DNA of 43,238 bases, taken from NCBI GenBank assembly GCA_001873745.1, contig MNZQ01000003.1:1-43238 (forward strand), in the 5' to 3' direction. The translations under genes and the position numbers were made by a program. A model generated the notes under the pieces. It did no database searches. It saw only the letters and a list, made by a program, of their open reading frames with translations, and was not told where the DNA came from. Source of the DNA: Syntrophaceae bacterium CG2_30_58_14 (GTDB taxonomy: Bacteria > Desulfobacterota > Syntrophia > Syntrophales > UBA5619). Below are positions 1-43,238 of the stretch, in pieces (positions within the stretch are counted from its first letter, which is position 1; each line of letters begins with the position of its first letter).

Positions 1-1
1 C

Positions 2-406
2 GGCGGCGGCCCCGCGCTTCTGGCGGTCCTTGGCGGACACGCGGATATGACCGGGGGGGTAATCACCGCACTTCTTCCGCACATCCGATCGGGAAAGCTC
101 CGCGCCCTGGCCACCCTCGACAAGAAGCGTGAGGAGAAACTGCCCGACATTCCCACCGCCAAGGAAGAGGGGGTGAATGTCGTTAATCTGATGTGGCGGG
201 CCGTTCTGGCGCCCAAAGGCACCCCCCGCCCCGTGATCGACAAACTGGCCCACGCCTTCAAGCAGATGACCGAGGATAAGTCGGTCATCAGCATGATCAA
301 GCAATTTGGGGATGAAATCCAGTACCTCGGCCCTGACGAATTCGGCAAGCTCTGGCGGGAAGAGTTTGAAAACCAGCGGGAACTCGGCAAGTCCTTAAAG
401 AAATAG
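2..406 (+). CDS. tctC: TctC-family substrate-binding protein, C-terminal part (cut by window edge)
   Basis: This is the C-terminal 134 residues of a tripartite tricarboxylate transporter (TTT) periplasmic binding protein. The frame is open from base 2, before the first ATG at 47, and reads GGGPALLAVLGGHADM, the usual TctC segment in which a Gly-rich turn is followed by GGH(V/A)D. The downstream part has the family pattern: comparison of the claimed price of 'LRALATLDKKREEKLPDIPT', then a stretch ending in a helical Lys-rich tail. The start and signal peptide lie outside the window. TctB follows 27 bases later and TctA after that, so this is an intact-looking tctCBA set. In this family TctC captures a carboxylate in the periplasm and hands it to TctAB. 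The substrate cannot be told from sequence. Confidence 0.9.
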   Translation, partial: GGGPALLAVLGGHADMTGGVITALLPHIRSGKLRALATLDKKREEKLPDIPTAKEEGVNVVNLMWRAVLAPKGTPRPVIDKLAHAFKQMTEDKSVISMIKQFGDEIQYLGPDEFGKLWREEFENQRELGKSLKK

Positions 407-433
407 ATCGACCTTTTCCGGGCGGTGAGAGGA

Positions 434-883
434 ATGCGGAAACCGGGAGAAATCATCGCAGGGCTTTGTTTCCTGGCCATCGGGATCGGCTTTACGGTCG
501 GCGCCGTCAAGCTGCGGATCGGGGCGCCCACCGAGCCGCAGCCCGGCTTTTTCCCGTTTTGGGACGGGGTGATTCTGATCGCGCTTTCCGCGGTATTCCT
601 CTTCCAGGCCTGGGGCGGACGGGCGGGCGAGAGCCACGCTTTCGGCAGGCTGGGAGGCCCCGCCGTTGTCGTCCTGGCGCTTATCCTGTACGTGGCCGCG
701 ATGGAAACGGTGGGATATGTCATCACCACCGCGCTCCTTTCGGCCGTGGTCCTGAAAGTTCTGGAAACGAAACCGCGGGTGCTCGTCCTTATGAGCCTGA
801 TCCTGGCGGTCGCGAGCTATCTGATCTTTGATCGCCTGTTGGGGGTGACCCTGCCCCGCGGGCTGCTGGCGGCGTTCTTTTAA
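434..883 (+). CDS. tctB: TctB-family small membrane subunit of TTT transporter
   Basis: A protein of about 149 residues with four predicted membrane segments, matching the TctB family (DUF1468), the small integral membrane subunit of tripartite tricarboxylate transporters. The N-terminal half carries the typical short helix followed by a PQPGFFPFW segment near residues 35-45, and the protein ends with a hydrophobic helix followed by LPRG, as TctB proteins usually do (LPxGLL). An in-frame GTG at 425 is also possible. I prefer the ATG at 434, which gives the family-typical MRKPGE start, although the ribosome-binding site is poor for either. It lies between tctC and tctA with short gaps, so the three are presumably co-transcribed. 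Confidence 0.85.
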   Translation: MRKPGEIIAGLCFLAIGIGFTVGAVKLRIGAPTEPQPGFFPFWDGVILIALSAVFLFQAWGGRAGESHAFGRLGGPAVVVLALILYVAAMETVGYVITTALLSAVVLKVLETKPRVLVLMSLILAVASYLIFDRLLGVTLPRGLLAAFF

Positions 884-892
884 GGGGGAACG

Positions 893-2392
893 ATGGATTT
901 TTTCCAAAATCTTGCCGGCGGATTTGCCGTGGCCCTCTCCGCGTCGAACCTCTTCTACTGCGCAATCGGGGCGATCCTGGGCACGGCTATCGGCGTTCTG
1001 CCGGGTCTCGGGCCTCCCGCAACGATCGCCCTTCTGCTGCCGGTGACCTTCAAGATGGATCCGGTCTCGGCGGTGATCATGCTGTCGGGCATATTCTACG
1101 GCGCCATGTACGGCGGCTCCACGACTTCGATACTTCTGAACATCCCCGGGGAAGCGGCCTCGGTTGTGACGTGCCTCGACGGATACAAGATGGCCCGGAA
1201 TGGAAGGGCCGGAGCGGCCTTGGGCATCTCGGCCCTCGGCTCCTTTATCGCCGGTTCGCTTGCCCTCCTTGGGGTATCGATCCTGGCCCCGACCCTTGCC
1301 TCCTTTGCCCTGAAATTCGGCCCCCCCGAATACTTTTGTCTCGTGCTCCTCGGTCTGATGATGGCGATCTATCTCTCCGAGGAATCGGTTCTGAAGGGCC
1401 TGATGATGGGTCTTCTGGGCCTTCTTCTGGGCGCCATCGGCCTCGATCCGGTCTCCGGAAGCGAGCGGTTCACCTTCGGCGTGAGCCGGCTGACGGATGG
1501 CATCGACTTCGTGGTGATGGTCATGGGCCTCTTCGGTCTGGCCGAGATCCTGTGCAACCTGGAGACCCCCGAAAACAGGGAAATCTTCAAGACGGCGCTC
1601 AAGGGGCTGCTCCCCACCCGTCAGGACTGGCGGCAGTGCTGGGCCTCGGTGATGCGGGGCTCCATCCTCGGCTTTTTCATCGGGGTGCTGCCCGGCGGAG
1701 GGGCCATCATCAGTTCTTTTGCGGCCTACGCCGTGGAAAAGCGTCTCTCCAAGCATCCCAAGCGTTTCGGCAGCGGGGCGATTGAGGGCGTGGCCGCGCC
1801 CGAGGCGGCCAACAACGCGGCCTCCACCTCCTCGTTCATTCCTCTCTTGACATTGGGGATTCCCGGAAATGCGTCGATCGCCATGATCTTCGTTGCCTTG
1901 ATGATCCACGGTATCCGGCCGGGGCCCCTCCTGCTCCAGGAGCATCCGAATCTCTTCTGGGGCGTGATCGCCTCCATGTATATCGGCAATGTCATGCTCC
2001 TGGGGCTCAATCTGCCCCTGATCGGCTTCTGGGTGCGGATGCTGAAAGTCCCCTACCGGTATCTGGCGGTGGTCGTCGTTGTCATTTGCGTCATCGGGGC
2101 CTACAGTGTGAACAACTCGACCTGGGATGTGGGCGTGATGGTGTTTTTCGGCGTCGTGGGATACCTGCTGCGCAAGTTCGCCTTTCCGGCTTCCCCTTTT
2201 ATCCTGGCCATGATCCTGGGTCCCATGTTAGAGAAGACGCTCCAGCAATCCCTGATCGCTTCCGGGGGCGATTTCCTCACGTTTCTCACCCGGCCCATTT
2301 CGGCCTCCCTGCTCGTGGCCGCCAGTTTCCTCATACTGACGCCGGCCGCCAAGCAGATATGGAAGAAATACCGTTCCTTGCAGGGCGGTTGA
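893..2392 (+). CDS. tctA: TctA-family large membrane subunit of TTT transporter
   Basis: A 499-residue polytopic membrane protein with the TctA family hallmarks: an N-terminal GVLPGLGPPATIALLLP loop (about residues 37-55), then [19 protein letters not shown] (about 70-90), and a second copy of the loop theme, GVLPGGGAIISSF, near residue 263, in keeping with the internal repeat of this family. Length is normal (about 500). It starts 9 bases after tctB with GGGGGAACG upstream. TctA forms the secondary transport channel driven by ion gradients. This copy differs more from the other two TctA proteins in the window (16094-17599 and 23230-24735) than they do from each other, so it probably serves another substrate. 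Confidence 0.92.
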   Translation: MDFFQNLAGGFAVALSASNLFYCAIGAILGTAIGVLPGLGPPATIALLLPVTFKMDPVSAVIMLSGIFYGAMYGGSTTSILLNIPGEAASVVTCLDGYKMARNGRAGAALGISALGSFIAGSLALLGVSILAPTLASFALKFGPPEYFCLVLLGLMMAIYLSEESVLKGLMMGLLGLLLGAIGLDPVSGSERFTFGVSRLTDGIDFVVMVMGLFGLAEILCNLETPENREIFKTALKGLLPTRQDWRQCWASVMRGSILGFFIGVLPGGGAIISSFAAYAVEKRLSKHPKRFGSGAIEGVAAPEAANNAASTSSFIPLLTLGIPGNASIAMIFVALMIHGIRPGPLLLQEHPNLFWGVIASMYIGNVMLLGLNLPLIGFWVRMLKVPYRYLAVVVVVICVIGAYSVNNSTWDVGVMVFFGVVGYLLRKFAFPASPFILAMILGPMLEKTLQQSLIASGGDFLTFLTRPISASLLVAASFLILTPAAKQIWKKYRSLQGG

Positions 2393-2521
2393 ACATTCCC
2401 GTTTCACGAATGCCACGATACACCACCGGCCTCTCCATCCCCGGCATAACCTCAATATTTACGTTGGACGGGGGTTTACCTGAGAAAGTCTCCCGGGGCA
2501 TATAGGGATAATCAAATTATC

Positions 2522-3110
2522 GGGCTGTCAGCGACATGTTTCACCCTCCCTTTTCTGAATCGTTCCCGCATCCTGCCCTTGGTCGATCGGGAGGCCGTCT
2601 TTGCCCTGAAGGGCGGGACGGCCATCAATTTCTTCTTCAGGGATCTTCCGCGCGTTTCCGTCGATATCGACCTTGTCTATCTTCCCGTCGGCGAGCGCGA
2701 TTTGTCGATTCGCGAGATCAGCGACGCCTTGGTCCGGATCTCCCGGAATGTCGAGAGCCGGATTCCGGGGACGAAGATTGTTCCCAAGAAGATCAAGGGG
2801 TCCGATCTTTGGAGCGGCTGTTCGGTTCAAAGGGAGGACGCGACGATCAAGATTGAGCCGAATCTGGTCATGCGCGGATCGCTCTTTCCCCCCGGAACGT
2901 AGGAGCCTGTCCCCGAGGGCCCGGAGTGTATTTGAACTTTCCGTGGAGTGTCGAACACTTTCGGAAAATGAGCTGTACGCGGGGAAGATCTGCGCCGCCT
3001 TGGATCGCCAGCACCCACGGGATCTCTTCGACGTCCTGATGCTTCTCAGAGCGGGGACCTTCAACGACGCCATGCGAAAAGCGTTTATCATGATCGGAGA
3101 GCTTTGCAAA
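2522..3110 (+). pseudogene. AbiEii-type nucleotidyltransferase toxin remnant, frameshifted
   Basis: The first part reads PLVDREAVFALKGGTAINFF and then VDIDLVYLP, the nucleotidyltransferase core of the AbiEii/AbiGii toxin family (GGT motif plus DxD-type acidic pair). The frame closes at a TAG at about 2900, but the next frame continues the same family pattern (FELSVECRTLSENELYAGKI, then ALDRQHPRDLFDV). The two parts join if one C is removed from the run of six C at about 2889-2894. There is no good start codon in frame; a TTG at 2579 is internal to the domain, so the N-terminus also looks lost. No AbiEi-like antitoxin gene is present upstream. The 3' end runs directly into a palindromic repeat at 3111. 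Probably a dead toxin gene; a sequencing indel is the alternative for the frameshift. Confidence 0.75.
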
Positions 3111-3204
3111 ATACCCCACTTTGTCATTCCCGTGAAAGCGGAAATCCGGAAGGTCTTTAAAGGACTGGATTCCTGCTTCCGCAGGAATGACGATTTGCCG
3201 AATT
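3111..3204 (+). repeat. Dispersed palindromic repeat, family 1, copy a
   Basis: Begins ATACCCCACTTTGTCATTCC, has an internal inverted repeat (TTCCTGCTTCCGCAGGAA) and ends near CGATTTGCCGAATTT. A second copy with the same beginning, middle palindrome and end lies at 19044-19136. Translated, it gives the familiar 'VIPVKAE..DSCFRRND' type reading seen when such repeats abut genes. Probably a non-autonomous palindromic element; no coding capacity of its own. Confidence 0.8.
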
Positions 3205-3248
3205 TCAGGAGTACAAAGCTCTCGACCGGGAAATGGGGTAGGGGTTGA

Positions 3249-3611
3249 TCAATGGATCGTCAGCTCGGAAAACAGATCCAGTATGCCGCCATCGGCGGTG
3301 TAGAAAAACAGTTGATGAGCCGCAACCTGTTGGCGTTTGTCCGCGGCTTCTTTGAGCACAGGCACAATTTCGATGGTGGTTACATCCAGCCACCGGCCGT
3401 CCGTCTTTATCCGCACCACGGCGCCCTGTTCATTGCGTTCATGAGGGATGGCGTAAGAGGTCAGAACTTGCGCCACGAAATCGTTCCGTTGTTTGACCAC
3501 ATCAGCGGCCCTCTGGTTCAGAGCGCGGAGTTTGCCGTATTCCTGGGCGTGCAGCGCAGGCAAATCAACGGCAAAAAGAATCAAGGCCAGCAAATAAACA
3601 GAACTTTTCAC
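3249..3611 (-). CDS. Small secreted protein of unknown function
   Basis: A 120-residue protein that I do not recognise. The frame is open to an ATG at 3644, but I place the start at the GTG at 3611 because a strong GGAAGGGG ribosome-binding site precedes it, and because this makes the N-terminus a standard signal peptide: Lys, a 15-residue hydrophobic core, then ALHA followed by the likely cleavage site before QEYGKL. The mature part (about 98 residues) has a helical segment rich in Arg, Gln and Asp, then a probable beta-rich part (VVRIKTDGRWLDVTTIEIVP) and no cysteines. It is probably periplasmic. It stands alone between the toxin remnant and a palindromic repeat, so context gives no function. 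Confidence 0.6.
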   Translation of the reverse strand: MKSSVYLLALILFAVDLPALHAQEYGKLRALNQRAADVVKQRNDFVAQVLTSYAIPHERNEQGAVVRIKTDGRWLDVTTIEIVPVLKEAADKRQQVAAHQLFFYTADGGILDLFSELTIH

Positions 3612-3686
3612 GATACACCCCTTCCGTTTCGAGCTACTGGACACGGCAAAGCGATGATCCGGGTTTCCGGTCCGCCGGGTTTATAT

Positions 3687-3772
3687 GAAAATCCCCCCAT
3701 CCCCCCTTTGTCAAAGGGGGGTAAGGGGGGATTTTCATGCTTCGTTGTGTCCATGCTGGGCATGGGGGTTAT
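3687..3772 (-). repeat. C/G-run palindromic repeat, family 2, copy a
   Basis: A near-perfect inverted repeat at 3687-3736 (GAAAATCCCCCC ... GGGGGGATTTTC around a TTTGTCAAA centre), followed by a flank that reads on the minus strand ATAACCCCCATGCCCAGC, then ACAACGAAGCATGAAAATCC. The same flank plus the first arm occurs again at 23166-23226. In this copy the repeat begins exactly at the TAA stop codon of the minus-strand cupin gene. It could act as a transcription terminator for that gene, but its reuse elsewhere indicates a dispersed element. Confidence 0.75.
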
Positions 3773-4140
3773 ACCGATTTGGCGAAGGGGAGATCGGGAT
3801 CCGGCAGCGGTGTGTTGAAGGCCAGATGAACGGTGCGCTCGCCGCTGCCGTTCCAGTTGCGATGGCGAACACCGGCCGGGAAGACAATGAGCGAGCCGGG
3901 AGCGCAATCGTACTGCTTACCCTCGATCTCGACGCTCATTGTACCGCTCAGGATATAGAAGATCTGATCCACTTCGTGGACGTGCATGCCGGCCGGGGAG
4001 CCGCCGCCGGCGGGCGTTTTGATGCAATTGATCGTGCAGTTTCGGGCGCCCGACGTGTGATCAAACAGCCTCTGGGTCAGGCGCTCGTCGGCGCCGCTCT
4101 TGTCAATGGCCGCAAAATCTACGGTGCGAACGTATTCCAT
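3769..4140 (-). CDS. Cupin-domain protein
   Basis: A 123-residue single-domain cupin. Cupin motif 1 is at about residues 52-67 (GMHVHEVDQIFYILSG, with two His and a Glu/Asp-type acidic residue as metal ligands) and motif 2 at about 84-95 (PGSLIVFPAGVRHRNW, with the third His). Small cupins of this kind bind a divalent metal and act as dioxygenases, isomerases or small-molecule sensors; nothing in the sequence selects among these. The start has a strong GGAGGACT site. It is a single gene, followed directly by palindromic repeat family 2. Two tandem GGTTCAAGTA copies lie upstream at about 4188-4206, of unknown meaning. Confidence 0.8.
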   Translation of the reverse strand: MEYVRTVDFAAIDKSGADERLTQRLFDHTSGARNCTINCIKTPAGGGSPAGMHVHEVDQIFYILSGTMSVEIEGKQYDCAPGSLIVFPAGVRHRNWNGSGERTVHLAFNTPLPDPDLPFAKSV

Positions 4141-4351
4141 GGAGTCCTCCCTCCGACATCATTGTTGATAAAAACGGGTTCTCGCGGTTCAAGTAGCGGT
4201 TCAAGTATAGGAAGGAGATGTCGCTGTGTCAACAGAATTAAACCGCAGCGTGGCCATCGAGGGAAAGACTTGGCGGCGGTGATGGGGAAAGATATTTTAT
4301 ACATATACGCTTAAACCGGATCAACAGGACAGGTTCCATGAGGAATTGAAA

Positions 4352-5947
4352 TCACGCGGATGAAGATCCTCTTGTGAGGCGACGGCGGATCGCACCGAAG
4401 GCGGCGGTGATCTCCGGGCTATGGAAGAGGAAGGCGGCGGCGAAGAAGGCTGCGCCGCCGCCGGCGACGCTAAGGACGAGGTGGATGAGCCGTACGTTGA
4501 AAGGGCCGGTCGTGTTCCAGGGGAAGATCAGACCGACGAAGAGGATGGCCCCCAACATGACGAGCGAGGCAACGGCGGTCTTGCGGAGGGAACGGTAGAA
4601 TTCCCGGTCTATGAGTTTCCCGATCCTCCTTCTCAGGATGACCCAGAGCATCCCCACGTTCACAGCGGAGGCGATCGAGGTGGCGAGCGCCAGTCCGCCG
4701 TGCTTAAGCGGGAACATCAGAACGAGGCTGAAGAGGACGTTGACGATCAGGGCGACGATCGCGGCCATCATCGGGCTTTTCGTGTCCTGGAGGGAGTAGA
4801 AGGCCGAGACGATGATCCGGATGGTGGAGAAGGCCCAGAGGCCGACCGCGTAGCAGAGGAGGGCCTGCGCCGTGAGCAGGGTCGATTGAACGCCGAACTC
4901 GCCCCGCTGGAACAGAACGGAGATGATCGGAACCCGGAGCGCGATCAGGGCGACCGTCGCCGGGATCGTGATGAAGAGGATGATCCGGAGCGAAAAGGCT
5001 ATCGTCCGCTTCAGCTCCTCGAACCGGCCCTGCGAGACCTGCTCGGAGAAGCTGGGGAGCGTCGCCGTCCCCACCGCGATTGCGAATACCCCGAGGGGGA
5101 GCTCGACCATCCGGTCGGCGTAGTAGAGGTAGGAGACGCTCCCCGTCGGGAGAAACGACGCGAGAATCGTCCCGATAAAGACGTTGATCTGGTAGATTGC
5201 CGCCCCGAACGCCGCGGGGAGCATCAGCAGGCCGATCCGCCTCACCCCCGGATGGCGGAAATGGAAATTCGGCTTCAACCGCACCCCCATCCGGACGAGA
5301 AAAGGCCATTGCATGGCGAGCTGGAGCACGCCGCCCGCCATGACGCCGATTGCGAGCGCGGTGATCGGCTCCCGGAAAAATCCCCGGAGGGTCAACGCGG
5401 CCACGATCATCGCGAGATTGAGGACGACGGGGGCGAGGGCCGGCGCCGCGAAGTGCCGGAGCGAATTGAGAATCCCCATGCAGAGGGCGACCAGCGAGAT
5501 CAGAAAGATGTAGGGGAACATCAGCCGGGTGAGGAAGACGGCGAGGTCATATTGGGCGGGCATTTTGACGAAGCCGGGCGCCATGATCGTCACGATGAGC
5601 GGCGAGAAGAGGACGCCAAGCAGCGAGACGGCAACGAGGAGGATCGACAGCGCGGTGAAGGCGATGTCGGCGAGATCCAGCGCCTCCTTCCGGGAGCGGT
5701 TTTTCAGGTATTTCGTAAAGACGGGGACGAAGGAGACGGTCAGCGACCCCTCGGCGAGGAGACGCCGGAGGAGATTCGGAATGCGGAAGGCGACGAAGAA
5801 GGCGTCCGTCGTGAGCCCGGCGCCGAACAGGCCGGCCACGATCATATCCCGGAGGAAACCGAAGATGCGGGAGAGCATCGTCGCCATTCCTACAACGCCC
5901 GCCGCCCGGACGACCCGCGAATTTTCGGACCCGTGCCCATCCGCCAT
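4352..5947 (-). CDS. murJ: Lipid II flippase MurJ (MviN)
   Basis: A 531-residue polytopic membrane protein with the MurJ/MviN signature near the N-terminus: TMLSRIFGFLRDMIVAGLFG at about residues 23-42, then TDAFFVAFRIPNLLRRLLAEG at 46-66 and SFVPVF at 71-76, followed by twelve or more further hydrophobic segments. Length matches the family (about 510-540). MurJ flips the peptidoglycan precursor lipid II across the inner membrane. The ATG at 5947 has a GCAGGAG site 8 bases upstream. It is transcribed in the same direction as the DUF167 and yggT genes just upstream, separated by 64 bases, so it may be the end of that transcript. Confidence 0.95.
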   Translation of the reverse strand: MADGHGSENSRVVRAAGVVGMATMLSRIFGFLRDMIVAGLFGAGLTTDAFFVAFRIPNLLRRLLAEGSLTVSFVPVFTKYLKNRSRKEALDLADIAFTALSILLVAVSLLGVLFSPLIVTIMAPGFVKMPAQYDLAVFLTRLMFPYIFLISLVALCMGILNSLRHFAAPALAPVVLNLAMIVAALTLRGFFREPITALAIGVMAGGVLQLAMQWPFLVRMGVRLKPNFHFRHPGVRRIGLLMLPAAFGAAIYQINVFIGTILASFLPTGSVSYLYYADRMVELPLGVFAIAVGTATLPSFSEQVSQGRFEELKRTIAFSLRIILFITIPATVALIALRVPIISVLFQRGEFGVQSTLLTAQALLCYAVGLWAFSTIRIIVSAFYSLQDTKSPMMAAIVALIVNVLFSLVLMFPLKHGGLALATSIASAVNVGMLWVILRRRIGKLIDREFYRSLRKTAVASLVMLGAILFVGLIFPWNTTGPFNVRLIHLVLSVAGGGAAFFAAAFLFHSPEITAAFGAIRRRLTRGSSSA

Positions 5948-6011
5948 ATCAGCGCTCCTGCAACCCGTTGATCAACACATTTTCCCGAAGGATGTCAGCC
6001 TTCCCGCGGTC

Positions 6012-6314
6012 TCATCCCGCCATGCAGAGCGCGGCGACGGCCTCCGGCCGGATGCCTGCGACGACGACGGTCTTGGTCCGCGAGGCATGGCCGGCGATGA
6101 TCGCCACCCGCCCTTTTTTCACGCCGAGCGTTTCGGCGAGCAGGCGGATGCACTCTTCGTTGGCCTTTCCCTCCACGGGGGGCGCCGTGATCCGGAGTTT
6201 GAGCGCGTCGCCCTGGACGCCCGCCACCTCGCTACGGGATGCCCGCGGGACGACCCGGACGCGGAAGATGACGCCGGCGGCGGTTTCTCGAATCGATATT
6301 GACGATCCGGCCAT
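6012..6314 (-). CDS. yggU: DUF167 / YggU family protein
   Basis: A 100-residue protein of the DUF167 (YggU/UPF0235) family. The typical core is present: VRVVPRASRSEVAG at about residues 19-32, then LKLRITAPPVEGKANE at about 39-54 (family pattern 'apPveGkANee') and a C-terminal SRTKTVVV. The function of the family is unsettled. The frame is open further upstream, but that part overlaps yggT, and the ATG at 6314, five bases after the yggT stop codon, gives the family-typical length. The yggT-yggU order is common in bacteria, often beside proC, which is also close by here (7675). Confidence 0.88.
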   Translation of the reverse strand: MAGSSISIRETAAGVIFRVRVVPRASRSEVAGVQGDALKLRITAPPVEGKANEECIRLLAETLGVKKGRVAIIAGHASRTKTVVVAGIRPEAVAALCMAG

Positions 6315-6319
6315 ACCGG

Positions 6320-6619
6320 TCACCGAAAAGAATACGAAAGCTGCATCAGGCTCGGCACCAGGAAGCTCTGGAGGAAGACGATTGCGAGCAGGATGATCAT
6401 GGGCGAAAAGTCGATCCCCATCCCTCGAAGGGGAATCCACCGCCGAACAAGGGCCATCAATGGTTCCGTGACCTGGTAAAGAAGGCGGACGATCGGGTTG
6501 TAGGGATCGGGATGGATCCAGGAGAGGACCGCCCGGATGATGATGATCCACATGTAGAGGGTCAGCGCGATATCGATGATCCGGGCGACGGCGGCGATGA
6601 AATTTCCGAGGACAAACAT
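6320..6619 (-). CDS. yggT: YggT family membrane protein
   Basis: A 99-residue integral membrane protein of the YggT family: a first membrane helix at residues 3-30 ending IIIIRAVLSWIHPDPYNPIV, then the conserved YQVTEPLMALVRRWIP segment and a second hydrophobic helix (SPMIILLAIVFLQSFLV). Single YggT repeats of this length are common outside Enterobacteria. The family has been tied to osmotic tolerance and cell-division or envelope functions, without an established mechanism. The ATG at 6619 has an AAGGAG site. It is translated just ahead of yggU. Confidence 0.88.
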   Translation of the reverse strand: MFVLGNFIAAVARIIDIALTLYMWIIIIRAVLSWIHPDPYNPIVRLLYQVTEPLMALVRRWIPLRGMGIDFSPMIILLAIVFLQSFLVPSLMQLSYSFR

Positions 6620-6721
6620 GGATTGCTTACTCCTTCGTCCCTCCCGCGGGGGAAGGAGACAACGCTTGGGTTACGGTCTAAGCCGGCAGCAGGCGGCCCA
6701 TGCCGCGGGCCTCGCGCTTTT

Positions 6722-7501
6722 TCACGCCGGCAGCGCGTTCACGAAATCCGTCAGGGCCGCGTTGAAGGCCTCCGGGTTCTCTAACATGACGAAATGCCCC
6801 GCTTGCGGAATCAGGGCGAGGCCGGCCCCGGGGATGTGATCCCGGAGGTACTCGGACAGGGCGGGCGGCGTCATCTTGTCGTCGGCGCCGCAGAGGATCA
6901 ACGCGGGGATTCGGATCCTCGCGACCGCCTCGGTGATGTCCAGTTTGCTGCACGCAAAGAAATCGCCGTAGATGATTCCGGGGTTCGCCCGGGAGAGATT
7001 TTCCGTGACGAAATCGGAAAGCCGCTCCCGGTTTTCCTTTGCGAGCGAGAATTTGGCGGCCATGCCGATGATTGCGGCCGGGTCCTTTTTCAGCCCCTCC
7101 AGGATGAGCGGGTTGACGGGCATCCGGACCCCGCCGCCCACGGGGACCGCCGCCGCGGCCACATCGCCATGCCGGATGGCGAAACTGAGGCAGATGGCGG
7201 CGCCGAGGGAGTGGCCGATCAGGACCGGTTTTTCGATCTCGAATCCCTCCAGAAGCCTCTTTACCCACGCCACGTATGCGGAGACATCCTCTTCCCCCGG
7301 TCCGTCGGACTGTCCGTGGCCCGGCAGGTCCATGACCGCAATATTGAACCCATTCTGCAGGGGGGTGAACTGCCGGATCCAATCGGTGTGATTCCCGCCG
7401 GAGCCGTGGATGAAGACAAGCGTCTTCCGGTCGGCCCGAAAGCCGCCGTCGTTTACCCAGCAGGCCAGTTTGCGCCCGCCGATTTCTCTAAGATCGATCA
7501 T
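6722..7501 (-). CDS. Alpha/beta-fold hydrolase
   Basis: A 259-residue alpha/beta hydrolase. The oxyanion segment HGSGGNHTDW lies at about residues 30-39, the nucleophile elbow GHSLG at about 95-99 (Ser97), a candidate acidic residue in LILCGADDKMTPP at about 208-220, and the catalytic His in PQAGHFVMLENPE near residue 235. So the Ser-Asp-His triad appears complete. The frame continues upstream to 7663, but the ATG at 7501 has a perfect AAAGGAGGA site and begins the family-typical MIDLREIGG strand, so I choose it. Substrate unknown; relatives hydrolyse esters, lactones or carbon-carbon bonds. It is transcribed divergently from proC across a 173-base gap. Confidence 0.85.
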   Translation of the reverse strand: MIDLREIGGRKLACWVNDGGFRADRKTLVFIHGSGGNHTDWIRQFTPLQNGFNIAVMDLPGHGQSDGPGEEDVSAYVAWVKRLLEGFEIEKPVLIGHSLGAAICLSFAIRHGDVAAAAVPVGGGVRMPVNPLILEGLKKDPAAIIGMAAKFSLAKENRERLSDFVTENLSRANPGIIYGDFFACSKLDITEAVARIRIPALILCGADDKMTPPALSEYLRDHIPGAGLALIPQAGHFVMLENPEAFNAALTDFVNALPA

Positions 7502-7674
7502 GGCGGTTCCTCCTTTATCTTCGAAATTGGAGTTCATGCCTATCACAACCAAGCCCGCTTGTGCAATGGGAGAAATCGGGGGGAGGCGGTCTCCCGTTTT
7601 CTTCTTGTTGACAGAAAGCAGAAAATGGGCGAGGAGGAAAGAAACTATTCTGAAGGAAGCCAAGGAGGCAGGAG

Positions 7675-8493
7675 ATGCTGAAAGGAACGAGAATCGCGGT
7701 GATCGGCGGGGGAAAGATGGGGGGCGCCCTGATTCAGGGAATGATTGCCGGCGGCCTGGTGAATGCGGAGGCCGTGACGGTGGCGGACACGGATGAAGCG
7801 AGGCTTGCGGTGCTTGTGAAGACCTACGGGGTCAACGTGACCACCGACAATCGGGAGGCGGCGCGGGAGGCCGGTCTGGTGATCCTCGCCGTCAAACCGC
7901 AGAACATGGCGGAGGTCCTCGCGGGATTGGCCGCTGCGATGGTCCCAACGGCGCTGGTCATTTCGATCGCGGCCGGAATTTCCACGGCCTTCATCGAGGA
8001 GCGCCTCGGAGAGGGGGTGCGCGTTGTCCGGGTCATGCCGAACATGCCGGCGCTGATCGGCGAAGGGGCGGCCGCCATCGCGCCCGGCAGCCACGCCACC
8101 AAGGCGGACCTGAAACGGACCCGGCACATCTTCGATGCCGTCGGGATTACCGTCGAGGTTGCGGAAGATCTCATGGATGCCGTAACAGGACTCAGCGGGA
8201 GCGGCCCCGGTTACGTCTTTCTCATCGTCGAGGCCTTTGCGGATGCAGGCGTCCGGATGGGGCTGCCCCGGGAGACCGCTCTGAAACTGATCGCGCAGAG
8301 CCTCCTCGGGGCGGCGAAACTCTGCCTTCTCGGGGAAAAGCCCCCTGCGGAGCTCCGGGCCATGGTGACCTCCCCCGGGGGAACGACGCTCGCCGGTCTC
8401 AAGGTCATGGAGGAGGGAAAGCTCCGGGAGATTCTGATGGCGGCGGTGGAGGCGGCGACGAACCGTTCCGCGGAGTTGGGCGGCCGGAAATAG
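7675..8493 (+). CDS. proC: Pyrroline-5-carboxylate reductase
   Basis: A 272-residue protein with the ProC architecture: an N-terminal Rossmann fold beginning IAVIGGGKMGGALIQGM (residues 6-22, GxGxxG-type dinucleotide loop), VILAVKPQ at about 70-77, and the C-terminal helical domain with the signature DAVTGLSGSGPGYVFLIVEA at about 165-184 and TSPGGTTLAGL at about 224-234. It reduces 1-pyrroline-5-carboxylate to proline with NAD(P)H. Length is normal. The ATG follows AAGGAGGCAGGAG. It converges on the ribonuclease gene, with 27 bases between the two stops. Confidence 0.95.
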   Translation: MLKGTRIAVIGGGKMGGALIQGMIAGGLVNAEAVTVADTDEARLAVLVKTYGVNVTTDNREAAREAGLVILAVKPQNMAEVLAGLAAAMVPTALVISIAAGISTAFIEERLGEGVRVVRVMPNMPALIGEGAAAIAPGSHATKADLKRTRHIFDAVGITVEVAEDLMDAVTGLSGSGPGYVFLIVEAFADAGVRMGLPRETALKLIAQSLLGAAKLCLLGEKPPAELRAMVTSPGGTTLAGLKVMEEGKLREILMAAVEAATNRSAELGGRK

Positions 8494-8520
8494 CCCGTCG
8501 TTTGAATCCCTTCGAGTCGA

Positions 8521-10578
8521 TTACTCCTCCAGGGCCTCGAAGATCTTCTTCAGCCGGAGCAAGGGATCGTCGGGATTCCCGCTTCCCTTGCCCGGACTCT
8601 CCGGCGGGGTGTTGCCCTTGGAGAGCTCCGAAGGGCGTGATACGCCGATCTTCGGCGCCGAGGGCTCGACGGCGGCAAGCGGCGGCTTGATCCGGACCGT
8701 TTCCCGCGGCGGCGCTTCGGGCCGTTGTTCCGCTGAAGACGGCTGTGGCGCAGCCGATGAGGTTTCCGCCGGTTTTCCTCCCGGTGTCCTCCGCCGGTGA
8801 CGTGATCGCCGGCGGGGCCTCTTTTTCGCCGTCTCGAGCGCGGGCTCGATGTTTTCCACTGCGGACTCTCCCTTTGGCGGGGGTTCTTCCTCTCTCGGTT
8901 TTTCTTCCTTGGGCAAAACCTTCTTCGGGGCGCCCTTTCTGCGTGGTCCCCTTTTCGCTGCCGCCCTTTTTTGACCCTCTTCTCTGGGTTCGATTTTCTC
9001 CGGCTCTTCCGCCGTTTCGGGCGCCGGCGTTTCCGCTTCCTCCGCTTCCGGTTTCTCCGGCTCCTCCGAGACCTTCCGGAGGTGATTGGTCTGCCCCGGG
9101 GCCAGCGGCGTCTCCCGCTTCGTCGTTTCGATCTTCCACTCGTCCCAGGCCATGTCAGGGCTTCCGGTGATATGGATCGACATGTCGTAGTCGTTCTCAA
9201 TATGGTTGATCTCCGCCCGTTTCTGGTTCTGGAGGTAGTCGGCCACCTCATGGGGGACGCTGATGCTGATCAGGGAGGAGGACCCCTTGACCGCCTGCGT
9301 TTCGATCTTCCGGTAGGCGGTCAGGGCCGTGTATTCGAGGGAGGGGCGCACCCCCCGACCCCGGCAGAAGGGGCAGGGCGTGTAGCTGATCTCCTGGATC
9401 GTCGATTGCTTCTTCTGGCGCGAGAGTTCCAGGATGCCGAACTTGGAGATGTGGGAGAGCTGGATCCGCGCCCGGTCCAAGGCGATGGCCTTTTTGAAGA
9501 TCTTCTCCACCTCCGCGTTGTGCTTGTTGTCCATCATGTCGATGAAGTCGATGACGATCAGCCCCCCGAGGTCGCGCAGACGGAGCTGACGGGCGATCTC
9601 TTCCGCCGCCTCCGTGTTCGTCTGATAGGCGGTTTCCTCAACGTTCCGCTTGTGGGAGCCGCGGCCCGAGTTGACGTCGATCGTGATCATCGCCTCCGTC
9701 GGGTTGATGATCAGATAGCCGCCGGACTTCAGATCAACCCGGTCCTGGTAGATCACGCGGATCTGATCCTCGAGCTGGTATTTGTCGAAGAGGGGGGTCT
9801 TTTCCTTGTCTAACTTGATCATCTTGAGATTCCGGGGGGCGACGGCCTTGCAGTAGGCCTTTACCTGGCGGAAGGTTTCCAGGTCGTCAACGAGGATCTC
9901 CTCGATGTCCGAGGTGAAGTAATCCCGCAGCGAGCGGACGCCAAAAGCGCTCTCCTGGTAGATCAGGGCGGGCGCTGCCGTTTCGGCGGCCCCTTTCTGG
10001 ATCTCCTTCCAGAGACGGGAGAGGTGCTGGTAGTCGCGGGCCAGCTCCTGTTTTGTCCGGTTCATTCCGGCCGTCCGGACGATGAACCCGACCCCCTCTT
10101 CGGTCTTGATCTGTTCGACAAGTTCCTTGAGCCGCTTGCGGTCCTCCTCGTCCTCGATCTTCCGGGAGATGCCGCTGCTCTCCTTGTTGGGGAGCAGAAC
10201 CAGGTAGCGTCCCGGCAGGGAGATGTAAGCGGTCAGCAGGGCGCCCTTGCGTTCGCCGACCTCCCGGAGGACCTGGACGAGGACCTCCTGGCCGGGCTTG
10301 AGCGTGGATCTCGCGCCCTCGTGGCCGCCGTTTGTATCCGTGAAGTAGTTGGAGCTCACGTCGCGCAACGGGAGAAAACCGTCCTTGTGACCGCCGTAGT
10401 TTACGAAGGCGGCCTGGAGCCCCCGCTCCACCTTCATTACGAGCCCCTTGTAGATATTGCCGGTAATCGGCTCCCTTACGGCCATCTGGATGTTGAATTC
10501 GACCAGTTTGCCGTCTTCCACGATCGCCATGCGCTTCTGCTCGAGGTGGACGGCGTTGATCAGCATCTGTTTTTTCAT
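8521..10578 (-). CDS. rng: Ribonuclease E/G family protein
   Basis: A 685-residue RNase E/G-type endoribonuclease. Residues 38-125 form the S1 RNA-binding domain (GNIYKGLVMKVERGLQAAFV, GFLPLRDV). The catalytic DNase-I-like part holds MITIDVNSGRG and DLGGLIVIDFIDM (about residues 295-345), which supply the two acidic Mg ligands, and the zinc link is CPFCRGRG at about 404-411. After residue 500 comes a Glu/Lys/Arg/Pro-rich low-complexity tail of about 150 residues, then a short conserved end. The tail is longer than in E. coli RNase G and may serve as a protein or RNA scaffold, as the C-terminal half of RNase E does. It is preceded by the yrdC-type gene with an 11-base gap. I cannot decide between the rne and rng names from sequence alone. 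Confidence 0.92.
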   Translation of the reverse strand: MKKQMLINAVHLEQKRMAIVEDGKLVEFNIQMAVREPITGNIYKGLVMKVERGLQAAFVNYGGHKDGFLPLRDVSSNYFTDTNGGHEGARSTLKPGQEVLVQVLREVGERKGALLTAYISLPGRYLVLLPNKESSGISRKIEDEEDRKRLKELVEQIKTEEGVGFIVRTAGMNRTKQELARDYQHLSRLWKEIQKGAAETAAPALIYQESAFGVRSLRDYFTSDIEEILVDDLETFRQVKAYCKAVAPRNLKMIKLDKEKTPLFDKYQLEDQIRVIYQDRVDLKSGGYLIINPTEAMITIDVNSGRGSHKRNVEETAYQTNTEAAEEIARQLRLRDLGGLIVIDFIDMMDNKHNAEVEKIFKKAIALDRARIQLSHISKFGILELSRQKKQSTIQEISYTPCPFCRGRGVRPSLEYTALTAYRKIETQAVKGSSSLISISVPHEVADYLQNQKRAEINHIENDYDMSIHITGSPDMAWDEWKIETTKRETPLAPGQTNHLRKVSEEPEKPEAEEAETPAPETAEEPEKIEPREEGQKRAAAKRGPRRKGAPKKVLPKEEKPREEEPPPKGESAVENIEPALETAKKRPRRRSRHRRRTPGGKPAETSSAAPQPSSAEQRPEAPPRETVRIKPPLAAVEPSAPKIGVSRPSELSKGNTPPESPGKGSGNPDDPLLRLKKIFEALEE

Positions 10579-10589
10579 AAAGATCCTTT

Positions 10590-11198
10590 CTATATAAAGG
10601 TGGATACATCGCCTTTTCCTGCTCGGATGACCTCAATTCCTTCGGCAAGGAGGCTGACCACGCTGGACGGCGCCGCGGCGATGATGCCGCCGTCGATGAT
10701 CATGTCCACCCGTTTGCCGAAGAGCTCTTCGATCATGCGGGGGTCGCTGAGGAGCTCGCTTCCCCCGTCCTTGACGCTGGTGCTGATCACCGGCGATCCC
10801 ATCTCGGTGACCAGGGCCTGGCAGATCCGGTTGTCGGGAACCCGGATGCCGGTGGTCTGCCGCTTGGGGAGGATGATCTTGGGAACGAGCCGGGAGGCCT
10901 CGAGGACAAAGGTATAGGGCCCCGGGAGGAGACGTTTCATGATCTTGTAGGCGTCGTCGGAGACCCGCGCGTATCGGCTGATGTCCTTGAGGTCGGCGCA
11001 GATGAAGCTGAGAGGCTGCCTCCGGTCGCGGCGCTGGATCTCGTAGATCCGCTCGATGCCCTTCTTGTTGAACAGATCACACCCCATCCCGTAAACCGTG
11101 TCGGTCGGGTAGATGACAATCCCACCGCCGCGGAGAATCTCCACCGCCCTGCGGATCAGCCGCATCTGGGGGTTCTGATTGTTGATGGCGATCAGCAT
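10590..11198 (-). CDS. Sua5/YciO/YrdC family protein (threonylcarbamoyl-AMP synthase-like)
   Basis: A 202-residue YrdC-domain protein. The nucleotide-binding groove motif is GGIVIYPTDTVYGMGCD at residues 25-41, followed by a basic segment (QRRDRRQPLSFI, about 55-66), LLPGPYTFVL (about 89-98), TGIRVPD (about 115-121) and PVISTSVKDGG (about 134-144). YrdC/Sua5 proteins make threonylcarbamoyl-AMP for the t6A modification of tRNA; YciO relatives share the fold with uncertain activity. The lack of a C-terminal Sua5 domain and the RRDRRQP motif fit either. It overlaps nothing and lies 11 bases ahead of the RNase gene, so the two are likely one transcript. Confidence 0.85.
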   Translation of the reverse strand: MLIAINNQNPQMRLIRRAVEILRGGGIVIYPTDTVYGMGCDLFNKKGIERIYEIQRRDRRQPLSFICADLKDISRYARVSDDAYKIMKRLLPGPYTFVLEASRLVPKIILPKRQTTGIRVPDNRICQALVTEMGSPVISTSVKDGGSELLSDPRMIEELFGKRVDMIIDGGIIAAAPSSVVSLLAEGIEVIRAGKGDVSTFI

Positions 11199-11296
11199 AC
11201 CGTCCCTGCCCGACGCCGGGAAGCATTCCCAGCTCTTGACAACTCTATCTATCAGAAACAGGGACGATGATCAATGAAACTCTTTTTGAAAGAAAA

Positions 11297-12889
11297 TCAT
11301 TCCCGGTCGTTCTTGTTCAGGTTCTCCTTGCAGAGCTTGTACTGGATGCTGTCAACCAGGGCCTGCCAGCTTGCCTCGATAATATTTTCCGAGACGCCGA
11401 TGGTGCTCCACATCTCGTTCCCATCCCGGGAATCGAGGAGCACCTTGACCTTGGCCGCCGTCCCCTCGCTTCCCTCCACAATCCGCACCTTGAAGTCGAC
11501 GAGGTGCATCTCATTGATCTGAGGGTAGAACTTCGTCAGGGCCTTTCGGATGGCGTTATCGAGCGCATTGACCGGGCCGTTTCCCTCCGCCGCGGTCAGC
11601 TCCTCTTCGTTGCCGACCGAGATTTTGATCGTCGCCTGGCAGAGGGAGGGGTTGTTCCTGGTTTTCCCATTCGTCACGCTGAAACATTGAAGGGTGAAGG
11701 GCTCACGGAAGGCGCCGGTGATCTTCTTCATCAGGAGTGACAGAGATCCTTCCGCCGCGTCGAACTGGAAACCTTGGTTTTCCAAGCGCTTGATCTCCCT
11801 GACGATCTTCCGGCTCGTGGCATCGTGCTCCCCGAGTTCGATGCCGAGCTCCTTCGCCTTGAAGGCGATGTTGCTCTTTCCCGCCAATTCGGAGACCAGC
11901 ACCCGTTGATGGTTGCCCACCTGTTCCGGCCGGATGTGCTCGTAAGCCTGGGGGTTTTTGGCGATGGCGTTCACATGGACGCCCCCCTTGTGGGCGAAGG
12001 CGCTCCGCCCGACGAAGGGCCGGAAGGGAAGGGGGCGGACGTTGGCCACCTCGCCCACGTAGTGGGAGAGGGTTGTAAGCTGCTGGAGGGAGCTCTCCGG
12101 GAGACACCTCCGGGCCATCTTGATCTGGAGGTTGCCGATGACGGAGATCAGATCGGCGTTGCCGCACCGCTCTCCGTAGCCGTTCACCGTCCCCTGGACC
12201 ATGGGCGCCCCTGCCAGGACGGCCGCAAGGGTGTTGGCAACGGCGAGACCGCAATCGTTATGGGCATGGATTCCGAGCTGCCCCGCCGGAATGATGGCGG
12301 CGGCCTTCCGGACGGCCGCGATCAGGTCATGGGGCATGGCGCCGCCGTTTGTGTCGCACAGGACGATCCGGTCGGCGCCGGCGTCGAAGGCGGCCTTCAA
12401 TGTGGAAAGGGCGTACGCGGGATTGCGCCGGTATCCGTCGAAGAAATGTTCCGCATCGAAGATGACCTCCTTGTCTCGGGCTTTCAGATAGGCGACGGAA
12501 TCGCGGATCATCTCCAGGTTTTCCGTAAGCGGGATGCCGAGGATTTCCGTGACGTGGAGATCCCAGCTCTTTCCGAAGATGGCGACGGCCGGCGTCCCGG
12601 CTTTGAGCAGGGCGCGAAGGTTCCGGCAGTTCTCGGGCCGGACGCCCGGCTTCCGCGTGCTCCCGAAGGCGGCCAGGCGGGCGTGCCGGAAGGATTGTCC
12701 CTTCGCCATCTCGAAGAAACGGACGTCCTTGGGGTTGGAGCCGGGCCACCCCCCTTCGATGTAGTGGAATCCCATGTCGTCCAAGCGGTGGGCGATCCGC
12801 AGCTTCTCCTCGGCCGAAAAATTGACCTGCTCCCCCTGCGTACCGTCTCTCAGGGTCGTGTCATAGATGATCACATCGGGCGATTTCAT
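11297..12889 (-). CDS. cimA: (R)-citramalate synthase
   Basis: A 530-residue member of the LeuA/homocitrate synthase family that best fits CimA, which condenses pyruvate and acetyl-CoA to citramalate and opens the threonine-independent route to isoleucine. DTTLRDGTQGEQVNFS near residues 9-24 is the metal and catalytic start of the TIM barrel, HAHNDCGLAVANTLAAVLAG at about 210-229 holds the HxH metal ligands, and GTVNGYGERCGNADL follows. The last 130 residues form the LeuA-type allosteric domain, where isoleucine usually binds. The ATG at 12889 with AAGGAG six bases upstream is preferred over the in-frame ATG at 12907, which lies in the terminator's T-run. Expression is probably controlled by the attenuator just upstream. 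Confidence 0.9.
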   Translation of the reverse strand: MKSPDVIIYDTTLRDGTQGEQVNFSAEEKLRIAHRLDDMGFHYIEGGWPGSNPKDVRFFEMAKGQSFRHARLAAFGSTRKPGVRPENCRNLRALLKAGTPAVAIFGKSWDLHVTEILGIPLTENLEMIRDSVAYLKARDKEVIFDAEHFFDGYRRNPAYALSTLKAAFDAGADRIVLCDTNGGAMPHDLIAAVRKAAAIIPAGQLGIHAHNDCGLAVANTLAAVLAGAPMVQGTVNGYGERCGNADLISVIGNLQIKMARRCLPESSLQQLTTLSHYVGEVANVRPLPFRPFVGRSAFAHKGGVHVNAIAKNPQAYEHIRPEQVGNHQRVLVSELAGKSNIAFKAKELGIELGEHDATSRKIVREIKRLENQGFQFDAAEGSLSLLMKKITGAFREPFTLQCFSVTNGKTRNNPSLCQATIKISVGNEEELTAAEGNGPVNALDNAIRKALTKFYPQINEMHLVDFKVRIVEGSEGTAAKVKVLLDSRDGNEMWSTIGVSENIIEASWQALVDSIQYKLCKENLNKNDRE

Positions 12890-12907
12890 AACCTTCTCCT
12901 TTTGCAT

Positions 12908-12945
12908 AAAAAAATCCGTTATCGGTCGAACCTGATAACGGATTT
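12908..12945 (-). terminator. Attenuator (intrinsic terminator) immediately upstream of cimA
   Basis: On the minus strand a perfect 12-base inverted repeat, AAATCCGTTATC with GATAACGGATTT (12912-12923 and 12934-12945), encloses a further GGT/ACC pairing and a TCG loop, and is followed at once by seven T. This is a strong intrinsic terminator placed between the cimA leader and the cimA ribosome-binding site, so it can only work as a regulated terminator. Confidence 0.85.
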
Positions 12946-12974
12946 GGTCGCTTTGACTCTGTTGTAATGAAACA

Positions 12975-13061
12975 CTACCCTCCGTCCAGGCCCGTATATG
13001 CAGGCCTGATAATTATGCCCCCCATGGCGAGGATACAGCGGCTGGCGTCTCTCATATTCAT
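12975..13061 (-). CDS. Putative cimA leader peptide (28 residues, Ile-Ile-Ile)
   Basis: A short frame of 28 codons in the cimA leader, starting ATGAATATG and ending at TAG 30 bases before the attenuator hairpin. It contains GGIIIRP, with three adjacent isoleucine codons (ATA ATT ATC at 13008-13016) and one more Ile-Leu pair before. Just after the Ile codons the RNA can form AGGCC/GGCCT (about 12988-13006). A GGGA-type ribosome-binding site lies 10 bases upstream. Leader peptides rich in the pathway's end product are the hallmark of ribosome-mediated attenuation of ilv and leu operons; here the end product of the CimA pathway is isoleucine. The peptide itself would have no function. Confidence 0.65.
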   Translation of the reverse strand: MNMRDASRCILAMGGIIIRPAYTGLDGG

Positions 13062-13095
13062 ATCGAAATGATCCCTACTCCCTTTCTGTGAAATT

Positions 13096-13124
13096 TTCGT
13101 AACCTTTTCCGGGGGATTTGTCAA
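13096..13124 (-). promoter_or_regulatory. cimA: Candidate sigma-70 promoter for cimA leader
   Basis: TTGACA at 13119-13124, a 17-base spacer and TACGAA at 13096-13101 on the minus strand. It would start transcription near 13089, about 28 bases before the leader peptide and 200 before cimA. The -35 is perfect and the -10 is weak. Confidence 0.5.
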
Positions 13125-13149
13125 CGAAAATTTGGCATCCACTTTTTGC

Positions 13150-13178
13150 TTGACAAACGATTGTCGACAATCTACTTT
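13150..13178 (+). promoter_or_regulatory. Promoter with GntR-type operator in the spacer (plus-strand cluster)
   Basis: TTGACA at 13150-13155, a 17-base spacer and TACTTT at 13173-13178. The spacer is filled by the perfect palindrome GATTGTCGACAATC (13159-13172). TTGTCGACAA-like sites are typical of FCD-subfamily GntR repressors. The same -35 and palindrome, plus upstream T-run, recur at 29843-29871 ahead of the amidohydrolase. Binding here would block RNA polymerase directly. Confidence 0.7.
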
Positions 13179-13283
13179 TACGCGCACGGCAACCGTTGTC
13201 GCCGGCGGGCGTTTTCAAGGCCCGGACACCCCCCGGACAGGAAAGATTCCATCATTCCACAATATTTTTGGAGGTGCAAACGT

Positions 13284-14006
13284 ATGATCGACAAGGAGCT
13301 CTGTATCGGATGTGGCGACTGCCTTCCGGTTTGTCCCGTGGGGGCCATCCGGTTGGAAGCGGAATATGCAGAGATCGATGAAGAGATGTGCGTCGAATGC
13401 GGTGTCTGTTACCGGGCGAAGAGATGTACGGTAGAGGCATTCAAACAGGCGCCGGACCTTCCCTGGCCGCGTATTGTCCGCAGGGTGTTCAGCGACCCCA
13501 ATGCCGCGCATTCCACCACGACCGGCGGCTGGGGACGCGGCACGGCGGAAATGAAGAGCAACGATGTAACGGGGCGCTATAAGAGGGGGACGATAGGCAT
13601 CGCCGTCGAGGTCGGGAGACCGGGCGTCGGCGAAACCATCCGCAATATCGAGAAGATTGCCGCTCCGTTTGCTCGCCTCGGTGTTGAGTTCGAACCGCTG
13701 AATCCGTTAACCAGCCTCATGGAAGACACAAAAAAAGCCATTTTTAAAGAAGATGTAAAAAATGAACGGGTGTTGAGTGCGATCATTGAATTCCTGATCG
13801 AACCTTCACGGTTGGAAGAAGTGATGGAGGCTCTGGAAGAAAGTTCCGCCGCTGCAACGGAGACGGTCTTTTCCGTATCCATGATCAACAGACTGGATCC
13901 CGACGGCTCAATTCCCAATATGGAAGCCCTCAAAAAGTTGGGATATCGGGCGTCTCCGAACGCAAAAATCAATTTGGGATTGGGCAGACCGAAAGCGGAC
14001 GCTTAG
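13284..14006 (+). CDS. 2[4Fe-4S] ferredoxin-domain protein, module copy 1
   Basis: A 240-residue protein. Residues 1-55 form a ferredoxin-type double cluster domain: C7, C10, C13, C17 and C36, C39, C42, C48. The second motif is unusual in being followed by Thr rather than Pro. The remaining 185 residues match no family I know; they contain SNDVTGR (92-98), GRPGVGETIR near 113 and a C-terminal NAKINLGLGRP, all shared with the two other copies in the window (17616-18350 and 27072-27794). The protein is probably a cytoplasmic electron-transfer subunit. The ATG at 13284 has a perfect TTGGAGGTG site; upstream codons in frame lie in the promoter region. It is the first gene of the plus-strand cluster, 22 bases ahead of its partner gene. 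Confidence 0.85.
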   Translation: MIDKELCIGCGDCLPVCPVGAIRLEAEYAEIDEEMCVECGVCYRAKRCTVEAFKQAPDLPWPRIVRRVFSDPNAAHSTTTGGWGRGTAEMKSNDVTGRYKRGTIGIAVEVGRPGVGETIRNIEKIAAPFARLGVEFEPLNPLTSLMEDTKKAIFKEDVKNERVLSAIIEFLIEPSRLEEVMEALEESSAAATETVFSVSMINRLDPDGSIPNMEALKKLGYRASPNAKINLGLGRPKADA

Positions 14007-14028
14007 AGAGGAAAGGAGGCGTAAGACC

Positions 14029-14709
14029 GTGACTCATTCGTTGCACAGGGCCGGTACGATCGAAGATTTGGGTTGTGATTATGTCATCATCATTCGCGCG
14101 GAGAAGGGGTACAACCAAGAAGGTTCTGCCGAAAAATGCAAGGAAATCCTGAGACTCTTTCAAAAACATGGCGCCGTGAACATTACCGGCGCCCGGGGTG
14201 CGAATTATAAAGGCAACGTTCTGCAAGCCTCGTTGGATTCCATCGTCGAGGCGTTCAAAGACGGCAATTCTCCCTATTGCGTATTCGATGCGAAAGAAAA
14301 GCTCGAATCGTTTCTCATCGAACTGAAAGAAAAAGATTTTGGATTATCGGTTGTTGTTTCAGGTCTCTATGATACCGTCAAATCCATCTGCGACAGGATC
14401 GGCATCACGCCGCATACGACGAACCACTCCTTGGGCGTCTGGGGCAACACCGCCCTTCTTCCCGATGGCCCGGTGCTTGAAATCACGACGATGTGCGGAC
14501 ACGGCATGGTATCGCGTTACCTGGTGGACGACCTGGTCGAAAAAATTAAGGCCGGTTCCCTGAGCATCGAGAAGGCGGGAATAGAATTGGGCAAGCCCTG
14601 TCTGTGCGGATTGTTCAATCCCAAGCGGGCGGAGAGGCTTCTCCGCAAATTGACGGTTCACGATAAAAAGGAACGGGTGAATACCGGAGTAAAGGGATGG
14701 GCCCTTTAG
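14029..14709 (+). CDS. Cys/His-motif partner protein, module copy 1
   Basis: A 226-residue protein of a family I do not recognise. It starts at GTG 14029 after GAAAGGAGGCG. Features shared with the copies at 18352-19017 and 26408-27061 are HRxGxxEDL at the N-terminus (residues 6-14), SVVVSGL (about 107-113), PHT plus SLGVWG (about 128-139), TMCGHGMVS (154-162) and CLCGLFNPKRAERLL (191-205). The invariant C156, H158, C191 and C193 look like a metal or cluster site. No signal peptide or membrane segment, so it is cytoplasmic. It always follows the ferredoxin protein and is presumably its enzymatic or electron-accepting partner. This copy lacks some of the charged middle region of the others. 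Confidence 0.8.
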   Translation: MTHSLHRAGTIEDLGCDYVIIIRAEKGYNQEGSAEKCKEILRLFQKHGAVNITGARGANYKGNVLQASLDSIVEAFKDGNSPYCVFDAKEKLESFLIELKEKDFGLSVVVSGLYDTVKSICDRIGITPHTTNHSLGVWGNTALLPDGPVLEITTMCGHGMVSRYLVDDLVEKIKAGSLSIEKAGIELGKPCLCGLFNPKRAERLLRKLTVHDKKERVNTGVKGWAL

Positions 14710-14741
14710 TCCGTAATCACCGATACGGAAAGGAGAATGGT

Positions 14742-15349
14742 ATGGGTCCGAACCTCGCCTTTACCCGCGCTGATTCGCCTTACAATGACATGAAAAGCGT
14801 CATCGAATATGCAAAGAAAAATCCCGACAAGATTTCCGTTGCCATCGGCACGGTAGGGGGGTCCGAACATATCAGCGCCCACCGGGTGGGTAAGGCATCG
14901 GGTGCGCAGTTGAACCTGGTCGGTTTTGGCGGCGGCGGGCCGGCTGCCGTAGCCATTCTGGGCGGTCATGTCGATTTGGGGTTTGGAAATGTGAATGAAC
15001 AGATGGGGCAGATTGAAGCAAAGAAAATAAAGCCGCTCGGCGTCATGTCCCCACAGAGGATCCCCGCCATGCCGAATGTGCTGACGATGAAGGAGCAGGG
15101 GATTAATGCCGTATATGTACAGCCGAGAGGCTTCTGGGCGCCGAAGAATTTCCCCGATTATGCGCTGAAATTCTGGGAAGATGCCTTATTCAAACTTTCC
15201 AAGACCAAGGCGTTTCAGGATGTGCTGGAAACCTCCTACTTGCAGTGGATACCTTTATGCGGCATGAGGAAGTCAAGGCGTTCGTCAACGATTATCTGAA
15301 AGTGTTGAAAGTGGATGTCGATGAACTCGGCGTCTATAAGAAGAAATAA
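14742..15349 (+). pseudogene. tctC: TctC gene lacking its N-terminus and frameshifted near the end
   Basis: The frame reads FTRADSPYNDMKSVIEYAKK, IGTVGGSEHIS and GGGGPAAVAILGGHVDLGFG, which is TctC from roughly residue 115 onward. The signal peptide and first lobe are missing, yet a good AAAGGAG site and ATG (14742) directly precede the remainder, as if an internal deletion joined the original start region to the middle of the gene. Near 15250 the frame shifts: the continuation FMRHEEVKAFVNDYLKVLK up to TAA at 15349 is one frame over, and adding one T to the CCTTTATG run restores it. The product could not be exported or bind normally. Its position after the ferredoxin/partner pair and before tctB matches the intact minus-strand cluster. 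Confidence 0.8.
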
Positions 15350-15446
15350 CCGTAAAGGGATATACAAGACAGCATTGCTTCCGGCGGCGAGCACATTTCC
15401 CCGCGTGGCAAGCGGGCGAAAACGTAATGACCTGTTCCTTGTGGAT

Positions 15447-15480
15447 CGAAGCTCTCCGCGGCTTGCCGCGGAGAGCTTCG
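15447..15480. repeat. Strong inverted repeat between tctC remnant and tctB
   Basis: Two perfect 15-base arms (CGAAGCTCTCCGCGG and its complement) with a CTTG loop. There is no T-run after it, so it is more likely an mRNA-processing or stabilising hairpin within the transcript than a terminator. The surrounding 269-base gap (15350-15618) holds no gene. Confidence 0.7.
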
Positions 15481-15618
15481 AAATCCCCCTTCCTGCCATT
15501 ACGGGCGATGCGATCTTGTGTCGGGCATTCGTGCTTTGCACTGTCGCGGATGAGATCATGATGCAGACGCCTTTTCAAACGTTACAGGACTATAATCCCC
15601 GGTCAGGAGGGAGAGGGT

Positions 15619-16080
15619 ATGAAAAAAGGAGACAGGGTTTTTTCTATCATCTGTATGGGGCTCAGCCTCTGGCTCATACTTGAATCGCGGAGATTCGATT
15701 ATCTATCCAAATTTGGACCGGGACCCGGTTTTTTGCCGTTCTGGCTGGGGATCATCCTCGGATTGATTGCCCTGTTTGCATTTGTCAATACCTTCAGATG
15801 GAAACGAAAGTACGAAGGGGATGAACCGCGCCTGCCCGGTTGGGGATCGCTGAAACGGGTTGGGATAATCATGCTGATCATGGCCGGGTTTGCCCTTTTC
15901 GTGAACAGTCTTGGATTTATCCTTACCGTGTTTTTTTTCGTAACGATTCTGCTATTTGTCTTGGAGGGGGTTGGTTTTTTGAAAAGCCTGTTTTATGGTC
16001 TGACGTTCAGCGCCTCTGTTTTTCTTATTTTTCGTTACTGGATGGAACTTGACCTTCCCAAAGGTCTTCTGGGGATTTGA
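15619..16080 (+). CDS. tctB: TctB-family small membrane subunit of TTT transporter
   Basis: A 153-residue TctB-family protein beginning MKKGDRVFSIICMGLSLWLI. It has the conserved GPGPGFLPFWLGIILG segment (about residues 33-48), four membrane helices and an end of LDLPKGLLGI, as is typical. It closely resembles the TctB at 24756-25217 in sequence layout (both have a GPGF(L/M)PFW turn and an LPKG(L/F)LGI ending), more than the one at 434-883. It lies 13 bases ahead of tctA. It appears intact although the upstream tctC is broken. Confidence 0.88.
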   Translation: MKKGDRVFSIICMGLSLWLILESRRFDYLSKFGPGPGFLPFWLGIILGLIALFAFVNTFRWKRKYEGDEPRLPGWGSLKRVGIIMLIMAGFALFVNSLGFILTVFFFVTILLFVLEGVGFLKSLFYGLTFSASVFLIFRYWMELDLPKGLLGI

Positions 16081-16093
16081 AGGAGAGGGCTCA

Positions 16094-17599
16094 ATGGATG
16101 CTTTTCACAGTTTGATGCAGGGATTTTCGACGGTGATCACCCCGTTTAACATGGGGATGGCCGTCCTGGGCTGTTTTTTCGGCACGCTTGTGGGAATTCT
16201 GCCCGGTCTGGGGCCCTCGGCCACGATTGCAATGCTCCTCCCCCTCACCTTCGGCATGGATGCCACCTCCGCCATGATCATGATGTGTGCGATCTATTAT
16301 GGCGCCATGTATGGCGGATCAACGACGTCGATCCTGGTCAATGTTCCGGGTGAAAGCGCTTCCGTGGTCACCACCTTTGACGGGTACCAGATGGCGCGTC
16401 AGGGGCGCGGCGGGGTGGCTTTGGGGATTTCCGCGATTGGATCCTTTATCGCGGGCATTCTCGGGACGTTTGCCTTGATCTTTGTCTGTGTTCCCCTGTC
16501 GGCGTTCACACTGAAGTTCGGACCGGCGGAATATTTCAGCCTGATCGTGATGGGGATGCTGTGCATTGTTTTTGTCGGCGGAAAATCGATATCGAAATCA
16601 TTGATGAGCGGCGTGATCGGGATGGCTCTCGGGACAATCGGTATTGACGTAATTCAGGGGGCGCCCCGGTTCGTGTACGATTTACCCGAATTGATGGACG
16701 GGGTCTCCTTTATTGTGGTGGTCATGGGTCTGTTCGGTATCGGAGAGGTTCTCGTTTCCGCGGAAGAGCGGATGAAAATAAAACCGATCAGCGTGAAACT
16801 CAAGGATCTTTGGCCGACAATCGCCGATGTTTGGCAATGCAAATGGGCGATACTCAGGGGTACGGCGGTCGGCTTTTTTATCGGCGCCCTGCCCGGAGCG
16901 GGTGCGACCATCGCCTCGTTTCTCGCCTACGGAATCGAAAAAGGCGTTGCCAAGCATCCCGAACGTTTTGGCAAGGGCGCCATCGAGGGGGTAGCCGGAC
17001 CGGAGTCCGCCAATAATGCGGCCAGTTCCGGCGCCTTTGTACCGCTGCTCGCCCTTGGGATTCCGGGTTCCGGCGCCACCGCGGTCATGCTGGGCGCACT
17101 GATGCTTTACGGGTTGAAACCCGGCCCCATGCTGTTTCATACGAATCCCGATTTTGTGTGGGCGGTCATCGCCAGCATGTTTATCGGGAACGTCATCCTG
17201 ATTTTCATGAACCTTCCCATGATTCCCTTTTTTGCGATGGGCTTGCGTATTCCTTACCGATACCTCTATCCGGCGATCCTGCTGATCTGCATCATCGGGG
17301 CATACTCGCTCAGCAGCAGCGTCTATGATGTCTGGGTGATGCTGATTTTCGGCGTGTTCGGATATTTCATGAAAAAATATGACATCCCCGGAGGCCCCAT
17401 GGTCGTCGCCTTGGTGCTGGGACCCATGCTGGAGTACAATCTCTATCGCGCTCTGGCTCTCTCCCGGGGAGATATGACCACGTTTGTCACCCGACCGATT
17501 TCAGGAACGCTGTTGGCCATAGCCGCAATAATGATCGTCGTGGTGACCTTTAAAGCCGTCAGGATGAAAAGGGCCCTGATTGAGGAGAAGGACGAATGA
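16094..17599 (+). CDS. tctA: TctA-family large membrane subunit of TTT transporter
   Basis: A 501-residue TctA with [20 protein letters not shown] at about residues 35-54, [20 protein letters not shown] at about 73-92 and the second-half loop [13 protein letters not shown] near 270. The start at 16094 follows GAAGGAGAGG; an in-frame ATG at 16049 would overlap tctB. This copy and the one at 23230-24735 share long stretches such as FGMDAT(S/P)AMIMMCA and [11 protein letters not shown]-type segments, so they look like recent relatives. With its own tctC broken, it may be idle or may use a binding protein encoded elsewhere, for instance the one at 25260-26234. Confidence 0.93.
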
Positions 17600-17615
17600 T
17601 GACGGGAGGTGTGCC

Positions 17616-18350
17616 ATGCTGATTGACAAGGAAAAGTGCATCGGATGCGAGGAGTGCCATCCCTATTGCCCGGTTGGCGCAATCGCAGCGGTGGAGTGGG
17701 AAGGGAGAGCGGTCAGTGAGATCGATCAGGTGGAGTGTGTGGAGTGCGGATGCTGTTACAAGAGATCCGGCGTCTGCCCGGTCGACGCGATTTATATGCC
17801 GAAATTGGAATGGCCGCGATCCATCCGGGAACCGTTCAGCAATCCCCATATCAAACATCCCTCGACGACCGGTCAGGGAAGGGGAACGGAAGAGATGAAG
17901 ACCAACGATGTGACCGGCCGGTTTCCCTTTGGAATGGCCGGCGTTGCGGTCGAAATGGGTCGCCCCGGCGTCGGCACATCGTTCAGAGACCTGCAGACGG
18001 TGGCCATGGCCATCGCCCGGTTGGGGGTTGAGTTTGAACCCAACAATCCCGTGGCGGAACTGATGGCCGATCCCAAGACGGGAAAGCTCCATGAGCAGGT
18101 GCTGAATGAAAAGGTGCTTTCCGCAATCCTCGAATTCAAGATCAAAACGGAAAAATTGCGGGAAGTTCTTGTAGCCATAAAAGATGTATCGGCAAAAATC
18201 GATACGGTCTTTTCTCTCGATCTGATCAGTCGCGTTTATCCGGATGGAACCACGCCGGCGCTGGCCATTGCCAAAGACGCCGGATTTACTCCCAGACCGA
18301 ACACCAAGACGAACGTGGGCCTCGGCCGGCCGCTGTTCAAGGAGGCATAA
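17616..18350 (+). CDS. 2[4Fe-4S] ferredoxin-domain protein, module copy 2
   Basis: A 244-residue paralogue of the proteins at 13284-14006 and 27072-27794. Cluster ligands are C8, C11, C14, C18 and C41, C44, C47, C54, with an extra Cys at 46 and a CP ending in the second motif. The rest carries RGTEEMKTNDVTGRF (about 95-110), GRPGVGTSFRDLQ, NEKVLSAILEFKI and TKTNVGLGRP at the end. The start at 17616 has a GGGAGGTG site and follows tctA by 16 bases, so in this operon the module appears both before and after the transporter genes. Likely a cytoplasmic electron carrier to the partner encoded one base downstream. Confidence 0.87.
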   Translation: MLIDKEKCIGCEECHPYCPVGAIAAVEWEGRAVSEIDQVECVECGCCYKRSGVCPVDAIYMPKLEWPRSIREPFSNPHIKHPSTTGQGRGTEEMKTNDVTGRFPFGMAGVAVEMGRPGVGTSFRDLQTVAMAIARLGVEFEPNNPVAELMADPKTGKLHEQVLNEKVLSAILEFKIKTEKLREVLVAIKDVSAKIDTVFSLDLISRVYPDGTTPALAIAKDAGFTPRPNTKTNVGLGRPLFKEA

Positions 18351-18351
18351 C

Positions 18352-19017
18352 ATGACGCACACATTGCACCGGCAGGGGAGTGTCGAAGATCTCCATGAGG
18401 ACTATGTCCTGCTGATTCGGACGTCCCGCTTTGTGAACCATGAGGGATCGGAGAAAACCATGCAGCAGATCTGGGAGGTGATCTCCCATTATGAGCAGGA
18501 TCTGGTGAATTTCGGCAATCATAATCCCAACTGGGATGGGGGCGAGCTGTACGACATGGAAGCCTTGAAGAAGGCCAAGAGCCGGATCATCCACGTGGTC
18601 TTCAGGGATCGCGAGAGGATCAAGGCGTGCCTGAAAGAGATCAAGGAGCGGGATTTCGGCATTTCCACCGTGGTGTCGGGATTATGCGGGGAGACGGAAA
18701 AGATATGTTCGGAAATCGGCCTGCACCCCCATACGGTGAACTATTCCCTGGGCGTTCACGGCAGGACGGAGCGGCTGCCGAAAGGGGAAACCCTGGAAAT
18801 CCATACGATGTGCGGGCATGCCATGGTCTCCTACCATCTGATTGACCATATGGTCAAAGAGATCCGTCGGGGGAAAATGACCTGCAAAGCGGCAGCCAGG
18901 AAGCTCTCCCGGATGTGCGACTGCGGCATCTTCAATACCTATCGGGCGGAAAAACTGCTGATGAAAATGACGGCCGGACGCCCTGAAGAGATCTCAATCG
19001 GTGGCGATGATGCCTGA
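18352..19017 (+). CDS. Cys/His-motif partner protein, module copy 2
   Basis: A 221-residue paralogue of the partner proteins at 14029-14709 and 26408-27061. It begins MTHTLHRQGSVEDL and contains DFGISTVVSGLCGE (about 101-114), HPHTVNYSLGVHG (about 125-137), HTMCGHAMVSYHLID (151-165) and MCDCGIFNTYRAEKLL (188-203). C154, H156, C189 and C191 are the conserved candidate ligands. The coding region begins one base after the stop of the ferredoxin gene, whose GGAGG serves as ribosome-binding site, so the two are translationally coupled and probably made in equal amounts. No known family recognised. Confidence 0.82.
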   Translation: MTHTLHRQGSVEDLHEDYVLLIRTSRFVNHEGSEKTMQQIWEVISHYEQDLVNFGNHNPNWDGGELYDMEALKKAKSRIIHVVFRDRERIKACLKEIKERDFGISTVVSGLCGETEKICSEIGLHPHTVNYSLGVHGRTERLPKGETLEIHTMCGHAMVSYHLIDHMVKEIRRGKMTCKAAARKLSRMCDCGIFNTYRAEKLLMKMTAGRPEEISIGGDDA

Positions 19018-19043
19018 CGACAATATGTGACCTTTATTGAAAG

Positions 19044-19136
19044 ATACCCCACTTTGTCATTCCCGCGGAAGCGGGAATCCAGAAGATCCTGAAAAGGCGG
19101 GATTCCTGTTTCCGCAGGAATAACGATTTGCCAGGT
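19044..19136 (+). repeat. Dispersed palindromic repeat, family 1, copy b
   Basis: Same element as at 3111-3204: starts ATACCCCACTTTGTCATTCC, holds a GCGGAAGCGGGAATCC-type palindrome, then TTCCTGTTTCCGCAGGAA and CGATTTGCC. It sits between the partner gene and the M29-like gene, where it may separate the two transcripts or form RNA structure. Confidence 0.8.
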
Positions 19137-19184
19137 TTCGGTAGAAATTCCAGATCTTGAAATAACTTCGGAGGAGATGGACGG

Positions 19185-20159
19185 ATGCTCAACGAGGAAC
19201 GGATGGTTCAGGTGGCCGAGCAGGTTGTGACGCAGGTTCTGGCCCTTAAGCCGGGGGAGACGGTATGCCTCCTCCGGGATACGGAGGAGGATTCGAGACC
19301 CTTTGCCGAGATCCTCTCTGCGGCCGCGTGGCGGGTGGGGGCCGAACCGGTATCGCTGATTATCGTACCCCGGACGGTCGGCGGCCAGAAATTGCCCGAG
19401 CCGGTAGCGGGGGCATTCCTCCATTCCAGCGCCGTCATCAACATCGCCAAGTGGCCGATTGTGCACAGCCGGGCGGTCAGCGCCGCGCTGGGGGCCGGGG
19501 CCCGGACCTGCAATCTTCGGGGCTTCAATGACGGGATGTTAGAGAGCCCCGGGGTCACCACCGACTACGAGGCGGTCCGGCGCAACGCGCTGGCGGTCGA
19601 TTCGCTGCTCGAGAAGACCCGCGAGATCCGCTTTACCACCGCCGACGGGTGTGACCTGACCATGCAGCTCTGCGGCCGAAAAGGGAAGGCGCAGACCGGC
19701 TTTGCCGACGAACCAGGAAGGTTTTCGGGTCTTCCCGACGGGGAATCCACGGTTGCCCCGCTGGAAGGGACCACCCAGGGGTGTATTGTAAACCCCTACA
19801 TCATCGACAAGATCGGGCGGGCGGACGAGCCTTTCCGGATGGAGATCAAGGACGGCTGGATCGTGAACGTGGAAGGGGGCAAACAGGCCCGGGAATTGCT
19901 GGAGCTGTTCGAGAAGACCGATCCCAACGCCCGGCGGTTCGCCTCTCAGTTCGCCCTCGGGATGAACCCCGACTGCCGCATTATCCCCGATACGAGAGAG
20001 GTTTCCAAGAGATTGGGCACCCTGCATGTGGCGTTGGGCGACAACATCTCCCTGGGAGGGGCGATCCAGTGCGGGCTGCACATCGACATCGTCATCCTGA
20101 ATCCAACAGTCTGGCTGGACGGGAAAATTGTTTTGGAGAACGGAAAGTTGTTCATTTAG
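19185..20159 (+). CDS. M29 aminopeptidase-like / NicX-like metalloenzyme
   Basis: A 324-residue protein of the thermophilic metallo-aminopeptidase (M29) superfamily, which includes the iron enzyme 2,5-dihydroxypyridine dioxygenase NicX. The C-terminal half shows the family metal-site region: GTLHVALGDNISLGG at about residues 278-292, then LHIDIVI and PTVWLDGKIVLENG at the end. It is shorter than M29 peptidases (about 400) and nearer to NicX (about 350). The start at 19185 follows CGGAGGAG. In context (transporter, amidase, hydrolases) a role in breaking down the imported compound is likely; whether by peptide or amide hydrolysis or by ring cleavage cannot be said, and oxygen-dependent ring cleavage seems unlikely if the host is anaerobic. 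Confidence 0.72.
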   Translation: MLNEERMVQVAEQVVTQVLALKPGETVCLLRDTEEDSRPFAEILSAAAWRVGAEPVSLIIVPRTVGGQKLPEPVAGAFLHSSAVINIAKWPIVHSRAVSAALGAGARTCNLRGFNDGMLESPGVTTDYEAVRRNALAVDSLLEKTREIRFTTADGCDLTMQLCGRKGKAQTGFADEPGRFSGLPDGESTVAPLEGTTQGCIVNPYIIDKIGRADEPFRMEIKDGWIVNVEGGKQARELLELFEKTDPNARRFASQFALGMNPDCRIIPDTREVSKRLGTLHVALGDNISLGGAIQCGLHIDIVILNPTVWLDGKIVLENGKLFI

Positions 20160-20231
20160 GGGCCGGAGGAGGCGATCGCTCTTAAGACACGCCGCCCGAG
20201 GAATGAAAGGAGAGCGTGTGCGGGGTTGGAA

Positions 20232-21608
20232 ATGAAGGAAGAAAAAATGGCCGCCGGGGAAATCATCCGCCTGCTGAGCGCGTATATTGCCCGGAGCGGG
20301 GAGGCTGAACTCCCCGCTCCGGTGATCCGGAAGGATAAACATCACATCCTGGATACGTTGGGCGCGATCCTCTGCGGCTCCTGTCTCAAGCCGGGTATGC
20401 TTGCGAAGAAGTTCGTCGCGCAGCAGGGAGGGACGAGAGAGGCCCAGGTCGCCGGATCTCCCATCGTCGCCACGGCGATCAACGCCTCCTTCGCCATGGC
20501 GATGATGGCCCATTCCGATGAGACCGACGATTCCCACGAAAGGGCGGGCATGCACCCGGGCTGCGGCATCGTTCCCGCCGCGCTGGCTGTCGCGGAAAGG
20601 GAAGGGGCAGACGGATCGAGGTTTCTCAGAGGGGTCGTGGCCGGATATGACATCGGCTGCCGCATTACCCAGGCCCTGGGGGTGGAGAATATCCGCCGGC
20701 GCGCGCTTTCGCTGCACGGCATCGGCAGCAACTTCGGGGCGGCTGCCGCCGCGGCTTCGGTGATGGGGCTCAAGGAAGATCTGGTAAGGTATGTCTGGGA
20801 TTATACCGCCCAACAGGATTCGGGCAAGTATTACTGGGTGCGCGATACGGACCACGTGGAAAAGGCTTTTGTTTTCGCCGGGATGGGCGCCAGAAACGGC
20901 GTGACTTCGGCGATACTGGTGCAATCGGGGTTTACCGGGGTTGCGGATGTCTTCAGCGGCGAGCACAACTATTTTGAATCCTTTTCTCCCGTCGCCAACA
21001 CGGAATTCCTCGTCGACGGCCTGGGCGAACGCTATGAGATAGAACATACCGATATCAAGAAATTTTCCGTCGGCGCCCCGATCCAGGCCCCGCTCGACGC
21101 GCTCTTGATTCTGAGGGAAAGGCACGGCCTGACCGCGGCGAATGTGCAGGGCATCATCGCCCGCGTGCCCGACGACCGGGCGCTGATCGTTCGGGACCGA
21201 AATATGCCGGACGTGGATCTGAAACACGTTCTGGCCGTCGCCTTGATCGATGGCGACATCACCTTTTCAACCTCACACTGTTACGAAAGGATGAAGGACC
21301 CGGCTGTCCTGGAGGTCAGAAATCGGATCACGCTTGTCGGAGATCCGGAACTGAGAACGGCCAAAATCAAACGGGGCGGGATCGTGGAGATCAAGACCAC
21401 GGACGGCGCCCAATTGCGTGAGCATGTCGAACTGGTCCGCGGCAGGCCGGGAAATCCGATGTCGGATCAAGAGATTGAGCAGAAATGCGCTGACCTGATG
21501 CGGCCGGTCCTCGGCGAAAAGCGCACGCGAAGCTTGATCGCCCGGGTCTGGAATATCGAAAAGATCAAGAATGTGCGGGATCTTCGTTCTCTGCTTTCCG
21601 CTCCCTGA
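20232..21608 (+). CDS. MmgE/PrpD family protein
   Basis: A 458-residue protein of the MmgE/PrpD family, which includes 2-methylcitrate dehydratase, cis-aconitate decarboxylase and several isomerases acting on carboxylates. The N-terminal helical domain shows KHHILDTLGAILCGS (about residues 36-50), AHSDETDDSHERAGMHPGCGIVPAALA (about 97-123, the family HxGxxxxPA-type region) and the typical VVAGYDIGCRI. The C-terminal half has KKFSVGAPIQAPLDALL. Three starts are possible: TTG 20226, ATG 20232 and ATG 20247; the last has the best-spaced GAAGGAAG site. It is the last gene of the plus-strand cluster and converges on the amidase gene with a 53-base gap. Confidence 0.88.
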   Translation: MKEEKMAAGEIIRLLSAYIARSGEAELPAPVIRKDKHHILDTLGAILCGSCLKPGMLAKKFVAQQGGTREAQVAGSPIVATAINASFAMAMMAHSDETDDSHERAGMHPGCGIVPAALAVAEREGADGSRFLRGVVAGYDIGCRITQALGVENIRRRALSLHGIGSNFGAAAAAASVMGLKEDLVRYVWDYTAQQDSGKYYWVRDTDHVEKAFVFAGMGARNGVTSAILVQSGFTGVADVFSGEHNYFESFSPVANTEFLVDGLGERYEIEHTDIKKFSVGAPIQAPLDALLILRERHGLTAANVQGIIARVPDDRALIVRDRNMPDVDLKHVLAVALIDGDITFSTSHCYERMKDPAVLEVRNRITLVGDPELRTAKIKRGGIVEIKTTDGAQLREHVELVRGRPGNPMSDQEIEQKCADLMRPVLGEKRTRSLIARVWNIEKIKNVRDLRSLLSAP

Positions 21609-21653
21609 CGCTGTTCTGCTTTCGATGGTTGACGAATTCGTAATCATTCGAAC

Positions 21654-21694
21654 TTACCCTGTTATGTCATTCCGTGCTTGACACGGAATCCAGT
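21654..21694 (+). repeat. Repeat-derived sequence at the 3' end of the amidase gene
   Basis: TGTCATTCCGTGC and its complement GACACGGAATCCAG form a short palindrome of the same general style as family 1 (TGTCATTCC ... GGAATCCAG) but with different internal sequence. It overlaps the stop codon of the amidase on the minus strand and supplies the last codons of that gene. Similar repeat-like sequence continues to about 21775. Confidence 0.6.
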
Positions 21695-23152
21695 TTCTAT
21701 CGTGGTTTCCGGCTTTCGCTCGGACGAAGTCTGGATACCGGCGCCTGTCCCGGATATTGATCCAGGATTCACCGGTATGGCGGTTTGTGCTCCCCCGAGT
21801 TCAGCCCGGTTGCCCGGTTGCGCCGTGAACGCCAGGACCTTTTCGCACCAGGCGGCGACGTCGAGGAGCGTTTCCTCGCGGTAGGGCTGTGCGGCGATCT
21901 GCATCGCGAAGGGAAGGCCGTTGGCATCGAGCCCCGTTGGCAGCGACATCGCCGGGAAGCCGGCGACGCTCCAGGGCTGGTTGAAGACGCTGGAACCGGT
22001 GGAGGAGAGCCCGCGCGGCGCCGTCGTCGAGGCGATCGGCATGATCGCCGCATCCACGTCGGCCATTTGTTCGCACATCTCCCCCTGGAAGAGGATCCGG
22101 TAACGGAGATGTTCGACGTACTCGTGGCCTTGGATGGACGCTCCCTTTTCCAGACGGGCCCGGAGTTTCGGTGGGTACTCCTCCCGATGCTCCTCGAAAA
22201 GGGGCCGGTGGTAGGCGTAGAGTTCCGCCTGCTTGATGATGCCCCAGCAGGCGCCGACGAAGGCGAAGGAAGGGGGGAAGGCAAGCTCGACGATCTCCGC
22301 GCCGGCGGCCAGGAACTGCGCACGGACGGAGGCGAGGTTTGCCAGAACCTCCGGAGAGGTCTCCGCCTCAAAAAACTCGCGGATATAACCCAGACGGGGT
22401 GGGGAGCCGGCGAGCCGGGGGCGGGAGTGGACATGCGGTTCGGGCATCCTCGCAAAAGGCCGGGGCTGATTTTCTCGCATGCAGGGCCACAGGAGCGCGG
22501 CGTCGGCCACGGAGCGGGTGTGGACGCCGACGTGATCGATGGTCCAGGAGTTCGGCAGCACCCCTTCGTTGCTCACCTCGCCGTAGGTCGCCTTGAACCC
22601 GACGATCCCGTTGTAGGCGGCGGGCCGGAGCAGCGAGCCCCCCGTCTGCGTTCCGAGGGCCGCCGGGCACATGCGATCCGCCACCGCGGCGCCGGAGCCG
22701 CTGCTCGACCCCCCCGGGGTGTGTTCGGGGTTCCAGGGATTCCGGGTGATTGTGGGGTCGTTGTTGGCGAAAGGGGTTGTCTCCGTTTTGCCGAGGAAGA
22801 TCGCCCCTGCCTTCCGGAGGCGGGCGATCGCCGGGGCGTCCTCGGCGGGGATCCGGGCGGGGTAGATCGGTGTCCCGCAGCGGGTCCACTGCCCCCGGAC
22901 GTCGATGATGTCCTTCACGCCGATGGGTATCCCGTGGAGCGGCCCCTGGCGGTTTCCCGCCCGCAACTCGCGGTCGCAGCGGCGCGCCTCCGCGAGGGCA
23001 TCCTGTTCATAGACCTCGACCCAGGCGTGGATGATCTCCTCCCGCGCATGGATCCGCTCCAGGCACGATTCCATCAGTTTTTCCGCCGTCAGTTTGCCGG
23101 ACTTTATCCGTTCCCCAGCCTCCCGGACGGTCAACTCTCTCGGTTCATCCAT
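21662..23152 (-). CDS. Amidase signature family amidase
   Basis: A 496-residue amidase-signature enzyme. The Ser-Ser-Lys triad is visible: Lys in GIPIGVKDIIDV (about residue 81), Ser in ALGTQTGGSLL (about 179) and the bridging Ser in the GGSSSGSGAAVA segment (about 155). It hydrolyses an amide to acid and ammonia. The frame is open to 23194, but the extra 14 codons come from palindromic repeat family 2; the ATG at 23152 with CAGGGGG is the better start. The last 35 or so residues (from about PVNPGSISG to the end) also read like translated repeat sequence and are probably not part of the fold. It is the last gene of the minus-strand cluster, 77 bases after tctA, which suggests that the imported or internal substrate carries an amide. 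Confidence 0.9.
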   Translation of the reverse strand: MDEPRELTVREAGERIKSGKLTAEKLMESCLERIHAREEIIHAWVEVYEQDALAEARRCDRELRAGNRQGPLHGIPIGVKDIIDVRGQWTRCGTPIYPARIPAEDAPAIARLRKAGAIFLGKTETTPFANNDPTITRNPWNPEHTPGGSSSGSGAAVADRMCPAALGTQTGGSLLRPAAYNGIVGFKATYGEVSNEGVLPNSWTIDHVGVHTRSVADAALLWPCMRENQPRPFARMPEPHVHSRPRLAGSPPRLGYIREFFEAETSPEVLANLASVRAQFLAAGAEIVELAFPPSFAFVGACWGIIKQAELYAYHRPLFEEHREEYPPKLRARLEKGASIQGHEYVEHLRYRILFQGEMCEQMADVDAAIMPIASTTAPRGLSSTGSSVFNQPWSVAGFPAMSLPTGLDANGLPFAMQIAAQPYREETLLDVAAWCEKVLAFTAQPGNRAELGGAQTAIPVNPGSISGTGAGIQTSSERKPETTIETGFRVKHGMT

Positions 23153-23165
23153 AAGCGCCCCCTGA

Positions 23166-23226
23166 ATAACCCCCATGCCCAGGCGCGGGCACAACGAAAC
23201 ATGAAAATCCCCCCGTGCCCCCCTTT
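23166..23226 (-). repeat. C/G-run palindromic repeat, family 2, copy b (half element)
   Basis: Reads ATAACCCCCATGCCCAGG, then ACAACGAAACATGAAAATCC, a run of C and CCCCCCTTT, matching the flank and first arm of the element at 3687-3772 (its reverse strand) and stopping at the centre of the palindrome. It lies between tctA and the amidase gene. Confidence 0.75.
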
Positions 23227-23229
23227 AGC

Positions 23230-24735
23230 TCAATTCTGCTCGTCCTTGACCATCGCCCTCGCCCGCTTGACGGCCTTCGTTCCGACGGCGATGCACATGA
23301 TCAGGCTGATCGCCAGCAGCGTGCCCGAGATCGGGCGCGTGATGAACACCAGCATGCTCCCGTGGGAGAGGTTGAGGGCCTGGTAGAGGGCCCTCTCCAT
23401 CATCGGTCCGAGAAGGAGGGCGAGCAGCATCGGCGCGGGGGGGATATCCGCCCTCTTCATGAAATAGCCGGCGACGCCGAAGATCAACATCATCCCGACG
23501 TCGAAGAGACTGGTGCTGATCGCGTAGGCGCCGATGACGCAGATGATGAGGATCGCCGGGTAGATGAGGGCGTAGGAGATCCGAAGCAGCGAGGCGAAGA
23601 GCGGCACCATCGGGAGGTTCATGATGATCAGGATCACGTTCCCGATGAACATCGAGGCCATGACCGCCCAGACGAAATCGGCGTTCTCGATGAAGAGCAT
23701 GGGGCCGGGTTTGAGGCCGTAAAGAATGAGCGCCCCCAGCATGACCGCCGTGGCCCCCGATCCGGGGATCCCTAAGGCGAACATCGGGACCATCGCCCCG
23801 GAGGTTGCCGCGTTGTTGGAGGACTCCGGTCCCGCGACCCCTTCGAGAACCCCCGTGCCGAATGTCTCGGGGTGCTTGTGGACGCTCTTCTCGATGCCGT
23901 AAGTCACGAAGGAGGCGATCGTCGGCCCGGCGCCGGGAAGGACGCCGATGATGAAGCCGATGAGCGTCCCCCGGAGGATGGCCCATTTGCACTGGAGGAT
24001 CTCTTTGAGGGAGGGGAAGAGTTCCCGGAATTTGACCTTGATCGGCTCCACCTTCATGAACTCCTCGGCGGAGACGAGGACCTCGGCGATGCCGAAGGTC
24101 CCCATGACGAGGACGACGAAATCGATGCCGTCTAAGAGCTCGGCGGTCCCATAGGTAAAACGATCCTTTCCTTCGACGATGTCGGTTCCGACGCAGCCGA
24201 GGCCGAGGCCGATCATGGCGCTCATCAGGGATTTCGGGATCGATTTGCCGCCGACGAAGATGATCGTCAGCATCCCCATGACGATGAGGCTGAAGAATTC
24301 AGCCGGGCCGAATTGGAGACTGAACTCGGCGAGCGGCACAGCGGCGACGACGAGGCCGATCGTCCCCAGGATGCCGGCAACGAAGGAGCCGATGGCCGAG
24401 AGGCCGAGGGCCGTTCCCGCTTTCCCCTGTATGGCGAGCTGGTGACCCTCGATCGCCGTGATGACCGACGAGGATTCCCCGGGGACGTTGATCAGGATCG
24501 AGGTGGTGGAGCCGCCGTACATCGCCCCGTAGTAAACCGCGCACATCATGATCATGGCGGGGGTGGCGTCCATGCCGAAGGTGATCGGCAGCAGGATGGC
24601 GATCGTCGCCGAGGGGCCGAGACCGGGGAGGATTCCAACCAACGTTCCGAGCAGACAGCCGAGGAGGGCCATCCAGAGTTTATAAGGGGTCAGGCAGGTG
24701 GCGAAGCCGCCCATTAAACCTTCCAGGATATCCAT
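23230..24735 (-). CDS. tctA: TctA-family large membrane subunit of TTT transporter
   Basis: A 501-residue TctA with [20 protein letters not shown] at about residues 35-54, [20 protein letters not shown] at about 73-92 and GVLPGAGPTIASF near 270. Length is normal, with ten or more membrane segments and a short charged C-terminus (KDEQN). It is close to the TctA at 16094-17599. The ATG follows AAAAGGAGACG. It is 20 bases downstream of tctB in an intact tctCBA set, the only complete one within the window. Confidence 0.94.
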   Translation of the reverse strand: MDILEGLMGGFATCLTPYKLWMALLGCLLGTLVGILPGLGPSATIAILLPITFGMDATPAMIMMCAVYYGAMYGGSTTSILINVPGESSSVITAIEGHQLAIQGKAGTALGLSAIGSFVAGILGTIGLVVAAVPLAEFSLQFGPAEFFSLIVMGMLTIIFVGGKSIPKSLMSAMIGLGLGCVGTDIVEGKDRFTYGTAELLDGIDFVVLVMGTFGIAEVLVSAEEFMKVEPIKVKFRELFPSLKEILQCKWAILRGTLIGFIIGVLPGAGPTIASFVTYGIEKSVHKHPETFGTGVLEGVAGPESSNNAATSGAMVPMFALGIPGSGATAVMLGALILYGLKPGPMLFIENADFVWAVMASMFIGNVILIIMNLPMVPLFASLLRISYALIYPAILIICVIGAYAISTSLFDVGMMLIFGVAGYFMKRADIPPAPMLLALLLGPMMERALYQALNLSHGSMLVFITRPISGTLLAISLIMCIAVGTKAVKRARAMVKDEQN

Positions 24736-24755
24736 TTTGTATGCGTCTCCTTTTG

Positions 24756-25217
24756 CTAAATTCCCAAAAAGCCTTTGGGGAGGCTCATATTCAGCAAGTA
24801 TTCAAAGATGAGCCAGGTCACGGCCGCGTAGGCGACGCCGTAGCCGATACTCTTGATGATGCTGTATCGCTCCAGGATCAACAGGATCGCCGCCACGAAC
24901 AGGCAGACCGTGATGGGAAAGCCCAGGAGAGGCATGATCATCAAGACGCCGAAGAGCATCAGGAAAATGAATCCGACGCGGTAGAGGGCATGCTTATGGG
25001 GGAGGATCTTCATGTCGTCCTCCGTTCCCGGTTTGCGTCGGAAGGTGTCGTAGAGCAGATAACAGGAGAGGATGGCCAGGATGACCCCCACCCAGAAGGG
25101 CATAAAACCCGGACCAGGGGTAAAATCCGTCATGTAGTGAAATTGTCTTGATTCGAGGTAGCACCAGAGGCTGAGTCCCAGCCCGATCACCCCGAAGATA
25201 CGGTCCGCTTTTCTCAT
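24756..25217 (-). CDS. tctB: TctB-family small membrane subunit of TTT transporter
   Basis: A 153-residue TctB starting MRKADRIFGVIGLGLSLW, with PGPGFMPFWVGVILAI at about residues 34-49, four membrane helices and the ending MSLPKGFLGI. The ATG has a CTGGAGGAC site. It resembles the TctB at 15619-16080 in length and in N- and C-terminal motifs. It is co-directional with tctC (42-base gap) and tctA. Confidence 0.9.
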   Translation of the reverse strand: MRKADRIFGVIGLGLSLWCYLESRQFHYMTDFTPGPGFMPFWVGVILAILSCYLLYDTFRRKPGTEDDMKILPHKHALYRVGFIFLMLFGVLMIMPLLGFPITVCLFVAAILLILERYSIIKSIGYGVAYAAVTWLIFEYLLNMSLPKGFLGI

Positions 25218-25259
25218 AACTTGTCCTCCAGAACAGGGGTCACCCTGGCCTGTTATCGG

Positions 25260-26234
25260 CTATTTGCTCTCCTGAATGTACTTGGCGTCCTTGATGAGTT
25301 CCGCGTTGTAACCCTGGATGAACGCCTTGGTCTCCGCCGCTGTCTTGTAGGAGACAACGTAGTCGGACTTCTTTGCAAACTCTTTGAACTCTTTGGTCTT
25401 CACCAACTTCGCGAAGGCGTCTTCCCAGAACTTGACCGCCTCGGGCGAAAAGTTCGGACCGCCGAAGAAACCGCGGAACTGCGTGAAGGCGGCGTTGGTT
25501 CCCTGTTCGATCAGCGTGGGGATGTCCTTGTAGTAGGGGACCCGGGTTTCGCCCATATTGGCCAGGACCCTGGCCCTTTTGGCCTTCACATGGCTCGACG
25601 TCTCTGCGGTGTTTCCGAAGGCCATGTCGATGTGGCCGCCGATCAACTGGGTCGGGCTGAACTCGAAGGCGGTGATGTTGAACTTCACGCCTGCCACCCT
25701 CTCGATCCGGGCGGCCATGATATGTTCCGAGCCGCCGATGCTGTTGATGCCGACGCTGACCTTCTTGGGCTTAGACTTCGCGTCGGCGAGCAGGTCCTTA
25801 TAGGTCTTGTAGGGGGATTTGTAAGGGACGATCATCACATTCCCGTCTTCGACAAGCGTGGTCAGCCAGGTGACCTCCTCGAACTTCATCTTGGTCGTGC
25901 CGCGGTTCAGCGCATTGAGCTGCGCGGTCGTCCACATCATCACGACATTCGGGTCGCCTCCCTTCGAGAGTAGGTAGTTGAGGGCCACGGCAGATGATCC
26001 GCCCTGGTGCGTAGTGACCTGGATCTTGTTCTTGACGATTCCGGTCTTGTTCAGCAATTCACCGCAGGTGAGGACGAACAGGCCGGCGCCGCCGCCGGGC
26101 GAAGAATGGTGCATCAACTCGATGACCTTGCCCGGTTCCGGATAGACAGCCTGGGCTGTGGGGGCAACGGCCAGCGTGATCACAAACAGGGGAAAAATCA
26201 CGACGGTGGAAAAAAACAGACCTTTCTTTCTCAT
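25260..26234 (-). CDS. tctC: TctC-family periplasmic carboxylate-binding protein
   Basis: A 324-residue TTT solute-binding protein. Residues 1-28 are a classic signal peptide (Arg-Lys-Lys, hydrophobic core, then APTAQA). The mature protein shows the family pattern: a substrate-loop region with SSPGGGAGLFV near 42-52, THQGGSSAVALNYL (about 75-88), PYKTYKDLLADAKSKPKKVSVG (about 140-160), GGSEHIMAARIE and GGHIDMAFGN (about 198-207). Aligned with the remnant at 14742-15349, it keeps the same GGSEH motif, so the two probably bind related compounds. The ATG at 26234 follows AAAAGGAGTG; codons further upstream in frame lie in the 173-base gap after the partner gene. Confidence 0.92.
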   Translation of the reverse strand: MRKKGLFFSTVVIFPLFVITLAVAPTAQAVYPEPGKVIELMHHSSPGGGAGLFVLTCGELLNKTGIVKNKIQVTTHQGGSSAVALNYLLSKGGDPNVVMMWTTAQLNALNRGTTKMKFEEVTWLTTLVEDGNVMIVPYKSPYKTYKDLLADAKSKPKKVSVGINSIGGSEHIMAARIERVAGVKFNITAFEFSPTQLIGGHIDMAFGNTAETSSHVKAKRARVLANMGETRVPYYKDIPTLIEQGTNAAFTQFRGFFGGPNFSPEAVKFWEDAFAKLVKTKEFKEFAKKSDYVVSYKTAAETKAFIQGYNAELIKDAKYIQESK

Positions 26235-26407
26235 GGCACACTCCTTTTTTTTCATGTTGGGGGAATCGAGAGCGACGCCCCTCCGGTTATTTGTTCTTAA
26301 ACCATTGATCCGTGACGCCTTTTCCGGCTTCACCCCCTTTCAAAAGAGAAGCAGGCGCCTCTCGTCATGAAAGATCTTGCAGCTCATCTTCCAGATGGAT
26401 CCGGCAC

Positions 26408-27061
26408 TCAGCTCTTTGCGCCGGCGGGACTGTTTTCCTTCAATTCCTTCAGGATCGCCTCGCAGCGGTCCGTGTTGAAGATCCCGCAGGGACAGGGCTG
26501 GGCGAGCAGGTGGGCCCCCTTCTCAGGGGTCATCTTCCCCGCCTTCACCCGTTCCATGACCACCTTCGTAAGTTTGGAGGAGACCATGCCGTGGCCGCAC
26601 ATCGTCGTGACCTGCTGGACCTCATCCTCGGGAAGAAGGGATCTCTTCCCGTGAACGCCGAGGGAGAGGAAGGCGGTGTGCGGTTTAAGGTCGAGATCCC
26701 GCGCGATCTTGACGATCTCGTCGATCAGGCCGCTGATGACAATCGAGATCCCCGTCTCCGCCTCCTTGAGCTTCTTCAGCAGCGACCGGACCGCCTCCTT
26801 GTCGGAGAAGCAGCCGGCGACGCCGTAGGCCTTGTCCAGCGTGGCCGCATACTCATCGGGTTTCAGGCCCGCCTTGAAGCTCTTCCCCGCCTGGCTGGAG
26901 CCGTAGTTGACGAGGTTCTTCTCCTCGAGGGCGATGCTCAGGATCTTGCGAAGTTTGGGGCCGCACCCCTCCCGGTTGACATAGCGGGAGGCGCGGGCGT
27001 AAAAGGTGTAATCATTCTGAAGCTGCTCGACGGTTCCATGGCGGTGCAGGGCATGACTCAT
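26408..27061 (-). CDS. Cys/His-motif partner protein, module copy 3
   Basis: A 217-residue paralogue of the proteins at 14029-14709 and 18352-19017. It begins MSHALHRHGTVEQL and keeps ISIVISGL (about 105-112), KPHT with SLGVHG (about 126-138), TTMCGHGMVS (152-161) and PCPCGIFNTDRCEAIL (189-204); the conserved candidate ligands are C155, H157, C190 and C192. The middle (residues 40-90) differs most between copies and may hold the specificity. The GGAGG site lies in the 10-base gap after the ferredoxin gene, so the pair is tightly coupled here too. Family unknown to me. Confidence 0.82.
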   Translation of the reverse strand: MSHALHRHGTVEQLQNDYTFYARASRYVNREGCGPKLRKILSIALEEKNLVNYGSSQAGKSFKAGLKPDEYAATLDKAYGVAGCFSDKEAVRSLLKKLKEAETGISIVISGLIDEIVKIARDLDLKPHTAFLSLGVHGKRSLLPEDEVQQVTTMCGHGMVSSKLTKVVMERVKAGKMTPEKGAHLLAQPCPCGIFNTDRCEAILKELKENSPAGAKS

Positions 27062-27071
27062 AATAGCCTCC

Positions 27072-27794
27072 TTAAGGTTCGACGATGGGACGTCCCATCC
27101 CCATGTTGATCTTGGCGTTTGGCCGGGTGGGAACACCAAGGGCCTCCAGGCGGGCGCGGACGGGCAGGGTTCCGTCCTCCGCAAAACGGGATGCCAGACC
27201 CCAGGAGACGACGGTATCGACCTCGGCGAGGACCGGCCGGAGCTGCCGGACGATCTCTTCTAACTGCTCCTCCCGGATCTTGAATTCGAGGATGGCGGAG
27301 AGGACCTTTTCGTTCCGGAATTCCGGTTTGACCTTTCCGGTGAGCGGTTCTTCCAGAAAGGCAAAAACGGCATTATCGTGCTCCAGCTCCACATCCATCC
27401 GGATGAGGGCCTGGAGGACCTTTTCGAGGTCGCTCATCCGGGCGCCCGTCCCGGGGCGGCCGAACTCGAGGGCCATGCCGTACTCCCCCCGGCGGAACCG
27501 TCCGGTCACATCGTTGGTCTTCATCTCCTCGGTGCCGCGCCCACCCTGGTTTGTCGAGGGATGCCAGACGCCGGGATCGCTGAACTGGGCCCGGATCGCA
27601 CGCGGGTACTGCATGGATTCCTCCGGCATGTAAAGGGCGTCCGTCGGGCAGACGCCGGCATGCAGACAGACGCCGCAATCGACGCACTCATCCTGGTCAA
27701 TCGAGACGACATCGTCCTGCTCCGCAATACATTTCATCGGGCAGAAATCGACACATTCGAGACAGGCGATACATTTTTCGGGATCGATTTTCAT
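27072..27794 (-). CDS. 2[4Fe-4S] ferredoxin-domain protein, module copy 3
   Basis: A 240-residue paralogue of the ferredoxin proteins at 13284-14006 and 17616-18350. Cluster ligands are C8, C11, C14, C18 and C37, C40, C43, C49; the first motif ends CPMKC, with an additional Cys at 22. The C-terminal domain has RGTEEMKTNDVTGRFRRGE (about 85-103), FGRPGTGARM, NEKVLSAILEFKI and PNAKINMGMGRP at the end. Its ATG overlaps the TGA of the gntR gene by four bases, so regulator and ferredoxin protein are translated from one message. It is followed by partner, tctC, tctB and tctA. Confidence 0.87.
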   Translation of the reverse strand: MKIDPEKCIACLECVDFCPMKCIAEQDDVVSIDQDECVDCGVCLHAGVCPTDALYMPEESMQYPRAIRAQFSDPGVWHPSTNQGGRGTEEMKTNDVTGRFRRGEYGMALEFGRPGTGARMSDLEKVLQALIRMDVELEHDNAVFAFLEEPLTGKVKPEFRNEKVLSAILEFKIREEQLEEIVRQLRPVLAEVDTVVSWGLASRFAEDGTLPVRARLEALGVPTRPNAKINMGMGRPIVEP

Positions 27795-28456
27795 TTTTCC
27801 TCTCCGTTCTTGAATATTTCCGAGAACCGTTCGATCTGACCCAGGATTGAATTCTTCCGGATCCGTTCGGCCGCTTCGGCGTCCCCCGCCTCGAAAGAGA
27901 CGATGATCGCCGCGTGGATCTTTGTGGAGTTTCTCATCCAGCCCGGGCCGCTCGAGACGGCCATGCGATAGCGGATGGTCTGTTTGTCGAAGTTCTGAAT
28001 GAGCTGGATCAGCCGCGGGTTTTCGCAGGCATTGATCAGGAGCCCATGGAACTTCTCGTTCAACTGCTGGTAGGCGGCGACGTTTTCTTTTTCCGCCGCC
28101 CGGATCATCTGTTCATGCATCTTCTTCAATTTTTTCAGGAATTCGGGGGTCTGTTTCTCGACGGCCAGTGAGGTAGCCAGTCCGTCGAGGCTGGCCCGGA
28201 TGCGGTAGATGTCCTCCGCCTCCCGCTGCGTGCTTCGGGCGACGGAGATCCCCTTCCGTGGTTCGCGGACGACAAAACCCCGACTCTCTAAGATCTGGAA
28301 GGCCTCCCGCACCGGGGAGCGGCTGACGCCCAAGGTCTTGCACAGGGCCTCTTCGATGATCCTCTGCCCCGGCTGAAGCGCGCCGTCGACGATCTTCTTC
28401 TCCAGCTCCTCGACGATGTGCTCCGCCAGACTCTTCTGCTTGATCAATTCATCCAT
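27791..28456 (-). CDS. GntR family transcriptional regulator, FCD subfamily
   Basis: A 221-residue regulator. Residues 9-70 form the GntR winged helix (LQPGQRIIEEALCKTLGVSR, SPVREAFQILESRGFV). Residues 80-210 form an all-helical FCD ligand domain. FCD domains normally use an acidic residue and three His to hold a metal; here N133 and H137 (NEKFH) and H181 are visible, while the last His position appears to be N202, so the metal site may be altered. Such proteins usually repress catabolic genes until a carboxylate inducer binds. The TTGTCGACAA palindromes at 13159-13172 and 29851-29860 are fitting operators. It lies between the amidohydrolase and ferredoxin genes of the cluster it probably controls. 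Confidence 0.88.
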   Translation of the reverse strand: MDELIKQKSLAEHIVEELEKKIVDGALQPGQRIIEEALCKTLGVSRSPVREAFQILESRGFVVREPRKGISVARSTQREAEDIYRIRASLDGLATSLAVEKQTPEFLKKLKKMHEQMIRAAEKENVAAYQQLNEKFHGLLINACENPRLIQLIQNFDKQTIRYRMAVSSGPGWMRNSTKIHAAIIVSFEAGDAEAAERIRKNSILGQIERFSEIFKNGEEK

Positions 28457-28579
28457 AGCTGTTGTCGGCCTCCATATTTCTTTCGAAGGGAAACTGCCGG
28501 ATCTTTGCCCTCTTGTTTCCCCACCGCCTTTCTTCTACCCGGGAGGCGCCGGAAAAGCCGGCGCGGACGGTTTCGACCC

Positions 28580-29749
28580 TTACGAATGAAGTCCGTACAT
28601 TCGGGCGGCGTTGTCGTGGAGGATCATCCGTCCCGCTTTTTCCGCGTCTTTTTCGCACATGAGCCCCAGACGAACGGAGTCCGTCAGGACCTCGCCTACG
28701 GCGATCTTCGCCGTTTTGGCGGCAAGCCAGGAGACCTCCGGCGAGCCGTGGCCGCCGCTGCCGATCATCAGCTTGGAAAGAGGGGCCAGCCCGATCACGT
28801 CGCGGTAGCACGCTACGATCCTCTGGGACGTCCAGGGGGTCGTCCAGCCCATATCGACCCAGACGTGGGGGAAGGTATGGGCCATCATGCCGGCATGCTG
28901 CATCCAGGGGTGGCCGGCATGGAGGAGCACGAGCCGCGTCAGGAGGAACCGGGGCTGCCGCAGGATGGGGACGAGGAGGAATGGGTCGGTGTTGGCGACG
29001 GGGCCGTTCCAGAGGCCGCCGGTGATGCCGGTATGAATGTGGATGGGGAACTTCAACTCCTGGGCTTGGACCATCGTCGCCAGCCAGATGGCCATATAGA
29101 CCTTCTTGAAGGCCTCGCCGTCCCCCGCTGCGGCTGCGGAGAAATGGCGTTCAGCCTCATCCGCCTCCACCGGCGCGGCGCCGAAACCGACGAGTTCGCC
29201 CAAGTGGGACTTGATCCCGACAAAACCGTCCTGCCGTATCGCCTTCTCGACGCCTGCCTGGAAAGCGCGGAGGAGTTCGGCGTAAGAGCCGCTCGATGCC
29301 AGCAGCGTCTTGAAAAGCGGGTCCATCTGGAGGAGACGGATTTTCGGACCCGGGGTCAAATCGAGGATCGGGTCGTTGATGGGGAGGTTTGAATCCATCA
29401 CGGAGCAGACGATTCCGGCATCCTCATAGAGCATCTTCGCATACCCCGCGAGGCCGACCTTCGCCGTCCGTCGGTTCCGCTCCGCGGTGACCGTCGAAAG
29501 CTCCGGCTCGCAGCCGAAGACCATGGCTAGCTGGCAGACAACGGTCAGGACGACGCCCATATGGGGAAAGTGGAAGAGGAGATCGTCCGTGGCGCCCCAA
29601 AGCTTGGGCTTGGCAACGCCGGGGATGGGGGTGTCGGCGATGCCGTGAAAAAATTCCCGGGCGAGCCAGATCGGTTCCATGGTTTTCTTTTCGGGTTCGA
29701 GTACGTGGCAGTGGTTGTCCACGACGGGGCAGCGGTTAAAATCGGGCAT
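28580..29749 (-). CDS. Amidohydrolase-2 family metal-dependent hydrolase
   Basis: A 389-residue TIM-barrel amidohydrolase. Visible active-site elements are H13 and H15 (VVDNHCHV), K180 in GIKSHLGE, H237 and H239 in FPIHIHTGI, and LLHAGHP at 275-281. The usual catalytic Asp after the last strand (typically GSDG or SSDG) appears as G332 in MIGSGGHGSPE, which if real would weaken or change the activity. Family members hydrolyse or decarboxylate ring and carboxylate compounds. The ATG at 29749 has a perfect ATGGAGGT site; the open frame before it lies in the leader. First gene of the minus-strand cluster, under the operator-bearing promoter at 29843-29871. Confidence 0.85.
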   Translation of the reverse strand: MPDFNRCPVVDNHCHVLEPEKKTMEPIWLAREFFHGIADTPIPGVAKPKLWGATDDLLFHFPHMGVVLTVVCQLAMVFGCEPELSTVTAERNRRTAKVGLAGYAKMLYEDAGIVCSVMDSNLPINDPILDLTPGPKIRLLQMDPLFKTLLASSGSYAELLRAFQAGVEKAIRQDGFVGIKSHLGELVGFGAAPVEADEAERHFSAAAAGDGEAFKKVYMAIWLATMVQAQELKFPIHIHTGITGGLWNGPVANTDPFLLVPILRQPRFLLTRLVLLHAGHPWMQHAGMMAHTFPHVWVDMGWTTPWTSQRIVACYRDVIGLAPLSKLMIGSGGHGSPEVSWLAAKTAKIAVGEVLTDSVRLGLMCEKDAEKAGRMILHDNAARMYGLHS

Positions 29750-29842
29750 GCACTTACCTCCATTCGGAATGATGGGTCTTCTGAACCGGGACGTCGGAAG
29801 CGGGGGATACCCCATGCCGGCGATCGCGTTCCCTGTGCGTGG

Positions 29843-29871
29843 ATGGTATTTTGTCGACAATCGTTTGTCAA
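29843..29871 (-). promoter_or_regulatory. Promoter with GntR-type operator in the spacer (minus-strand cluster)
   Basis: On the minus strand, TTGACA (29866-29871), a 17-base spacer and TACCAT (29843-29848). The spacer contains the palindrome TTGTCGACAA (29851-29860). From the upstream T-run through the palindrome it is almost identical to the promoter at 13150-13178, and the downstream leaders also share CGCCGGC and CATCATTCC before the ribosome-binding site, so one was copied from the other. Confidence 0.7.
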
Positions 29872-29987
29872 GCAAAAAAGTAATCATGGGGCAAAAAAAA
29901 AGACCCTAAGTGCGATTGTTGGGATGGGTAGGCTGGCGGCGGTTTTGGGCGGGCGCTAATGGATGAGTTCGGGGGAGGGGAGAAGAG

Positions 29988-30604
29988 ATGGCGACAACTG
30001 CGAATGAATTGGTGACGGGTCGGGGGCAGGCGGCGGACGAGTTCCGCAATCTTTCGATCAGATTTCGACGGTTTTGCTGGAATACAAAGTCGATCCGGCG
30101 CGGGTCGAAAACGAGTATGGGACAACTGTTGTCCCAATCGTCAAATGGTCAGGCGCAACTATAAGCTCGATGCAAAATCTGCTATCATTACTCAAACTTC
30201 CGCCGGAAATCCAGGATTCCGTCAGAAAGGGGACGATCGGCGTTTCTCAGGGATACATCTTTGCGGCCAACCTCGAAAATCCCGGCCTGATGGCCGTCTT
30301 TGAAGGCGTCGTTGCGAATCCGGCGACCAACCGAAGGCTCACGGAACTCCTCAAAAAGGCGGCCGAGGGTGGGGAGGCGCAGGCCAAAGAGGCCCCGGCC
30401 CCGTTCAAGTCCCTCTACGGCACGATCCAGACGGCGGTCAACCGCCTGGAGAGCGGGAAGGTCCGCTATGACGTGATCGAATTGGAGAACCTGCTCCTCC
30501 AGTTGAAGTCGCTGATTTACACCGTCGAAAAGGCCAAGGCGGGAGGCGGGACGGCGGCGGAACCGACCCCGCCCGTAGCGGGAAAGAAGCCCGTCTTGGC
30601 GTAG
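29988..30604 (+). pseudogene. ParB-like gene, degenerate
   Basis: The part from about 30150 to 30604 is an open frame whose start resembles the DNA-binding half of ParB/Spo0J proteins: SGATISSMQNLLSLLKLPPE, then IQDSVRKGTIGVSQGYIFAA, followed by a helical tail rich in Lys, Glu and Ala. The N-terminal ParB nuclease-like domain is missing. A plausible original start, ATG 29988 after a GGGGAGAAGAG site, opens another frame (MATTANEL...ADEFRNLSI) that would join DQISTVLLEYKVDPARVE after a frameshift near 30055. A shortened product could start at ATG 30170. I read it as a decayed gene with an internal deletion, though a small functional HTH protein is possible. No parA is nearby. Confidence 0.55.
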
Positions 30605-30780
30605 GACGCGCCCCGCTCCGGAGACGCCAAAAAATCAGCCGGTATGAAGTCGGAACCGGGCAGAGGGGAACTAATCCCCGTTGACTTCTTCCTCCCGATT
30701 GCATAGGTTCTCAATGGTGATTTCTGCGGTCTTTTCGCAACCATCAACCCCGGTATTGGATACTGCAAAAGGAGGATACC

Positions 30781-31140
30781 ATGAAGGTCGTCAGAATCGA
30801 TGAAGTCTCAAGGGAAGCCCATGTCACTCCGTTGTTTACGGGTCCGGAGGTCGCGAAGCAGGTGCTTCTGCCCGACAGCAAAGAGAATGTGGTCAACGTC
30901 GTCCATTTCGGGAAAGGCGTCCGGAACAAATTCCACACCCATGATTGCGAGCAGATCCTGATCATTACCGCGGGAAGGGGCGTTGTCGCCACGGAAAAAG
31001 AGGAGAAGGTCGTCACCGTGGGGGATATCGTGCTGATCTCCGCCGGCGAAAAACATTGGCACGGCTCCAATGGGGAGTCCGAATTTTCCCACATCTTCGT
31101 TTCTCGGAAGGGAAGCAAAATGACGCAATTAGAGGATTAA
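30781..31140 (+). CDS. Cupin-domain protein
   Basis: A 119-residue cupin. Motif 1 is at about residues 50-64 (NKFHTHDCEQILIIT, with two His and Glu/Gln in the ligand positions) and motif 2 at about 83-95 (GDIVLISAGEKHWHG, with the third His). The start has a strong AAAGGAGG site. Its stop codon is two bases from the end of the convergent yjbQ-like gene, with no terminator between them. It belongs to the same fold as the protein at 3769-4140 but is not similar in detail. Function unknown; metal-binding small cupins may be enzymes or sensors. Confidence 0.8.
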   Translation: MKVVRIDEVSREAHVTPLFTGPEVAKQVLLPDSKENVVNVVHFGKGVRNKFHTHDCEQILIITAGRGVVATEKEEKVVTVGDIVLISAGEKHWHGSNGESEFSHIFVSRKGSKMTQLED

Positions 31141-31141
31141 C

Positions 31142-31636
31142 TTATTCTCCTACAATCTGAACCCTGACGATTCTTTCCCGTGCGCGAACCTGATCGAAAT
31201 CGGCGAAATAGATACGCCCAAACTCCCCGCACGTCATTTGACCATCGACGACGGGAATGGATTGGGATCGTCCCATCAGAATGGATCGCAGGTGCGCGTC
31301 CGTATTGAGCGACCATGACGGAAGTTCATCGCGCCCGGCGGCGGCCGTGATATGTTTGGGGCCGGGATGCAGATACTGCCCTTCCGTCCGGCAGGTGGGA
31401 ATGATCTTTTCCAGTACGTTCTCCAGGTCTTGCATCAGCAGCTCCGTACCCCAATAGTTGGTATCGTCGGATGCTTCCTGAATCAACACGCTGCATGTCG
31501 TGTGTTGAGAAAACACAACCAGGATGCCATTCTTAATGCCGGACTTTCTTAAGGCTTCCTGCACCTGCTCCGTCACATCATGGAATGTCGGCCTTCTATC
31601 CGACTGGATCTTGAACGTCTCATGATAAACCGGCAT
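31142..31636 (-). CDS. yjbQ: YjbQ family (UPF0047) protein
   Basis: A 164-residue protein of the YjbQ/UPF0047 family. Conserved features are FSQHTTCSVLIQE at about residues 42-54, the acidic TEL(L)MQDLENVLEKIIP, HPGPKHITAAAG at about 90-101 and the C-terminal LMGRSQSIPVVDGQM with FADFD. The family fold is a trimeric jelly roll with a His-lined site; weak thiamine-phosphate synthase activity has been reported for members, and the true role is unsettled. The ATG has a GGAGG site. It is the last gene of the sugar operon, 16 bases after the TIM-like gene, an unusual place for this family. Confidence 0.88.
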   Translation of the reverse strand: MPVYHETFKIQSDRRPTFHDVTEQVQEALRKSGIKNGILVVFSQHTTCSVLIQEASDDTNYWGTELLMQDLENVLEKIIPTCRTEGQYLHPGPKHITAAAGRDELPSWSLNTDAHLRSILMGRSQSIPVVDGQMTCGEFGRIYFADFDQVRARERIVRVQIVGE

Positions 31637-31652
31637 CGCCGAACCTCCGAAC

Positions 31653-32357
31653 TTAATGTGTTATATCCCATGCTTCGCGCACGGACCGTGCCATCTCTTC
31701 GACCATCCCGAACGGATCTTTGGACAGGATAATTCCGCTGGTGGAGCCGGCGCCTTGAGCCCCGTTTGCGATAACATCATAAACATCCCGGCCGCAACGG
31801 ATCCCCGCACCATGAAGCACACGGATATCGGGATTGATTTCCCAGACCGTCTCATTGATGCTGCGAACGGCCAACTGGTCATTCGCGTCTCGCCCGCCGA
31901 CACCGATCAAGTCGGGAGACTCGGCAATGATGATATTGGGTTCCATCTGTGCAACGACGGCGGCATCCTCCAGGGTGTCTGCGCATACCATGGTTGCAAG
32001 CCCAATTTGATCAGCCCGTTTTATGGTGCGTTCCAATTCATCCTTCAACAATCTTTTCTCGGAGTGATTCAGCAAAACCCCGACGGCGCCTGCCGCTTTC
32101 AGCGCCTCAGGCAGTACGGAACCGACGCCTCTTCCCACTTCCAGCGAATCCATGTGCTGGGCAAAGACGAGAACATTCTCCATCTCGCGTGCAAGGAGCG
32201 GAATATCAACGTACTGTGGCGTGATAATCATTTGCACATCATATTTTTTACTGATTTTGTCGGCATGCCGGGCAAGTTTCAGAACGTCCCTGCCATATAG
32301 ATAAGCCTTCGGACCTATTTCAAAAAATGGCGGGGTTATCTTAAGTCCCCTGTACAT
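31653..32357 (-). CDS. Triosephosphate isomerase-like protein
   Basis: A 234-residue TIM-barrel protein related to triosephosphate isomerase. The electrophile region is LLNHSEKR at about residues 95-102 (His96-type), the catalytic Glu is in IIAESPDLIGVGG (family AYEPxxxIGTG), and the phosphate loop appears as LHGAGIRCGRDV and GAQGAGSTSGI near the end. At 234 residues it is closer to archaeal-size TIMs than to the usual 250-residue bacterial enzyme, and Pro after Glu is replaced by Ser. In this operon it could convert the DHAP released by the aldolase to glyceraldehyde 3-phosphate, or isomerise a related ketose phosphate, as TIM paralogues do in erythritol pathways. It lies 32 bases after the DeoR gene. 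Confidence 0.82.
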   Translation of the reverse strand: MYRGLKITPPFFEIGPKAYLYGRDVLKLARHADKISKKYDVQMIITPQYVDIPLLAREMENVLVFAQHMDSLEVGRGVGSVLPEALKAAGAVGVLLNHSEKRLLKDELERTIKRADQIGLATMVCADTLEDAAVVAQMEPNIIIAESPDLIGVGGRDANDQLAVRSINETVWEINPDIRVLHGAGIRCGRDVYDVIANGAQGAGSTSGIILSKDPFGMVEEMARSVREAWDITH

Positions 32358-32389
32358 GACGCGTTCTCCTTAAAAACGATAGGATGTTG

Positions 32390-33172
32390 TTACACCAGGA
32401 TGACTTCCACGCCCATATCGCGAATGGATTGAACCATATCCGGCGGCGCATTCGTGTCGGTGATGAGCACATGGAATGCACTGACCGGTTTGACCGGGAC
32501 AAAACCGACTCGACCGATTTTACTGCTGTCGGTTACCAGGATGACCTGGCGAGAGCGCTCGACCATCATCCGGTCCACTTCCGCCATAAAGACATTGGCG
32601 GTGGTTGCGCCGCTGCCCAGGGTCAAGCCGTCGGTCCCCAGGAAAACCTTGTCCGCCATCATCTCTTGCAGTTGAGCCAGCGTCTGCGGCCCAACGGTGG
32701 CCTGATAATCGGGCAGATAGAGTCCGCCCAGGATGGTTAAATTCGGCGAAGGCCAGGTAAGCACCTCTTGAGCGATGGGTTGCGAGTTGGTCACGAGCGA
32801 GATCAGATTGCTGCTGCGCAAGGCGGAAGGGACATGCCGGATGACCTGCAAGGTGGTGGTGCCTGAATCCAAAAGCAGAATATCCTTTGGCTTGATCATG
32901 GCCGCGGCCACTTTGCCGATGCGTTCCTTGGCCTTGATGTGCAGTTCTTTCTTTTCGGAAAAGGAATCCGTGCGCGTACTGCCGGGAATGGGAATCGCCC
33001 CGCCATGGACGCGCTTCAGGCGACCGCTGATTTCCAGCAAGGTCAAGTCGCGGCGGATGGATGTTTCGGTGACCTGAAACTGATGGACCAATTCGGCGAC
33101 GAACACTTCCCCGTTTTCCAATACCTTTTGTGCGATCTGTGATCTTCGTTCAGCAGCGCTTAGATCTTCCAT
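32390..33172 (-). CDS. DeoR family sugar-phosphate-responsive regulator
   Basis: A 260-residue DeoR-family regulator. The helix-turn-helix is at about residues 22-50 (VAELVHQFQVTETSIRRDLTLLE) followed by GRLKRVHGGA, the family signature. The DeoRC sensor domain has LLLDSGTTTLQV (about 98-109), LVTNSQPIAQEV and a GTDGLTLGSGATT segment, which is the phosphosugar-binding fold related to ribose-5-phosphate isomerase. It probably represses the sugar operon until a phosphorylated intermediate appears. It lies inside the operon, 11 bases after the isomerase gene, so it would be autoregulated. Confidence 0.92.
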   Translation of the reverse strand: MEDLSAAERRSQIAQKVLENGEVFVAELVHQFQVTETSIRRDLTLLEISGRLKRVHGGAIPIPGSTRTDSFSEKKELHIKAKERIGKVAAAMIKPKDILLLDSGTTTLQVIRHVPSALRSSNLISLVTNSQPIAQEVLTWPSPNLTILGGLYLPDYQATVGPQTLAQLQEMMADKVFLGTDGLTLGSGATTANVFMAEVDRMMVERSRQVILVTDSSKIGRVGFVPVKPVSAFHVLITDTNAPPDMVQSIRDMGVEVILV

Positions 33173-33183
33173 GGTTTTATGAC

Positions 33184-34572
33184 CTATATTTCGACGACTT
33201 CCAAGCCTTGCATTTCGGCGTAGGTTTTAATCTGCCCGGACAGGTGCCCGTATGCCAGCGCCATATGGTGGGGCGAGCCGGCTTTGCACCAGGCATCGCA
33301 CCACTCCTGAATATGAAGGTTCTTGGGTTTAAACAGCATTTGCGGCGCGGCCACCGGGCGCGGTTTGACGGCGATGGACTCGCCCTCGGCAATGTTCAGG
33401 CGCCAGCGTCCCCCCACGTTGACCAGCGCCAGATTGGTGACCGGCCCGGGGGCATAGGCGTACTCGAAACTGGCGCCGAAACCGTTCACGCCCTTATAGT
33501 AGATGCTGTGCTTGATCGCGACATCCGCGGGTTTGGCAGCCAACGCGGGATTGCCGTGCCCATCGTGCGAAAGGATCATCGCGTCCTGTTTGAAATCGAT
33601 AACATAGTTTTCGAGGAAGGTGGTTTTGCCGGTCAGAGCCTGCAGCATCAGCATGGCGGTCACCGTGGTGATATCCGCTTCGGTCGAGCAGGGGAAGCCG
33701 ATCTCGCATAAACGTCCGGTCGCGTAAGCGGGAATAATTCCGACACGAGAATCGGTCAGCCAGATCTGATCGAAAGAGGCCATCGCGTCGAACTTGCCGT
33801 CGCGGGTCACCTTTTCCAGGGCCAATGCCAAACGGCAGGAATGATCGAACTGAGCGGCATCCATATCAATCTTATAACGCCCGGTTTCGTTTCGGACAAG
33901 CGCCTTGAGATCGGCCTCCGAAATTTCGCCCATCGCGACCGAGACCTTCTCGGGCTCTACCGGCCAGCACACCGGACCCACAAACTGACGCAGGTTGAGC
34001 TGATCGATCATCAGATCCGTCATGCCTTCAAAGGCATGTCCAAGAACCCCGATGCGTGCGGTCTTCAATCGTCGCATAACACCGGCCGCGGCAATGTATT
34101 CGGCAAGCCTCTTTTGACCACCCGGATCGTCCATCATCGAGGTGACCATCCAGAACGGCCGCCCCATGCGCAAGAGCGCCGAAGTCATCTCCGGCACACC
34201 CGCCATCCCCGAGTTGACCATGATCAGATCGAAATCCGCATTTTCGGGGAGAAACTCGATCTGCTGGGTATTCCAGACCAGTACCGGCGCCGTGGTATCC
34301 AGGAAGCAACGGGTGGGCACCAGGCCCTTGGTGTAGGCCACCTCTACCGCAACAATCAGGTCAACACCGGCCGCGTTGAACATCTGCGCCGCCGCCGCCG
34401 CCTGGCATTCTTCCTCTACCAGGGGGGGGCAAACCGTCTCGGCATATTGACCAATGATGCCCCCGATCTTGTCCGCCACTTGTTGCGCCATGGGTCGGAC
34501 ATGCGCCGTTTTGTTGTAATCATCTTCCAGCAATGCCATGACCAGCACACCAACTTTGGGTTTCATCGCCAT
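33184..34572 (-). CDS. L-arabinose/L-fucose isomerase-like protein
   Basis: A 462-residue protein of the AraA/FucI isomerase superfamily. The N-terminal half is a Rossmann-like region (KVGVLVMALLEDD; LIVAVEVAYTKGL; RIGVLGHAFEGMTD). The C-terminal half has the catalytic core region: STEADITTVTAMLMLQALTGK (about 285-305, Glu ligand), ENYVIDFKQDAMILSHDGHG (about 310-330, His) and AIKHSIYYKG. These enzymes use Mn to convert aldoses to ketoses. It is less similar to classical AraA than to the broad 'fucose isomerase-like' group, so the sugar is open. The ATG follows AAAGGAAG. It lies between the FGGY kinase and the DeoR gene, which fits an aldose-to-ketose step before phosphorylation. Confidence 0.82.
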   Translation of the reverse strand: MAMKPKVGVLVMALLEDDYNKTAHVRPMAQQVADKIGGIIGQYAETVCPPLVEEECQAAAAAQMFNAAGVDLIVAVEVAYTKGLVPTRCFLDTTAPVLVWNTQQIEFLPENADFDLIMVNSGMAGVPEMTSALLRMGRPFWMVTSMMDDPGGQKRLAEYIAAAGVMRRLKTARIGVLGHAFEGMTDLMIDQLNLRQFVGPVCWPVEPEKVSVAMGEISEADLKALVRNETGRYKIDMDAAQFDHSCRLALALEKVTRDGKFDAMASFDQIWLTDSRVGIIPAYATGRLCEIGFPCSTEADITTVTAMLMLQALTGKTTFLENYVIDFKQDAMILSHDGHGNPALAAKPADVAIKHSIYYKGVNGFGASFEYAYAPGPVTNLALVNVGGRWRLNIAEGESIAVKPRPVAAPQMLFKPKNLHIQEWCDAWCKAGSPHHMALAYGHLSGQIKTYAEMQGLEVVEI

Positions 34573-34654
34573 CGTAATCTTCCTTTCGATATTCGAGGTT
34601 TATGTACACGAAGGTGAAGCGTGAGGTGTGAGGCGTTAACCCCCCCTTTTCTCC

Positions 34655-36214
34655 TCACCCGTTGCTCTTATTGCCTCTGGCAAGGGCGGGTTTGAAACCC
34701 GCCCCTACGCGCTTAAAATAATCGGAGAGTCGCTGATCCAACTCGCAATACAGTCGATAAGGTTCTATATAGGCGCGAGCGTCGCCATCGGGCTGAATGC
34801 TCTCTTTTACAACCACCATCGAATTGCAACCTTCTTCGATGGACCGGAATACGCCGCTTGCAACCCCTGCCAGGATGGCATCGCCCAGCAAAGCCGTTTC
34901 CTCGTTAGCGAGGGTTACAATCGGGCGGTTGCAGACATTGGCTTTGATCTGATTCCATAAACGGCTGCGCGCTCCGCCGCCGGTGGAGCGAATTTCAGGG
35001 ATCACCATTCCTGTGAGCTCGATATACTCAAGGTTTCGCCTTAACAGGAATGCCACCCCTTCCAGCAGCGCGCGTACAAAATGTCCGCGCGTGTGACTTA
35101 AGGTGAAACCGGTAAAGGAACCGCGCGCCAAGAGATTTGGTTCAGGGCTGAAGGCGCCCATCAAATGGGGCAACATGATCAATCCGTCTGAACCGGCCGG
35201 GATCGGTTCGGCGAGTTTGGTCAAGCGGTCATATGCGTCCATTTTTTCGTCATCAGCCTTCTTCATCTCGTCTTGAAAGAATGAATCACGGAACCATTTC
35301 AAGGCCATGCCGGCTGTCGGACAAACCGGGACAAACAGATACTGCCCCGGCACGCTGTGGCAATAAACGGGTATCCCTTTGGACGGGTCAATCATCGGGT
35401 CGGCGATGGTGGCCTGAATGGCCAGCGCGGCGCCGGTCGACTCGGAAACCTTTCCGGGTTTGAAATTTCCGGCGCCGATGGCGCCAACCGCCTGGTCCAT
35501 GCCGCCCGTGACAACGCAGGTCTTTGTTGATAATCCCAACAGCCCCGCCGCCTCCGGGGAAAGCGTTCCCACACAGGCGCCCGGCTGGACAATCTCCGGC
35601 AGTTGTTCGGTTCTGATCCCGATGGCTTCCTGGACATCCGCCCACCATGCGTTTTCGACAAGGTCGTAATTCAACGTGGTGCAGGAGACGGAGCCGTCGG
35701 TGACGATCCTGCCCGTCAGCCGGTAAATCAGGTAATCCTGAACGAGCAGGAACGTGTGCGCCCGGGAAAAGATTTCCGGCTCGTTCTGGCGTATCCACAA
35801 TATCTTGCAGGCCGACCAGGTGGGTGCAACCTCCGGAATCCCCGTCCGGGCATAAACATCTTTGCCGAATCTCTCCGCGAGGAACGCGGCCTGATCGGAC
35901 GCGCGGTTATCCAGCCAGACCAGCGCCGGATAGATCGCGTTACCTTTCGCGTCCAGCGTGATCGTGGTTTCGCCCTGACTGGATACCGCCACGGCTTTCA
36001 CCTGTTTTGGCGTCACGCCGGGCCGTCGGATCGCTTCCTGTACGGTTTTCAGGCAAGCCTGCCAGTAAACCTCGGGGTCAAGCTGGGCGCGATCCGAAGC
36101 CGGCGTTTCGAGTTGGTATTCCTGCCGTCCAATCCCCAGACAGCGGCCATCCGGTGAGAATAATCCGGCCTTGACCGAGGTCGTTCCAGCATCGATTGCA
36201 AGGAGTAATTCCAT
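34655..36214 (-). CDS. FGGY family carbohydrate kinase (xylulokinase-like)
   Basis: A 519-residue FGGY kinase. Residues 5-17 form the phosphate-1 loop (AIDAGTTSVKAGLF), followed by AVSSQGETTITLD near 73-85, the ATP-domain TGGMDQAVGAIGAG at about 236-249, and the C-terminal STGGGARSRLWNQIKANVCNRPI near 410-432. It phosphorylates a ketose or polyol such as xylulose, ribulose or fuculose. The last 15 or so residues (VGAGFKPALARG) come from the palindromic repeat at 34684-34704, so the native end is probably near residue 500. It starts one base upstream of the aldolase stop region, so aldolase and kinase are coupled. Confidence 0.9.
   Translation of the reverse strand: MELLLAIDAGTTSVKAGLFSPDGRCLGIGRQEYQLETPASDRAQLDPEVYWQACLKTVQEAIRRPGVTPKQVKAVAVSSQGETTITLDAKGNAIYPALVWLDNRASDQAAFLAERFGKDVYARTGIPEVAPTWSACKILWIRQNEPEIFSRAHTFLLVQDYLIYRLTGRIVTDGSVSCTTLNYDLVENAWWADVQEAIGIRTEQLPEIVQPGACVGTLSPEAAGLLGLSTKTCVVTGGMDQAVGAIGAGNFKPGKVSESTGAALAIQATIADPMIDPSKGIPVYCHSVPGQYLFVPVCPTAGMALKWFRDSFFQDEMKKADDEKMDAYDRLTKLAEPIPAGSDGLIMLPHLMGAFSPEPNLLARGSFTGFTLSHTRGHFVRALLEGVAFLLRRNLEYIELTGMVIPEIRSTGGGARSRLWNQIKANVCNRPIVTLANEETALLGDAILAGVASGVFRSIEEGCNSMVVVKESIQPDGDARAYIEPYRLYCELDQRLSDYFKRVGAGFKPALARGNKSNG
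34684..34704. repeat. Short palindromic repeat at the 3' end of the FGGY kinase gene
   Basis: GGGCGGGTTT, a central G, then AAACCCGCCC: a perfect odd-centred palindrome of the 'GGGTTTGAAACCC' class that is dispersed in many bacterial genomes. It lies inside the coding frame and supplies C-terminal codons. Confidence 0.7.
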
Positions 36215-36215
36215 T

Positions 36216-37034
36216 TCAATCCAGTTTGTAATGAACGGCGACTTGATCGGGCGCCTTGAATTCCTTGACCACTTCCTTCAATGCGTCCAGCAGGCGATCA
36301 GGGGCCTTGGATTGGATCACATTCCGTCCGAAGACAATGCCGCGCGCCCCGGCTTCGACCGCAACGGCCGCCAGCTTGAGCGCATCGCTCTCTTTGGCGA
36401 GTTTTTTCGCGCCCAGTGCCAGCACCGGCACCGGTGTGGCCGCGACGATTTCATTGAATCGCTTGCCCGTATAGAAAGTTTTGACCAGGTCGGCGCCCAG
36501 TTCGGCAATGATGCGGCAGCCGATGAAGATCTCGTCCTGCAGCTCTTCGGGCAGATGATCGTCCCCGCCGGTGGGATAGACTTCACCAATTATTGGAATG
36601 CCGAGTGCACGCTTCTGGGCAACACAATCGGAAAAGACTTTCACGTTCAGGGCGTCTTCCGCTTCATCGGGATTCTTCAGGCTGAGGCTGCCGATGACCA
36701 GGTCAGCGCCTTGGGCCACTGCGTCTGCCACGGAAACCATGGGGACGCTGTGGGAATGTTTGTAGCGCCACATAGCCGCATAGTTGGAGCCCCAGTTCAG
36801 CCGAACGATGCAGGCAGGCGCGCCGCGCTTTGAAAAGATTTGCTGGCAATGGGCGGGCATCCCGGGCGCCATCAAGACGGCATCCGCGCCGGCGACCTTA
36901 TGGATGACCGAAGGCAGGTCGATCATTCCCGGCAATGGACCGAAATAAAGACCATGATCCACTGCCACGACGACCGCATTCTTGCCTTCGGAAAATAACC
37001 TTGACAAACGTATTGCTTCACCCGTTACAGGCAT
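36216..37034 (-). CDS. Class I aldolase, DhnA/DeoC-FbaB type
   Basis: A 272-residue (beta/alpha)8 aldolase of the DhnA/FbaB family. VVVAVDHGLYFGPLPGM at about residues 20-36 is the conserved N-terminal DHG motif, GIPIIGEVYPTGGDD (about 140-154) follows, and the Schiff-base Lys is most likely the one in GADLVKTFYTG (about residue 183), as in archaeal-type class I fructose-bisphosphate aldolase. GARGIVFGRNVIQSK near the end is the phosphate-binding loop. The start at 37034 has ATGGAGGAG upstream; the in-frame ATG at 37055 has none. Role by context: cleavage of a ketose phosphate to DHAP and an aldehyde. Confidence 0.88.
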   Translation of the reverse strand: MPVTGEAIRLSRLFSEGKNAVVVAVDHGLYFGPLPGMIDLPSVIHKVAGADAVLMAPGMPAHCQQIFSKRGAPACIVRLNWGSNYAAMWRYKHSHSVPMVSVADAVAQGADLVIGSLSLKNPDEAEDALNVKVFSDCVAQKRALGIPIIGEVYPTGGDDHLPEELQDEIFIGCRIIAELGADLVKTFYTGKRFNEIVAATPVPVLALGAKKLAKESDALKLAAVAVEAGARGIVFGRNVIQSKAPDRLLDALKEVVKEFKAPDQVAVHYKLD

Positions 37035-37174
37035 AACGTACTCCTCCATATCCACTGCGCATTATGGCAAATACAGCTTAAAAAAACGTCTCAGAATTCG
37101 ATACCGGCCGATCTAACAGTTGGGATGGAGCCGCGATGACCGGCTCCATCCCGGAAACTGCCTTTCCAAGAAGG

Positions 37175-38254
37175 TTATTTTGCAATCAATGTCCAACCGT
37201 CTGCAATCGCACTCCCGGCTTTATCGAGACCCACATAGTCCTTGGGGAAGTGAACGGACTTATAGGCCGCTGCCGGCGGGAACTTCGCCAACAAATCCGC
37301 AGGCAGTTTCACATTGGTTCGAATGGGGTGCACGAAACCCTGGGCGTACGCCAACTGACCTTTGTCGGAGTATTCATATTCCATCAGGAGTTTGGCGGCA
37401 TTCGCGTGCGGGGCGCCGGCCGTGACGAATTGAATATACAGCCCGGCCACGGTGCCATCCGCGGGGATGACCACTTTCAGGTTCATGTTCGGGTTTTGAT
37501 CCTTGTTGCGCAGTGCTTCGAAGTCCCACTGAACCGTAATCGGGCACTCCCCCTTTTGGATGTTGGCGGAAGAGGGCGATACGCCATTGGGAATGCCACG
37601 ATCAACCATCTTCTTGAAGAAATCAAGCCCGGGTTGAACATTGGTTTCACTGCCGCCATGGGCAAAGGCTGAAGCAAGAACGGCCATCTGAGCCGTAGCG
37701 GATGAACGCGGATTCTTCATGCACATCGTACCTTTGTACTCAGGCTTCAGAAGATCATCCCAGGTTTTCGGCACATTCTTGACTTTATCGGCGTTGACCA
37801 GGAAGCCCATCACGCCATAGAATGCCGCGGACCAGCGTCCTTTCGGGTCCTTGGCATAGCCGGGGATCTCAGCCCAATAGGAATTCATGTAGGGTTTTGA
37901 AAGGTTCTTGTCTTCCACCAATTTGGCGAACGCAAGTCCCAAGTCGGTTGTATCCGCCACGGGAGACGAGGCTTCAGCGATCAGCGTGGAAATGATCGTG
38001 CCGCTGTCCATATCGGTATCCTTGTGGGTGATGCCGTATTCCTTGTTAAACCCCGAGAGAAGTCCGCCGTAGTTTACCCAACTGTTCGGCAAGCCGTAGG
38101 AAACAATCGTCCCTTCGCTTTTCGCCGCTTGAATCAACTGAGTCGTCGCGCCTTTCGGGGCGGCGGCAGCAGGTGCAGCAGCAACGGGAGTAAGCGGCGA
38201 CACCGCCAGAACGAATGCCATCAACAATCCGAATGAAACATTTTTTATAGACAT
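37175..38254 (-). CDS. ABC transporter substrate-binding protein (PotD/AfuA-like)
   Basis: A 359-residue periplasmic binding protein of the type-2 (spermidine/iron/thiamine-like) fold. Residues 1-27 are a signal peptide ending VAAAP; a short Ala/Pro linker follows. The mature part shows VSYGLPNSWVNYGGLLSGFNKEYG (about 58-80), the middle hinge KTWDDLLKPEYKGTMCMKNPRSS (about 170-193) and a C-terminal TAGAPHANAAKLLMEYEYSDKGQ. The start at 38254 has AGGAGGAGAA; codons upstream in frame precede it without a site. This family more often binds metals, polyamines or small anions than sugars, so its presence with sugar enzymes is notable. It is coupled with the ATPase and two permeases upstream. Confidence 0.88.
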   Translation of the reverse strand: MSIKNVSFGLLMAFVLAVSPLTPVAAAPAAAAPKGATTQLIQAAKSEGTIVSYGLPNSWVNYGGLLSGFNKEYGITHKDTDMDSGTIISTLIAEASSPVADTTDLGLAFAKLVEDKNLSKPYMNSYWAEIPGYAKDPKGRWSAAFYGVMGFLVNADKVKNVPKTWDDLLKPEYKGTMCMKNPRSSATAQMAVLASAFAHGGSETNVQPGLDFFKKMVDRGIPNGVSPSSANIQKGECPITVQWDFEALRNKDQNPNMNLKVVIPADGTVAGLYIQFVTAGAPHANAAKLLMEYEYSDKGQLAYAQGFVHPIRTNVKLPADLLAKFPPAAAYKSVHFPKDYVGLDKAGSAIADGWTLIAK

Positions 38255-38397
38255 CTTAATTCTCCTCCTCTTTGAAATTTTAGATCCGGGATTGAATCGT
38301 TTAACTGCACCCATGGGGTCCAAAAACCGTTTTGCATTGATGGGGCGACTCACCTCCTTTCTCAATCGATCACACAAAAAAATCCATTTAAATACGG

Positions 38398-39468
38398 TTA
38401 TGATCGTTCGTCCACAGCCATCACCTGACAGGCCGCCGGGGGGAACAAGAGCCAGATTTTCTGGTTCAAAGAGATCGGTTTTGTATTGGCAACCGTAATA
38501 TCCGCCGCCACCCGTTGTCCATGTAAATTGACCCCCAGCCGGGTAACCGCGCCATGGAACGTGATCGTCTCCACCTCGCCGGGAATGATGTTCCAGCCAT
38601 CGTGTTTCGGCTGATCCGGTTCCACATGAATGGTTTCGGGGCGGACCAGGACAACCACGCGCTGCCCATCCGTGAAATCTTTCACGTCATCCGCAAGCAG
38701 CGTGAAATGATCACAAATCACCGCATCTCCGCCCGAAACCTTCCCGAAAAATTGATTGGCCGTACCGATGAACGTGGCAACGAAGTGTGTCTGCGGCGTG
38801 CGGTAGATTTCTTCCGGTGTGCCGATCTGCTCGATAACGCCTCTGTTCATCACCACGACTTTATCCGAGATGGAGAGCGCCTCTTCCTGATCGTGGGTGA
38901 CATAAACGGTGGTGATTGCCAATTCGGATTGGATGCGGCGGATTTCTCCCCGCAACACGACACGCACTTCGGCATCCAACGCGGATAAAGGCTCATCGAG
39001 AAGGAGAACACGCGGTTGGACGGCCAGCGCGCGCGCCAGAGCGATGCGCTGCTGCTGCCCTCCTGAAAGCTGGTGGGGATAGCGTTCGGCCGCATCCTGC
39101 AGGCGCACCATTTCGAGCACATGAGCCACCCTTTTTTCGCTCTCTTTTTTCGGCATCTTCTTCATCAGAAGACCAAAGGCAATGTTCCTGCGCACCGTCA
39201 TGTTGGGAAACAGCGCATACGCTTGAAAAACCATTCCGATATCGCGGCAATTCGGTGAGACGGCCGTGATGTCTTCCCCATCGAGCAGGATTGTACCTTC
39301 ATCCAGCTTTGTAAATCCGGCAATCATCCGCAACGTGGTGGTTTTGCCGCAGCCGGAAGGTCCAAGGAAAGAGACGAGCGATCCCTTGTCGATCTCCAGA
39401 TTGAAATCATGGACCACATCAACGCCGGAGTAAGATTTGGTTACGTTTTTTAAATCCAGATAGGCCAT
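38398..39468 (-). CDS. ABC transporter ATP-binding protein (PotA/FbpC-like)
   Basis: A 356-residue ABC ATPase. Walker A is GPSGCGKT (36-43), the signature is LSGGQQQR (134-141), Walker B is LLLDEP (155-160) and the switch His is H192 (VYVTHDQEE). After residue 235 comes a TOBE-type domain of about 110 residues. It energises import with the two permeases encoded just upstream. Length and layout match the spermidine/iron/phosphonate group (CUT1-like ATPases are similar). The ATG at 39468 is 15 bases after the permease stop, with AAGGATAACC upstream. Confidence 0.93.
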   Translation of the reverse strand: MAYLDLKNVTKSYSGVDVVHDFNLEIDKGSLVSFLGPSGCGKTTTLRMIAGFTKLDEGTILLDGEDITAVSPNCRDIGMVFQAYALFPNMTVRRNIAFGLLMKKMPKKESEKRVAHVLEMVRLQDAAERYPHQLSGGQQQRIALARALAVQPRVLLLDEPLSALDAEVRVVLRGEIRRIQSELAITTVYVTHDQEEALSISDKVVVMNRGVIEQIGTPEEIYRTPQTHFVATFIGTANQFFGKVSGGDAVICDHFTLLADDVKDFTDGQRVVVLVRPETIHVEPDQPKHDGWNIIPGEVETITFHGAVTRLGVNLHGQRVAADITVANTKPISLNQKIWLLFPPAACQVMAVDERS

Positions 39469-39483
39469 GCGGTTATCCTTCGT

Positions 39484-40329
39484 TTATCGAGCTTGTATGG
39501 TTTCAGTCGCTCCGTTCTGACCCTTGGTTCCCACCCAGAGGATCAGGATGGACACCAGCCAGGCGATGGTAAAGGAAACCACGGAAAAGGCCGCTGCGAT
39601 GTTTCCGTTGATGCGGGTATATTCCACGAGCAGCAACGGGAACGTTTTGAATTTGGCGCCGACAATCAAGGAGGTCAGCGTGTATTCCGCAAACACCGTC
39701 GAAAAGACCAGCAGGCTGCCGCTCAGGATTCCCGGCAGGATATTGGGAATGATAATCTTGGATAGAACCTGAAAAACATTGGCCCCCAGGCTCTGTCCCG
39801 CTTCCGTTAAGGTAAGGGCATCGATCGCCTGCATCGCATTGGAAACGGGCCGGTACATGAACGGCATGGAATAGACGACGACGGCGCCGATCAGCAGAAT
39901 CGGCGACCGGGCAAGAGGCGGAACATTGTACACCTGCACCAGGGCCAGCGCCAGCACGACGGTGGGAATTCCAAATGGAAGAATCATCAACACATCCAGC
40001 AAGGGTTTGAAGCCCGTTAAGCGGGTATGAACCCAGTAAACCGTGGGTACGATGACAATCAGGCTGACCAGGATGGTCGCGGCAGACAAGATGAGCGAGT
40101 TCCGCAGCGTAATGATAAAATAAGAGGTTTGAAATGCCCGGATGTAAAATTCGAGGGTATATCCTTCCGGCAGGATCGTACGGTCCCAGCGGGTGGCCAC
40201 TGAAAAAATATAGGTGGAGACTATGGGCAGGAGCATGTAGAAAAGGAAGAGGGCGACGGCGACGATTTGCCAGCCGGCCGGCCGAACCTTTTTATTCGTT
40301 TCCCGTAACGGTTTTTGCGGATTCTTCAT
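39484..40329 (-). CDS. ABC transporter permease (PotC/CysW-like)
   Basis: A 281-residue permease with six hydrophobic segments and the EAA loop EAGQSLGANVFQVLSKIIIPNILPGI at about residues 182-207, which docks to the ATPase. The open frame continues ten codons upstream to a TTG, but the ATG at 40329 is the more likely start. Together with the permease at 40366-41232 it forms a heterodimeric channel. A short gap of 36 bases separates the two genes. Confidence 0.9.
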   Translation of the reverse strand: MKNPQKPLRETNKKVRPAGWQIVAVALFLFYMLLPIVSTYIFSVATRWDRTILPEGYTLEFYIRAFQTSYFIITLRNSLILSAATILVSLIVIVPTVYWVHTRLTGFKPLLDVLMILPFGIPTVVLALALVQVYNVPPLARSPILLIGAVVVYSMPFMYRPVSNAMQAIDALTLTEAGQSLGANVFQVLSKIIIPNILPGILSGSLLVFSTVFAEYTLTSLIVGAKFKTFPLLLVEYTRINGNIAAAFSVVSFTIAWLVSILILWVGTKGQNGATETIQAR

Positions 40330-40365
40330 GAGCGTCTTTTTTGCCCTGTTTCCCGACAAACGGGT

Positions 40366-41232
40366 TTAAGATTTCGACCAGCGGCGCGCGCGGATCGTCG
40401 CCGCCTGATAAATCCCGATGCTCAAACCCATGATGATTAAAGAGACAACCGCCATGGCCATGCCGATCGCCGGGTCTTTGCGAACCTCACCGGCGATCAT
40501 ATACCCGATTTGAAGCGTTACGAGAGATAGCTTGGCCTCGACCAGGGTGTAAGCCGTGGCATAGGCGCCGAATGCGTTGGCAAAAAGAAGGGTCACTCCG
40601 GCGATGAGTGACGGCATCAGCACCGGCACACCGATATGCCGCCAAAACTGGAAGGCATTGGCGCCCAGGCTTTGGGCCGATTCCCGCCACTCTTGCTTTA
40701 TCCCGGCAAATGCGGGGAGGATGAGCAGAACCATGAGGGGCAATTGAAAATAAATATAGGCCAATGTCAGTCCGGAGAAAGAGTAAATGCTGAACGTGGG
40801 ATAGAGTTCATACTGAAAATATTCGAGAAAGAATTGAGTGATGACGCCATTCATCCCCAAAATCACGACAAAGGCAAAGGCCAAGGGAGCCCCCGCGAAG
40901 TTCGTGGTCACATCCGAAAGGGTCATCAAAATCTCCTGGATACGCCTGGAGGGCCAGCGATAAATGGCATAACCAATGAATGTACCGAATATGACGCCAA
41001 CAATGGCCGTTAAACCCGAAATCTTGATGCTGTTCAAAAAGGAATTAAGATATAAGGGGTGATTTAAATTAAGATAATGTTGGATGGTGAGTTGGCTTGT
41101 GTTTCTATCAATGATACTTCCGCGTATCAGAAACAGTATCGGAACAACCTCAAATGCCAGGCAAAAAAGCAGGAACGGGACCAAACGCACCCAATCGGAA
41201 GTATAACCGGTTTTTCTTTTTGAAAGTGGCAT
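40366..41232 (-). CDS. ABC transporter permease (PotB/CysU-like)
   Basis: A 288-residue permease with six predicted membrane helices and the EAA-type loop REW(R)ESAQSLGANAFQFWRHIGVPVLMPSL at about residues 180-206. It is the first gene of the ten-gene minus-strand sugar operon. It is preceded by a good promoter, TTGACA with 16 bases to TACAAT at 41257-41284, giving a short leader of about 20 bases. Confidence 0.9.
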   Translation of the reverse strand: MPLSKRKTGYTSDWVRLVPFLLFCLAFEVVPILFLIRGSIIDRNTSQLTIQHYLNLNHPLYLNSFLNSIKISGLTAIVGVIFGTFIGYAIYRWPSRRIQEILMTLSDVTTNFAGAPLAFAFVVILGMNGVITQFFLEYFQYELYPTFSIYSFSGLTLAYIYFQLPLMVLLILPAFAGIKQEWRESAQSLGANAFQFWRHIGVPVLMPSLIAGVTLLFANAFGAYATAYTLVEAKLSLVTLQIGYMIAGEVRKDPAIGMAMAVVSLIIMGLSIGIYQAATIRARRWSKS

Positions 41233-41256
41233 GACAGGGTTCTCGCTTTTTTTCTT

Positions 41257-41284
41257 ATTGTACGCCGCGTATTTCGAATGTCAA
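41257..41284 (-). promoter_or_regulatory. Sigma-70 promoter of the sugar operon
   Basis: On the minus strand, TTGACA at 41279-41284, a 16-base spacer and TACAAT at 41257-41262, about 25 bases before the first start codon. Five of six bases match in the -10 and six of six in the -35. Confidence 0.7.
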
Positions 41285-41330
41285 TACTTTTTATTCCGTT
41301 TTATTTCGTTTGATGTTTTGTTTTATCGAT
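41285..41330. promoter_or_regulatory. Candidate DeoR-type operator region between divergent transcripts
   Basis: An AT-rich stretch with phased pyrimidine repeats on the plus strand: TTTTTATTCCG, TTTTATTTCG, TTTGATGTTTTG, TTTTATCG. DeoR-family repressors such as AgaR and GlpR bind direct repeats of TTTCG/TTTCAT type. It abuts the sugar operon promoter and lies upstream of the GHMP kinase gene, so it could control both. Confidence 0.4.
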
Positions 41331-41415
41331 GTTAGTATGGAATACATGACATTTTTTTGTTTTTGTCTATAGCGCCCTTTGGTACATTTCGTCGGAATAA
41401 TAGGAGGTTCCATAC

Positions 41416-42878
41416 ATGAACGAAACACTCGAAAGTCTGGCGGGCCAATATCCCGATCTGGAAAAATTTCGGCGCGGCGTTCAACAACGGGTGGGAGAGG
41501 GATATTTCGAGAAAGGCGCCGAAATCCTCGTCAACCGAACCCCCGGACGGTTGGATTTGATGGGCGGCAACGATGACTACACCGGCGGTTTGGTATTTGA
41601 AACCACCATTCGCGAAGCCACCCTGGTTGCCGTCCAACCTCGTCCGGACCAAACGGTACGCTTTTTCAATCCCGCTGTAAAGGCTCTGGGGTGGAGCGAC
41701 CGAATCGAATTTTCGCTTGCCGACCTGATGGATCATGGCGGCGTCAAACCGCTGGAAGCGGTCCGCGCCTGGATCAATGCGGACCCGACGCGTTCATGGT
41801 GCGCCCATGTCCTTGGCAATTTGTATTTTCTGATCAGGCAATTCCCGGAGAAGATCAAACACGGCTTTTCTCTCTACCTTGAATCCGCTGTGCCGCTGGG
41901 CAAGGGAGTCAGCTCTTCCGCCGCTCTCGAAGTAGCCCCGATGAAGGTCATCGCGGCGATGTACGGTATTCTGGTGGAAGGCGTAGAATTGGCTTCGTGG
42001 ACGCAATGGGTGGAGATCGCCCTGACGCAATCCGCCTGTGGAATCATGGACCAACTAACCGTCGTGATGGGAGACGAGGGCTATTTTGTACCCATGCTCT
42101 GCCAGCCCTGCCAACCCCAGCCGCTGGTTAAGCTGCCCGAGAATTTGCGTCTTTGGGGAAAGACTCCGGTGTACGCCATTCGGTGGCCGGTCTTGAGTAT
42201 GAATCCGCTCGCGCGGCAACCTTTATGGGATATCGTTTCCTTTGTGATTTGGAAAAACTTGAACCCAGGCTGGATGAGAGCGGCGCCTTGCCCCGCTGGG
42301 TGGACCCCAAATGGAACGGTTACCTCGCAAACGTTTCACCTTCCCGGTTTCGCAGGGACTATGAAAACCGTCTTCCGGAAAACATCTCCGGCGAGGATTT
42401 CACCGGGATCTATCCCATTCATCTTGATCCTTTCACCCCCGTCCGCCCCGAAGTGAGTTATCCGGTGCGCGCCGCAACCCGCTATGCGGTGGATGAGAAC
42501 TGGCGCGTGCATAATTTTTTCAGCCTGCTTTCCAAACCCGCAACCATGATCGACGGCACTACGGGTTCTCTTCTCGGTGAACTCATGTATCTGGCCCATC
42601 TCGGGTACAGCGAATGCGGATTGGGGTCCGATGCCACGGATAAACTGGTTGAACTGGTGCGGGAAGAGGAGGCCCACGGCCTGCTGGGCGCCAAGATCAC
42701 GGGCGGCGGCGCCGGCGGTACGGTGGCCATCCTCGGCTGGAATACGCCCGATGCGGAAAAGGCTTTTAAGCGTGTTCTGGACCGATACGCATCCTGGAGC
42801 AAAACCGTGCCTTACGTTTTTAGCGGCTCTTCCCCGGGGAGCGATAAATTTGGCGTCCTGAGGGTCTCCTTTCCCTGA
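41416..42878 (+). pseudogene. GHMP family sugar kinase (galactokinase-like), frameshifted
   Basis: The first frame carries the galactokinase signature-like NRTPGRLDLMGGNDDYTGG (about residues 40-58) and the GHMP ATP loop ESAVPLGKGVSSSAALEVA (about 156-174); the next frame carries the rest, with YAVDENWRVHNFF, STM-type MIDGTTGSLLGELMY and the C-terminal GHMP loop AKITGGGAGGTVAIL. They join at about 42155-42158, where the GGGG run needs one more G. Restored length is about 487 residues, somewhat longer than galactokinase (about 380-400) because of an N-terminal and a middle extension. It would phosphorylate the anomeric carbon of a sugar. An AGGAGG site precedes the ATG. Divergent to the sugar operon, it is likely part of the same regulon; either decayed or misassembled by one base. 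Confidence 0.8.
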
Positions 42879-42922
42879 CGCAACCGGAGAATTCGCTTCA
42901 GCCGGGTTGACGTGGCGCCGAT

Positions 42923-43030
42923 TCAGTGCTGCGCCGTCTTGCCGATGATCTCCTTCATGATCTCCGTCGTGCCGCCGCCGATGCTCAGGATCCGGGAGTC
43001 GCGGTAGAGCCGCTCGACAAGATACTTTAT
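42923..43030 (-). pseudogene. Remnant of an acyl-CoA dehydrogenase gene (C-terminus only)
   Basis: On the minus strand the frame reads KYLVERLYRDSRILSIGG, then GTTEIMKEIIGKTAQH and a stop. The RDxRIxxIxxGTxEIMK pattern is the C-terminal signature of acyl-CoA dehydrogenases. Upstream the frame carries a few unrelated codons and closes at a stop at 43055-43057, so about 350 N-terminal residues are missing. A gene fragment left by recombination or an assembly join. Confidence 0.75.
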
Positions 43031-43059
43031 ATGCCGTCCGGTCACCTGATTAATTTATT

Positions 43060-43238
43060 GAAGTCAACGAGGAAGGTCGACGCGTGTTTGTAGCAGATTA
43101 CAACCCGAACTGCTTAACCAAAAAGACATGTGCTGGTTATCGCTGTCACCTACGAGTCAAGGGTTTTCGTTTTTCAATTGACGTTACGATAACTAGTTGA
43201 AACAAAGTATACGTGTCGATGTTAACGTTTTATTGACT
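43060..43238. other. Gene-free, AT-richer end of the window
   Basis: The last 180 bases are visibly richer in A and T than the rest and hold no gene, repeat or recognisable site. With the truncated acyl-CoA dehydrogenase next to it, this looks like the edge of a foreign insertion or a contig-end artefact. Confidence 0.45.

Follow-up and report, generated by a model that had tools for sequence, protein, structure and literature searches.

Two convergent gene clusters in the window, the whole 43,238-nt stretch of DNA analysed here from Syntrophaceae bacterium CG2_30_58_14, begin with promoters that carry the same palindrome, and the second gene of one cluster encodes an FCD-type GntR regulator. 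What does this regulator control? Our main reading, to which we give a probability of about 0.84, is that the palindrome TTGTCGACAA is the operator of the encoded GntR protein, that a bound dimer would bar RNA polymerase, and that clusters 1 and 2 form one autoregulated, inducible two-operon regulon.

Two promoters with a common palindrome

The two promoters are as follows (G000 is the source genome; G004 and the like are its relatives).

13150-13178, plus strand: promoter of cluster 1; -35 TTGACA 13150-13155, palindrome TTGTCGACAA 13161-13170, -10 TACTTT 13173-13178; conserved in G004 and G006
29843-29871, minus strand: promoter of cluster 2; -35 TTGACA 29871-29866, palindrome 29860-29851, -10 TACCAT 29848-29843; conserved in G004, G010, G017 and G019

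TTGACA-N5-TTGTCGACAA thus stands at 13150-13170 (plus) and 29871-29851 (minus), at the heads of two convergent operons. Site 1 reads CTTTTTGC TTGACA AACGATTGTCGACAATC TACTTT on the plus strand and site 2 reads CTTTTTTGC TTGACA AACGATTGTCGACAAAA TACCAT on the minus strand. Both have the T-run, the perfect TTGACA and the 17-nt spacer of the preliminary description; the spacer holds AACGATTGTCGACAA, the -10 element begins with TAC, and the two sites share the 28 nt TTTTTGCTTGACAAACGATTGTCGACAA letter for letter. That the palindrome exactly fills the spacer was, however, an overstatement: it occupies spacer positions 6-15, between the -35 and -10 elements, and so covers 10 of 17 bases, or 14 of 17 if the wider symmetry found in site 1 is counted (GATTGTCGACAATC, 13159-13172; 14 bp versus 10 bp in site 2). 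The palindrome reads TTGT-CG-ACAA, a TKGT/ACMA-type site with a 2-nt gap between GT and AC as in HypR, MdcY and PrpR (2-3 nt in FCD sites), in agreement with the earlier view that palindromes of this type are known for the FCD subfamily; the same motif has been published for the FCD repressor PrpR.

Translation probably begins at 13284 and 29749, after GGAGG motifs, and therefore both promoters are intergenic. Longer open reading frames run into the promoters, but we judged them mechanical and preferred the GGAGG-preceded starts. The short blocks CGCCGGC and CATCATTCC shared by the two leaders are indeed present downstream; they are not kept in relatives, and the idea of a second regulatory element there was dropped for this reason.

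Gene content of the clusters

The promoters lie 16.7 kb apart and the clusters, first described as about 16 kb end to end, meet at 21608/21662. Their genes are listed below.

13284-14709, plus: ferredoxin/partner pair (cluster 1)
14697-15299, plus: TctC remnant
15619-16080, plus: TctB
16049-17599, plus: TctA
17613-19017, plus: second ferredoxin/partner pair
19185-20159, plus: M29-like protein (Pfam; PDB relative 2,5-dihydroxypyridine dioxygenase, 1e-10)
20226-21608, plus: MmgE/PrpD relative, end of cluster 1 (Pfam)
28580-29749, minus: Amidohydrolase_2 family protein, first gene of cluster 2 (Pfam, 7e-13); first behind the promoter in G004, G010, G017 and G019
27791-28456, minus: FCD-type GntR regulator of 221 aa (Pfam, PDB relatives, alignment), the putative repressor at both promoters
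27072-27794, minus: ferredoxin-domain protein
26408-27064, minus: ferredoxin partner
25260-26333, minus: TctC (Pfam)
24756-25217, minus: TctB (Pfam)
23230-24735, minus: TctA (Pfam)
21662-23194, minus: amidase (Pfam)

Paralogues common to both clusters are TctA (68% identity), the ferredoxin-domain proteins (40-51%) and their partners (38-43%). Neither prpC nor prpB is among the annotated genes of the clusters, which hold only the distant MmgE/PrpD relative, and a simple scan detected no terminator between the converging clusters. Compared with G006, the cluster 1 TctC gene lacks about 370 nt in the 5' half and carries a 2-nt frameshift near the 3' end; either gene decay to a pseudogene or an error of assembly may lie behind this. 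The cluster 2 TctC gene looks intact. Cluster 2 of G004 has an extra M29-like gene (L052:10005-10958, 47% identical to that of the window) between the ferredoxin partner and TctC, which the window lacks.

The ferredoxin/partner genes form three paralogous pairs (13284-14709, 17613-19017 and 26408-27794). One member combines a 2[4Fe-4S] ferredoxin domain with a second domain; the other is a 220-aa protein with invariant TMCGH and CxCG motifs, which matched neither a family of Pfam or NCBIfam nor any PDB sequence. The partner occurs in 29 of 395 genomes of the phylum, with up to seven copies in one, and at almost every locus inspected the ferredoxin gene adjoins it. Structure predictions (pLDDT 88) gave weak PDB matches, none of them good beyond the ferredoxin domain. 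These pairs, together with the Tct transporters, the amidohydrolase, the amidase, the dioxygenase relative and the MmgE/PrpD relative, are less known than the regulatory switch.

A separate set on the minus strand at 31142-41232 encodes a DeoR-type regulator, an isomerase with arabinose/fucose-isomerase domains, an FGGY-type kinase, a DeoC/LacD aldolase and an ABC importer; it resembles an operon for the breakdown of a sugar or sugar acid, several of the gene names coming from reading of the sequence. The near-site TTTTCGACAA at 35652 in the window lies within a kinase gene and was taken as chance.

Uniqueness and conservation of the promoter

In the 3.04-Mb, 204-contig assembly, TTGTCGACAA has two copies, both at these operon heads. 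With first-order Markov statistics taken from the window, about 2.5 copies are expected, so the number alone is not an excess; the probability that TTGACA stands equally far from both copies is about 1e-7. No third full promoter was found in this genome with up to three mismatches allowed, in a draft assembly from which further sites may be absent. The palindrome might have proved common throughout the genome; instead, its only copies sit at the two clusters.

Among the source genome and 20 relatives of its family, the full promoter with the exact palindrome occurs eight times in six of the 21 genomes (two copies each in G000 and G004, one each in G006, G010, G017 and G019) and is absent from the other 15. 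Those of the matching records that bear a name are Syntrophales, Syntrophus and Deltaproteobacteria MAGs. Judged by the neighbouring genes, all eight promoters head one of two operons: the ferredoxin-first operon in G000, G004 and G006, and the amidohydrolase-first operon in G000, G004, G010, G017 and G019. The footprinting in relatives proposed at the outset thus found the palindrome conserved and the promoter kept at these operons. Core identity among the eight promoters is 86-100%, whereas promoters that are not sisters have near-random flanks. In the window's own pair, the core is 86% identical and the flanks 28% and 38%; such diverged flanks beside a kept core exclude a recent promoter copy.

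G019 has two variant sites. One, TTTTCGACAA within the conserved core at L102:7936 (minus strand; G019:C52), precedes a distant TctCBA operon, which is a possible third regulon member in G019 as far as its promoter indicates. The other, TTATCGATAA, precedes a second GntR gene. The pattern TTGACAA.CGATT.TCGA.AA..TAC is invariant over all ten sites, i.e. the eight promoters and these two variants.

The encoded regulator and its link to the palindrome

The preliminary description placed an FCD-GntR gene at 27791-28456, and the protein has both domains over the curated cut-offs of Pfam: PF00392 (GntR, 8.2e-18) and PF07729 (FCD, 3.4e-25). Its best PDB relative is 7xp0, which may be Pseudomonas PrpR. 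In the alignment, Arg46 of the recognition-helix motif SRSPVREA corresponds to Arg45 of FadR and Atu1419, which contacts G (PMC4494728 Table 1; PMC7797058). In the FCD domain, Asn-xxx-His and the second His are present and the last His is replaced by Asn-Ser in the window protein and its orthologues, as read from the alignment rather than from a structure. By this reading, the window GntR lacks the full Asp/Asn plus three His of the metal-binding FCD group (TM0439, LldR and Atu1419).

The sequence itself shows that the sites exist, that the assembly has no others, that relatives conserve them and that they are linked with the GntR gene. Orthologues among the 20 family relatives are found in G004 (90%), G017 (73%, broken by frameshifts) and G019 (70% and 66%), and the promoter is present in all four family genomes that have the gene, the source genome included. 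No orthologue was detected in G006 and G010, whose contigs stop before the expected place of the gene. A 61% orthologue occurs in G180, of a distant family of the phylum, with ATTGTATACAAT there. More distant FCD-GntR genes (30-41% identity) have TTGTCGACAA upstream of themselves: L075 is from Desulfobacteraceae, L078 from Sphaerobacter, and L046 and L027 from two relatives in the order Syntrophales. In L075 and L078 TTGACA also stands at the same spacing.

The second G019 copy of the regulator (66%; L054:2300-3146, G019:C261) has His in place of Arg46, and its promoter has TTATCGATAA, in which the G that is read is changed symmetrically to A while the rest of the core is conserved. This covariation is one case, not a statistic, and TTATCGATAA arises by chance a few times per genome. 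It also fits the consensus TTATMKATAA of BioR, another regulator of the FadR subfamily (PMC4494728). On the other side of this gene lies a divergent ferredoxin/partner operon.

The linkage in four genomes, the palindromes upstream of distant FCD-GntR genes and the Arg46His/TTATCGATAA covariation together suggest that the encoded FCD-GntR very probably binds the shared operator. FCD paralogues can share palindromes, and the source genome has at least eight other FCD-GntR relatives; in G001, the gene of a 32% relative is itself preceded by this palindrome. Another paralogue might accordingly bind the palindromes, alone or with the local GntR, the cluster 2 protein then not being the main regulator. 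We consider this unlikely, since the genome's only two sites stand at clusters containing this GntR gene, the link between site and gene is kept in other genera, and the Arg46His/TTATCGATAA pair belongs to this orthologous group. That the two clusters form one regulon under the encoded FCD-GntR, as originally proposed, is well supported by the uniqueness of the sites, the footprinting, the gene linkage, the one covariation and the published FCD motif.

Proposed mechanism and comparison with known systems

We infer binding, repression and induction by the GntR protein at both promoters. A GntR dimer would sit on the palindrome between the -35 and -10 elements, a position from which polymerase blocking by the repressor can be soundly inferred, and would keep RNA polymerase off both promoters. 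Because its gene is the second of cluster 2, self-repression is predicted: cluster 2 (amidohydrolase, GntR, ferredoxin/partner, TctCBA and amidase) would repress itself through its own GntR, and cluster 1 (ferredoxin/partner, Tct, ferredoxin/partner, M29-like and PrpD-like) would be co-repressed by the same protein. Some metabolite of the imported substrate would release the repression.

The closest known case is PrpR (PA0797) of Pseudomonas aeruginosa, the GntR/FCD repressor of the 2-methylcitrate operon (PMC9765439). A literature search with the 10-nt palindrome gave, among the matches listed, papers unrelated by title; a search with the 12-nt form pointed to PrpR. For this protein the predicted motif is ATTGTCGACAAT, and PrpR binds a region holding it and represses (PMC9765439). 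This 12-nt palindrome is matched in 12 of 12 bases by site 1 and in 11 of 12 by site 2, and an FCD-GntR protein with an autoregulated operon (predicted here) is common to both systems. PrpR, however, controls prp genes, whereas the clusters here are without prpC and prpB. AlkR binds ATTGTCAGACAAT (PMC12042122). It shares the half-sites ATTGTC/GACAAT, the importance of arginine (its Arg45 and Arg49 are critical for binding) and repression of a catabolic gene (predicted here), but its site has one more base between the half-sites and lies over the -10 element, its effector is a long-chain acyl-CoA, and it controls alkane genes. Atu1419 of Agrobacterium fabrum, of the VanR group, has a 10-bp palindrome over the -10 element or between -35 and -10, the latter at its own gene; its Arg45 reads G3, and it represses itself and other genes in one catabolic region (PMC7797058). 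In contrast to the case here, the Atu1419 tetramer can loop DNA, no convincing second site being found at the window promoters, and Atu1419 has the full Asn/His/His/His metal site, of which the window GntR lacks the last His.

Looping tetramers such as Atu1419 use a second operator some 100-200 bp away, and all eight promoters have weak GACAA matches 107-143 nt downstream. These fall in coding sequence, either where the ferredoxin gene starts or within the amidohydrolase motif VVDNHCH, and only one of five amidohydrolase genes has the TTGT half given by third codon bases; coding constraint accounts for the matches, and they make no convincing second operator. The operator may be larger than the palindrome. 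TTGACAA, the -35 element with the next base, includes a further, third GACAA half-site whose distance from the palindrome centre is about 11 nt, and none of the ten sites has lost the link A(A/G)CG, which polymerase does not require. Suvorova et al. describe additional, weaker half-sites at 7-12 nt from the centre of many GntR sites. On this reading, less probable than not, the repressor would compete for the -35 bases, perhaps as two dimers or a tetramer, and the G019 duplicate would have insulated itself through Arg46His and TTATCGATAA.

The effector was earlier proposed to be a pathway carboxylate, for which we found no support: the last metal-binding His is missing in the orthologues, so a metal-held carboxylate cannot be assumed, and two well-studied VanR-group relatives respond to methylene-tetrahydrofolate (PMC7797058) and long-chain acyl-CoA (PMC12042122). 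Pseudomonas PrpR, with the same palindrome, is thought to answer to 2-methylcitrate, as inferred in that paper (PMC9765439), and this counts for a carboxylate inducer.

FadR-type regulators with activating roles exist; E. coli FadR activates at fabA. It is nevertheless improbable, and slightly more so than control by a paralogue, that the GntR protein binds but acts other than as a simple repressor, e.g. as an activator or with a co-repressor, given the operator between a perfect -35 and the -10 element and the fact that Atu1419, AlkR and Pseudomonas PrpR are effector-released repressors (PMC7797058, PMC12042122, PMC9765439). Very improbable is that the likeness of the promoters is a leftover of paralogous operon duplication, with no regulator using the palindrome: the clusters do share paralogues, but these are of old origin, the core has stayed identical, across genera too, between flanks that are near random, and the first genes of the two clusters differ.

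Conclusion

The repressed two-operon regulon proposed here is a convincing but ordinary case of a known type of gene switch. Its value lies in assigning a regulator, an operator and operons to an uncharacterised anaerobic gene set of uncultured Syntrophales, including the ferredoxin/partner modules. In addition, the natural pair of Arg46 with TTGTCGACAA and His46 with TTATCGATAA offers a way into how the specificity of FCD repressors changes after duplication.
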